From the NCBI GenBank assembly GCA_001972305.1, contig BDDD01001652.1, forward strand, positions 129,531-193,530: a DNA stretch of 64,000 nt. Reading direction: 5' to 3'. The position numbers were made by a program, and so were the translations under genes. Each line of letters opens with the position of its first letter. The stretch's first letter is position 1. Source of the stretch: Cephalotus follicularis. Taxonomy: Eukaryota > Streptophyta > Magnoliopsida > Oxalidales > Cephalotaceae. Shown here one piece after another: positions 1-64,000 of the stretch. The notes below the pieces were generated by a model. It was not told the DNA's origin, did no database searches, and worked only from the letters and a program-made list of their open reading frames with translations.

Positions 1-185
1 AATTCCAAGTTAGGAATTGCAATCCACCTCTTTAAGTTACAATCCAAGTTTCCAAGCCTCCGGATTCGTCCAGTAACTCCAACAAATTTGGATCCTCCGG
101 TCACTGGTCCAAGCTCCCCAACACAGCCCACACAAAGCTTTTTGGAACACAACACACACACTTCCTCTCCTTTCTCCCTCACACT
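1..185 (-). repeat. Element A, 3' LTR fragment fused to pol
   Basis: These bases match 4832-5016 of the complete LTR with only a handful of differences. At about 185 the match stops and the sequence becomes the end of the RNase H domain. The junction records a deletion from within the LTR into pol. Confidence 0.9.
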
Positions 186-2090
186 CGTACTAGCAAGCAT
201 AGCCTTGCGGTTCAAGGCATCAGCGACCACATTCGCTTTCCCTGGGTGATACTGGACACTGCAATCATAATCATTGAAGAATTCTACCCACCTGCGCTGC
301 CTCATGTTCAGTGTATCCTGACAAAACAGATACCTCAAGCTCTTGTGATCGGTAAAGATCTCAAACTGCGCCCCATACAGGTAATGCCTCCATTTCTGAA
401 GAGCAAAAACGATAGCTGCTAGCTCGAGATCATGAGTCGGATTGTTCTCCTCATACGGATTCAGCTTCCGCGAAGCATAAGCGATCACCCTGCCTTGTTG
501 CATCAACACGCAACCCAGGCCCTTGCCCGAAGCATCACTGTACACTGTAAAGCCCTCATTACCCTCCGGTAATGCCAGAACAGGAGCGGAGATCAGCCGA
601 TCCTTTAGATCACAGAAACTGGTCTCACAGTCATCATCCCAAACAAACAAGGTTTTCTTCTGAGTCAGCCTTGTCAAAGGTACTGCTATCCTCGAGAAGT
701 TCTGGATGAACCTCCGGTAGTATCCCGCCAAGCCAAGGAAACTATGTACCTCCATCACATTTCTCGGACACGGCCAATCTCGTACTACCTCAGTCTTTGA
801 CGGATCCACCGCCAAACCCTCTCCAGAGACGATGTGACCCAGGAAGATCACATGGTCTAGCCAGAACTCACACTTGCCAAACTTAGCATACAACTTATGC
901 TCTCGGAGAGTCTGCAAAACTAACCTCAGATGATAGACGTGCTCTTCCTCACTCCTTGAGAACACCAGTATATCATCTATAAACACCACCACAAACTGAT
1001 CCAGATACGGTCAGAACACGTCGTTCATCAGGGACATGAACGCTACTGGTGCGTTTGTGACACCAAAAGGCATTTCCAAGAACTCATAGTGCCCATACCT
1101 CATCCGGAAGGCAGTCTTCTCAACATCTCCTTCCCTCACCCTCAGCTGGTGATAACCCGACTTCAGATCGAGTTTAGAAAACACCCTTGATCCTTGTAGC
1201 TGATCAAACAAATCTTCCATATGTGGAAGAGGATACTTATTCTTGATAGTAGCCTTATTCAACATTCTGTAGTCAATGCAAAGCCTCATCGACCCATCCT
1301 TCTTTTTCACAAACAACACTGGCGCGCCCCATGGAGAAACACTGGGCCGTACAAAACCCTTATCAATTAGGTCTTGCAGCTGCAACTTCAACTCTCTCAA
1401 CTCTGCGGGAGCCATCCGGTAAGGTGCCTTAGATATAGGAGTTGTACCTGGTATTAGGTCAATCACAAACTCCATGCTCCTCCTCGGTGGCAAAGACACC
1501 AAGTCTGCAGGAAACACATCCGGAAATTCACTCGCAACCGGAACTTCCTCCAGGCTCTTACCCTTTTCCTTCCTCTTGTCAACCACGTGCGCCAGAAACC
1601 CTTCGCATCCTTTCTCCAGGTACCTCGATGCCCGAATGAAAGATATAATCGGCGTCGGGAACCCTTTGTTCCCCTTGAACTGTACAGTAGTTCCATCTGG
1701 TAAGCAAAAATCCATAGTCTTGTTATAATAGTCCATGCATGCACAGTAAGCTGACAACCAGTCCATACCCAAGATGACGTCAAAATCATGTATGGGCAAC
1801 ACAATCAAATCTGCATGCACTGTAACACCTGCCATAGAAATCTCGCAATCTTTGTACACCGAATCTGTACACATGGAACCTCCAGTGGGTGTACTCACAT
1901 CAAGAACATAGGGCATATCATCAGGAAACACATTTAAACATGATGCAAAACGGGAAGCAATAAAAGAATGCGATGCTCCCGAGTCCATCAACACTCTAGC
2001 AGAAAAGCCGTAAACATATATAGTACCTCCCACAACAGAAGTAGACTCTGGAACCTCTGTCTGAGTGGGAATGAAAACTCTACCTTTCAC
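186..2090 (-). pseudogene. pol: Element A pol: protease, reverse transcriptase, RNase H (interrupted)
   Basis: The aspartic protease active site reads MDSGASHSF at about 1963-1989. The RT begins near 1450 with palm motifs LCIDYRMLN (about 1270-1295), [12 protein letters not shown] (about 1150-1185) and FIDD (about 975-985). RNase H ends with [12 protein letters not shown] at about 205-245. The frame runs open from the gag zinc knuckle to a TGA at 1011-1013 inside the RT, where an Arg codon (CGA) is expected, and continues in frame beyond it. Integrase is absent because of the deletion at 185. The product would be polyprotein enzymes of retrotransposition in a cytoplasmic particle. The copy is dead. 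Confidence 0.9.
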
Positions 2091-3198
2091 GATACCCTTG
2101 CCGGTATCTCTCCGCTGTGAAGGTCCAGCCGCAGCACCGTTGCCACCAGCAGGTCCCATAGGCACTGCCGCTTGTCCCCTTGGGCAATCCCTCGCCATGT
2201 GGCCAGACTCCCCACATCTCATACACAGCCCTTTCTTCCACCAACAATCTTTCTGAAAGTGACCCATACGGCCGCAGGAAGAACAAGCTCCAGGTTTCGT
2301 ATTACTCCCTTGACTAGCAGATTGATTGGATCTATTTCTTGGTAGATGCCTGTTTACTCTGATGTGCTCGGGCCCTCTCAGCCCGATCTTCGCTCGATAT
2401 GCTCTCGAACAATCTCGCCTTTTGGGCGACCTCTACAAAAGTACCAAGCTCCATGGCTCTAATCCAATACCGAAGATCCGGTCGCAGGCCTCTCAAAAAT
2501 CTCCGAATCTTCTTACCCTCATCTGCCACCAGATAAGCTGAATGTCTGGCAAGCTCTACAAATCGGGCCTGATACTCAGCCACAGTCATGTCACCCCGCC
2601 GCAGCTCCAAGAGCTCCGTCTCTCTCCTCTCCCGCTCTAACGGGGGTACATAGGTCGCCAGGAACTCCTCCTAAAACGCTTCCCAAGTACCAGCAACTCC
2701 AGTGGCCTCCCATTTGGCTTTGACCATCTCCCACCAGTGAATGGCCTCACCCCATAACTGGTACACAGCGAATCTCAACTTTTGTCTGTCAGTGCACTCC
2801 ATGACCTCAAAGATATTCTCTAGATCCTGTAGCCACCTCTCAGCAATAGTGGCGTCAAGCTCCCCTTTGAAACTGGGAGGATTCTGTCTCATGAACCTCT
2901 CAAGGTTCCTTCCAAACCGGTTACCATCATCATGTACACCCTGAACAGGATCCATCTGTTGAGGCTGAGCCTGAGCATACAATCTCCGCATCTCCTTCAT
3001 ATTTGCTGCGTTAGCAGCCATCTGCTGCTGATTAGTAGCTATCTGCTACTGGATATAGTCAGCGATGCGGTCCATCGGATCTCTCACACCATGAGCCGCC
3101 TCCGGAACATCATGCACAGGATCTCCCTCAAGGTTCACCTCCTCGGGAACATCCTCATCAACAACTCTACGCCTCCCGCGTCTTCTGCGACCGTCCAT
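2091..3198 (-). pseudogene. gag: Element A gag (stops and frameshift)
   Basis: Start chosen at ATG 3198 because the N-terminus, [11 protein letters not shown], matches that of the intact relative N. The capsid core includes [18 protein letters not shown] and a WGEAIHWWEM segment (about 2720-2915). Two CCHC knuckles follow at about 2175-2310: [14 protein letters not shown] and [14 protein letters not shown]. Amber codons at 3046-3048 and about 2672 replace CAG, and a frameshift lies near 2335. Gag forms the particle and binds the RNA. Confidence 0.88.
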
Positions 3199-3290
3199 AG
3201 GTTCCTATAAGAAGGATATCATTAGTTATCTTGAGCAAACATGTTAATTGCCAAGGAACTTATCCAAGCTAAGCATATAAATGGGTATAT

Positions 3291-3302
3291 GCTCTGATAC
3301 CA
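3291..3302 (-). other. Element A primer binding site (initiator Met-tRNA)
   Basis: The minus strand reads TGGTATCAGAGC three bases inside the LTR end at 3306. This is the complement of the 3' end of plant initiator Met-tRNA and fixes both the element orientation and the inner LTR boundary. Confidence 0.9.
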
Positions 3303-3644
3303 TGTTGTCACACCCTGCTTCTTAAACAACATAAGTCATGGCAACTTAACACAAATATTCAGCCTATAAAAATACAATAAAATTAAAAACATTGATTCCA
3401 TCAACAAATGCGAAAGCATTTAATAATAAGCTGAACAATAACCCGAATAGTGCTTATCAAAAGAAAATAAAACGACATAAAACTCCACCCGCTCTACGGA
3501 GCTCAACGGTACCAGTCCGCCGCACCAACCTGAAAATCAATCTGCAACAGTAGGGAGTTAGCCTTTGTCCTCACTCGGCTAAATCATAAATGTAATTCAA
3601 GGTCAGCGATAATGAATGTCATGAAATGAATGCACTCATGATGC

Positions 3645-4020
3645 AATATATAATATATCGCTACGTGTACATATACATATGTATATACATATATGCCAAC
3701 AGGTGCAACCATGCCAAGTGGCTACAACCAACAAATCATCAATCATGTCTCAAAGGACAAAATCAATCCAATCAAATACGAAGAGCGCCGCCATCTCCTG
3801 GCCCCGACGTCGTACTCTTACTCCGGCCCCCGACTCCCGGGTCACGAAGCAAGCCAACAAATCAAACTCATGAATGCTCGCACGCTGTGTTCAGCAATCA
3901 TGGTAACCCATGCTACCCGCACTATGTGTCAGGTAACATTGTACTTGGGCGTCCCTAGCCATCTCCTAGCACCTAGGAGAACATCCCCGACACCGGCCAT
4001 CAGTGACACTCCGTCACCCC
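3645..4020 (-). repeat. TA-rich tract and small hairpins in element A LTR
   Basis: After the TA-rich tract (3645-3695) come several perfect or near-perfect hairpins: TCTCCTAG/CTAGGAGA with a 3-base loop (3962-3980), GTGAC/GTCAC with loop ACTCC (4003-4017), and GCCA/TGGC with a 5-base loop (about 3790-3802). Similar units occupy the same place in other LTRs of this window. Confidence 0.6.
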
Positions 4021-4317
4021 AGCCAGTACGGCATCAATCACAATCAACAAATCAATTCATTTCAAATCGTTTCCAAGTAGTTTATAAAGTACTGGAAATA
4101 ATACATTTATATCAAAATGTATTGCATCTTTGAAACCACGTTTCAATCCGTTTAAAACATACATTTATCAAAAATATATATTTTCATAACAAATAATGAT
4201 TTATATAAAATCATGCAAGCATTTCTCAAATGAATAAAAACACTTTAGAACCAAACACATTTCAATCACCAACTCAATTCATATCAAAATGCAATGCAAG
4301 GATATGCTCAAGTATGC

Positions 4318-4660
4318 TGGTCAGTCCCTATCCAGTCGGCTGTCTCCCCTGACAGTCGGCTGTTCGCCTTCGACAGCTGGCTGCCCTAGTCCTGGCAGTC
4401 GGCAGCCACTTCCTCCAGTCAGCTGCCCTCTCATGGCAGTCGACTGCCTTCCTTATCCAGTCGGCTGCCCTCACTTGGCTGTCGACTACACAACCTCCTG
4501 CAAATGTGTTCTATCTAACGTATGGACAGTCGACTGGTTCATACACCCAGTCGGCTGGTTCCCTTTGAGTAGTCGGCTGTCCGCACTGGGCAGCCGGCTG
4601 TTCTAGCCCTCCAGTCGGCTGCCCGCCATGGCAGTCGACTGGATTTACACCAGTAGGCAA
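4318..4660 (-). repeat. AGTCGRCTG motif array 2 in element A LTR
   Basis: More than a dozen copies of CAGTCGGCTG or CAGTCGACTG (the latter a perfect palindrome) lie at irregular spacings of about 15-35 bases. A second block of the same motif lies at 5180-5335. Confidence 0.8.
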
Positions 4661-5179
4661 AAACAGCAGGTAAAATGCACATCACCCACACTTCAATCCA
4701 TTCCTATACGAGCATTCAACAACAACAACATACATTTATGCTCATAACACAGTTCATGGCATGCATTTCACCCATTAACGTCCATTATAACAACACTTAA
4801 ATCACAATTATGAGATTTACCCCTACCCTAGAATTCCAAGTTAGGAATTGCAATCCACCTCTTTAAGTTCCAATCCAAGTTTCCAAGTCTCTGGATTCGT
4901 CCAGTAACTCCAACAAATTCGGATCCTCCGGTCACTGGTCCAAGCTCCCCAACACAGCCCACACAAAGCTTTTTGGAACACAACACACACACTTCCTCTC
5001 CTTTCTCCCTCACACTATTGCACTTTCTTCTCCTTTTGGCACGATTGGTGAAGATTGAAGGAGAGAAGACACGTTTTTATGGAGAAAACCGACATCTCTC
5101 TCTTCTCCTTTCTCTGCCCGCATTAAAACAAAATACACCCTCTTTTCCCACTAACAGTCTGGCATGCACGTTATGCTGC

Positions 5180-5335
5180 CAGACCTGTCGACAGTCGACT
5201 GCCTAGACCTGGCAGTCGGCTGTCCCTGCCGACACTATCCAGCCGGCTGCCTCATGCAACAGGCAGCTGGTTCCTTCCCACATGGTCCAGTCGACTGCCT
5301 CCCCAAGGCAATCGGCTGCCCGCCCTGCATCATAC
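5180..5335 (-). repeat. AGTCGRCTG motif array 1 in element A LTR
   Basis: Five or six copies of the same 9-10-base motif lie about 130-280 bases into the LTR. They are separated from the second array by a purine/pyrimidine-rich stretch. Confidence 0.78.
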
Positions 5336-5461
5336 TTTCCACACTTCAACTTTTGCCCAAGTTTAACATTACAAATAGGGAAAAGCCATAATTCTCATTA
5401 ATTCAAAGCATAATTTATATTGTAAAACAACATTACACTTTACGTAAATCCCGGGCGTTAC

Positions 5462-6064
5462 AATAAGCTCCTCCACAGTTGGAATAGGAAATCTATCTTT
5501 GATTGTGATGTTGTTTAAGGCTCTGTAATCAATACAAAATCTTCATGAATTATCCTTCTTTTTTACCAGTAATACAGGTGAAGAAAATGCACTATGACTA
5601 TGCCTGATTATGCCAGTTTGCAGCCTATCATTCACATGCTTCTCTATTTCTACCTTCTGGAATTGAGGATATCTATTGATAGGTGCAGACCCTGGCAACA
5701 AGTGGACATGATGATCATTTGGTCTCAAGGGAGGTAGATGTGTAGGTTCCTCAAAAACCTGATGATACTCTACCAACAATTTATGTATTGCTGTTGGTAT
5801 ATCCTCTAATGAAGCTGCAACATCTGATGTATAGGTAACAACTTTGAGCAGGAATGAAGAAGCAATCTCTTCAGAAGACTGAAGTTTTCTCAGTTGCTTA
5901 AACCTCAAGGGCACCATTCTTAAGAGTCTCACACTTCAATTATATCTGCTAACCTTGCCAAGTAGACTTCACTGTCAAATTTTGATAATTAGTCTGGATG
6001 GGTTAAGGGTTTCTAACCATTAAAACCCAAAACTACATCTGAACCATTCAATGGTAATACAAAC
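5462..6064 (-). pseudogene. pol: Element E, downstream piece: protease C-terminus and RT N-terminus
   Basis: Minus-strand translation shows the end of a retroviral protease (about 6000-6064, LPLNGSDVVLG) and the start of a Ty3/gypsy RT: AFSSPVLLVKKKD (about 5545-5585), then after one stop FCIDYRALN (about 5515-5545). It is cut at 5462 by element A and at 6064 by element C. The upstream half of the same protein resumes at 28241, so both newer elements landed in E. Stops and a frameshift near 5935 show that it is dead. Confidence 0.8.
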
Positions 6065-6097
6065 TAATGTGGGGAAAAATCTATTTATACCAAGAAC

Positions 6098-6156
6098 GAC
6101 ACGTGTCCCCTGCGGGCGTTGCCAAGTGTCTAGGGACTTTAAGGCTTATATATGAG
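6098..6156 (+). promoter_or_regulatory. Element C LTR promoter candidate: G-box palindrome and TATA box
   Basis: GACACGTGTC (6098-6107) is a perfect 10-base palindrome around the plant G-box core CACGTG. CTTATATATGA (6145-6155) has the form and spacing of a TATA box. The same segment is conserved at 26567-26624 in the 3' LTR. Activity is inferred. Confidence 0.55.
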
Positions 6157-6261
6157 TATGAGTCAGAGGAAGCTCATTAACTCCAGCAACAGTAACAGGT
6201 AAACTCCTCCTCGACATCAGTGCCGAGGAGCTCCTCCGTGGCTGCTTTGCAGAGGTCACCC

Positions 6262-6283
6262 TCCTCGGCACCAGTGCCGAGGA
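6262..6283 (+). repeat. Perfect 10-bp hairpin in element C LTR
   Basis: TCCTCGGCAC (6262-6271) is followed by a 2-base spacer and then its exact complement GTGCCGAGGA (6274-6283). Degenerate copies of the same unit flank it at about 6207-6232 and 6285-6315. Confidence 0.75.
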
Positions 6284-6636
6284 CCTCCGCTTTGGCGTCA
6301 GTGCCAAGGACCTCCTCTCCAACTGTACTGTGGAAGACCTCTTCCTCGGACCATTGCAGGCAACACACTGCCCTAGGCACAAGCCCTTGAAGAAGCTCTT
6401 GACGTTGAAGACCTGGAGGCGGACAAGAGACCAGAGGACGTATCTTTCCTCATCCTCTACAGTCGTCCTCCACAGGATGAGGCCTTGACACCGCCTACAT
6501 TCCAGGGGTTTATCTCCTCACATATGGAAAGATAGGATATGGTAAACGTCCTACAAGGAAAGTACCAACAATTCTGGCGGAGATCAAGGGAATGACCAAG
6601 ATCCTCAACATTTACTTAGGGGATACCTATCACCTT

Positions 6637-9033
6637 TGTGACAACCCGTCCCTCAGGATAACCACCTCGAACGAATCGCCCGACAGGAAGGAAGAATTTC
6701 CCATCTCGTCCAAGACAAAACAACGCCACAACTCCTGGCAGGGAAGAAAATAAAACAGGAAATGGCATAACTATAACTAACCCTCACACAAAACCATTGA
6801 AACTCACCATTTAACTAAAGGGGACACGCACAACAACCACTACCCAAACGCACTATTCCATTAAAGGAACATGCTAGGGGAGGGAGCCAGGGCAGAGAAC
6901 ATAACACTACGTCTTGCCTAGGATCCCGGGCAGGAGATGCCAACACCACCCAACAAAACACGCCGTATCATAAGCCAGGCTTGCACCTCCATCCTAGGAC
7001 ATGCCTTCCCCGGATGAGCCATCCTCGGGCATGTCCTCATTGGACGACTCCCCTCAAACATGTCCTCCCCGGGCATGTCCTCCTCGAGCATGTCCTCTCA
7101 GGACAACACGTTCTCCTCGGACGTCTCCTCGGACAACATGTTCTCCTCGGATGGAGCCCGACGACAAGTGCCAGACCACAACTAAACCATCCCAACACTA
7201 ACAACCCTGAGGTCAGGACACGTGCCCCACAGGTTGACCCCCGCCTCGGGGAGATCCCCTGACCTTCCCGACCTCGAGTAACATTCTCGGTAAACAAGCA
7301 GAAGATCGTAACACAGCGTTTCAAGTAAAAACACGAAATCTCTTCATTAAACACAATAAATCATCTCAAGAACACATCATTTTATCATTCCAAAATAATA
7401 TATATCATGTTCACAAAATATCATCCCCTGCTCAAAAGCCGAGGACCCATACAAAAGAATATCATTTCCTCCTCAGGCTGAGTACCATACAAGAAAAGAA
7501 TAAACCCCATATGCCCCCATGAATGCATGCAAGGACGAGCCCGTGAAGCCGATAGTTCTGCTCATCCCCCGCAAAATACCTTGTCAACCCAAAAGACTGC
7601 CCTGACAGCCACAGTAGTTTCCTCTGCAAAACAACTGGGAGGGGATTAGTCCAAATGACTAGTGAGCAAGAACAAGCATTCTCCAAAGCATCCACAACCA
7701 CTTGACGCACAAGGAAACATATATTAGGTCATACCCAACTGGGAGAAACAAGAATATATCAGGGGACAATAAAAGAATGTACAACTAAACCACATGACAA
7801 CATCCAGCTCCTCGGAGCCTGTCAAGAGAGTCAAATATCAACAAGGATAAGAATCCAATGGAAGATTATATCATCATCAACAAATAATAATAACAGTGTC
7901 GGGGAAAACAAATAAGGAAGAGGAAGACAAACACACATAACCACATCCCGTGGTCTGCCGTCATACACCATGACACAACACACACACATATCCAGGTCTC
8001 GCCTGCTAGAATCTATCCGAACCTCGTCCTCTAGTATCTATCCGGACCTCGTCCGCTGGTATCTATCCGAGCCTCAGCTCGCTATCCACCACAGTATCCG
8101 TGGTCTGCCGCCATACCAGGAGAAACACACACCTATCCAGGCCTTGCCTGCTATGTGTATCCGGACCTCGTCCGCTAGTATCTATCTGAGCCTCAGCTCG
8201 CTATCCTTTATCCGTACAACCAGGGGAAAACCAAGAAAACAAGCCGTACAATTCTGTGCACCCCTCATAACAGAGGAAAACCAAGGTATAAGGAGAGAAT
8301 CATCAAGAAAGATAACAACACATCCGAGGACGAAAATACACCATCCTGAGGACCTACCGAGCTCTCAAACTCATCCCAGATCAAGAACACAATATACAAG
8401 ATAACCGAGATCCAAATCCCCAAGGAAAACATTCAACCAGAGGACAATAACAGGCACACATAAATATCAAATAAAAGAAAGAGGAGAATGTCCCACTCAC
8501 AGAAATACCCCACACGCTATCGCCGACCAACCCCGAGGTGCTCCGTCTCAGCAACGGGACCGTCATCTGCAAAAACTAACACGAATCAACCCAGGAAGAA
8601 ACACAAAGACATACATAAACATAACATAACCAGCTAAACCAGGCCATCATCCTCTTCCCCGGCCCGAGCACAACGTACCACCATGCCCTTACCGAAACCA
8701 GAGAAGGTAGGAGCTCACCTCCAAAGCTCAAAAGCAAGACAAAGATTCCAACTCTCGGCAAGGAAGAAGAAGACGAGAGCTCTCCCTTTCTTTCTCTCTC
8801 TCCAAAAACTGAATTCACTTAGCAAAAGAACTACCAACTCCAACAATTTCTTATCCCAACACCACCTTGGGAACAACAAACTTCCTCAAGAAGCTAACTA
8901 TAAAATCAATATAATAACCTAAATCATTCTTGTCCACAAGTTTTAAATAAGCCACCAAACCCACTTAATCCTTCCCATGAGCCAAACAAGGCCTTAAAAT
9001 ATAATCCTCTAAAAACAGGTACGGGGTGTTACA
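6637..9033 (-). repeat. Element D 3' LTR
   Basis: On the minus strand it runs from TGTAACACCCCG (9033) to TTGTCACA (6637). It contains a 15-base GGGCATGTCCTCCYC tandem block (7018-7160) and repeats of TATCCGGACCTCGTCCGCTAG type (7990-8215). Small ORFs are by-products of these repeats. Confidence 0.87.
7018..7160 (-). repeat. 15-base minisatellite, short allele, in D LTR
   Basis: About three or four units of GGGCATGTCCTCCCC type are followed by units of GGACAACACGTTCTCCTC. The corresponding block in the other two D LTR copies is longer. Confidence 0.75.
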
Positions 9034-9060
9034 TCGTCCCCACCTTACGAATTTTGTCCC
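9034..9060 (-). other. Element D polypurine tract
   Basis: The minus strand reads AAGGTGGGGACGA immediately before the LTR terminus TGTAACACC. It primes plus-strand DNA synthesis in this class of element. Confidence 0.7.
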
Positions 9061-9119
9061 CAAAATTTAAAACATAGGTGGAACACTTATAACCAAAACA
9101 TGATCCGAGGAAACAACTT

Positions 9120-10465
9120 ACCTTCAGCCTCAACAGGAGTGGTAAGGCCTGTGCCCGTCTTCAAATTGTACACCCTTGCGGTAGCCATAGGTCTTCCAGG
9201 TGGTCTACTACTACCAGCTCCCGAACCAGAGGCTTACCAAGCAGCCGCACCACTACCCGGTGCACCCAACTGATTGGTCCTCTGCGCTGGTTCTCTGGCC
9301 GTCGATTGTACATCCGAGGATGCAAATCCTTGCGTTCCCGTTGCACTCTGCAACCCCAACGGACATTGATTCCTTAAATTCCCAGTCTGACCACATCGAT
9401 AACATGATCGATTTTCCACTCCACATTCACCAAAATGGTTTCGACCACACTGCTAACAATGTAAGGGTGACAAAAAAGTCATTGCACTCTCCATCTCAGG
9501 AGTTCCATGAGAAAAACTAGGGACCGGACCCTGAGTCCGCTGCTGGGGTGATCCTCCCCAACTCCCCTTACCAACTGGTCCACTAGCAGACAAGGGTCCC
9601 CTCGTCCTCTGATTCTGGGAGGAACTCTCCTCCACTTCAAGATTCGAAGCAGACTGTTTCTGTCCTCGGTCATGTCTGCTCCTCTGCTCATTTATGCTTA
9701 GCTCAACCCTCATGGCCGACTCTACCAGATTACCAAAAACATTCCAATCAATGGTTGCCACTGCATGTCGTATCTCTGGCCTTAAGCCATCCAAAAACCT
9801 TTGGCATCTCTCCTCCTGATCAACCACCAAAGCAGGAGTAAAATGAGACAACTCCAAAAACTTATGCTTGTACTGTGCCACCGACATAGAACCCTGATAC
9901 AAACGCAAGAATTCCCTCCTCCGCTCCTGGACATAGGTACGAGGAAGAAAATACTGGCGAAACTCTTTCTTAAACACAGCCCAGGTGATCTCCAGAGGAT
10001 CCTCAAACCTAGCACTCAAAGCTTCCCACCAACGCAAGGCTCCTTACTCCAACAAAAAGCACGCATTGCCTACCCGCTGGTCCACGAATATATCAATCCT
10101 TTCAAATATCCGCTCCATACGGTTTAACCAAGTCTCTGCATCAACGGGGTTCCCAGATCCTCCAAAAACAATAGCCCCAAGGCACTGCATACATTCAAGT
10201 GGCAAGGGTTGAGGTCTGGTTGCCCCAAAGGTTTGAGCCCAAACGGTAAAAGCCTGTAATAGCTCAGACTGACTTCCCGCAACAACCGGAGGAGGTACTT
10301 GAGCAGTAGACTGCCCAGCATGATCCTCGACCTCTGCCGGCCTGCCTTCCCTAGCCTCAACTCCAAGATTTGCCTACACGTCCGGTTGAACATTTTGTGG
10401 TTCTCGATCCCCAGCTGGCCTGGAGGTTGCCCTGCCCCCAATCCGGCCATGACCTCTGGTGCCAC
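9120..10465 (-). pseudogene. gag: Element D gag (nucleocapsid-type polyprotein, decayed)
   Basis: The best-preserved frame (10037-9453) has MRWWEALSARFED, YVQERRREFLRL and CQRFLDGLRPEI, typical of plant Ty3/gypsy gag. Two zinc knuckles follow: the first (about 9425-9460) has a stop in place of a residue, and the second, CYRCGQTGNLRNQC (about 9375-9415), has Asn where His is expected. The reading frame fades at ARVYNLKTGT (about 9170), where protease should begin, and is followed within 150 bases by the polypurine tract. The upstream part (10465-10040) is frameshifted. Confidence 0.82.
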
Positions 10466-10623
10466 TACGACACATCATCCTTCACACACAAGGCAAGAAA
10501 CTACCATAACAACACGTTCCATATGTATGCCATGCATGAAATGCAAAACCCAACATATAAAACCCCAGAAAGCATCAACACACACCAAGAAGGAAGAACA
10601 TACACAAGAACCACAAACCGATC

Positions 10624-10635
10624 TCTCTGATACCA
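10624..10635 (-). other. Element D primer binding site
   Basis: Minus strand TGGTATCAGAGA lies four bases inside the LTR at 10640. It matches the initiator Met-tRNA PBS with one change. Confidence 0.82.
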
Positions 10636-10639
10636 ACCG

Positions 10640-13050
10640 TGATGACCCATCCCTCAGGATAACCACCTTGGACGAATCGCCCGGTAGGATGGAGGAATTT
10701 CCCATCTCCTCTAAGCCAAAACAATGCCACAACTCCTGGCAGGGAAGAAAATAAAGCAGGAAATGGCATAACTGTAATTGACCCTTACACAAAACCACTC
10801 AAATCACCATTTAACTGAAGGGGACACACACAACAACCACTGCCCAAACACACTGTTCCACTAAAGGAACATGCTAGGGGAGGGAGCCAGGGTAGAGAAC
10901 ACAACACTACGTCTTGCCTGGGATCTGGGGCAGGGGATGCCAACACCACCCAACATAACACGACGTATCACAAGCCAGGCTTGCACCTCCATCCTAAGAC
11001 ATGCCTTCCCCGGACGAGCCATCCTCGGGCATGTCCTCACTGGATGACTAACATCGGACATGTCCTCCCCGGGCATGACCTCCCCGGGCATGACCTCCCC
11101 GGGCATGACCTCTCCGGCCATGACCTCCCCGGGCATGTCATCCCCGGGCATGTCCTCCCTGGACAACACATTCTCCTCGGACGTCTCCTTGAACAACATG
11201 TTCTCCTGCCAGACCATAACATAAACCATCCCAGCGCTAACAACCCTGAGGCCAGGACTCGTGCCCCATAGGTTGACCCCCGCCCCAGGGAGATCCCCCG
11301 ACCTGCCTTACCTTGGGTAACCTTCTCGGTAAACAAGCAGAAGATCGTAACACAGAGTTTCAAGTCAAAACACGAAATCACTTCATTAAACACAATAATT
11401 CATCTCAAGAACACATCATATTATAATTCCAAAATAATATATATCTATTCACAAAATATCGTCCCCTCCTCAAAAGCTGAGGACCCATACAATAGAATAT
11501 CATTTTCTTCTCAGGCCAAAGACCATACAACAAAAGAATAACACCCATATGCCCCTATGAATGCATGCAAGGATGAGCCCGTGAAGCTGGCAGCTCTGCT
11601 CATCCCCCGCAGACTACCTTGTCAACCCAAAAGACTGCCCTGACAACCACAGTAGCTTCCTCTGTAAAACAACTAGGAGGGGATTAGTCCAAATGACTAG
11701 TGAGCAAGAACAAGCATTCTCCAGAGCATCCACAACCACTGGACGGACAAGGAAACATATATCAGGTCATTCCCAACTGGGAGAAACAAGAATATATCAT
11801 GGGACAATAAAAGAATGTACAACTAAACCACATGACAACATCCAGCTCCTCGGAGCCTGTCAAGAGAGTCAAATATCAACAAGTATAAGAATCTCATGGA
11901 AGATTATATCATCATCAACAAATAATAATAACCGTGCCGGGGACAACAAATAAGGAAGAGGAAGACAAACACACATCACCACATCCCGTGGTCTGCCATC
12001 ATACACCATGACACAATACACACACACACATATCCAGGCCTCGCCTCCTAGAATCTATCCGGACCTCGTCCGCTAGTATCTATCCGGACCTCAGCTCGCT
12101 ATCCACCACAGTATCTGTGGTCTGCCGCCATACCAGGGGAAACACACACCTATCCAGGCCTTGCCTGCTATGTCCATCCAGATCTCATCCGCTAGTATCT
12201 ATCCGAGCCTCAGCTCGCTCTCCTTTATCTGTACAACCAGGGGAAAACCAAGAAAACAAGCCGCATAATTCCATGCACCCCTCATAACAGAGGAAAACCA
12301 AGGTATAAGGAGAGAATCATCAACAAAGATAACAACACATCCGAGGATAAAAATACACCATCATGAGGACCAACCGAGCTCTCAAGCTCATCCCAGATCA
12401 AGAACACAATATACAAGATAACCGGGATCCAAATCCCCAAGGAAAACATTCAACCAGAGGACAATAACAGGCACATGTAAATATCAAATAAAAGAAAGAG
12501 GAGAATGTCCCATTCATAGGAACACCCCACACTCTATCGCCGACCAACCCCGAGGTGCTCCTTCTCAGCAACGGGACCATCGTCTGCAAAACTAACACGA
12601 ATCAACCCAGGAAGAAACACAAACACATACATAAACATAACATAACCAGCCAAACTAGGCCATCATCCTCTTTCCCGGCCCGAGCACAACGTACCACCAT
12701 GCCCTTACTGAAACCAGAGAAGGTAGGAGCTCACCTCCAAAGCTCAAAAGCAAGACAGAGACTCCAACTCTCGGCAAGGAAGAAGAAGACGAGAGCTCTC
12801 CCTTTCTTTCTCTCTCTCCAAAAACCGAATTCATTTACCAAGAAGAACTACCAACTCCAACAACTTCTTATCCCAACACCACCTTGGGAACAACAAGCTT
12901 CCTCAAGAAGATAACTATAAAATCAATATAATAACCTAAACCATTCTTGTCCACATGTTTTAAATAAGCCACCAATCCCACTTAATCCTTCCCATGAGCC
13001 AAACAAGGCCTTAAAATATAATCCTCTAAAAATAGGCACGGGGTATTAAA
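10640..13050 (-). repeat. Element D 5' LTR
   Basis: It aligns along its length with 6637-9033. Its outer terminus is damaged (TTAAA for TTACA at 13050). The minisatellite block at 11040-11180 is expanded relative to the partner LTR. No gene is seen in it. Confidence 0.87.
11040..11180 (-). repeat. 15-base minisatellite, long allele, in D 5' LTR
   Basis: About seven near-identical units of CCGGGCATGACCTCC follow one another. On the minus strand they translate as repeated MPGEV, an artefact of the 15-base period. Confidence 0.82.
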
Positions 13051-13352
13051 ACCTCTGATTTACACGCTCAGGCAGTTACATTCCAACACTATAAATACAA
13101 GAATCAAAGATATATATCAGGTCAGCCATTTAAGAATCCCAAAGCACCTTAGATTTTCTGTGCAACCACTAACTTGAGCGTCGGAGTGTCCCTGGGAGAA
13201 CAACCTCCTGGACCTTCTACCTTTGTTTTCTATTTGCGCAGGGATTCTCAACCACCCAAAAATACCTTCCTCGGATATACTCAAGCGTTTCCCTAAGAAA
13301 ATCAAAGCCCTCCACATAGGATACTGTTGAAGAAAGGTTTTCTGCATCAACA
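13051..13352 (+). repeat. Element C 5' LTR, second part
   Basis: This continues the LTR after D and ends at TCAACA (13352), one base before GTTGGCGCC. No gene. Confidence 0.83.
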
Positions 13353-13354
13353 GT

Positions 13355-13370
13355 TGGCGCCGTCTGTGGG
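13355..13370 (+). other. Element C primer binding site
   Basis: TGGCGCCGTCTGTGGG sits two bases after the LTR. This sequence at this position is characteristic of Tat-group and related plant elements. The tRNA primer is not assigned here. Confidence 0.82.
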
Positions 13371-13397
13371 AAACGCAACGAAAAGCTATTAGTAGTC

Positions 13398-13895
13398 ATG
13401 CCTCTGAGAAAGAACACCAACAACCAATTTGGAGCCAGCAGCAGAAGATCCCACCCCCTCCTCCTGAAGCCAGCCAAGTCGCGGCTCCGGAACAAGCTCA
13501 CGTCACAGGGGAGCAACTCCATCAGCTCCTCCAGGGAATGGAGCTCCTCACAAACTTATTGGTAACCAATCAACCAGGGCAAAGCTGGACCTGCCCGAAG
13601 AAACGATCGAGGACAAAGAGGCCTTTCTAGGCTAGTGGTGGAGATGGGGCACCCCAGAGGTGCCAGGCGAAACTCGCCCCGAGGCGGTCAGGGGACAATA
13701 TTCCCCTGGGGAGGAGACCTGAAATCAATGAATATAAGAGGGCAGAGTCCTCAACTGCCCGGGATCAGCCCAACGATCCCAGGAGAGAGCATCTTGAGTC
13801 CCAAGCCATGGAGGTGGATCCCCAAGGAGGAGTCAGGGGTGCAGAGGATACACAAGCGCGATCCAATGCCTCGCGCAGAGTAGGAACAGCGCTGG
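13398..13895 (+). pseudogene. gag: Element C gag, 5' piece
   Basis: ATG at 13398 (MPLRKNTNNQFG). A second frame downstream reads EQAHVTGEQLHQLLQGMELL, so a frameshift lies near 13440. The low-complexity, Pro/Glu-rich content fits the N-terminus of Tat gag. The frame is cut at 13895 by solo LTR F and resumes at 17315. Confidence 0.6.
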
Positions 13896-14582
13896 TGTAA
13901 TGCCCCGAATTTCATAAATAATTATTATGAAATTGGTGCGTGTACAGTAGTGATAAAATCGATAGAGCCTGGAGTAATAAAAAGGTATTACGCATTTAGG
14001 TCGTAATCGCGTTAGCTAAGACGGCTAATAAAATCTTTTTTTAATGCGCGACAATAAAGCCCAAATGTTCGCAATATTATTGCGATTATTTTGGTGGTTG
14101 TTTGGATAATTTATGTCGCGATTTGCGGAAAAATCGGGACCCGTACCTTAGTATTTTACCAGAAAATACTAAAGAGAAAGCAAAATAACAAATGAATAAA
14201 GGGAGGGGAGACACACACGGGCGCATCACGCGCCCGTGCATGAAAGGAATTGCAGGCGCTCTGTGCGCCTGCAACAGGGAGAGATGGCGAGAGAGAGTGG
14301 GAGAGAGATCGGCAGAGAGAACGGGAGAGGACGCCGGAGCCAGCTACCGGACCGAGAGAGCACGCCGGTCAACCCAGGGCCTCCAACCGACGGTAACCTC
14401 CTCCCCCTCCTCTTTTTCTTCTTTTTTCTTCTCCCCGATCGCCACTGTGCGAGCCTCCTCCCGGCGTTTCCCGGCGTCGTTAGCGTCGCGGATGGCCTGG
14501 GTTTTGGTGTAGAGGACTAGCTCTACCCATTTCGACCACTGGTGAGGCATGATTCGGCCAGAAACGGCCGGAATCAGTTGAA

Positions 14583-14790
14583 TGAGTCGACTCAGCGAGT
14601 CGACTCACTGTCGCCTGAGACACGGCGTTTGGCGCCGAGTCTTGGCGAGTCACAGCCATGGATGTGTAGGACTGGTGAATGTGTGGCGTTTTTGGGTGGT
14701 GATCGGACCTGTGGAGGTCCGGCGAGTTGACTCAGTGAGTCGCAACTCACTGCCGGCCGTGGCGCGGCGTTCGGCGCCGATTCCCGGCGA
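14583..14790 (+). repeat. GAGTCGACTC palindromes in LTR F
   Basis: TGAGTCGACTCA (14583-14594) and GAGTCGACTC (14597-14606) are perfect palindromes. Decayed copies such as GAGTTGACTC and GAGTCGCAACTC, and a NGGCGCCGAGTC unit, follow to 14790. Confidence 0.72.
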
Positions 14791-15295
14791 GTCTTGACCG
14801 GTTCTGTGTAGACCGTTCAATGTGAAACCCATTGATGGGTGTTTCGTAAGCTGGTTGTGTCGGTCAGATTCCGGCCGGCGTTTCGGCGACGGAAATGTTT
14901 TGTGTGTCGAACGTAATAGAAATGTGTTGTATGTGCAGTGTGCAAGCGGCAATTGGATTTGGCAGTGAGGAACTGATCAATTGGCAAGAACCGGCTTCGG
15001 TTCAACGATTATCGAAAAGGTTCGGCAATTGAACCTGCGGCTCGACTGTGCTGCTGTAACAGGTAGGGGAAGCTATACATGCAAGTTTGAGTTCAATAAT
15101 ATTGTAATGCCATTGATGAAACGCATGGTTTGCGGATTATGAATTGTGTGACTGTGTTAGGGTTGCTGTATGAATAGTTAACCTGTCCTGTATATTGTGT
15201 TTTGCGATGATTGCGAATTGAATGACATGTGTTGTGTGCTTTGAACTCTTTTGGTTTTGAGGCGTGTTGAGGGAACCGTGTTTTGGTTCTCTTAA

Positions 15296-15600
15296 CCGTC
15301 GACGCTTAGGAAAGAAGCGTCGACGTTATGGATTGTTATACGGGGAATGAGTCCTGATTTGCGATAAACGTCGACACTTGCATAAAACGTCGACGCCATG
15401 ATTTGTTGTATGTGAGAATGGACACGTGTGCCGTTGACGCCTGAGGTTCCTACCTCAGAGCATCGACGCCAAAGGGATGAGACATTGACGCGTAAAGTTC
15501 TGGTTGAAAGCGTTGACACTAAGAGTTAAGCGGCGACTCTTAAGTGACTGAGTTGAACATTAACGCCTATATGGTGCATGTTGACGCGAATAGAGCCCGT
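15296..15600 (+). repeat. GTCGACGCC/GTTGACGCC array in LTR F
   Basis: About a dozen copies of CGTCGACGC and its CpG-decayed forms (GTTGACGC, ATTGACGC, ATCGACGC) lie 15-40 bases apart. The same core dominates LTRs G and M. Confidence 0.75.
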
Positions 15601-15866
15601 TTGTATTATTGAGCATATGTTTGCATTGCATACAATTGTTGATTGAGCTATCACATGTTTTCTAAAATGTTCTTCATTTTAGAAGTGTATAAATGGTTTA
15701 TCAAATCATTGTTATATGGAAATGTATTGTTTTCGAGTATTTTACTATACCTTGAAACTACTTGAAAACGATTGTAAATGGATTGTTATATATATTGAGC
15801 AAATATATATGTTTTTCAAGTGTTTATATTTATAAATTACTTGGAATGGAATGAGAAACTTGTGAT

Positions 15867-16640
15867 GACTACTAAGCCCTGTTGGGTAAGTAGCCAAGTC
15901 TGTGAAATGTTTTATGGAAATGTATTGTTTACAAGTATTATATTTGTTAAGAATTACTTGTAATGGATTGATTGATTGTGTTTGGCTACTAAGCTCTGTT
16001 GAGTAAGTAGCCAGGGACTCCCTTTTGGGTTACTAAGCTCTGTTGAGTAAGTAACCAGGAACTCCACTACTAAGCTCTGTTGAGTAAGTAGCCGGAGATT
16101 CCATATACTGTAGCTAGTAAGCTCTGTTGAGTAAGTAGCTAGGGTTTCCCATGCAATGGTTACTAAGCTCTGTTGCGTAAGTAGCCAGGGACTCCCTTTT
16201 GGGTTACTAAGCTCTGTTGAGTAAGTAACCAGGAACTCCACTGCTAAGCTCTGTTGAGTAAGTAGCCGGAGATTCCATATACTGTAGTTACTAAGCTCTG
16301 TTGAGTAAGTAGCCGGAGATTCCATATACTGTAGTTACTAAGCTCTGTTGAGTAAGTAGCTAGAGTTTCCCATACAATGGTTACTAAGCTCTGTTGAGTA
16401 AGTAGCCAGGGACCCTGTTTTGGGCTGCTAAACACTGTTGTGTAAGCAACTTGAATTGGATTGTTTGTCCGATGTGACATGATTGATGTATTGCTTGTCC
16501 AATGTGACTGATTGACTGTTGTGGTGGTTACTAAACGCAGAGCGGAAGTAACCGGGTTGTGAAATACAGAGTGGAAGTGACCGGGTGCTAAACACAGAGT
16601 GGAAGCATCCCCGCATAGAATGTTGTCCGTGGTGACACGA
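15867..16640 (+). repeat. Covarying hairpin array in LTR F (about 14 units)
   Basis: Each unit has an outer stem closing ACTAAG...GTAAGT and an inner 3-bp stem with TGTT loop. Example at 15983-16013: outer TGGCTACT/AGTAGCCA, inner CTC/GAG. At 15869-15893 the inner stem is CCC/GGG. Near 16445 it is CAC/GTG. At 16526-16553 it is CGC/GCG with AGA loop and outer GGTTACT/AGTAACC. Pairing is kept while bases change. Between units lie short spacers such as CAGGGACTCCC. Confidence 0.82.
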
Positions 16641-17314
16641 TTGATTGACCGTGTTGGTTGTTTGTCCGTTGCGACATGTTATACTGGATTGTTGGCCCGT
16701 TGAGGCATAACTGATGGTTTGTTCGGTCCTTTGAGGACATGATTGTGATTGGTCCGCTGAGGACATGACCGTGATTGTGTTGATGTAGCCCTAACGGGTT
16801 GCACCTGTACTGTGAATATGTATATATAGATACATATATGTATATACTGTTATATATACCGTACTGCATCACTGTGCATTCATACATGACATGCATTATC
16901 ATTGAAACCGAACTGTATTTATACTTAGCCGAGTGAGGACAAAGGCTAACCCCCTACAGTTTCAGATTGATTTCAGGTTGATGCAGCGGATTGTTACTGT
17001 TGAGCTCCGTGGAACGAATGGAGTTTTATGTTGTTTTTACTTTTGAGAAATGTTAATGGATCATTGTAATAAATGAATCGATGTATTGATGTATATTGTT
17101 CACGCTCCGTTTGTGGGCAGTTAACTTTGATGATGTTTATTGTTGTAGCATGTAGTATGGGATGCATGTTACGTTATAATTCGGCTTATATTTAAATGCT
17201 TCCGCAAGATGTTAATGGATATGGAAAGTTTTAAATTTATGGTAAATTGTATAAGCCGGATTTATATGTTGACTGCCACCATTTTTATTGTTGTTATGGG
17301 AACGGGGTGTGATA

Positions 17315-18480
17315 GCGGGGGAGCATGATAGATCGCCCGGCCATACTGGCAGGGGGATCACATGTTTCAAACAGGGCTAGAAACATTGAGGATGTGGAGC
17401 AAGCAATGAACATAAGGCTTGCCGAGGTGGAGAAAAGGTTCCAAGGAGCCGGGCAGCAGAGGGGACATCTGTCCGAGGTACGCAACATTAGCGCCCACCC
17501 CTTCACAACTGAGATCATGGCGGAGCGTATTCCCAGCGGATTCAGGCTCCCAAGTCTCGACAAGTATGATGGGTCCACGAATCCCATTCAACATGTACGC
17601 ACCTACAAACAAACCATGCTGGTGCACCAAATCTCGGACGTCACACTTTGCCGAGGTTTCCCGTCAACACTGACTGGAGCAGCCCAGTTGTGGTATTCCA
17701 CCCTGGCTCGCAGATCCATGGAGAATTTCGACCAGTTTCAGAACTGTTCGTAACCAAGTTCCTCAACAGCACTACGCAGATGAGGAACTCTACACATGTG
17801 ATAACGTGGTGCAGGGAAGAGATGAATCGTTGAGGGATTATCTCACCAGATTTAACAGGGAGCCCTTACGGTGAAAGACCTAGAGCCGTCTTTTGCCCTG
17901 GCAGCCTTAAATAGTGGACTGAGGAACAACTCATCCTTCACCTTCTCCCTTTTGAAGAAACCCGCGGTGGATATGGCAGACCTGCTAAGAAGAGTAGAAA
18001 AGTATGTCAAAGCCAAGGAAGAGATGGCAACCAGGAAACAGAAAATACCCTGAGCGTGCCATCAGGAGGAGAGAGAGGAGGATCCACGAAATGCTCCCGG
18101 GAAGAAGGAGAAGAGGAAGGAGAAGAACTGTCCAAGGAGGACCTCAGACATAAACTCTCCAGAAGAGAGAATTCATCCAGGGGAGGGGCACCTATCCCAT
18201 CCTACAACAACTTTGCCCCCATCCTAGACACACGTACCAGAATACTTTCTGTAGAGCAGGAGAAGGTCCCCTGAAAAGATGAGGTCCCCAGCAGAGAAGA
18301 GGGACGCGGGAAAATACTGCCGGTACCATCGTGACCATGGACACTATACCAAGGATTGCAGGCAATTGAAGAATCAGATTGAGGACCTGATTCGAAAAGG
18401 ACACCTATGCAAGTATATGGACAGAGATGCTCCCCAGGGAAGAAGGGAGCAAAGGAGAGAAGAGGCTCCTCAGCAATAAG
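17315..18480 (+). pseudogene. gag: Element C gag, 3' piece
   Basis: The 17325-17753 frame reads FRLPSLDKYDGSTNP and GAAQLWYSTL, the Tat-type gag core. A stop after NCS and shifts near 17755 and 17870 break it; 17871-18053 continues with LAALNSGLRNN. The zinc motif of Tat gag, CRYHRDHGHYTKDC (about 18315-18360), lies in the 18279-18479 frame, followed by QLKNQIEDLIRKGHL. The product would coat the element RNA. Confidence 0.85.
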
Positions 18481-19205
18481 AGGAGTAGCAGCAGCAACAA
18501 CAGCCTAGGGATGTCATCCACACCATCTCTGGAGGGGGGTCGCTTCTGGTGGCGACCACAAGAATGCTAGGAAAGCCTATAGGAGGCAATCCCTTGCTGT
18601 GCAACAAATTCATCACAGCAAGAGGCTGAGGACAGGTGGAGATGAGGAGGTGATATCCTTCTCGGAGGTGAACTATGAGGGAGTACCTCTTCCTCACGAT
18701 GATCTAGTGGTGGTAACTCTTCAGGTGGCACTTTTCACTATGAAGAGGATTCTTATTGACAACGGGAGCTGGGCACGCACCATGCGCACATCAGGCAGAC
18801 TTTGCGCGGCAGGTGCGCGCAACGTGCGAGGCAGACACACGCATCAGGCACGGCAGTGTGCACATTGTGCAGGGCATGCGCGAGACAGATATCCTGTACA
18901 AACACGTATTTGATCAGCTGAGGATACCGACCGACCAGCTAAAGCCCATCAAGACCCCACTGGTTGGCTTCACAGGGGAGATGGTCCATCCTCTGGGATC
19001 CATCAAACTATCCGTGGTTACAGGCACGGCCCCACGCCAGACCCAGGTAGAGATGACATTCCTGGTAGTGGACTTACCAAGCCCATACAATGCCATAATT
19101 GGGAGACTAGGACTGACATTAATGGAGGCTATAGTGTCCACAAGACACTTATTGTTGAAGTTCCCTACAAGGTTTGGAGTGGGGGAAGCCAGAGGAGATC
19201 AATAG
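18481..19205 (+). pseudogene. pol: Element C protease with a foreign insert at the active site
   Basis: IDNGS (18755-18769) is the Tat protease active-site region (DNGS in place of DTGS). In relatives SADILY follows directly. Here about 113 bases of GC-rich, CA/CG-patterned sequence (18772-18884) intervene before TDILYKHVFDQL. The rest, LVGFTGEMVHPLGSI and PYNAIIGRLGL, is well kept to 19205, where a TAG precedes the RT frame. Confidence 0.83.
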
Positions 19206-20780
19206 GTGGCAAGGCAGTGCTATAAGACTGCCATACTAGAGAAAGGGAAGGACAAGGTACTTCCTATTGCAAATGTGGAGCTCAGAGGAGACGTGGAGCC
19301 TGAGCGTCCACAGCCTGTTGAAGATATTATCCGAGTGCCCCTAGAAGAGGGCGACACTAAAAGAGTCTTCCAAGTTGGCTCACAACATGGAGAGGTGGAG
19401 AAGGGGGGATTAATAACATTCCTCCAAAACAACAAAGACGTGTTTCCCTGGTCGGCAGAGGAGGTCCCTGAGATTAGCCCAAACGTAATGGTCCACAAGC
19501 TAAGTGTGGATCCAATGAGGCCTCCGACCAGACAAAAGAAGAGGAACTTTGCCCCTGAGAGGCAGCAGGTAATAGCCAAGGAGGTGAGCAAGCTGTTGCA
19601 GGAATGGTTCATAAGGGAAATACATTATTCAAAATGGCTGGCGAACCCAGTACTAGTCAAAAAAGCAAATGGCAAATGGAGGATGTGCATCGACTTCACA
19701 GACCTCAACAAAGCTTGTCCCAAGGATCACTTCCCTCTCCCAAAGATAGATCAGTTGGTGGATGCGACCTCGGGCTATAGAATGTTAAGCTTCTTGGATG
19801 CCTACTCGGGATACAATCAAATCCCCATGTACGGGCCCGATGAGAACAAGACATCTTTCATCACAGACCAGGGGATGTATTGTTACAAGGTCATGCCCTT
19901 TGGACTGAAGAATGTAGGGGCCACCTACCAATGACTGGTGAGCAAAATCTTTGAGCCCCACATTAGGAGAAACATGGAGGTCTACATTGACGACATGCTC
20001 GTCAAGACCCTATCCAGGAGCCCACACATAAAAGACTTGGAGGAAAGATTTGAGGTACTAAGAAAATACAAAACGAGACTCAATCCATCCAAGTGCACTT
20101 TTGGGGTCACATCTGGAAATTTCCTCGGATTCATGGTCTCCAGCAGAGGAATAGAGGCCAATCTAGAGAAGATCTCAGCGGTTCAGAGTATGAGGCCTCC
20201 CCAAACCATCAGGGATGTTTAAAGACTGAATGGAAAGATAGCAGCCTTGAGCAGGTTTGTGTCAAAATCAGCAGAGAAGTGCTTCCCTTTCTTCAAATTA
20301 CTTAGAGATCCCAAGGGATTTTCTTGGTCAAACGAGTGTCAATCAGCCTTCGACAAGTTGAAGGAATACCTCGCTTCCCCTCCTCTTATCTCAAAGCCTA
20401 AGGATGGGGAAGTCCTGTATTTGTACCTTGCGGCCACCTCGGGCACAGTGAGTGCAGCGCTAGTCAGAGAGGAGGAGAAAGTTCAAAAGACAGTGTACTA
20501 TGTAAGCAAGGCTTTGAATGACACCGAGGGGAGATACCCAGAGGTGGAAAAGTTTGCCTATGCTCTGATCATAACGGCCAAGAAATTGAGGCCATATTTT
20601 CAAGCCCATACAGTCAAGGTTCTGACTGACAAACCACTGAAACAAGTTCTTGCAAAACCTGACACCTCGGGAAGGTTAATCAAGTGGTCAATCGAACTAG
20701 GCAAGTATGATGTGAAGTTCAAAGCCAAACCAGCCATCAAATCACAGGTCTTGGCGACTTTGTTGGAGATAATACACCTA
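19206..20780 (+). pseudogene. pol: Element C reverse transcriptase and RNase H
   Basis: RT motifs in order: RMCIDFTDLNKACPKDHF (about 19680-19735), FLDAYSGYNQI (about 19790-19825), VMPFGLKN (about 19890-19915) and YIDD (about 19983-19995). RNase H follows with YLAATSGTVSAALV (about 20420-20465) and VLTDKPLKQVL (about 20620-20655). Three stops interrupt one continuous frame: TGA at 19932-19934 (YQ*LV, expected Arg), TAA at 20220-20222 (expected Gln), and a frameshift near 20760. The first two are C-to-T changes. Reverse transcription would be its role; this copy is not functional. Confidence 0.9.
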
Positions 20781-21240
20781 CGGAGTGTATGGAGAAGAAC
20801 CCCTCCGAGAGTGAAAGGGGGTTATGGAAGCTGTCCGTGGATGGCTCTTCCTGCATCACTAGCAGTGGAGCAGGGCTAGTGTTAACAAGTCCAGATGGGT
20901 GGACGTTGGAATATGCTCTGAGGTTTGGATTTAAAGGTACGAACAATGAAGCTGAATGGGAAGCTCTGATAGCCGAGCTGATAATTGCAAAGCACTTGGA
21001 GGTACAAAAGATAGAGGCCTCCAGTGATTCTCAGCTAGTGGTTGGCTTGGCGAGTGGAGAGTACAAAGCATGAGAAGACTCAATGGCCAAGTATTTATCC
21101 CATTTTCAGAGTTTGAAGTCAGCCTTTGAACTTCTAAGAGTTTTGAAAGTACCCAGAGTAGAAAACGCCTGAGCAGATCAGTTATCAAAAGTAGCCGCGA
21201 CAGAGAAGCTGGAGAAAAATCCAACCGTGCTAGTAGAATA
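20781..21240 (+). pseudogene. Element C archaeal-type RNase H (second RNase H)
   Basis: LSVDGSSCITSSGAGLVL (about 20835-20890), NNEAEWEALIAEL (about 20941-20985) and SDSQLVV (about 21025-21050) give the D...E...D pattern of the additional RNase H found in the Tat lineage. A stop at 21071-21073 and another near 21170 break the frame. Its position between the first RNase H and integrase supports the lineage call. Confidence 0.85.
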
Positions 21241-22530
21241 CCTGGACAGGCCTACCATCTCTGAAGTAGAAGTGATGGATATAGACATACCACAGGAGAC
21301 AAATTGGATGACCCCATTCATCAATTGGCTGAGGAATGGGATTTTGCCCGAGGACCCAACTGAGGCGAGGGAACTGGTGTACAGATCAAACAGATTCTAG
21401 CTCCGAGATGGGATCCTCTACAAAAGGTCATTCTCTTTTCCTTGGCTGAGATGCTTGACTCCCTTAGAGGCTGATTATTCTCTAAGGGAAGTCCATGAAG
21501 GAGTTTGTGGCAACCACATGGGGGGTAAGACATTGTCCCATAAGTTATTGAGGTAGGGCTACTACTCGCCGACCTTGCATCAAGACTCTATAGACTTGGT
21601 AAGAAAATGTGACAAATGCCAGAGGGATGCAAACATAAGCTCAGCCTCTAACATCTATCATGGCCCCCTGGCCCTTTGCACAATGGGGGATGGACTTCGC
21701 CGGACCACTACCCGTGGCGACAGGCCAAAGAAAGTTTCTCATTGTAGCAGTGGATTACTTTACCAAGTGGGTGGAAGCAGAGCCTTTGGCCACAATCACA
21801 GAAGCAAACACGGAAAGTTTTGTATGAAAGTCAATCATCTATAGATTTGGAGTCCCGAGGACAATAGTCTCAGACAATGGAAAACAGTTTGTTTGCCAAG
21901 TATTCCGTGATTTTTTGCAAAGAGTGGAGAATAGAACATAGGCTTGCCTCAGTAGCCTACCCCCAGAGCAATGGTCAAGTAGAGGTGATAAACAGAGAAA
22001 TCATCTTGGGCTTGAAGAAACGCCTTGAGGACGGAAAAGGAAGATTGACAGAGGAGCTACCAAGTGTATTGTGGGCATATAGAACCACTCCTCAGACCAC
22101 AACTAGTGAGTACACATACAGACTTTGTTTTGGAGCTGAGGCTATGATACCGGTGGATATTGGTGTGCAATCACCAAGGGTTGTGCACTTCACTCAAGAG
22201 AACAATGACGAAGGACTTAGATGCCTCCTTGATATAGTCGAAAAGCTCAGAGATAAGGCCGCTATCAGAGTTGCAGCCTACCAACAGAGGGTGAGCCGTT
22301 ATTATAACAAAAGGGTAAGCCCCAGACCACTAAGACAAGGAGACCTAGTCCTACGCAATTCAGCTATCGCAGACCCAACCGGTACCAGAGGAAAACTTGC
22401 TCCCACCTGTGAAGGACCATACAAGATCAAGAGAGTGCTTCGCCCAGGAACATTCAAACTTGAAACTCTGGGGAGAAGGGAGATTGCCAGAGCTTGGAAT
22501 GTCGAGCATTCGAGAAAATACTATCAATGA
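21241..22530 (+). pseudogene. pol: Element C integrase
   Basis: The zinc-binding region shows HEGVCGNHMGG (about 21495-21530) and KCDKCQRD (about 21605-21635). The catalytic core is scattered over frames: VDYFTKWVEAE near 21745-21785, SDNGKQF near 21870-21890. The final 217-codon frame (21877-22530) has YPQSNGQVEVINREI, with the catalytic Glu position in QVEV, and the C-terminal DLVLRNSAI and EGPYKIKRVL. Integrase would insert the cDNA. Frameshifts near 21690, 21845 and 21880 disable it. Confidence 0.87.
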
Positions 22531-23566
22531 TTTTGTGTAAGTTGTACAAATTCAAGACATCAATAAAAGTTGGTTTTTTTTCCAAAATATTTGTTCAAGA
22601 TCATAGTTTCAAGTTTGCAAGGGACCGGAGGTCCAATGTTCATGTCCTCAAACCTCTGAACAACTACCGATCAACTCCCTCAATTGTGAAATTTTACTTC
22701 AAGCATGTCAGACCACGCTCCTAAAGGAGCATTCAGAGTACATCTCAGTTCAGGTCCAAAGCTTTCTAAAATTCACAAACATAAGTCGAGGTCTCGAACG
22801 GACTAAGGTGAGAGACGCCCAAGGGCGCACTCAACAAAAGACTCCTTCCGAGGAGCACCCTAAAGACTCCTTCTGAGGAGCACCCTAGAGACTCCTTCTG
22901 ATGAACTCAAACGATTCTTTTCTAGGATCTCCTAAAGACTCCCCTCGAGGAGCATCTAAAACCATACCAGCAAAAGACTTCCAAGGAAGCAATAAGACTC
23001 CCCAGGGAGCGAACTCTGGTCGGCAACACCATGGGAACTTGTCCGACCAGACCAAAATCATGTCTTGAAAGGCGAATACATGGGAACTCACAACGATCAA
23101 GCTCGTTGTATTGAGCACTTTGAAACAAGTGTCCCCACGAGGACTGCAAGCTCAGACAACCTGGTCCATAACATGATCGGCCAAACGATATCCAGCTTGG
23201 CAAACCCATAGGAACTTGTCCGAGCAGACCAAGGACGTTGTCTATGAACACAACAGAACTCATAAAAACTAAGTCCTAATACCTAAGCGCTTTGTAAGCA
23301 AAGTGTCCTACGTGGATTATAAAGCTTAGGTGATCATATATATAAGTCTACAAGTTAGACTGAGATAAAAGTCCTAAGGGAATTATGAACATACACATAT
23401 AAGCAAGGCTCAAACACATGGTGCGGAGAAATTAAGACATGATCCGAGGATACAAAAAGGATCATTTTTCATTCATATTTAATGATTACAAGTGCGAAAG
23501 TCAAAAACTATTACAATTGGAAATTAGATTGAAGATTGTTACAAGCTAGAAGCTAGCATACAAAGA
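22531..23566 (+). repeat. Element C untranslated region with short tandem repeats
   Basis: No gene is seen. A 30-base unit, AGACTCCTTCTGAGGAGCAC, repeats three to four times at 22845-22950; each unit contains a CTCC/GGAG inverted repeat. A looser duplication with the core CATRGGAACTTGTCCGASCAG recurs at 23030-23110 and 23208-23275. It separates the sense genes from the antisense ORF. Confidence 0.6.
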
Positions 23567-25989
23567 CTAAGCAGCTCGGACACCATTTGAAGGATCGTCC
23601 TCTGGAGGGGGAGGAACGAAGGGCATAGCCATGGGAGGTTGAGGAATGGAAAGTTCCAAGGGAGGCACCAAAGAAGCAGAGGCCATGCCAGGATCTGAAA
23701 GAAGGATAGTAGCCCCTGATGATCCATCTCCTTCTACCTCGCCCCCTTGATCGACCACTGCGTCGGAGGCAAGTCCAACCACCTCTTCTACCGCTTCGAC
23801 CCCTTGGTCAGCTTTTTCTTCCAAGGCTTTCTCAGCCCTCACCTCATCTGCCTCATAACCTTCGGGATAGTAGTCGAAGGCCTTGGCAGCCGAGCAGTAA
23901 GCAACCTCACCCAAGGGAACCTCGAGATGAAGAGTTGTGATCCAGTTCCGGCAAGTGTAGAATCCCTGACGATAGTACTCGGCGGATTCCTTGAAAACTT
24001 CATCACCAAAAGCTTCTGAAGCTTTGTAGTCCTCCACGGAGGCCTCCATCAAACATTGGAATTCGTCCGAAGACTTGAATTCCGTCAAGGCATCCTCCAC
24101 TGCCTTAGCCCGTCTCTCTTCATCCCTCTTGCGGTAGGCCTCGAACTTGTTTTCCAGACCTTAGTACTGGTGGCCGACATTGGAGAGGTCCTTTCGCATT
24201 TGATCCCTATCTCGGATGGCCTCGTTCCTCTCCACCTCAAGAGACTCCTGGGTCTTGAGGACTTCTTCAAGTCGAGCCTTTGCCGAGCGAGAGGTCTCAA
24301 CGAGCTCCATCAACTCAGCCCTCACCTTGTCATACCTCTCCAGGATTATCGAAAAGTTCTCGACCAGGAGGTGATGGTCATTCAGAGCCTGCCATAAAGG
24401 TGCAAAAGTAAGAGGAAAAGTAGAAAGCGTATTCAAAAAGATTTAGAAGATATCAATTACACTAAAGTGGCTCTTCAAGGAGTTGTGGATCAACTTCTCG
24501 TTGTTCCAATCCTTCCTCGCTTTAAGCTCGTCCGGAAAGAGACACAGGGAGCTAAAACAAAAGGGGACTCCGGGGTTGTTCAGACTTGTCCCCGCATTCC
24601 CTACCACCTCCAGCTCCTCGATCATCTTCTCCATGTCTCGAGGAGGAGGCAGTATAATTGGACTCCGAGAAATCCTGCCGAGGATAGACTCGAGCTCGGT
24701 CTCTGAAATGCCCTTGCCCTTCTTGCTCAGAGGCTCAGAAGGCACATCTGAGGAACGTCCCCCTGCAGGCCTCTTGGCTCCTTTATCCTTTGCCGTAGCT
24801 GCAGTTTTCTTCATTTGTTTAGCCCCCTCGGCAGCAGCTTTTGCTCTCTGCCTGGCCCCCTCGGAAGCTTCCTTCTCTTTCTGCTTAGCCTTCTTGGCAG
24901 TTGATCTTTTCTTGGATCCTTCGCCAGGCATTGACTTTGTTATTTTGGTGGCCTTGAAGAGGGCATCAAAATCGCAACGAGAAGCCATTGCTACACAAAG
25001 AAGAAGGGATCACAAGGTCAAGAGCATGGCAGTTAATAATGACAAATCATAAGAAATTAAAAAACTCAAATTGGAGGAGATAAAAGCTTTATACAGTTTT
25101 TCCTCGGCACATGGGGCACGGGTCTATCGTGGCCTCCCACTCCCTCTAAGATGTCCACCTTGGCTCCATCCGAGTGCAATTCTCAGCTGGGGACCACGCT
25201 CAGCCCGGCCTGGAGTAGATGATCCTCACGTAGAGTGGAATTCACCTCCTCGGGCTTCAAGGCCAAGAGTTTGTTGAGGTCCACTTTCTCTGCCGAGGTC
25301 AAGCGGGACCTCTTTTTCAGAGGTGGTGTATCCATAGAATCACACCAGGGGGAGGGAGTGAATCCTTCAAAGTTTTTTATCAAGAAATACCTCCTCCTCC
25401 AATGCTTAATGGATTTGGTATGGTTGAACATAAGTTTTTTGACACCAGAACGAGACTTGAAAAAGTACCCGCGCTTTCCTGGCGAGGCCGAGAGTACATG
25501 GAACTCTTTAAAAAGACCCACAGTCGCACTCACCTCTGACTCGATACATTTGACAAGGAAGCTTATTATAAAGCTCCAAGACTGAGGTTGAAGAAGTGAA
25601 GGATGGAGACAAAAATTCTCTAGGACCGAGATGGCAAAGGAGGGTACTGGAACCCTCAAGCCATGGGAGAGCGCACCTTCAAAGACCACGAAGAGGCCCT
25701 CCCTACTCTCTGTGACCATCCGAGGATCCGAGGTGAGATTAAATCTCAACCCATCAGGGAAGTTATACTAACAGGAAAGCTCTAGCACCTCATCGCGAGA
25801 GAGAGTGCTAACACCAAAGGAATCCGAGGCTGGGGTGTTAGCCTCGGTGGTGGGGGCAACAGGGTCACCCACCGCAGCCCCCAGGCTGCCTTCAGAGGAG
25901 AGGGGACTTTTGGTTGTGGGAACCACCATGGCCAAAGGTTCGACTTCTAAGGGAGGAGAAGACCTACTGGTTTGCTTAATTCTAGCCAT
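23567..25989 (-). pseudogene. Antisense additional ORF of element C (Transposase_28 / gypsy-type domain and coiled coil)
   Basis: The frame starts at ATG 25989 (MARIKQTSRSSPPLEVEP) and passes a TAG near 25768. It then enters a globular region (25749-25183; SHGLRVPVPSFAISVLENF, HPSLLQPQSWSFIISFLV) that I recognise as the putative gypsy-type transposon domain. A Lys/Ala-rich part follows (24988-24443; KKAKQKEKEASEGARQRAK). A coiled coil and acidic C-terminus (24436-23567, one TAA near 24160) end at a Pro-rich tail. Splice-like sites suggest introns: acceptor TTCTTCTTTGTGTAG before 24991, and an intron of about 80 bases between about 24460 and 24391. Additional antisense ORFs are known in Tat elements; the function is unknown. 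Confidence 0.75.
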
Positions 25990-26512
25990 TTACGCTAGCT
26001 GGAGAGAAGAAAAGACTAAAGAAATCCCAGGTCAAACTGAAACAGCGAGAAGACGACGAGCACTTACCAAGAACTTTGACAAGAAAATGGCGGAACAAGG
26101 AAGATTGGGAAGCACTGGAGATCTGGGTAGCTCTCAGCGAAAAGATAAAGATTGGAAATGACAAAGGTGAAGAGTTTTTTCCTTAAGAGAAAGATGCCTT
26201 TTAAAGACCACAAGCTCGGATCCTAGCCCTCCATGTCACACAAATCTAACGGCTGATGAGTGAACCGTCCAATCAAGCGCGGGAAACGAAGAGACAGAGG
26301 TGGGAAATGCGCAGAGCATGCCAGGTGTAAATCATGCCCTATACTCCACTTAATGATTTTTGATTTGGCCCAGCCACACAAGCCCAGCAGCCGAGGAAGG
26401 TGTGAAGGAATCCAAACCTGACAGTTAACTAAGAATCTGAAGGTCACGGTGTGGAGGCATGCCCGAGTGATAACTCTCAGTTCTGCTCATCCTCCTCTGC
26501 CACTGTCAGAGA
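25990..26512. other. Element C 3' non-coding region
   Basis: No gene or strong repeat. It would carry the promoter of the antisense ORF and the 3' untranslated region of the sense transcript (inference from position). Confidence 0.4.
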
Positions 26513-26530
26513 AGAAGGACCGGGGGGGCA
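26513..26530 (+). other. Element C polypurine tract
   Basis: GAAGGACCGGGGGGGCA ends two bases before the 3' LTR start at 26533. Position and composition are typical of the plus-strand primer. Confidence 0.75.
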
Positions 26531-26532
26531 TA

Positions 26533-26655
26533 TGATGTGGGAAAAAAATCTATTTATACCAAGAACGACACGTGTCCCCTGCGGGCGTTGCCAAGTGTCT
26601 AGGGACTTTAAGGCTTATATATGAGTATGAGTCAAAGGAAGCTCATTAACTCCAG
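26533..26655 (+). repeat. Element C 3' LTR, first 123 bases only
   Basis: TGATGTGGG... matches 6065-6185 with very few changes, including the G-box and TATA box. The match ends at AGC (26654-26656), a microhomology shared with D LTR sequence. Confidence 0.88.
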
Positions 26656-28240
26656 CCAGGCTTGCACCTCCATCCTAGGACATGCCTTCCCCAGATGAGC
26701 CATCATCAGGTATGTCCTCATTGGACGACTAACCTCGGACATGTCCTCCCCGGGCATGTCCTCCTCGGGCATGTCCTCCCAGGGCATGACCTCCCCGGCA
26801 TGTCATCCCCGGGCATGTCCTCCTCGGGCATGTCCTCCCCGGACAACACGTTCTCCTCGGACGTCTCCTCGGACAACATGTTCTCCTCGGATAGAGCCCG
26901 ACGACAAGTGCCAGACCACAACTAAACCATCCCAACACTAACAACCCTAAGGTTAGGACACGTGCCCCACAGGTTGACCCCCGCCTCGGGGAGTTCCCCT
27001 GACCTGCCCGACCTCGAGTAACCTTCTCGGTAAACAAGCAGAAGATCGTAACACAGCGTTTCAAGTAAAAACACGAAATCTCTTCATTAAACACAATAAA
27101 TCATCTCAAGAACACATCATTTTATCATTCCAAAATAATATATATCATGTTCACAAAATATCGTCCCCTGCTCAAAAGCCGAGGACCCATACAAAAGAAT
27201 ATCATTTCCTCCTTAGGTTGAGGACCATACAACAAAAGAATAAAACCCATATGCCCCCATGAATGCATGCAAGGACGAACCCGTGAAGCCGACAGTTCTG
27301 CTCATCCCCCGCAAAATACCTTGTCAACCCAAAAGACTGCCCTGGCAGCCACAGCAGCTTCCTCTGCAAAACAACTGGGAGGGGATTAGTCCAAATGACT
27401 AGTGAGCAAGAACAAGCATTCTCCAAAGCATCCACAACCACTTGACGCACAAGGAAACATATATCAGGTCATACCCAACTGGGAGAAACAAGAATATATC
27501 AGGGGACAATAAAAGAATGTACAACTAAACCACATGACAACATCCAGCTCCTCGGAGCCTGTCAAGAGAGTCAAATATCAACAAGGATAAGAATCCAATG
27601 GAAGATTATATCATCATCAACTAATAATAAAAACCGTGTCGGGGACAACAAATAAGGAAGAGGAAGACAAACACACATCACCACATCCCGTGGTCTGCCG
27701 TCATACACCATGACATAACACACACACATATTCAGGTCTCGCCTGCTAGAATCTATCCGAACCTCGTCCTCTAGTATCTATCCGGACCTCATCCGCTGGG
27801 ATCTATCCGAGCCTCAGCTCGCTATCCACCACAGTATCCGTGGTCTGCCGCCATACCAGGAGAAACACACACCTATCCAGGCCTTGCCTGCTATGTCTAT
27901 CCGGACCTCGTCCGCTAGTATCTATCCGAGCCTCAGCTCGCTATCCTTTATCCGTACAACCAGGGGAAAACCAAGTAAACAAGCCGTACAATTCTGTGCA
28001 CCCCTCATAACAGAGGAAAACCAAGGTATAAGGAGAGAATCATCAAGAAAGATAACAACACATCCGAGGATGAAAATACACCATCCTGAGGACCAACCGA
28101 GCTCTCAAGCTCATCCCAGATCAAGAACACAATATACAAGATAACCGAGATCCAAATCCCCAAGGAAAACATTCAACCAGAGGACAATAACAGGCACACA
28201 TAAATATCAAATAAAAGAAAGAGGAGAATGTCCCACTCAC
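26656..28240 (-). repeat. Element D LTR fragment (third copy)
   Basis: It aligns closely with 6974-8500 of the left D LTR, including the same block order, but carries a longer minisatellite (about 26740-26890). It starts and ends inside the LTR, so it is a truncated copy rather than a fresh insertion. At 28241 it abuts element E. Confidence 0.88.
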
Positions 28241-29513
28241 CATTACCAACAATGACCTTAAAAGGTTTGCAAGGCACTATTGTCAAATCCAGTCTCTAAG
28301 CCACTTGTTCTTGTATAAAATTATGAGTATTCCCATTATCGAGAAAAAATGTGTAACTTGTGTTGCTTATGTTGTCCAGTAATACCCATAGATTTGGGAC
28401 TATACTGACCTGCCTTAGCTAACAAACTAATCTCAGATAATACTTCTGTTGGAATAGAATTTGAGGACTGAATTAAATCTAAATCTCCATCTTTCTCTTC
28501 ATGTTCTTCCTCCTCTTCAGCTACCATCAACAAAAATTTTGGTTTACACTTATGGCCAGGCTTATACTTTTCGCCACAGTTATAGCAAAGGCCCGTCTCT
28601 CTTCTCTTCTTAATTTCTGTAGAAGTTAACTTCTTAATAGGCAATGAAGTAGACTTATGTGGAGTAGAAGTAGAAATAGTTGCCATATTTGAGGTAGAAA
28701 TAACTGGTTTAGATCAAGAAGGCTTCAAGGACCTCTGTAAATCTCTCTGCAAGTCCATATATTCCTGTTCATGAATCTCTGCCAACTCCATAGCTTGGGT
28801 CAGAGAAACAAATTGAGCTATCAATAATTTCCTCTGCAATCTAACCCAGAGAAAAACTTGCTAATAAACCAATCTTCACTTAATCCAGTAACTTTATTGG
28901 CAAGTTTCTCAAATTGATTTTAGTATTCCTCCATCGTAGAGGTATGCTACAATTGCATCAGTATTCCTCAAAAATCTTCATATTTAGATGGTCCAAAACG
29001 CAGAGAGATAGCTTTCAAGAATGTAGCCCGGTTGTAAATCATTTCATTACGAGACATACATTGAAAACATTCATATGCAGGACCCTCAAGATGCAAGGTA
29101 GCCATTTCTAATCTATGTTCCTCTGGAATCTTGCAAAAATTAAAGAATTTCTAGACTTTGAAAACCCATGCTTCAACTTGAGAACCATCACATTTGGGTA
29201 TATCTAATTTCAATGATCTAAGTCCAGCAATGTCCAGATTGTAATGTTGAGGATGATTATGAAGGCTATGGTAATTCTCGTGCCTTGCTGCACAATCTGT
29301 AGGTTGCGTTGATGAGGGCGAGTTAGAATCTTGAAAGAAGTGGGTATTTTTGTTTTTGAAGGCTTCCATGAACGCAGTGAGTCGCTCCAATCTTCCTGAA
29401 ATTTGATAAAGAACCTCACTTTGCTGTGATAATGCCTGATGATGATCCTCTCTAGCCGCTTGCAAGAAACAAACTTGATCATCAAGGTCATTGAACCTTG
29501 AAGAATTTGTCAT
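28241..29513 (-). pseudogene. gag: Element E, upstream piece: gag and protease start
   Basis: The minus-strand start is at 29513 (MTNSSRFNDLDDQVCFLQ), followed by SLKLDIPKCDGSQVEAWVF (29155-29215). A knuckle CYNCGEKYKPGHKC (about 28545-28590) lies in the 28686-28336 frame. The protease start reads LDNGNTHNFIQEQVA (about 28310-28355), then one stop, then PCKPFKVIVGNG at the edge. The same protein continues, after a gap of perhaps 20-25 residues, at 6064 and leftward. Stops between 28690 and 29150 show decay. Confidence 0.8.
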
Positions 29514-29668
29514 AATTTTGAAGCAGAAAAATCCTCAAGAACAACAATAAAAACCCAAATCCAGATTGTTCTTGAACTCAAAAATGAATCCAAAAACAAT
29601 GAAAGCACCAAAACGATACACCTTAATCCAAGACAAAGAAAATAAAATCAATTTATAGGTTAACCCTA
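29514..29668 (-). other. Element E leader between LTR and gag
   Basis: AT-rich leader of about 155 bases. I do not see a clear primer binding site next to the LTR end, so the boundary is tentative. Confidence 0.35.
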
Positions 29669-30115
29669 TGTAATAAATTCAAGAAAAAGGAATTTTATTA
29701 TGAAACCTTCACTATTTGAGTTGTGCCAACTCCAGTTCAAAGAACTGTACAAATTACACAATGCACCCTTCAATCCTAATACCAGTACTAATATAGAATA
29801 TTCTCTCAAAAAGTACAACTGTCACTAGCAACTAACCAAGGTACAATGCATAACTAGCTCTAACTAACTAACAAAACTTCCAACTCACGTTTATATCACT
29901 CAAGCCTCACAAACTTCACTGCATCTTCATTGGTTCTTCACAGTTGACAATCCTTAAACCTGGATGTTTTCCTTTTGATTCTCTGACCTCTCCCCAGTGC
30001 TGCATGTCCCAAACCTTTCTCCATCTCACCAGCAATTGAAGATTCTTCCGTAATCAACTCTTGAGCTCTTCTCTTAATCACCTCTTCATCCAATATCACC
30101 CTGCATCTATTATCA
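29669..30115 (-). repeat. Element E possible 5' LTR (about 450 bases)
   Basis: On the minus strand it would run from TGATAATAG (30115) to TTATTACA (29669), with TG...CA ends at the right distance from gag. It was called from position and termini only, because the partner LTR is outside the window. Confidence 0.35.
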
Positions 30116-30518
30116 CAATATCAGTTATCACAAGTGAGTTGTCAAAATATTATTGGTAATTATTTTATTAAAAGTCAAAACATTATTAATGATGTTTAAA
30201 CAAAACACAAATGATATTTTGACAACGTACTTGTGATGCATTTGTGATACCACATCACTTATGGTTGATAGCATTTCTCAAGATAAATCAATGATATATC
30301 ATTTTATGATGACTAATGTTATTAACCACAAGTGTATCACAAGTGAGTTGTCAAAATATCATTGGTGACATCATTAATGGTTTATGGTTGATAGCATTAC
30401 TCAAACTAAATTGATGATATATTATTTTATGATGAGTAATGCTATTATCCACAAGTGATATGGTATTAGAATTGAGTTGTCAAAACATCATTGGTGATTG
30501 TTTTATTAAAACTCTAAA
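30116..30518. repeat. AT-rich tandem/inverted repeat, MITE-like
   Basis: The block TCACAAGTGAGTTGTCAAAA occurs at about 30128, again at about 30332, in decayed form near 30470, and in inverted form at about 30208-30235. A second block, TTATGGTTGATAGCATT, occurs at about 30260 and 30383. The period is about 125-135 bases. No ORF. Confidence 0.55.
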
Positions 30519-30912
30519 TGTCACACCCCGTTTTCATATTAACTCACATGGTTAACCAATTAATCCAGTATTTACCAATAATTGAAAATTCTTAAACTTT
30601 TACTGAAGCATTCAAATATACTGGATTTTTCAAAAGTATACACATGCAGCCATACAACACGCTTAAATTTATGAAATTCAAAGTTATATGTTACATACTG
30701 ATAATGTAAATATAACATAACATGGTACAACTTAAATACAACTACAACCATAGATGAAACCTTCAAGCAAAGCTTCAAAAGCACGTCTTCAGTAATCCTT
30801 CGTTAATCTGAAATTGTAGGTATTACCTTTTTGTCTACTCGGCTAAGTAGGAAGTATGCATGAAAATAAATATATAAATATAATCATGCATGACACTTTA
30901 TATTTCAAAATA
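30519..30912 (-). repeat. Element M LTR, segment 1
   Basis: TGTCACACCCCGTTTTC aligns with the reverse complement of the 3' end of LTR G (38655-39048), including ATCCAGTATTTACCA and the GGCTAAGTAG core. M is thus a minus-oriented relative of G. It runs into a TA microsatellite at 30913. Confidence 0.78.
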
Positions 30913-30952
<40 letters not shown>

Positions 30953-30958
30953 TATATA
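30913..30958. repeat. (TA)n microsatellite at the LTR M / caulimovirid junction
   Basis: About 22 TA dinucleotides. LTR G has a (CA)n(TA)n tract at the matching place (38582-38632), so the viral sequence interrupts M within this tract. Confidence 0.75.
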
Positions 30959-31620
30959 CTAAACCATTGGTTTAAATAATTTTGTAAAATGTATATAAAT
31001 GTTTGAAATATTATTCTATAGAATTTGAAAATATTAAAATATCATCAATGTATACAATTGAAAATGATGAGTATGGATTAAAAATGTCATTCATAATTTT
31101 TTGAAATTCACTGGGGTGTTTTTTTAGTCCGAATGACATAACATTCCACTCATAATTACCAAAGGGAGTGGTAAATGCAGTTTTGTATCTATCATTTACT
31201 TGAATTTGTATTGGCCAGAATTCTGACTTTAAATCAAAATTTGAAAATATTTTTGCTTCAGTTAATCTTTTTAACAAATCTTTTTTGTTAGGAATTGGAT
31301 GTCTAATCCACTGTAAAACAGTGTTTAATGGTTTATAATTTATGACTAATCTTGGTGTTCCACGTTCAATTTATGAATTTTTATTGACATAAAAGAATGT
31401 ACAACTCCAAAGGGATTTGCTAGGCCTAATTAATTTTTTATTCAATAATTCCTGAATTTCTTTTTTACAATGTTTCATTAATTCATGTGTCATTTGAATT
31501 GTTCTTGCTTTAGTGGGAATGTTTTGTTCAGAGAAATCTTTTTCATATGGTAAGGACACCACATGACGTTTCATGTGCCAAAAAGCATCGGTAATGTCTG
31601 AACAAATATTGTTGATTATG
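30959..31620 (-). pseudogene. Endogenous caulimovirid: reverse transcriptase region
   Basis: Minus-strand frames at 31574-31371 and 31277-31011 carry RT hallmarks: a HELMKHCKKEIQELL-type thumb/finger segment and the catalytic YIDDIL (about 31035-31055). The sequence is closer to caulimovirid (pararetrovirus) RT than to the Ty3/gypsy copies here, and it has no LTR. A stop near 31370 and frame breaks show that it is inactive. Old integrated copy; description only. Confidence 0.8.
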
Positions 31621-32345
31621 TTATTTTTTAATGAGCTGATTTTTACTCGAATTTGTAAAGTTTGTAATTATTGTTCAAGTTTCTTATTTGATATTTCTTA
31701 CATCATAGAATACAAATGATTTTCTTTTGTTTTTATCAAGTTTATTGAATGTTCTTTAAACATAGAAAATGTTTTTAAAAGATTAATTTCTTTAGTAATG
31801 GGTCTTTCATTGAAAGCAAATAAAATTTTTCTTTGAAATATATTTGTTGTAATTCCTTCAGTTTTTACTTTGAATGGTTTAATGATTTCTAGAAATAGTT
31901 GACCTAAGATTATTCCTATGTCTAAATCTTTGACTAAAATGAATGTCTGTTTAATACAAATGCCATCATTACAAATGTGGACATCTGAAATTTTGAATTT
32001 AACACTAAGGTTTTCAACGTTAGCAGTGAATAATCTTTGTTTAGTTTTTTCAAAGAATTTTGTTAGAATTAATCATTCTTGAATACAATTCATTTGTGCA
32101 TCTGAATCTATTAGAGTAATTGTTTGAAGTTTAAAAGAATATTGAATTACAATGGTTATGTTAATATGCCATTTCGAGTATGTTATTCTTTGAATGAGAT
32201 TAATGAATTTAGTTGATGTTTCTTCATGAATTTTTGGATCAATAGGATCAATTAATTCAATTTCTTGACCAGAAGAAGAGGAAGATGAATGTTTTTGTAA
32301 TAATAATTGTTCTAACTGTATTGTTTGTTTCTTTATTCTTTGTTT
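31621..32345 (-). pseudogene. Endogenous caulimovirid: protease and linker region
   Basis: An aspartic protease-like motif lies at about 32090-32120, with LIDSDAQ in place of a canonical D-T/S-G, so the active site is damaged. A Lys/Ile-rich linker leads to the RT. Several stops are present. Confidence 0.65.
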
Positions 32346-33735
32346 AAATTTTTATAACTCTTGTTTAGTATACTTAACTTCTTTTTGTAAATCTTGTAAT
32401 GTTAAACTTTCTGATGGTGGATTATTAAATTTTTGAAATATTTTTTGTAATGTGCACGGTTGATCATTTGATGTTGTCGGTTCAGTGTTTATTATTTCTT
32501 TTAATTTTAATAAATATTCTCTTTTTAATTCTGAATCAACAATTTTATCAACTAATTGTAATAACAAACTAAATTCTTTTTGTTTATCATTGTTTATCAT
32601 ACAATTTTTTTTATTATTGTCTTGAATGCAAATTTCTTCTGTTTTTATTTTTTTCATGATTTTCTTTAGTTTCTTTTATCTCAATATTTTTATCTTTAAT
32701 TGTTTTTTATAAAAGAATGTTTATTTTCTTTTTCTAAAGTATTATTATAATTATTATTATTTTCTTATGGGATATCAATAGATGTATTGGTTTGAGTATA
32801 ATTATTTTTAATGATTTCGTTGTCTGTGATTTGGTTAGTAGTAGAATGTTTAATTCTTAAATTTTTATCTTCTTTTTTATTTTCATTTTCTAATGTTTTA
32901 TTTTGTTCTTTATTATTACTTTCAAATTTTTTATTTTCTTCAAAATTTTGTTAGAGTTGTGAATTTTAATGGTAGAATCAGATTCTTGTTTAGAGTCTGA
33001 AGAAGAATTGCTAATTTGTTGCATTTGTATTGAAGAATCTGGATTTTGGAAACATTCAGTTTTTTCCTTTGAAGTTTGTTCATTAATTTTCTCAATTTCA
33101 TTTACAGATGTTTTAATTTTTTCACTTTGTAAAGGAGTTGTTTGAATTTCATTAGTTTTAACTTTTTTAGATAATGAATAAATATTTTTAATAACTTTGT
33201 TATCAGTGGTTTGATTCATTAAAAATTGTTCATTTTCTTTAAATTTTTAAATTTCTTTCCTAAACTTTTGTTTTTAATAGTTTCTTCCTTAGAAAAATAA
33301 TTATTTTCTTCTTCTAATTTTTTTTCTTTTTCAAAATATTTTTTATTTTCTTGTTGATTAATATAAATTGGTAAATAATTAAAAAATATAACATGAGCCT
33401 TGATTTTGGTCATGTACTCATACCATATTTTTCGAATATCATTTTGTTCAGTTCAGAATACTTTTTTGAAGAATTTGTATCTTTTTCTTAAATATTTTTC
33501 TTGAAGAAAATATTCTCTTACTAAATCTTCATTGATTTCAAATGGTTTATTGATTTTAATTATTTGGAATTTTGTTTCAGAGTATGTTAGGGAAATTATT
33601 TCTAAATCTAAAGATTCTTTAATATTATTTTTAAGAACATTAGTTGTGGTTTTAGATTCATTCAATTTTTTAATTTGTAATCTAGTATAACAATATTTTG
33701 TAATATGATTTGGCTTTTCACAATAATAGCAATTA
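32346..33735 (-). pseudogene. Endogenous caulimovirid: coat-protein-like region with zinc knuckle
   Basis: A CCHC knuckle, C-X2-C-X4-H-X4-C, is legible at about 33675-33720. It is followed by long Lys/Asn/Glu-rich, poorly conserved frames (33665-33453, 33413-33219, 33219-32890, 32657-32352). Order and composition match the coat-protein part of caulimovirids, where the knuckle binds RNA. Multiple frameshifts. Confidence 0.62.
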
Positions 33736-34002
33736 AAAACTTTTTTTGTTTGATGGTTTCAAATTTTTAGTTAATTTTTTACTAGTTTTTTCATTTAATA
33801 ATTGAATATTTTGTTGAGTCTTATTAATTTTTATAGTTTGTTCAATTGTTTGAATTCTTTTATTAATCTCTTTGAATGAAATCTTTGGAGGTTTTCAACT
33901 TTGCCATTATTTTATTCTTTCATATAAATCCATTTTTCCTGCAAAATAATTTTTATGCTGAATATTCTTGAAGATTGTTAATGCCCTACCAAAACTCTCG
34001 AG

Positions 34003-34340
34003 TTAAATAGTCAGGTAGTGAGTTAGAATCTCCTTTAATATGTTCAATAGTAAAATCAAAACGGGATAAAATTCTTTACCAATGAGCAAATATTTTTTTT
34101 TTGAAGCTAAATTTTTGACGTCTTTGTTTAAAATTGAATTGACTGCTGCACAATCAACTCTAATTAGGAATTTTTTATTCAAAAGGTCACTTTGAAATAT
34201 TTGAATACATAATACAATGTCTAAAATTTCTTTTTTAACAGTAGCATAACTTTTTTGAGCATTATTCCAAGTTCCACTGGTGTATTGTACTAATTGTTCT
34301 TTGTCGTTTATCAATTGTTTTAATATTTCATCGTATCCTT
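34003..34340 (-). pseudogene. Endogenous caulimovirid: RNase H fragment
   Basis: The frame at 34314-34003 shows SGTWNNAQKSYATVKKEIL and FLIRVDCAAVNSIL, an RNase H typical of caulimovirids. It lies upstream of the coat-like region on the same strand, although RNase H normally ends the polyprotein. This points to a rearranged or tandem viral insert. Confidence 0.72.
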
Positions 34341-34846
34341 AAACAGATTGATTAATGATAAAATAAAATGAAAAATGACTTTATCCTCACTGTCAGACGG
34401 ATGAACCGACTATATCGATGGATAAGTTAAAACAATTGTTTTGCCTTAATTCAAGGAATCTTACCAGAACAGTTGCTAGAAAACTCAATGAATAGTGGCT
34501 AAATAGATGAACAGTTGCATAAATAGTTGACAAAAAATAATGAATAGTTAAACAGAAAAGTACTTGAATTTCTTTAATCACATGAAATTCATACAATACT
34601 CACAATGATTGGTTGCCGAAACTATGTCGGAATGCTTACAATACTTGGAGGTGTGGTTACAAATACTGGAGGACGGTTACAACTCAAGTGTTTACACTCG
34701 GGCTCTAAGTGTTTACAACTAGAGAAGGAATGGTTACAGTACTGAAATGGTTACAGTGGGATCTTGGTTTGAAATGGTTGGAATGGCTTGAAGAATTTCT
34801 TTAAGAGCTTCGGGAAATAGTTCTGGCAAAATTTTGCTCTCCCTGA
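34341..34846. other. Unassigned AT-rich spacer between divergent viral fragments
   Basis: No gene. The motif GGTTACA(A/G) recurs about five times between 34650 and 34760. It may be viral non-coding sequence (inference from position). Confidence 0.35.
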
Positions 34847-35271
34847 ATGAATGAAATTATTAAATCATTAAAGGTAAAAAATGAAGGAATTACAACAAAA
34901 ATATTTCAAAGAAAAATTTTATTTGCTTTTAATGAAAAACCAATTACTAAAGAAATTAAATTTTTAAAAGCATTATCCATATTTAAAGAACATTCAATAA
35001 ATTTGATAAAAACGAAAGAAAATCATTTTTATTTTATGAAACAAGAAATATCAAATCAAAAACTTAAACAACAATTACAAACTTTACAAAATCAAGAAAA
35101 AAATTAATTCATTAAAAAATAACATAACCAATAATGTTTGTTCAGACCTTCCCGATGCCTTTTGGTATAAGAAAAGACATGTGGTATCCTTACCATATGA
35201 AAAAGATTTCTCTGAACGAAACATTCTCATTAAAGCAAGACCAATTCAAATGACACATGAATTAATGGTAT
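34847..35271 (+). pseudogene. Endogenous caulimovirid, second copy on the plus strand (protease-RT linker)
   Basis: The frame 34847-35107 and the following segment (SLPYEKDFSER, then a HELM motif) repeat, on the opposite strand, what is seen at about 31470-31900. It is cut by the assembly gap at 35272. The two viral copies diverge from each other. Confidence 0.75.
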
Positions 35272-35516
35272 NNNNNNNNNNNNNNNNNNNNNNNNNNNNN
35301 NNNNNNNNNNNNNNNNNNNNNNNNNNNNNNNNNNNNNNNNNNNNNNNNNNNNNNNNNNNNNNNNNNNNNNNNNNNNNNNNNNNNNNNNNNNNNNNNNNNN
35401 NNNNNNNNNNNNNNNNNNNNNNNNNNNNNNNNNNNNNNNNNNNNNNNNNNNNNNNNNNNNNNNNNNNNNNNNNNNNNNNNNNNNNNNNNNNNNNNNNNNN
35501 NNNNNNNNNNNNNNNN
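35272..35516. other. Assembly gap (245 N)
   Basis: Unresolved bases. Any reading frame drawn through it is meaningless. The gap falls between a viral fragment and LTR M. Confidence 0.99.
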
Positions 35517-35938
35517 TATAGTCAGATATCAAGAATACCACAAAGGGTATAAACAGTACAGTTGTCCAAAGACCAGTGGGTGTCACACGTCGCTATCTCC
35601 TAGCCCCAACGATGCTCCACCTAACTATCACCATACACTCCGATGATGACAGAAAAGGTAAACAATATTGCCGGCATTTATGGGCAATTAACAGTCACGA
35701 TCTACATTGCAGATAAGTTTGGTGTAAAATCACTAGCCAATTCCTGGCACCTAGGTCCACCTCCGTAGTCAGTGATACACTCCAATCACTAGACTAAAAG
35801 ACTATGAATCACAAACAATTCAGTTATCACATATATAATGTAATATAAACAGCAATTCTCATTGGTAGAGAAAACAGTATAACAGTAACAGTGGTTCTCC
35901 TTAGAGAAAACAGTACAGTGGAAAACGTTCATTTGTGC
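35517..35938 (-). repeat. Element M LTR, segment 2
   Basis: It aligns with the reverse complement of LTR G around 37780-38400, including the TACATTATATATG segment, and carries hairpins such as AGTGAT/ATCACT (35771-35790) and GCCA-ATTCC-TGGC (about 35739). It ends at the ATATA target site of G. Confidence 0.75.
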
Positions 35939-35943
35939 ATATA
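35939..35943. other. Target-site duplication of element G (left)
   Basis: ATATA, matched by ATATA at 51511-51515 after the 3' LTR. LTR M reads on continuously if G is removed. Confidence 0.85.
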
Positions 35944-36089
35944 TGTAACGCCCGGAATTTCCATTTAATGTATTACTGGAAATTCCTTTGTGACTAAATG
36001 AGAATTATGGATTTCAACTCATGGAGTTGGATTTGGAATGGAAAGTGTTAAGGAATATGGTGTTGGAAAGGAAATGCAAAAATAAGGGT

Positions 36090-36370
36090 TTTGAGCGTCG
36101 ACACCAAGAAATGGCGTCAACGCCAAAGAAGGCACACTGTGATTAAGGCTTCAGGCTTTAAAACGTCGATGACATGAAGTGACGTTGACGCCAAGTAATA
36201 AAGGGCACGCTTAAGACTCCTTGCCTTGAGACGTCGACGCCAAGTAGTGACGTCAACGCACACCGATCGAGAACTAAAGGGTTAGGTGTTAACACAGCTT
36301 GAAGAACCTGTTAATGCCAAGGAAGAGAGTCAACGCGTCAACACGCATCGTGGACATTGACGGCAAAAAC
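36090..36370 (+). repeat. GTCGACGCC array 1 in LTR G
   Basis: About ten copies of CGTCGACGCC or decayed forms (GTCAACGCC, GTTGACGCC, GTCGATG) in 280 bases, at irregular 15-35-base intervals. Confidence 0.78.
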
Positions 36371-36894
36371 TTTCAGTGGAATAAGACAAAATGCTGACAG
36401 AAGATGCGTGAAGAACAAGGGGGAGATACTTTATCTCTTCCCCATGCTCTGCAGTGACATAAAGAGAAGGGAGAGTGACTGATGGCATCACATCGGCCGA
36501 GAGAAGAAGAAGAGGGAAAGAGAGGGAGAGCCACACTCTCCATGGTTGAACTGGTGTAAAAGCTTAAAGGCTAAGGAATCGGGAGCTCGAACTTGGAGCT
36601 ACTGTGCTAAACTTGGGAGCACGAAGCTACTGGCTGGTGGGACTCAAAGAGGTGGACTTCGATTCATAACTTGGGATCTAAGGTAGGGACTATATACTTG
36701 TATTTTGAGTTCAAAAATAGTGGATGTTCATTTGGTAAACTGCATGAGTGTTGGATTTTGTCTGCGCGTGTTAAGGTTGCCATAAACTGTATACATGACG
36801 TGACTGGGAGTGAAAATGGGTTGATTTGCATGTGTTGCATGCATGATTCTTGCTGGATCGACACACTGGGGCGTTGTGGTATTGTGCTAGTTTG

Positions 36895-37480
36895 ACAGAC
36901 GTCGACGCCTAGAGGGAAGACGTCAACGCCTTGGCTTGTTATACAGGGAAGAAGACGCTTTAAGCGTCGACGAGAATGTTACATGTTAATGTCTTAATGG
37001 GATAATTGATAGTTTACTTGTTGGTGTTTGATTCTCGTCGACACCAAGGAAGGATAACGTTGATGTTTAAAGCTAATGCTTTAGAAACCGTTAACGCCGA
37101 TAGTTGACGTTGACGCGTAAGGTTCCTACCTAATGCGTCGATGCTAAGGAGAAGTGTTAACGCTTAAGGTTCCTACCTTAACGCGTGGGTGTCTAGCGGT
37201 AATGTTGATGCCAATGGTACACGTTGACGCGTAAGGTTCCTACCTAACGCATCGACGCTAAGTGAAGTTTTAACGCGTAAGGCTTCCATGCTACACGTCG
37301 ACTCCATTGATATACGTTGACGCCTAAAGGACTGTTGTGAGTGATAGGCATGGAATGTGCATTGATGCTTAAGGATACTATCTACACGTCGATGCCTAGG
37401 TTATACATCGACGCCATAAGGACTGTTTTATACGTTAATGCCGTTGATACACGTTGACGCCTTTTATGTATGTCAACGCC
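36895..37480 (+). repeat. GTCGACGCC array 2 in LTR G
   Basis: More than twenty copies of the same motif family, with companion AAGGTTCCTACCT units (an AGGT/ACCT inverted repeat) at about 37115, 37165 and 37230. The 3' LTR carries the matching block at 41560-42150. Confidence 0.8.
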
Positions 37481-37918
37481 AATATGTGTCATTTATGCAT
37501 ATGCGATTGTTAAGTGATTGTTTAATGATTGTTGATCCTTGGACTGCATATTGCTATCGTTATAGATGCTTATATCTATCAAGTATTCTCAAATACTAGT
37601 GTTTAAAGTGTTTTGAAGGACTTCAACAACTGAGTGCTATAAGCACCATTTATTATTAGTGTTAGAAGGTATTTCACAGATAAATACTATTGTTCAAGTG
37701 TTTTCCCGAAAGGAAAAATGATAAAGTGTTTAAAGTGTTCAAGTGGTTCTCTGATAATGAGAACAAGTGATAAGTGAAAGTGTTTTTATGCCATTGAGCT
37801 AAAAGTGTTTTATCGTATTCTCTACCAAGAGTACTTATTGTTATATTACATTATATATGTAATATATGTATTGAACTATACTGTTGTGAATTGATTGATT
37901 GAAATGGGAATTTCACAT

Positions 37919-38305
37919 TAGTTACTAAACACTGAGTGGAAGTAACTAGGAATTTCGAATGAGTGAGCTGCTAAACACTGAGTGGAAGCGGCTAGGGTTT
38001 CCTGTACAAAGGTTACTAAACGCAGAGCGGAAGTAATCAGGCTACTAAACACAGAGTGGAAGTAGCTAGGGACTCCCACGCAGAGCGGAAGTAACCGGAT
38101 TACTAAACACAGAGTGGAAGCAAACGGGTGCTAAACATAGAGTGGAAGCATCCCTAAACTTGATTGAGTGTATTGTTCGTCCTTGTGACATGAGTGATTG
38201 ATTGTTGTGGTGGTTATTAAACACAGAGCGGAAGTAACTGGGTTGCTAAACACAGAGTGGAAGTGACCGGGTGCTAAACATAGAGTGGAAGCATCCCCGT
38301 ATAGA
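37919..38305 (+). repeat. Covarying hairpin array in LTR G (about 10 units)
   Basis: Units pair an outer stem with an inner 3-bp stem capped by AGA or TGA. Examples: TAGTTACT/AGTAACTA with CAC/GTG (37919-37948); GGTTACT/AGTAATC with CGC/GCG (38011-38038); GCTACT/AGTAGC with CAC/GTG (38041-38066); GGGTGCT/AGCATCC with CAT/GTG (38126-38153). Substitutions in one arm are mostly matched in the other or leave G-U pairs. Confidence 0.84.
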
Positions 38306-38581
38306 GTGTTGTCCTTTGAGACATGATTGATTGACTGAGTGATAGTTGTCCTATATGACATGATTGATTGACTGGAGTGCTGTCGTATGTGACATGACTG
38401 ATCGACTGATTGACTGTTGTCCTTTGTGACGTGATTGAATGACTGTTGTCTTGGTGACATGATTGATTGAATGACTGTTGTCCTATGGGACATGATTGAC
38501 TGGACTGGATTGGTTGTCCTTGAGACATGATTAAGTGATTTCATGGTTGTAGGCACTTGGCATGGTTGCTTACCTATTGAT

Positions 38582-38582
38582 T

Positions 38583-38631
<49 letters not shown>

Positions 38632-38632
38632 G
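38582..38632 (+). repeat. (CA)n(TA)n microsatellite in LTR G
   Basis: Pure CA then TA dinucleotides. The 3' LTR has a shorter allele at 51064-51090. Confidence 0.9.
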
Positions 38633-39051
38633 ATATATTGCATTGTGAATGCATTCATCACATGGAGTTTATTATAGTTGATCCCAAGTGCATTTATATT
38701 TTCTCTACTTAGCCTGTGGTTTGGCTAGCCCCTTACAATTTTATATTGAAGTGAAGGATCGCATGAGCTATTGGAGCTGTACTTGGAGAGCTTCTATTTG
38801 GCTAAGGTTGTTTTAAGTGTATCGCATTATATAATCATGCTCTGTTGTGTTGTATTTACATTTCTGATATGTAAAATATAACAAGTATTGTAATGAGTTA
38901 TGCATGTAGTATAGGCTGCATGCGAATACTTTTAAATGATCCAGTATATTAATGCTTCCACAAAGGTTTTACATTTATGACTTTTTGGTAAATATTGGAT
39001 TAAACTGATAACCATATATATGTTGTTAATGGAAAACAGGGTGTGACAACA

Positions 39052-39063
39052 TGGTATCAAAGC
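39052..39063 (+). other. Element G primer binding site
   Basis: TGGTATCAAAGC lies three bases after the LTR, one mismatch from the initiator Met-tRNA PBS. Confidence 0.83.
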
Positions 39064-39155
39064 TTATTATTAAATAATCTATCGTTGGGATACTATCCTC
39101 GGCAAATAAGGAATTGTTTTCCTGGTGATTGATATCATTCCTTATAGGAAACATT

Positions 39156-40360
39156 ATGGATCTTCGAAGTGGTAGACGGGGAAGGCGTAGGACCGACGAA
39201 GGAGTCAATACCCCGCAAGTGAATGAGGAAAGAAATACTCCACAAGTGTATGAAGGAGTGAATGTTCTGCAAATGAATGAAGGAGGGAATGTCCCACCAG
39301 TGCACGATGAGAGGAGTACTTTCGATCGCATGGCGGATCTTTTTCAATAGCAGATGCAAGCCAATGTGGTGAATATGGAATGGTTGCGGCAATTGTGTGA
39401 TACTAACCAAGCCTACCAGCGAGCTCCTGAAGTTTATCATGCTGGTGGATTTGGGAGAAATTTGGAGAGGTTCATGAGGCAGAATCCTCCGATGTTCAAA
39501 GGTGAGCTTGATGCCACCATAACGGAGCGATGGATGAAAGATATGGAGAAAATATTTGCTGCTCTCGAGTGTACTGATGAGCAAAACTGAATTTTGCTGT
39601 GTACCGCTTATGGGGAGAAGCTACCCATTGGTGGGAAATGATTGAAGCATAGTGGGAATCTCTTGATCTTGATAGGACTTGGGACATATTTCAGTCCGAG
39701 TTCTCTGAAACTTATATTCCACAGATGGAGCGTGACCAGAGGGAGACTGAATTGTTGGAGTTATGTCAGGAAGACATGACGGTAGCTCAATACCAGACTA
39801 AATTTATTGAAATGACAAGGCACACGCCCTATCTAGTAGAGGGTGAATCAAGGAAGATCCGAAGGTTTTTAAAGGGTTTGAGGTTTGACATCAGATCTAA
39901 GCTGGTAGTGTTACAGCTGGGTTCTTTTGAGGAACTTACAGAGAAGGCTAGAATTCTGGAGGCCGACATTAATGAACGGAGGGTGGAGAGATCTCTCACT
40001 ACTCAGTTGAGACCTGCTTCTTCACACAGACAGGGAAGTTATAATCATGTTGGGTCATCTAAGACTGCTACTCAAGGTACTCCTAGTCAGGGGAGTAATG
40101 TCAGATCTGAAGCTTGTTCTCATTGTGGCCGTAAAAGCCATCGACTGGAGGATTGTTGTTTGAAAAATGGGCTATGCATGAAGTGCGGAACATCTGACCA
40201 TTTCGCAAAGGATTGTCCAACAAGGCAAGTGATGGTGCCTACTGGACCTACAAGTGATAGTGGTGCTACAGCTAGACCTTCACAGCGGAGATATACCGGC
40301 AAAAGCATCATGAGAGGTAAGGTTTCACTCTTAATTTTGAAGTCTACTTATGATTTCTAA
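39156..40360 (+). pseudogene. gag: Element G gag
   Basis: ATG 39156 (MDLRSGRRGRRRTDEG) resembles the basic start of gag in A and N. Conserved parts: FGRNLERFMRQNPPMFKGEL (39450-39510), [10 protein letters not shown] (about 39610-39640), RKIRRFLKGLRFDIRSKL (about 39850-39905), and two intact CCHC knuckles, CSHCGRKSHRLEDC and CMKCGTSDHFAKDC (40113-40215). Defects: amber at 39348-39350 in place of Gln, a shift near 39588, a stop near 39652. It ends at RGKVSLLILK, where protease begins in A and N, so pol is missing from the gag-protease boundary on. Confidence 0.87.
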
Positions 40361-40607
40361 GGTACATTGTACTGTTGTTGATTGAAAGTATCGTTAATTG
40401 ATTAGATTGTCCATAGTTGTCAGTTAGTGAACACTATTGAATATAAAGTTAGAACCTTCGGGGGCTAACTAGCAGGTGCGAGAATGAATGAATGACTGGG
40501 TTAATGGTCTAATGAACGATTGAATGATTGGATGGGTGACTGAGGGAACCCATTTGTTATAGGAAAGTTAAAAATTCGAGGACGAATTTCTTTGAAGGAG
40601 GAGTGAA
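40361..40607 (+). other. Element G 3' tail and polypurine tract
   Basis: No gene. AATTCGAGGACGAATTTC (about 40573-40590) resembles the end of Tekay/Del integrase genes, and TTGAAGGAGGAGTGAA precedes the LTR as the polypurine tract. Confidence 0.65.
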
Positions 40608-42432
40608 TGTAACGCCCGAAATTTCCATTTAATGAATTACTGGAAATTCTGTTGTGACTAAATGAGAATTATGGATTTCAACTCATGGAGTTGGATTTGG
40701 AATGGAAAGAGTTAAGGAATATGGTGCTGGAAAGGAAATGCAAAAACAAGGGTATTGAGCGTCGACGCCAAGAAATGGCGTCAACGCCAAGAAATGGCGT
40801 CAACGCCAAATAAGGCACACTACGCTTAACGCTTTAGGCTTTAAAACGTCGATGCCATGAAGTGACATCGATGCCAAGTAATGAAGGGCGCGCTTAAGGC
40901 TCCTTGCCTTGAGAAATCGACGCCAAGTAGTGATGTCGATGCCCACCGATCGAGAACAAAAGGGTTAGGTATTAATGCAGATCGCAAAACCTGTTAACGC
41001 CAAGGAAGTCGTGGACGTTGACACCAAAAACTGTCGGTAGAATAAGACAAAACGCTTACAGAAGATACGTGAAGGACAAGGGGGAGTACTTTATCTCTTC
41101 CCCATGCTCTGCAGTGACATAAAGAGAAGGGAGAGTGACTGATGGCATCATATCGACCAAGAGAAGAAGAAGAGGGAAAGAGAGGGAGAGCCACACTCTC
41201 CATGGTTGAACTGGTGTAAAAGCTTGAAGGCTAAGGAATCAGGAGCTCAAACATGGAGCTGCTGTGCCGGACCTGAGAGCAGGAAGCTACTGGCCGGTGG
41301 GACTCAAAGAGGTGGACTTTGTTTCCTAACTTGGGATCTAAGGTAGGGACTGTATACTTGGATTTTGAGTTCAAAAATAGTGGATGTTCATTTGGTAAAC
41401 TGCATGAGTGTTGGATTGTGTCTGTGCGTGTTAAGGTTGCCATAAACTGTATACATGACGTGACTAGGAGTGAAAATGGGTTGATTTGCATGTGTTGCAT
41501 GCATGATTCTTGCTGGATCGACACACTGGGGTGTTGTGGTACTGTTCTGCTTCGACAAACGTCGATGCCTAGAGGGAAGACGTCAACACCTTGTCCTGTT
41601 ATACAGGGAAGAAGACGCTTTAAGCGTCAACGCCAATGTTACACGTTAATGCCTTACTAGGATAATTGATAGTTTACCTGTTGGTGTTTGATTCTCATCG
41701 AAGCCAAGGAAGGATAACATTGACGTTTAAAGCTACTGCTTTCGAAAATGTCGACGCCAATAGTTGACGTTGACGGGTAAGGTTCCTACCTAACGCATTG
41801 ATGCTAAGGAGAAGTGTTAACGATTAAGGTTCCTACCTTAACGCTGGGTGTCTAGTGGTAACGTTGACACCAATGGTACACGTTGACGCATAAGGTTCCT
41901 ACCTAACGCATTGACGCTAAGTGAAGTGTTAACGCGTAAGGCTTCCATGCTACACGTCAACTCCATTGATATACCTTGACGCCTAAAGGACTGTTATGAG
42001 TGATAAGCATGGAATGCGCATTGATGCTTAAGGATACTATCTACAAGTAGACTCCTAGGTTACACGTCGACGCCATAAGGATTGTTTTATATGTTAACGT
42101 CGTTGATACATGTTGACGCGATGGATGCACGTTGACGCCTTTTATGTACGTCGACGCCTATATGTGATGTTTATGCATATGCGATTGTTAAGTGATTGTT
42201 TAATGATTGTTGATGATTGTTGATCCTTGAACTGCATATTGCTATCGTTATAGATGCTTATATCTATCAGGTATTCTCAAATACTAGTGTTTAAAGTGTT
42301 TTCAAGGACTTCAACAACTGAGTGCTACAAGCTCCATTTATTGTTAGCGTTATAAGGTATTTCACATATAAATACTATTGTTCAAGTGTTTTCCCGAAAG
42401 GGAAAATGATAAAGTGTTTAAAGTGTTCAAGT
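40608..42432 (+). repeat. Element G 3' LTR, part 1
   Basis: It aligns with 35944-37740 of the 5' LTR and is interrupted at the AGT target (42430-42432) by element H. It resumes at 50227. Confidence 0.9.
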
Positions 42433-42800
42433 CACTACAAAAAAAGGGGCAACGACAAGGGCACGTCCCCTCGCCATTGACTCAACGGCGAGGGGAAGCC
42501 ACCCTTACCAATTTCCTCCTCGCCAGCCCCTACAGCGAGGTTATGGCGAGGGTACGGCGAGGGTGGAGTCCCCTGGCCATGCACTGCCCTCACTACAGAG
42601 AGGGTATGGCTAGGGCAGGCTCCCCTCGCCATGGCGAGGGGAGGTCGCTACCCTCGGCATACCCTCCCCATGGCGAGGGTATGGCTAGGGGCCCTCTTCT
42701 CCTCGGAGTGTCCCTCTCCTCACCACCCTCGCCGTGCCCTCGCCTATGTTTGCTACAGAATGCCCTCGCCTACGCCTTGCCATGCCCTCACCGAGCCCTC
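42433..42800. repeat. Left subterminal repeats of element H
   Basis: About 15 copies of CCTCGCC or its complement GGCGAGG, often as the palindrome CCCTCGCCATGGCGAGGG. In En/Spm such repeats bind the TnpA protein. The right end has the same motifs at 50070-50210. Confidence 0.85.
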
Positions 42801-43049
42801 GCCATTCTGCAGATTCTGCTGTAGGAACTATCAACAGAATCTATGCCCTAAACTCCAAGCAAAACCTGCAATTCATTTCAGCAACAACCACAACCACAAT
42901 TTATATTTCACAATTCTCAGCAGTAGACACATTTCATTCATTCTTAACTAACAAAACAATGGAAAAAAGCTTTGTCAGCATTTTATAAAAGGATAATATG
43001 TCAAATACATTTACACACAATGTTAGAATATGTCAGATACAACAGACTA

Positions 43050-44715
43050 CTACTCGTCATCGCTATCGCTATCATCCGAATCTCCGGATGGCTGGAAGGC
43101 GGGGTGCCGAGACCGTGGCGAACTATGATCAGATGGTGTGTGTGTGGACTGAGACCCCATCATCTGCGTCATCTGAGCCATAAAAGTCTCCATCTTCGAC
43201 TCCATCCGGTCCAGCTGGCTCTGAAGGTCTGAGACTCTGTCCGACCCTGGGGTGCTTTGTGACGGGTGTGAAGTGAATGGGCAACTCTGACCTCCCACTC
43301 CCGACTGAGTACCTCAAAGTGCTTGTGGTAGCATCTTCGTGGAAGTCATGTAGTTCCCTAATCCACCGATCTTGCCCTTCCGCGGACCCGCAGTAGCCTC
43401 CGTCCATGCCACGATGTCGAAGGAAGCAGGCACCCTAGTACCGTCGGGCCCCTCCACAGTATCCGGCCCTGCAGCAACCCGGTACTTTTCCTACAAAAAA
43501 TACAAGATTAATCAGTTAAGTGATTAAACATATACAAGATTAATCAGTTAAGTGACACATTCATTTCAGTTTGTAACTCACCATCCTCTCCATCATAATA
43601 GGAGGTGGAAGAGTATCATCCCCCGCCTTCTTATGGGTGTCTAAGTATACATCCACATGCGGTTTCCCCTTGGCCCCCTGCAAGTCAACTGGTATTTCGA
43701 ATTAGTTTGAAACACAAATTAAGTTTATTAATCACCATAATCATAAATTTAGTTTATTACTTACCCCAATCTGTAGCTGTCTCTCCATCGTGTTACTGCC
43801 GCCAGTGTAGGTGGTGTGTGCTTCGTTCGCCCTATTGCCGGCATTTGTTCTTGGCTGCTTCTGAAAATCCTCGGACAACCACCTGTTCACCATTTTATCC
43901 CACACTGGCCGTGGTATCTCTGCAGGGCCATGCTGCATGCACTCTGGGCTCATCTGCTGCACCCCAACGCCCGTCATTGCCTTCCTCCTATAGTTACACA
44001 TCCATTTTGGGTAATTCTCCTACGCGTACTATAGAATGACAGTCTGTTGTGTGCATCAGAAGGAAGAAATTGGAAGTGCTCCTACAAAACATCAGTGTCA
44101 AAACAATTAGTGAGTAAAAAAAACTAAATAATATTTACGATAAATTGAAACAGTTTTACCCACCAATAGCTTCTCCCATAGTAGTTCCTTCTCTGAATCA
44201 GGTCACTGGCTCCAAGTGATCCATGGCTGTAGTATTCTGCTCTTGATGATGGACGCTATCGTGTTCTTCACGTCCATCTCCTCAAAACACCTGCAATTAA
44301 ACAAACAAATATTAGCACATACATCATAGGTTAGCTTTAAAAAAATGTACTTAAATTACTAGTCACTTTACCCATTCGGACTGATATGCCGAATAGGTCT
44401 AGCGTCAACCCTCTACGGGGGTAAGTCCGCCCCCCTACTAGCTCTCCTCCTCCGCCGCTGATGGGAACCTGATTCAAAAACATGGTTATGTTTCACTATA
44501 AACATATATAATAAAATATAACAAAAAAGCTTCGACAATACGAAAAACAGTTTAATGTCAAATATCGTGACATAACAAATTTCCTTACTAGCACTGGGAA
44601 CATCGATATCCTGCTCCTGTGACCCCAGCTCCAAGGAGCCCGGCTCAGGATGTGTAGATCCTGAGGGTGTGCTTGAGTCTCTAGGGACAGAGAGACGTGA
44701 GACTCTCCGAGGCAT
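43050..44715 (-). pseudogene. Element H gene 2: Transposase_24/TnpA-like protein, six probable exons
   Basis: Clean splice sites allow an exon model on the minus strand: about 44715-44590 (MPRRVSRLSVPRD), 44470-44371, 44290-44164 (MDVKNTIASIIKSRI), 44081-43765 (PRPVWDKMVNRWLSEDFQ, TYTGGSNTMERQLQ), 43677-43582 and 43490-43050 (LDRMESKMETFMAQMTQMM, acidic DDSDSDDE end). Donors such as GGG-GTAAGTAA (43764) and ATG-GTGAGT (43581) are near-consensus. The W-x8-W-type region and the following THTGGS-like motif identify the plant En/Spm accessory transposase. A TGA in exon 3, a frameshift near 44035 and a TGA near 43313 inactivate it. Confidence 0.78.
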
Positions 44716-44868
44716 ATCTACAAGAACTCACCATTTTTAAAAATGGTACAAACTACATACAGTTGTCCTACTATATATTATCAAATTACAAAATCGTGTC
44801 TTATTAGAACATTAAGAATACTATTGCAAACAGCACTTACTACATATACTACACTATTAACTTATAGT

Positions 44869-46107
44869 TTAATCCATACTATCAATATCCATGTCGTCCT
44901 GACTATCGGAATCATATTCCATCACTCCGTCCTCCTCTTCCGTGTCTGAAACATCGTCTTCCCATTCATCTTCCTCGTCATCCGTATTGTCACGGTCTGA
45001 CGTAGGATCTCTTATTCGAACATTTGGAGGCAATACTACCTCCTCCCATTCGCCATCTCCTCTAAGGGAATCTTGACTTTCAGGTCCTAAAGCAGCTACA
45101 AATGAATGTAGTGGATCGGTGGCGACATCTTCTTGCAATGTCATATCCATACCCAAATCATCGCCATCTTCTCCCTCATAATCAGGAAGGGTGTAGGAAT
45201 TTCTGGGTTTCGTTTTTATTACAGACACCCACCCTTTGTACCTACGATCATTGGAAACCCTAGGTGCGTATAACACCTGCACAGCCTGACTAGCTAGCAT
45301 GAACGGCTCGTATGTGGGGAGTTCCTTTTCTGGGTTCAGACGAACAATCCCAAACTCGTCCACTCTGGTACCTCTCTCCGAAGTGTCAACCCAATCACAC
45401 TTGAATAAAACAACGTTGTTGTCTTTTCCATAGAAATCGAGCTCCACGACGTCAACCAAGGCTCCGTAGACGTCACTGCAACTATCATTCCAGTGCTTCC
45501 CTTGATCATTACACCCCAATTTTGAGTTGTTGAGGTCCTCGATGCATTCCGCTCTTAACGATCTGAAGAATTTCCTCAGCCCCTTTGTTGGGAATCCCAT
45601 ACTTGGACTTGACATTCATGAGTCGCGTCATCATAGACAGCTGGTGTGTTTTTCACAGCCATTCCACAACGGTTCGTCGGCATCCTTAAGCAGGTCGTAG
45701 AACTTCTTTGCATTGGGGTTCGGAAGTTCATCGGCCGTCTCGTCATGTTCACCAGTGTCAAAATCAATCCCCCCGACATCCATTACGATATCAACAAAAG
45801 GATTTCTCAGACCCGAGGAGTCTGGCTGCTCTACTGCAGCCCGACGGCGTTCCCTCATTTCCCCATGTTGATCCCACAACGTGTAATGAGGGGTGAAACC
45901 CTTCTTCAACAAATGTAACCGCACTTCAGATCGAGTTCCAAATGCCCTTAACTTGCAACGGCTATAAGGACATTTTATCGTACTATCCCAGACAAAATCT
46001 TGGTTTGGAAATGGATAATTTAAGAAAGCGAGCACACCCCTGTTAAATTCCTCCGTTAGTAACCCCCGGACAACCCGCCTACTCATCCAACTCCTGTCAA
46101 CAGACAT
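44869..46107 (-). pseudogene. Element H gene 1: TNP2 transposase remnant (N-terminal Transpos_assoc and C-terminal DUF4216 parts)
   Basis: The start at 46107 reads MSVDRSWMSRRVVRG, then IKCPYSRCKLRAF and GFTPHYTLWDQHGE: the transposase-associated zinc domain that begins plant TNP2 proteins. After WNGCEKHT (about 45640) a shifted frame gives MTRLMNVKSKYGIP (about 45590-45630). The TNP2 catalytic domain is absent, and the frame 45615-44869 goes straight to VVELDFYGKDNNVVLFKCDW and FMLASQAVQVLY, the DUF4216 region, ending in a long Asp/Glu tail. An internal deletion of at least 1 kb is implied (inference from family length). Confidence 0.82.
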
Positions 46108-46597
46108 TTTTTCTACAAGTAAGGTAGAAGATTGTTAGATTCAAGTATACTTTTCTTGATATGCATTGACTGAAGTGTATCTCACCACCTAACTCTAAAA
46201 GGTATGGCCCTATCCCATTCCCGACTACGTACCTCCACTAAAATCGTTATCCCGCATGCATAGTTCACTCCGAGAAAATTTCGGCAGCATCTCCCCACGG
46301 TTCCTCAAACACACGAATTAAACTAAATTGATCGGTTTAATTATGCATCCGAGGAACATGTTTAATGAGTGTAACCGAAAATTTCTTGAAGCAAACTATG
46401 TACACAAGATAACGATATATCCTACAGTGGACATACGTATGCGAGAACTGTCCGGACTGAACAATTCATGATTCACTCCTATTGAACGAATCATGAACGA
46501 GAATCTAAGGTTTCCCTCGACTTTAATCGTAATAGATAACCGAATTCTATATACAATATATATTAGTAACATAATAACATATATATACTAACATACT
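46108..46597 (-). other. Upstream region of the H transposase gene
   Basis: No gene. It lies between the transposase start and solo LTR I and continues at 49459. It probably holds a 5' exon or promoter. Confidence 0.35.
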
Positions 46598-47314
46598 TGT
46601 AACACCCCCGAACGGTGGGAGTCCTTACCGGTTCATAGTCCGAAACTAAACATAACCTATCATGAAATATAACTCAATTTTATTCCTTTTATCATATTAT
46701 TAACTTATCTTTTATTCAAAATGCGTGATAGTCTGAACAAAATGTTAACGATCTAAATCATATTCATAACTGAAATTGAAATCGTAGTCTGAATAACTTA
46801 AACATAAACTAAGAACATCATAATCCAAAGTTGTGAATAAAAAAGTCCTAACATCGTTCAAAGGCAGATCCTAATATAACCAAATGGTAATAAAATATAA
46901 ACGGATCATCTCCTAAGCGATCCTCAGACATTGGTGACATCACTCTCATCACACGTTTCCCAATTGCTGTCCCAGAATACCTGCCGCATGGAAAACAAAA
47001 ACGCGGCTGAGCAAACCTCAGTACGGATAGAGAATCATAAAACATAAAACGATGCTTTAAAGGATAGAAAATACTTGAATCTTTAAATATCATATACCTT
47101 ATGCATAAAATAATTTAACATTATTTTCAAAAGCGAAGGTAAGTAGTCATACAATCAATTCAAAATGAATATCCAATTTTCAAAGCGTTATTCAATTTCA
47201 AAACATAATCCAAGTTCAAAATCCCAAAACATATTCAAAACGAAAAACAAACAGAGACTTATCCGATTCCATAATCTCATCTCAGAGATTCAAAGTGCAT
47301 ACACATATGCGTAA

Positions 47315-47567
47315 TTGCAAGGGGTTTGCAAGGCCCACATGCCAAACGGAAGGACGTGTACGGCACTACACAATCAATCCCCAGAATTCATATCATATCA
47401 CATATCATATAACTAGAGTCGACCCATACGCCTCTATCACACATATCAGATCCATAAGTCCACCTCATGGGACTTATTCATAACATAGAGAGACGCCGTA
47501 GTCAAATCACACTGCTACGAAAGTGTCATGTGCCAGGCCTACGACATGCCTATGGTACCTCCATAGG
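47315..47567 (-). repeat. Hairpin run in LTR I
   Basis: Perfect stems: TTGCAA/TTGCAA with 5-base loop (47315-47331), ATAAGTCC/GGACTTAT with 8-base loop (47454-47477), CCTATGG/CCATAGG with 5-base loop (47549-47567). Confidence 0.75.
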
Positions 47568-48249
47568 TAGGAAATATCTTTGTGTATATCCTTATTTCAA
47601 AAACATTGCTTTATTTCTAAAAACAATTTAAAAACGTAAACACATTTTCTAAACATTTTCTGGACATAGCAAAATCATTACATAGCATCAACTCATTTAT
47701 TTTCCACTGCAAAGAGATGATCGTATCATATTTCTTAACATGTCATAACATTAAATTCGCAAAATGTCAACTGACTTTTATTTTCAAAATCGTATCGAAT
47801 CATAAAACATAGCCAAGTTCATAAAACAGAAGGAATCACATTTGAATTCATTTCGGTAAACCCGTAGGAAGAGACCAAGAACGAAGAATCGGTACGTTAT
47901 CCATAAAGTAAAACTATCTTTTTACTATAAAAAAAAAGTAGGAGGGTATCAAGGAACGAAACATCCGTACTTTAATCATAAAAAGTGAAACGGAATAGTT
48001 CCAATAAAATCAGATAGCCAAAGAGCAGAAAATCCGTACCTTAAGCGATCACAACAAAGATAGACGAATTGATCAACAATTTTAAAAGTCCCTCGAAGCA
48101 CAAAAATCTAAAAGATACAATATCATCCATATAAGTTTCAAAAACCACTTCCAAACATTAAACAACAATTTAACAGTGTCTAAAACATATCCCAAATCAT
48201 TAGAAAACCAAACGGATAACAAAACTTGAAACCATAAAATTTACTGGAC

Positions 48250-48480
48250 AAAACCAGCCGACTGTATCAAAATCCAGTCGACTGTTTGGGGCATGGCAGT
48301 CGACTGTATCACATGGCCAGCCGACTACACAAACAAAGCTGCAGCCAGTCGACTGTGACAAGGGTCCAGTCGACTGTGCAAGGCAAAACAACCGACTGTT
48401 TTACAAGGCAGTCGACTACTCAAAGCGAAACAACCGACTGTTTAAATGGACAGCCGACTGTTCTGCTCGACAGAACAGCA
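48250..48480 (-). repeat. AGTCGACTG/AGCCGACTG array in LTR I
   Basis: About eleven copies, four or five of them the perfect palindrome CAGTCGACTG, spaced about 18-25 bases. Same core as in LTRs A and N although the LTRs otherwise differ. Confidence 0.8.
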
Positions 48481-49458
48481 AAACACAGCAGTTTCAATGT
48501 AATTTTTCTGTCAAACTCCAATGTTATAATACCAGAAGATTACCAACACTTAAACAAGACTTATGTGACATAACAGTTGCATTTAAACACCGAGAATCAT
48601 GCAATTGTGATCATACTTGTAGAGACAATTTTCCAATTCATTGTATACTTAATTCCATTACCAAATTTCTGTCAAACACCAATTATTATATTCAGAACCT
48701 GTTTTCTATCATTACAAGACATTTCATGACTTTCTAACAATCTCAGAAATATTAACAAAACATACATGGCAGGGATTAAAAACAAAACACACTAGCAGCC
48801 TATATGAACATGCACTGGATACTATAAACGAAAACTCACTGCTAAACCATATCAATAGAGGAAAACAAACCCGATTTCGTGAAACAAAGAGGAACAAAAT
48901 AGATTCCAAGCTTTGCAGATTCGGCTACCAGGCTCAAGAAAATAATGGAGGCATATATAAAGAGCAATTGTGTATATAAACAGAAAATATAAAGCCATAT
49001 TCGACTAGATAAAGGAAGAAGAATCCAAAACTGATAGGATAAGGAAAAAGACAGAAATTTCCGGGATTGCTAGGGAGAAAGAAAAGGAAAGAATCGGTTT
49101 GGGAGGGAAGAAAGAAGAAAACGTGCAGGAGAGAGAGAGAGAAAATAAGAAATAAAAATAGTTTTGCCAAAATACAATATTTGTTTCCTAATAAAACCCT
49201 TTTTACCTTGTTTATATTAAAACTAATTTTAATCAATTTAAAATACCAAACAACAATTATTACTTATCTATAATTACATTTTATCAATTATCCAAAAGGC
49301 AACATAATTGGTATTATAAAGCCCAAAGCATAAAAGCCCAAAAAAATAATATCATATAGCCCATAAATTAAAATAGACCAACATAATATAACAAAGCGAA
49401 ATAAAATCAAATAAAAATCCGAAAATAAGCACACGAACAAACGGGGTATTACAATACT

Positions 49459-49543
49459 ACTACACAAAAATAGTAATAGTATATATAAACTAAATTATAT
49501 ATATTAACATACTACTAATACACACATACTATATACTATATAT

Positions 49544-49579
<36 letters not shown>

Positions 49580-50069
49580 CTAAATTATCCAAACAATAAA
49601 CACCACACACAAGCAAGTAGTAAGTAGGAAATTGCACACAGCAATCGCACAATAAAACACACAGAAATATGCTGGTAGGCACTCGGATATGGAGCAACCT
49701 ACCTGGAAGGTGGTTGGAAACTATATCACTAATTATTTTTTACTTAATATATATACATCACAGTAATATATATATATTAAATCTGAAAATATATTTATAT
49801 TACCAATTTATTACTAATTAATATATATAAATCACAGTAATATATATAAAACAAAAAAATGGAATTTAGAACTGGAAATCGGTACCTGGATTTGATGATT
49901 GGAGGTTGGATCTAGAGCTTGGAGAACTACTGAATTGGTGCGATTGTGCTTGGAAAGCAAGGAGAGAAAGGGAGCGGCGACAGGGAGAGAGAGGGAGAGC
50001 AGGAGCAGCGGCGGGAGGGAGGAAAGGGAGAAAAGAAAGAGAGAAAAAAAAGGAGATGTCAGCAATTTA
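49459..50069 (-). other. Element H right-hand non-coding region
   Basis: AT-rich, with a (TA)n tract at about 49545-49578 and a GA-rich stretch (49955-50050). It contains the module ATGCTGGTAGGCAC...ATGGAGCAACCTACC (49669-49705) that recurs in LTR J. No ORF. Probably the promoter side of the minus-strand transposase gene (inference). Confidence 0.45.
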
Positions 50070-50226
50070 GGGCGAGGGCAATTAATGCCCTCGCCATGGC
50101 GGCGAGGGTAACATTACCCTCGCCATTCTCTTTTTAAATAAAAAAATTGCTCAACGACGAGAGGATCACGTGCCCTCGTCGTGCCCTCGCCATTTGCCCT
50201 CGCCATTGACCTTTTTTTTTGTAGTG
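50070..50226. repeat. Right subterminal repeats and TIR of element H
   Basis: GGCGAGG/CCTCGCC motifs at high density, then poly-T and GTAGTG. Mirrors the left end. Confidence 0.85.
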
Positions 50227-51510
50227 AGTGGTTCTTTGATAATGAGAACAAGTAATAAGTGAAAGTGTTTTTATGCCATTGAGCTAAAAGTGTTTTATCG
50301 TATTCTCTACCAAGAGTACTTATTGTTATATTACATTATATATGTAATATCTGTATTGAACTGTACTGTTGTGAATTGATTGATTGAAATGGGAATTACA
50401 CATTAGTTACTAAACACTGAGTGGAAGTAACTAGGAATTTCGCATGAGTGAGCTGCTGAACACTTAGTGGAAGTGGCTAGGGTTTCCTGTACAAAGGTTA
50501 CTAAAAACGCAGAGCAGAAGTAATCGGGCTACTAAACACAGAGTGGAAGTAGCTAGGGACTTCTACATTCTGCGGTTACTAAACGCAGAGCGGAAGTAAC
50601 CAGGTTACTAAACACATAGTGGAAGTAACCGGGTGCTAAACATAGAGTGGAAGCATCCCTGAACTTGATTAAGTGTATTGTTCGTCCTTGTGACATGAGT
50701 GATTGATTGTTGTGGCAATTACTAAACGCAGAGCGGAAGTAACCGAGTTGCTAAACACAGAGTGGAAGTGACCGGGTGCTAAACACAGAGTGGAAGCATC
50801 CCCATATAGAGTGTTGTCCTTTGAGACATGATTGATTGACTGAGTGATTGTTATCCTATGTGACATGACCGATCGACTGATTGATTGATTGACTATTGTC
50901 ATTTGTGACGTGATTGAATGACTGTTGTCTTGGTGACATGATTGATTGAATGACTATTGTCCTATGGGACATGATTGACTGGACTGGATTGGTTGTCCTT
51001 GAGACAGGACCGAGTGATTACATGGTTGTAGCCACTTGGCATGGTTGCTTACCTATTGGCTGATACACACACACACACACACATATATATTGTGATATAT
51101 TGCATCACGAATGCATTCATCACATGGCGTTTATTATGGTTGATCCCAAGTGAATTTATATTTTCTCTACTTAGCTTATGGTTTGTCTAACCCCTTACAA
51201 TTTTAGATTGAAGTGAAGGATCGCACGAGCTGTTGGAGCAGTACTTGGAGAGCTTCTATTTGGCTAAGGTTGTTTTAAGTGTATCGCATTATATAATCAT
51301 GCTCCGTTGTGTTGTATTTACATTTCTGATATGTAAAATATAACAAGTATTGTAATGAGTTATGCATGTAGTATGAGCTGCATGTGAATACTTTTAAATG
51401 ATCCAGTATATTAATGCTTCCGCAAAGGTTTTAAATTTTTGACTTTTTGGTAAATAATGGATTAAACTGATAATCATATATATGTTGTTAATGGAAAACG
51501 GGGTGTGACA
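50227..51510 (+). repeat. Element G 3' LTR, part 2, with hairpin array
   Basis: It continues the LTR after H (matching about 37741-39048). The hairpin array lies at 50404-50800 and keeps units that the 5' LTR has lost, for example an intact GGTTACT/AGTAACC with CGC/GCG at about 50574-50601. The ATATA duplication follows at 51511. Confidence 0.9.
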
Positions 51511-51515
51511 ATATA

Positions 51516-52045
51516 GCACTCAGTGATTGAAATCCTTGAAACAGTAGTATTTGTATAAAACACTTTGGTAGATATAATATATCTATAACAGTGAATAATT
51601 TTCAGTAATATGCAATTTGCACAATAGTACAATCACTATCAAAGCAGTAAGGATGCATAACAGTTCACAATGTGGAAGCCAGTGTATTAGCATGAAACTC
51701 AACTATAAACAGGAGAGAAATCTTTACTATCTCAGTATGGCATCAACGTGTATCTTAGGCGTCAACGTTATCCTTTGGCGTCGACGCATTAAGGTAAGAA
51801 CCTTAAGCGCCGACGTCTTCTTTGTAGTTGCGCTGACATTTCTATTAGGCGTCGACGTTCAACATTGGCGTCGATATTCCACATTGGTGTCGACGCGTTA
51901 AGGTAAGAACCTTAAGCGTCAACGTTTTCCTCTTAAGCACCAATGCCTTTTCAGGATAATAACTTTAAGCGTCAACGTGTTCACCGTTGGCGTCGACGTC
52001 TTTCTTGGTTTGTGCGTCGTTCTCAACATAACAGTATACACAGTA
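51516..52045 (-). repeat. Element M LTR, segment 3
   Basis: It continues segment 2 across G (TAGCACTCAGT aligns with the reverse complement of LTR G around 37640) and includes GGCGTCGACG repeats at 51740-52015. It ends at 52045, where the clean terminus of LTR J begins. Confidence 0.75.
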
Positions 52046-52604
52046 TGTCACGTCCCGAACTGTGGGATGGGCCCCACGACTCGACATGTGGCAATTCGTA
52101 AAATCATCATCATCATCAATCATAAAAAAATTTAAAACTTAAATAAATTATAAACATAGTCCTTTATTCAATGTGTGGATATACATACCCAGTTCAATAC
52201 AATTAAAATACACTGCTACAACCAGCAGATAAAATAAAATAAATACATAATTTATTCTTCGAGAATCCAACCATAAAGCGTACTGCAGAGGAGAAGGATC
52301 TTACTTCTCTCTTTATCCTTAACACTGCTGCAATGTGCCACCACCACTTGTTCCTGTACCTTGCCCATTCAAAGGAATGGGTCAGCAACCCTGGGGGTTG
52401 TGTAGGTTACCATATATACGGGCATATACCAGAGGAACAACCAAACAGAGGAGTAAAATAATAATTTATGCACATCACGAAGGCAGACCACAATCCATAT
52501 AATAACATCATCATACTTTGTCCTTGGACTACTCTACTCAAATCATACATATCAATCACTTTACAGAGGAGTCTAGTCCGGTCATCCTATGGTCTGGTCA
52601 GTGT

Positions 52605-52850
52605 ACAAGGTTCGCCTTTAGGCTCACCAGCCCGCGGTATTCTCCTCCAGGTTCACATGCTGAGCGGAATTCGCCATTTGCTCACCTGTTCTGTGGTTCA
52701 CCCTTTGGATCACCAACTTTGGCGGAATTCACCCTTAGATTCACCATTGGCGGGTTCGTCCGAGATCACCAACCTCGCGAAGTTCACCCCTTAGGCTCAC
52801 CTGCTCGGCGGAATTCTCCCCTATTGGGCTCACCAGCCTGGGACAATCTA
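52605..52850 (-). repeat. About 30-base tandem repeat in LTR J
   Basis: Seven to eight degenerate units of the form GGCGGAATTCACCCTTAGGCTCACCA (written in two runs: GGCGGAATTC, ACCCTTAGGCTCACC). It lies near the 3' end of the LTR, where G and F have their hairpin arrays. Confidence 0.72.
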
Positions 52851-52862
52851 TCTAAGTCTTTT

Positions 52863-53667
52863 TGTCACACCCCGCTTGCATTAACAACATACAACATGGC
52901 AATTTAACAGGTATCCAGCTTATACAGAGAACGATAAAATTTAAAACTTTTAAACAGACATCATCTTGCGGAAGCATTTATAATATAAGCTGAAAACAGA
53001 CAGAACCATGCGTCCCATACCGCATGATTCCCACAACATCCACGGTAAAACATAGCTAAAAAGCCCACAAGCGGAGCATGATCCAAATGTTGATACAACA
53101 ATAACAGCAAAACATTAGTACATAACCAAGGTACAACATGTTCGCTACACTGCTTTACAAAAATACTTAAAGCATAAAACTCCGTCACATCGCTGCCCGA
53201 TACGGCCATGCCCGGCGATATCCAAAAACGCAGCATCAATCTGCAACAGTAGGGGGGTTAGCCTTTGTCCTCACTCGGCCAAAGTCATAAAAACAACACA
53301 ATATCAATAAAACCAAGCATGAATGCAATGGATGCAGTACATACTATATCTCGATGCATATATATAAATATAGATATGCATATGCCAAAAACACGATGTC
53401 ACGATATCACCGAAATCACGGTGTCACAATATCACAATATCATAATGCACGGTCTCAATCAAGTCCAAAGGACTACACAATACTCGGTTCACGGTTCACG
53501 GTACACGGTAGGTACGAAGAGCGTCGCCAACTCCTGGCCCCGACGTCGTACATCCCAACATCGGCCCCGACTCCGGACGGCACGAAGCAGGTCACAATAC
53601 AGTAAGTCACCCAGCCAACTCCTGGCCCCTGAGTCGACCAGACCACTAGTCATCGCTGGCATCTCGT
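52863..53667 (-). repeat. Element N 3' LTR fragment
   Basis: About 98 percent identical by eye to 56067-56871. It ends at TGGCATCTC (about 53668), where RT sequence starts. Confidence 0.9.
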
Positions 53668-55958
53668 ATGTCATCTATAAACACCACCACAAACTGGTCC
53701 AGATACGGTCAGAACACGTCGTTCATCAGGGACATGAACGCTGCTGGTGCGTTGGTGACACCAAAAGGCATAACCAAGAATTCATAGTGACCATACCTCG
53801 TTCGGAAAGCAGTCTTCTCTACATCTCCTTCCTTCAACCTCAGCTGGTGATAACCCGACTTCAGATCGAGTTTGGAAAACACACTCGACCCTTGCAACTG
53901 GTCAAATAGATCCTCGATGTGTGGAAGAGGATATTTGTTCTTGATAGTCACCTTGTTCAACATCCTGTAGTCGATGCAAAGCCTCATCGACCCATCCTTT
54001 TTCTTCATAAAAAGTACTGGCGCACCCCAAGGAGAAACACTGGGTCGCACAAAACCCTTATCGATCAAGTCTTGCAACTGCAACTTCAACTCTCGCAACT
54101 CCGCAGGAGCCATACGGTAAGGCGCCTTAGAAACAGGAGCCGTACCCGGTACCAGATCGATTACAAACTCCATACTCCTCCTCGGCGGTAAGGACACTAG
54201 ATCTGGAGGGAACACATCCGGAAACTCACTTACAACAGGAACTTCCTCCAGACTTTTGCCTATCTCCTTCCTCTTGTCAACCACGTGCGCAAGGAACCCT
54301 TCGCACCCTTTTTCCAGATACCTTGATACACGAATAAAGGATATAATTGCCATCGAGAAGCCTCTGTCTCCCTGGAACTGAAAAGTAGTCCCATCAGGCA
54401 AGCAAAGATCCACCACCTTGTTGTAACAGTCCAGCTGTGCACGGTAGGCTGACAACCAGTCCATACCCAAGATAACATCAAAGTCATAAAGGGGTAGCAC
54501 GATCAAGTCTGCACTCAACAAAACACTTGCAACAGAAGGCTCACAACCTCGGTACACCGAGTCTGCACACATAGAACCTCCAGAAGGTGTGCTCACATCA
54601 AGAATAAAAGGCATACAAACAGGAGACGCATCCAAACATGATGCAAAACGGGAAGCAATGAAAGAATGTGACGCTCCTGAATCCATCAAAGCTCTAGCAG
54701 AGAAACCATAAACATACACAGTACCTCCCACAACAGAAGTAGACTCTGGAACCTCTGTCTGAGTGAGAACGAAAACTCTACCTTTCACTATGGCCTTGCC
54801 GGTATCTCTCCGCTGTGACGGTCCTGCTGCGGAAGCACTACCACTAGCTGGCCCAGTAGGTGCCGTCGCTGCTCCTCTCGGGCAATCCCTCACGGAATGC
54901 CCCGCTGTGCCACACCTCAGACACAACCCTTTCTTCAGCCAACAATCCTTCTGCTGATGACCTGCACGACCAGAGTGGTAACAAACCCCAGTCCTAGCAT
55001 CACTCCCCTGGCTAGGAGCACCCTGTGAAGCTGTCTGCTGAGTTCTGTTCCTCGGGGACTTCGTCGGGGAACCACTGCCCTGCCACTTTGATGATGCTAG
55101 TCTAGACTGACTCTGTGTCTGCCTGCTCTGCTGTGCTCGGGCCCTCTCAGCCCTGTCTTCATTCAACACACTTTCCAACAGCCTTACTTTCTGGGTAACT
55201 TCCACAAAGGTACCAAGCACCATCACTCTGATTCGTGACCGAAGATCAGGCCGTAAGCCCCTCAAGAACCTCCGGACCTTCTTCTCCTCATCTGCCACCA
55301 AGTAGGCTGAATGTCTGGCAAGCTCAACAAACCTGGCCTGGTACTCGGCCACAGTCATCTCTCCCTGACGTAGCTCCAGGAACTCCGTCTCTCTCCGCTC
55401 ACGCTCAATGCGTGGCACATAGGCTGCCAGAAACTCCTCCTGGAACCCCTCCCAGGTGCCTACAACTCCAGTATCCTCCCACTTAGCACTGACCATCTCC
55501 CACCAGTGAGTGGCCTCTCCCCATAAATGGTACATGGCAAACCTCAATTTCTGCCTGTCAGAACACTCCATTACCTCGAAAATCTTCTCAAGGTCCTGAA
55601 GCCATCTCTCAGCGGCGGTAGCATCCAACTCTCCCCTGAAGCTGGGCGGGTTCTGCCTCATAAACTTCTCTAGGTTTCTGCCAAACCTGCTGCCATCATC
55701 ATGAGCACCCTGAGCTGGAGCCATCGGCTGAGCCTGAACATATAACCTCCGCATCTCCTCCATATTGGCTGCATTAGCGGCGATCTGTTGCTGATTGGCA
55801 GCTATCTGCTGCTGGATATAGTCGACGATGCGGTCCATGGGGTCTTTCACATTCGGCACTGCCTCCGGTGGAGCATTATGATCTCCTCCAACATTTACGT
55901 CCTCTGGGACATCCTCATTCCCGGGTCTACGCCTTCCGCGCCTCCTACGACCGTCCAT
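53668..55958 (-). pseudogene. gag-pol: Element N gag-protease-RT (749 codons open, then TGA; truncated)
   Basis: Start ATG 55958 ([16 protein letters not shown]). In order: capsid [18 protein letters not shown] (about residues 98-115); zinc knuckles [14 protein letters not shown] (first motif with its second Cys changed to Ser) and [14 protein letters not shown]; protease MDSGASHSF (about residue 430); [24 protein letters not shown] and [12 protein letters not shown]. The frame ends at TGA 53709-53711 after MNDVF, where Arg is expected. In-frame sequence continues to FIDDI before the deletion junction at 53668. Gag and pol are in one frame, as in this group. Confidence 0.9.
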
Positions 55959-56050
55959 AGGTTCCTATAAGAAAGATGTCATTAGTCCTCTCAAGGAAAC
56001 ATGTTAATTGCCAAGGATAATATCCAAACTAAGCATATAAATGGATATAT

Positions 56051-56062
56051 GCTCTGATACCA
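56051..56062 (-). other. Element N primer binding site
   Basis: Minus strand TGGTATCAGAGC, four bases from the LTR at 56067. Initiator Met-tRNA type. Confidence 0.9.
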
Positions 56063-56066
56063 CTGC

Positions 56067-57981
56067 TGTCACACCCCGCTTGCATTAACAACATACAATA
56101 AGGCAATTTAACAGGTATCCAGCTTATACAGAGAGCGATAAAATTTAAAACTTTTAAACAGACATCATCTTGCGGAAGCATTTATAATATAAGCTGAAAA
56201 CAGACGGAACCATGCGTCCCATACCGCATGATTCCCACAACATCCACGGTAAAACATAGCTAAAAAGCCCATAAGCGGAGCATGATCCAAATGTTGATAC
56301 AACAATAACAGCAAAACATTAGTACATAACCAAGGTACAACATGTTCGCTACACTGCTTTACAAAAATACTTAAAGCATAAAACTTCGTCACATCGCTGC
56401 CGGATACGGCCATGCCCGGCGATATCCAAAAACGCAGCATCAATCTACAACAGTAGGGGGGTTAGTCTTTGTCCTCACTCGGCCAAAGTCATAAAAACAA
56501 CACAATATCAATAAAACCAAGCATGAATGCAATGGATGCAGTACATACTATATCTCAATGCATATATATAAATATAGATATGCATATGCCAAAAACACGA
56601 TGTCACGATATCACCGAAATCACGGTGTCAAAATATCACAATATCAAAATGCACGGTCTCAATCAAGTCCAAAGGACTACACAATACTCGGTTCAAGGTT
56701 CACGGTACACGGTAGGTACGAAGAGCGTCGCCAACTCCTGGCCCCGACGTCGTACATCCCAACATCGGCCCCGACTCCGGACGGCACGAAGCAGGTCACA
56801 ATACAGTAAGTCACCCAGCCAACTCCTGGCCCCTGAGTCGACCAGACCACTAGTCATCGCTGGCATCTCCGCCACGCAACTAGTAAGGCCACAATCAAAA
56901 TCACAATCAGCAATCACAGACAAGCTCAATCACAATCACAATCATCTCGATGCTCAAAACAGTTTTCCAAGTAGTTTATAAAACAAAATACCTGAAAACA
57001 AACTCATTTTCACGATGTCACGGTTCACGGTTCCCGATATCACAAACTCAGTTCACGGTGTTTTTGGAATCCATTTTCACGGTTCGAAAGTATATATTTC
57101 TCAAAACATATATTTTCGTGTAAAGTAATGATTTTCATTAAACTACAATGCACTTCCAGAAATATGTTATAACAGTTCAATCTCAATAACCACAATACCC
57201 AAAACAGTTCATAAAGCTTCACGAAGCAAAACACCACATTACACGATGCATACATATGTTCGCGGGCAAAACAGGCCCCCAACAGTCGGCTGCCTCCCAC
57301 TGGCAGTCGGCTGTCCCCCCCAGGCAGTCGGCTACACAACCAGGCAGTCGGCTGTCTACACAGACAGTCGGCTACCCACTCTCGACAGTCGGCTGGCCCT
57401 CTCTAAATCCGAAGCTCTTGCAACCCCAACACGTCCAGCAACCTTCACTGGTCCGAACTCCCACTGTCAAGCCTCCAAGCTTTTGGTTTTCCTCACAAAC
57501 TCTTTGTTCCACACAAAACACACACACACTTTCACTCTCAACTCACAAACACCCTTGGAAAACACAAAGAATGATGGAGAAAGAAGAGAGGAAAGCTGTG
57601 TTTTAAGGAGAAACCCCCGGCCCCTCCTCTGCCATTTACCATAAAACCAAAATACCCCACCTTTTATCACTTAAGGCAGACAGCACGTGGGCTGTCTGGC
57701 ACATGGCAGTCGACTGCCTTGGCTTGGTAGTCGGCTGTTTCTGCCGACACTCCCACCAGCCGGCTGCCTTCTCACAGTAGCTGGCTGCCACGCCTCAGCA
57801 AGGGTCCAGTCGGCTACCTCCCTGTGGCAGTCGGCTGCCCCTGCACAAAAACACACAACAACACACTTTCTTACAACATTTCAACACGGGAAAGAGGGAA
57901 AACACGATTCTCATTAACACAAGGTGTAAAATTACATTGGAAAAGCAATATTACGCATAAATGAAAATCCCGGGCGTTACA
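56067..57981 (-). repeat. Element N 5' LTR (1.9 kb)
   Basis: Minus strand TGTAACGCCCGGG...GTGACA. It has two AGTCGGCTG arrays (57283-57400 and 57690-57845), a TA-rich tract (about 56560-56590) and hairpins with ACTCC loops (GCCA-ACTCC-TGGC at about 56730 and 56818). It is distinct from LTR A in sequence but has the same plan. Confidence 0.9.
57283..57845 (-). repeat. Paired AGTCGGCTG arrays in LTR N
   Basis: Six units at 57283-57400 and about six at 57690-57845, with a non-repetitive segment between. The order matches arrays 2 and 1 of LTR A. Confidence 0.78.
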
Positions 57982-58359
57982 CTTTTCCTTTTTCATTCCA
58001 TTTTCTAATTATATTTCCATCCTTTAATTATTTCCCTTTTATTCCTTTAGCATTCTAAGTCCATTTCTTTAGCCAGACCAGGGCTCACCATTGTGCATGG
58101 CACTTTCCATGCGCAAGGTTCACCTCAAAGTGTGCATGGCGCATGCAAAGCCAACATCACATAATCATCTGCCCGCACCGCATACATATACTTAGACAAA
58201 TATCCTTTCCTTTCGCAGGCGCATGCACATACTATCAGCTTCTGCTCCTCGAGAACGCAAGCATGCACGCACAATCAAGTGTTAAGGATGCGTGCAAGGC
58301 GTGCACATCCAGTGACGCACACAGGGCTATAGGCTCGGCTCATGGATGTCTTCTCGGGA

Positions 58360-58990
58360 GGCATGGTATAGACCGTCACATGCTCAGGGGACATGGCCGG
58401 CTCATAGGTGCATGCACGGGAGGCATAGCAGAGAACGACTCATGCTCAGGGGACATGGTTGGCTCATGGCTGCACTGTCCTGGTGCACCCTCAAGATTAT
58501 GGCAGAGGAGCGTTTTAGTTGAGCCCAGGTGGAGAGCTCTATTACCCTGCACTGGTGCACGGATATGGAGTGCATCCTCGGCGTATGAAGGCCATAATGC
58601 ATCACTGGGCATCCTTGGCAGCATGGCAAGGGCTCCTCGGGCATGGGTGCTCTTCACCTCTGCACGTAGCTGCTCAATAATATGCCATGCCCGGGCATGG
58701 CAGTGAAGCTCGGGCGTGAATGTGGAGCTCGGGCAAGGAAGTGGAGCTTGGCACCATGGCGGCTTGGGGCATGGTGGCTGCTCGGCAAGGGAGCTCGGCG
58801 TCACGGCAGCTCGGGCATGGTAGGAGCTCGGGTATTGGCGCCATGACAGCTCGAGCAGGGAGCTCGGGCGTTGCACCATGATAGCTCGGGCATTGAGCTC
58901 GGGTACCATAGCAGTGGCACCTAGGACATGTGAGCTCGGCACCAGACAGCTCGGCATTCACCTCGGCAGCCCTGGCATTCACCTCGGCAG
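58360..58990 (-). repeat. Short GC-rich repeats in LTR J
   Basis: A roughly 70-base unit (ATGCTCAGGGGACATGG followed by GGCTCAT) repeats at about 58378 and 58438. From 58680 a motif AGCTCGGGCATGG recurs about ten times at 20-30-base spacing. No gene; the ORFs here follow the repeats. Confidence 0.7.
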
Positions 58991-59724
58991 CCCTGTCTCC
59001 TTGGCACAACAGTTTGGCACCACTAGCATTTCTTTCCTGGTTGTATACCCGGTTCATCACAACACCGTAGCGTCATGGTTCCATGCCATGGACGCATATT
59101 TGGCGCACGCTGGCGACGAAAGGAGCTCATGCATCCACCGGCATGGAGCTCGGCGCGTCACCATGCCCGAACGCATGGCCAGGAGAGCTCATCCTTCATC
59201 TTGGCATCTCTGTAGGTGACGCTAGCAGACATGACGAGTAGCAAGGTGCAGGGATGATGTAACCAGGCGCGTAGGCCACTTACCAAATGTAAAATGGCGC
59301 ACGTGTTTCAACATCCTCCTCTAAACAATTAATCATAATCTACTTTCTAATGCAACAATCAACAATAACAATTGTACACAGGCAATAAACGTTAAATTCA
59401 CACAACAGACAGACAAACAATAACATACAAACATGCTGGTAGGCACCCAGACATGGAGCAACCTACCCGGTTAAAGGTGGAAAACGGAGATTTCTTCCTT
59501 CCTCTTAAATTATGGACGGCTACACTTTACTTTGCCAAATCCTTCTTCCTTGCACAAAGCCTTGCTCCCAGAGAATGGTATTTATACCATTGGAGTGCAG
59601 GGGACATGGGGGCTCCATGGACAGCACCCACTTTGTCTCCTTCTTCCCACTCTCTCATTCTCTCGAATTCTCTGGATCAAATGTGCAAGATAATTGGCTA
59701 AAGTGTATTTACCAGGTCCCTTTC

Positions 59725-59735
59725 CCTTTTTATAC
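59725..59735 (-). promoter_or_regulatory. Candidate TATA box of LTR J
   Basis: The minus strand reads GTATAAAAAGG about 300 bases into the LTR, a reasonable U3 promoter position. A second candidate, GTATAAATACC, lies at about 59577-59588. Confidence 0.45.
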
Positions 59736-60035
59736 TCACCATGGAAGAGTCTAGAAATTCCTAGACCATTTCCAACGGTTACAAGGCCTGCCAAGGCTTG
59801 GGCCAGCCTCCTCAACTTGGGCCCAAATTAAGCTTTCCACATACAAGCCCAAAATTCCAATTATACCATTAAATCCGTCCCAAGGAGAATAACACAATCT
59901 CTTTATCCCAAAGTCACAAATTATATTACATTAAGGCCCAAATAAATACATCATAAAATTCAGGCCCAGTCCAAAAGGTGGGAAAATCATTACAAAGCCC
60001 AATAATAATTCTTTATAATATTTAGGGCTCTTACA

Positions 60036-60498
60036 TCCTCCCCTCCTTACAGAAATCTCATCCCGAGATTTCCTAGGATGAAAATAATTGGGGGTATTTA
60101 TCCTACATATCATCTTCTTTTTCTCAGGTAGCTTCTTCCACTCCGTGGTATTGCCATAATACCTTCTCTAACAGAATGGTTTTATTCCTCAATTGCTTCA
60201 TTCGTCGGTCGAGAATCTGGATAGGTATCTCTTAGAAACTCAAATCCGTTCTCAACTCCAGTGGCTCCCATCGTAACACGTGAGAAGGGTTGGGATGGTA
60301 CTCTCGCAGCATCAAAATATGAAATACATTGTGCACATCCGCCAGGCTGGGTGGTAAGGCAAGTCGGTAAGCGACAACGCCCACTCTCTCAAGGATCTCA
60401 AAAGGTCCTATAAACCGAGGGGTCAACTTTCCTTTCTTACCGAACCTCATAATTCCTTTAGTCGAAGAGACTTTAAGGAATACATGATCGCCCACAGC
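60036..60498 (-). pseudogene. pol: Element J integrase C-terminus with chromodomain, and polypurine tract
   Basis: GDHVFLKVSSTKG (about 60455-60492), KLTPRFIGPFEILERVG (about 60380-60430) and HNVFHILMLREY (about 60295-60330) are the integrase C-terminal domain. After a TAA at 60232-60234 the same frame continues as PIQILDRRMKQLRNK and HGVEEAT, a chromodomain, which places J in the chromovirus branch. A TGA replaces Trp near 60132. GTAAGGAGGGGAGGA (60036-60050) is the polypurine tract. Confidence 0.82.
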
Positions 60499-60532
60499 GA
60501 ACTCCAACTCTCGTTGTGGGCGATCATGTATT
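60479..60532. repeat. 18-bp perfect inverted repeat at the J breakpoint
   Basis: AATACATGATCGCCCACA (60479-60496) and its exact complement (60515-60532) flank an 18-base loop. The left arm is normal integrase coding sequence; the right arm is an inverted copy exactly where J homology ends. Confidence 0.85.
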
Positions 60533-61107
60533 TGTTTTAATTCCTTCATTTTAAGCGCACACAATGATTGTAAATGGTTTTCAAATGTTTTATTCCTTTG
60601 CAAGAGGTTTTGAATCAAATTTCTTTTTTCTATCTTAGATAGATTTTGGTAATGAGTTTGGATTGCGTCGAATATACTCAGTGTTGTAGTCGAAAGTAGA
60701 TGTGACTTACTGCAATCTTGAAAAAGTTTGTTTATGTGCCAAATTTTTACATCTTTGGTTAGTATTAAATTGGGAAATATCGAATTGTTATCAAGATAAA
60801 CAATAGAAAATGTAGAATATGAAGTTGGTAACTGCTTTTTATCTGTAATAATGTGGAAAATTTTCAGCATATAAATTGGATCTTTGAATTGGTGCAATGG
60901 TTCTTTGATGTATGTTATGGACAAGAAATTTAATGTGTGTAATAAACAATCATAATCTTGTTTTTGATAATACTAGACCATTTGTTTGAATGATTTTATA
61001 AAATATATATAAATGTTTAAAATGTTGTTTTATAGAATTTGAAAATATTAAAATACCGTCAATGTATACAATTGAAAATGACGAATACATATTAAAAGAA
61101 TTTGTAT
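60533..61107 (-). pseudogene. Second endogenous caulimovirid fragment (RT and RNase H scraps)
   Basis: 60975-61107 aligns with the RT segment at 30962-31090, including the FSIVYID motif (here followed by G in place of the second D). The part near 60715-60770 resembles the RNase H region around 34100. Intervening sequence is shuffled. The long minus ORF here is a chimera of viral scrap and J integrase, not a gene. Confidence 0.65.
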
Positions 61108-61691
61108 TCATACTATATATGAGATACTAGATGTGAGCAACTGTTCACATTTATTTTATGAGCAATACACATAAAACAAGCTAAAAAGACAAAAATAAAA
61201 TTACAACAGATGAAAATTAAATAACTACCTTTATTTTATACTTATTGCTCAAAAAAACGGATGTGAACGAAAGAAAGGGTTTTAGCTTATTATATAATTC
61301 ACTCCCGTTTTTTCTTCTTCATTTCATTTATCCTTACACACACACTCTCTCCCTACAACTCTTTCACTGTTTCTCAGTCTTTGTTCTCTTGTATGCCTCC
61401 CTCTCTTTCTGTCATCTAAACGCTGGCACCGGCGAAACCGTCGATTTCTTCCCCTTCTCATATCCACTTCTCTTCCTCTCCTATTCTTTCACTATTTATT
61501 TAACAAAAATCTACAAAAACACTTAAAATAAAAATACAACACGAATAAAGGTTGCTAGAAGCAAGCATTTCCTAAGAAAGGTATAGATCACCATGTTTTG
61601 AGGTCGATGGTGGCGTCTGTGCATTAAGCAGGTACGACCCCCTTATTCTTTTTTATCCTTTTTTTTTGTTTTTTTTTAATATATGTATGTT

Positions 61692-61731
<40 letters not shown>

Positions 61732-61898
61732 GTTTTTTGTGTTGATTTGGTTTTTTTGAGGTGATGGGTTTGTGGTGGCTGATATGTTTGGGTTGTGGTG
61801 ATTGGTTGGGTTGTTTGATTTTGTTGAAAGTGGCGGTTTTGGTGTGTTCGTGGTTATATTGATAGTGTTTATGATTTCAATTTTTGACCGTAATGCAA
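61108..61898 (+). other. Island without recognised transposon; possible 5' end of a host transcription unit
   Basis: It contains TTATATAA (about 61288), pyrimidine-rich leader-like sequence (61305-61500), a possible donor AAGCAG-GTACGACC (about 61627-61640) and a (CT)n tract. No coding frame is convincing. It could equally be unrecognised repeat. Confidence 0.25.
61694..61729 (+). repeat. (CT)n microsatellite
   Basis: About 17 uninterrupted CT dinucleotides. Confidence 0.95.
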
Positions 61899-63806
61899 TA
61901 CTAGAAAAAATGATTTCACCGACGGAATTTTTTTCTCCGTAACTTTAATTTTCGGTCGGAAAGCTTAATCACCGATGAAATTTCGACATCTTTTCTGTGT
62001 CAGAAATTTTCGCGTCGGTAAGAGGCTTGCCAACAGAAATTTAATTTCTGACGGAATAAATTCCGTTTGTAAGTTACAGACAGAATTTAGTCGGCTGATA
62101 TGTCTTCGACGGAATTCTGTCAATGGCAAGATTCCGTCTTTGAATTAACTTTTTATGTCGAAAGTTAATCATTTTTTAAAGTAAAAATCTTGTATTTGAT
62201 ACTACCAATACTTGTAAATTCAAAAAAAAAAAAAATCCATATATTCAATTTGTGGGCATAATCATTCACATTTCATAAAAACAATGTTGTGTGCATAATT
62301 ATCCATTCACACCACTCTAAAACATTAATATTCACCGCCACAAATTATTCGATCAAAGAAAAATTAATAATCATTAGAGGTGCCATTAATAATAAAAAAT
62401 GAATGATCATTAGCCAGCGCATTAAAAAATTAACAATCCTAATTCATCAATAGTCAAAGATCTACGAACACATAATGTACTGTCACCTACGAAAGTCAAA
62501 TCAGTCGCTGAGTCACGCGATGATGGATCGCTAGAGGCGCCAAGCCAATATGAATGCAATGCCATAAAATGTTGCATCTGTCACTGAGTCTCCCTCATCT
62601 CCTCCATCTCTGACTCCATTCGTCGCCACCTTTGCTGCTCTGCCCTCATATAATCGATCTCCTGCTACATCCTCACCATATGGGACTCGAGCTCAGCCTC
62701 AGTCTCTATCGCATGACCAGTGGCACGACCTCCACTGGTCTGCACAAGTATGTTCAACCTCTTCGTCCCTACCAATTCAGCGACCTGATTCTTTGTCAAT
62801 GTGTCAGGATGCTGTATGGACATGGAAACTCAGATCGGATCAGTAGCATCTGGTTCAATCGAATCCTCAGTAACCCTAGCATCCACTTACTCCTGCGCTT
62901 CCTATAGATATATCCAAACATTTGGATTTAAAAAACAAATAGCACAAAAATAATAATGTAGTCCTGCATGTTGTTCCAAAATTATAATGAAGCAATGAAA
63001 AATAAATACAAAATAGGCCTGATGCAGGTGCTGATTGCTCAGAGATATGAATGTCTCTCGATAGTCTTTACGCGTGCATCTGAACAAAGAACGCGTTGAG
63101 CATTTTCCATTGCCCATCTATCCTCTGCATATAAGTTTAGGATCAATGAGATGATTATTGTTTACAATTAAGTACAATAGTAATATCAATTGTAACTTCA
63201 TACACCTGCTCGTACTGAAGAGTAGCAAATGTTTTGGATCCACCGATGCAACGACTGTCACTCAGAGACTCGATTTCGTCGACTAGCTTCGCGCCTCTGT
63301 GCATACTCCTGGGTCATCCACTTTGCACAACCGACTACCATACATCATCCCTAATGCCCTGGGGAGCATGACTAGGTATCTCCTCAATAGGCATCCCATC
63401 ACGTAATAGCTTGTCCATGTGCAGCCAGTATTTGTAGAACCACTTTTTGATGTTCTTAGTCATGTATTCGTTGAAGGGTTTGCGAACGGCATCCTCAGGC
63501 TCCTCAAATCGATAGCAACGATGAAAAAATTACAGGACCAAAAATTAGTAACTCAATAATAGATTTTCAACACATTTATATATATAGTAATTAAGAATGG
63601 GCTAAAACATTCACTTACACAAGTGTAAAAGGCCTAAAACAACTCATCCTTAATCTCATGGGGGACTTTAAACCAGGTGGTGTAGCCTGCAAGGATGTAG
63701 CCTCTCCCTAACTCGTTTGCCTTCGATTTAGCTGCACCTAGTGAAAAACTGCAAAGAATCATAAATTACTATTATGCAGTGATAAATAACAATAATATTT
63801 ATAGTT
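61899..63806 (-). mobile_element. Element K: CACTA transposon, one end and accessory-gene remnant
   Basis: TACTAGAAAAAA (61899) is a CACTAG-type terminus with its first base changed. Within 250 bases there are about eight copies of CCGACGGAAT/ATTCCGTC subterminal motifs. The gene remnant at 62440-63745 fits. The other end is beyond LTR L or outside the window. Confidence 0.75.
62440..63745 (-). pseudogene. Element K Transposase_24/TnpA-like gene remnant
   Basis: Minus-strand exon-like pieces: SKANELGRGYILAGYTTWF (about 63670-63725), KPFNEYMTKNIKKWFYKYWL (about 63425-63485), HAPQGIRDDVWSV (about 63335-63375), and a C-terminal helical part, EIDYMRAEQQRWRRMESEMEE (about 62600-62665). This is the same family as gene 2 of element H but a different lineage. 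Several stops. Confidence 0.6.
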
Positions 63807-64000
63807 TGTAACGACCAGTATTAATTTTGGACAAATTAGCATTTGGGCCTTGGGAAATTTTTTCCTGTTCCTTGGGTTGGTTCGGTTTGGGCTTGGGTTG
63901 GTAAGGCCCAATGTTGTTATATTAAAGTAAAAGAGATATTTATTTTACCTTGGGATAAGTGAAGTGTGTTGAGGAAGTTTGGCAGTTGGTATTTTCGGCT
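63807..64000 (+). repeat. Element L: start of an LTR, cut by the window edge
   Basis: TGTAACGACCAG opens a new sequence with GGGCCTTGGG and TTGGGCTTGGGTTGG motifs, the style of LTR J near its 5' end. The partner is not visible. Confidence 0.45.

Follow-up and report, generated by a model that had tools for sequence, protein, structure and literature searches.

Tandem covarying hairpins in LTRs of a plant Ty3/gypsy-type retrotransposon group, placed within a predicted leader intron

Carrier LTRs F and G

The window (the whole stretch of 64,000 nucleotides analysed) carries hairpin arrays in LTRs of two families, F and G, and the assignment of the arrays to these LTRs in a preliminary description of the same DNA was right. 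LTR F (13896..17314, + strand) is a solo LTR with the termini TGTAATGCCCC...GGTGTGATA and the flanks GCTGG and GCGGG. Element G is a gag-only element on the + strand with two LTRs and the target site duplication (TSD) ATATA. Its left LTR lies at 35944..39048 (+) and its right LTR is split into a first part at 40608..42432 (+) and a second part at 50227..51510 (+) by an insert (42433-50226) that starts with CACTACAAAAAAA, ends with GTAGTG, has the 3-bp AGT on either side and encodes a DUF4216 protein (44869-45615). We take this insert to be a CACTA (En/Spm) transposon. A primer binding site-like sequence, TGGTATCAAAGC, is placed at 39052..39063 (+), presumably of the initiator Met tRNA type, and is followed by the gag region at 39155..40360 (+; Retrotrans_gag 47.1 bits with a cut-off of 24.1). 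The CCHC zinc knuckle of the G Gag scores 19.7 bits, just under the Pfam cut-off of 20.8, and that of a relative at 1011-2432 on the minus strand scores 31.7 bits. With paired TG...CA LTRs, the TSD, a tRNA primer site and gag, element G is an LTR retrotransposon of the Ty3/gypsy type. The Tekay/Del chromoviruses, a clade recognised by an integrase chromodomain and pol phylogeny, are a candidate placement for the carrier; G itself is gag-only.

TCGA-centred palindromes (GCGTCGACGC, CAGTCGACTG) occur many times in LTRs of the carrier group, at 36100-37480, at 51739-52000 and, on the minus strand, at 4330-4660. In the G LTR the palindrome stretch has similar fold scores on its two strands (z -4.4 and -5.1), and by eye the sense strand of LTR D, described below, has many C-A type variants in these palindromes. 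The near-equal folding together with the C-A variants makes it likely that the palindromes are a DNA motif.

Architecture of the hairpin arrays

The window holds 34 units of a two-level hairpin, all on the + strand, assembled into three arrays. Array F (15867..16610) has 15 units with the TGTT-loop units first and the AGA-loop units after, the array of the left G LTR (37920..38296) has 9 units plus one truncated, and that of the right G LTR (50405..50801) has 10 units; the arrays lie at the places given in the preliminary description. Three of the 34 units are irregular and were aligned manually; in one of them two inserted bases were omitted from the row. In each unit a 7-bp outer stem leads through a 3-by-2-nt internal loop into a 3-bp inner stem, which is capped by a loop of 3 nt (AGA, TGA and others) or 4 nt (TGTT). 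The internal loop is AAA/GA, or AAG/TA in most of the TGTT-loop units, and an array is about 9-15 units long per LTR. A core pattern, composed post hoc from units already seen, matches the window 19 times at up to three mismatches compared with 0.04 matches expected from shuffles.

All four Watson-Crick types occur at the middle inner pair (A-T 17, T-A 9, G-C 5 and C-G 1, with 2 of the 34 units unpaired), and outer pair 3 is T-A in 15 units, C-G in 9, G-T in 5, T-G in 4 and C-A in 1. LTR F contains a 174-base tandem duplication, which makes several of the F units recent duplicates of one another, and the unit at 38097 in the left G array has lost pairs. In whole-array folds the mean outer pairing probability is at least 0.5 in only 21 of 31 units, which counts against reading the arrays as an RNA element. 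Rfam gives no match across the window at the gathering score and none in 15800-16800 at E up to 1.

Two diverged units with the same two-level geometry are present in LTR D of a relative on the minus strand (3306..5462, -). Unit 1 (3912..3937, -) reads GTTACC TGA CAC ATA GTG CG GGTAGC, and unit 2 (3872..3899, -) has a long outer stem, a GAA/CG internal loop and the inner sequence CAC AGC GTG. Both have the 3-by-2 internal loop and the CAC/GTG inner stem seen in the arrays, whereas their outer stems differ. Among nine copies of D, comprising that of the window and eight of the 40 listed, unit 1 is invariant and unit 2 varies, with the complete 10-bp outer stem in one copy, an extra mismatch in two and a 3'-arm base missing in three. 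The sense fold of LTR D is no better than the antisense fold.

At the array position of LTRs E, D and H, multi-level hairpins with a GGAG loop are visible by eye (56735-56860, 3740-4080 and 35575-35780, respectively, all on the minus strand), the inner stem being GCCA/TGGC in D and E and GCTA/TAGC in H. The fold z values of these hairpins are weak (sense -2.2, -0.1 and -1.0 for D, E and H), with the antisense value lower in all three, so that these hairpins, promising to the eye, rank as no more than a lead. Seven pattern matches in viral contigs are without the outer stem and look like chance in coding sequence, and two further scans of viral contigs gave no relative.

Copies in the source genome

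The window's own plant genome (1.58 Gb) was searched with three queries: the G array (44 matches), the F array (55) and the D region (40). First-look candidates numbered 1,921 for G, 2,715 for F and 2,650 for D, of which 40 each were scored. The loci outside the window comprise 38 G places and 29 F places, 67 altogether, and their units were gathered for their resemblance to four core sequences, without regard to pairing; with the window included, 829 units from 68 sources were obtained. A primer binding site directly 3' of the LTR, plus a gag-like match, is found at 5 of the 29 F-type loci. Some LTRs are mosaic between families, with loci L022, L032 and L036-L045 combining a G-like array with an F-like 3' end. 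Comparison of the F and G LTRs gives its highest-scoring match in the array's 3' part (80% over 250 nt, E 2e-55), a similarity that exchange between families could have caused.

Splice-like signals on either side of the arrays

LTR F has a predicted intron at 15063..16965 (+), with the donor AACAG/GTAGGG and the acceptor CTAACCCCCTACAGTTTCAG/ATTGA, and an AATAAA at 17068 (+). In element G a splice donor is predicted in the left LTR (ATCTAAG/GTAGGG, 36683..36688, +) and an acceptor in the right LTR (CTAACCCCTTACAATTTTAG/ATTGA, 51187..51206, +); the acceptor position of the left LTR reads differently from the right copy. Donor-like AG/GTAGGG (or GTAAG) is present in 13 of 16 LTRs examined and acceptor-like CTAAC..AG/ATTGA in 12 of the 16, with AATAAA about 100 nt beyond it in 8 of these 12. 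With strict patterns, the array lies between donor and acceptor in 11 of 11 copies in which both are recognised. Looser patterns applied to 69 distinct sources recognise a donor in 33, its 13 exon bases having at most one mismatch in 31 of the 33; where no donor is recognised the sequence stretch often stops short of the donor site, and the donor of LTR F, seen by eye and with the first pattern, is missed by the looser exon pattern. Donor and acceptor are placed 1.2-2.6 kb apart in 25 of the 69 sources, and at least three units lie between them in all 25. Because the array is bracketed by conserved donor-like and acceptor-like sequences, it sits in a predicted leader intron of the LTR.

A search of the whole genome for the joined exon halves returned three places, each with two mismatches and none convincing, compared with one for a reversed control. 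As 23 of the 25 copies would match the joined-exon pattern if they were intronless, intronless LTRs are at most rare among such copies: either there is no splicing, or the spliced RNA is not copied. Such scarcity would be just as expected in the absence of splicing.

A short hairpin of the form TTAGCC...GGCTAA is located just 5' of the predicted acceptor in several LTRs (16925-16949, 38709-38728 and, on the minus strand, 3558-3582). In the left G LTR, GGCTAG stands in place of GGCTAA.

Pairing and covariation of the arms

Of the positions in the 7-bp outer stems of the 829 units, 94.0% are paired, compared with 86.2% when the 3' arms are re-dealt inside each locus. The observed stems are composed of 83.2% Watson-Crick, 10.8% G-U, 2.7% A-C and 3.3% other pairs, and the re-dealt stems of 72.6, 13.5, 7.4 and 6.4%, respectively. 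Arm combinations occurring in at least three loci include GGTTACT/AGTAACC, AGTTACT/AGTAACT, AGCTACT/AGTAGCT, GGCTGCT/AGCAGCT, GGTTGCT/AGCAACT and GGGTGCT/AGCATCC, so that one pair changes on several backgrounds.

The preliminary description had held that the arms change together and keep their pairing, and had named the lack of covariation above a phylogenetic null as an outcome that would speak against this. A null of this kind was run in which the columns evolve independently on a tree, each keeping its own number of changes (300 simulations). For the 76 distinct units found in at least two loci, the summed covariation is 1.45 compared with a null of 0.225 (sd 0.155, maximum of the 300 simulations 0.925); for all 371 distinct units it is 1.351 compared with 0.272 (maximum 0.843). 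The joint change of the arms thus stands above both the arm-shuffled and the tree-based null. Outer pair 3 and inner pair 2, two of the ten pairs, exceed all 300 simulations, outer pair 5 is matched by 8 and outer pair 1 by 19 of the 300, and outer pairs 2, 4, 6 and 7 and inner pairs 1 and 3 have no covariation above the tree null in the 76 units. The unit tree is built from 29 columns and is poor, the tree of whole arrays being better. On the latter, 40 orthologous G arrays have a paired fraction of 0.960 compared with a null of 0.922 (sd 0.010), which none of 300 simulations reached, and a covariation reached by 4 of 300. Their A-C cells number 63 compared with 95 in the null (sd 25; 22 of 300 as low) and their G-U cells 342 compared with 319, with 51 of 300 as high and hence no excess. 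With covariation above the phylogenetic null, the units bear one mark of a conserved structured RNA, and the RNA shape itself appears to have been kept by selection.

Shared and private states in the G arrays were compared at pairs whose commonest state is Watson-Crick. States present in at least three copies are G-U in 22 cases, A-C in 6, other in 2 and double Watson-Crick in 1; those in two copies are 7, 12, 10 and 1, and those in one copy 19, 14, 59 and 9, in the same order. Of the first class, 23 of 31 states retain the pairing, as do 8 of 30 of the second and 28 of the 101 private states, the other 73 of which break it. The difference from the private states has p 5.5e-6 for at least three copies and p 0.004 for at least two copies (31 of 61 kept). 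This fits selection during activity and decay after insertion. The private changes taken by themselves resemble unconstrained decay, as would be seen in a functionless minisatellite of hairpin origin in which the pairing is a relic; the excess of covariation over the tree null makes this reading very improbable, as does the location of the best-scoring match between the F and G LTRs in the array's 3' part, for which exchange between the families is an alternative cause.

Complementary arms could also arise without selection on RNA if template switching, or correction within the hairpin, operated during DNA or cDNA synthesis while tandem duplication and gene conversion spread the units. A process of this type is described for RNA genes in PMC8794818, the 174-base duplication in F and the mosaic loci are in keeping with it, and the G-U bias that would oppose it is mixed, as set out below. 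However, the frequent breaking of pairs by private states gives no sign of such correction once an element has inserted, and the 3-by-2 loop shared by the D units, on other outer stems, is left unexplained. As a full account it is rather unlikely, and template switching may have helped make the paired changes. Gene conversion among units, an alternative raised in the preliminary description, is excluded in part: whole-unit exchange is possible, but conversion leaves the origin of the different paired arm combinations unexplained.

Sense RNA or DNA as the conserved form

On two-stranded DNA, G-U and A-C mismatches are equivalent, whereas on RNA only G-U pairs. The inherited arm combinations, defined as those in at least three loci (34 of 173; related combinations are not independent), contain 27 G-U and 7 A-C cells, and 16 and 0, respectively, at outer pairs 3-7, as maintenance of the sense RNA would predict. 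Private combinations one step away have 19 G-U, 11 A-C and 42 other cells. The fold z of the sense strand is below that of the antisense strand in 32 of 40 arrays (means -3.7 and -2.5), compared with 8 of 38 upstream control stretches; a separate control stretch in the G LTR, however, likewise has its better fold on the sense strand.

Other comparisons give less. In the state counts above, the G-U to A-C ratio depends on the cut-off: states in at least three copies differ from the private ones with p 0.07, and those in at least two copies (29:18) do not differ from them (p 0.82). Compared with unpaired columns the G-U bias has p 0.06, and in slid registers shared G-U exceeds A-C in 6 of 8 too. 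A replicate with F arrays (14 of the 29 F loci, of one architecture; states in at least two copies; G-U-majority pairs left out) gave no G-U support, its three shared states at Watson-Crick pairs all being A-C. Outer pair 2 is rich in A-C (102 compared with 42 G-U in the 829 units). With the strand evidence mixed, it is likely, not proven, that sense RNA and not DNA is what is kept.

The alternative at the DNA level is that the units are tandem repeats providing dyad sites for a host factor in the LTR, in the manner of an enhancer. Repeated protein sites are frequent in LTRs, and the TCGA-type palindromes of the same G LTR, with the z values given above, look like DNA motifs. The arms of the array units, however, vary yet stay complementary, and the inherited combinations favour G-U over A-C, so that a DNA-site role for the arrays is quite improbable.

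Proposed role of the arrays

We tentatively propose that the arrays serve a plant Ty3/gypsy-type LTR retrotransposon group as a structured RNA element, located in a predicted leader intron and marking the unspliced RNA for packaging through a protein, most likely Gag. Transcription would start close to the 5' end of the LTR, and some of the transcripts would be spliced; splicing would remove the array from messages, and the unspliced genomic RNA would keep it. The row of equal hairpins would present many binding places for one protein, which suggests that many copies of that protein are bound. The protein would most likely be the element's own Gag, with a host export or splicing factor nearly as likely. 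Only unspliced RNA, the form that needs packaging and reverse transcription, would then be packaged and copied. The arrays would thus function as a multivalent cis-acting RNA element that most probably tags the unspliced genomic RNA for packaging; export is a close rival. The wider picture of beads on a string, in which about ten two-level hairpins in an LTR leader intron are lost on splicing and so separate messenger from genomic RNA throughout a large plant retrotransposon group, is speculative and doubtful as a whole. The interpretation in the preliminary description is supported in part: the pair-keeping change of the arms exceeds both nulls, and conservation of the sense RNA is likely but less firm. 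Among the uses proposed there, two are disfavoured, as loops of 3-4 nt would be ill suited to dimerisation by loop kissing, and stems of about 10 bp to Dicer-type processing in silencing; packaging or export are the candidates left.

The array might instead serve RNA export or evasion of splicing, allowing intron-containing genomic RNA to exit the nucleus, or slowing its splicing, in the manner of retroviral and IAP transport elements. The position of the array inside the predicted intron agrees with this, but it rests on the same data as packaging and nothing separates the two; in addition, we know of no plant factor that binds such units. This reading is unlikely, yet a close rival of packaging. 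Cis-acting transport elements are present in mouse IAP (RTE) and MusD (MTE), where such structured RNAs serve the export of full-length RNA (PMC12786077). The arrays differ from these in belonging to a plant element, in being tandem within an LTR and in being known at the level of sequence.

Packaging as the favoured role has its closest likeness in the retroviral psi signals, hairpins of the untranslated leader that are located 3' of the major splice donor, where splicing would remove them, a position that is predicted for the arrays as well. The arrays differ from psi in repeating a single two-level hairpin 9-15 times within the LTR and in being described so far from nucleotide sequence. Structured RNA inside plant LTRs reportedly occurs in retrozymes as a hammerhead ribozyme, in contrast to which the array is without an Rfam family match. 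In Arabidopsis the LTR retrotransposon Evade is likewise served by a structured RNA, the ENE motif, which differs in forming a triple helix with the poly(A) tail and in being located in the 3' UTR (PMC12501189). TE-derived enod40 hairpins (PMC10578108) were considered as a likeness and dropped. Cis-acting structured RNA in retroelements is already known; as far as searches of open-licence PMC papers go, in which nothing similar to such arrays was found, the new feature is the tandem covarying array in LTRs between splice-like sites.

The sorting of plant LTR retrotransposon RNA among export, translation and packaging is little known, and a 2025 review states that export of this RNA has never been studied directly (PMC12786077); the array is a definite element with which to study it. 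Among plant LTR elements, BARE has separate spliced and packaged RNA pools, but it is another element and its abstract is without mention of a hairpin array (PMC3735527). The rice element Retrosat2, in whose main text the words hairpin and intron are absent, has an LTR of more than 3.2 kb with a long R region extending from nt 245 to 2266 (PMC3485330).
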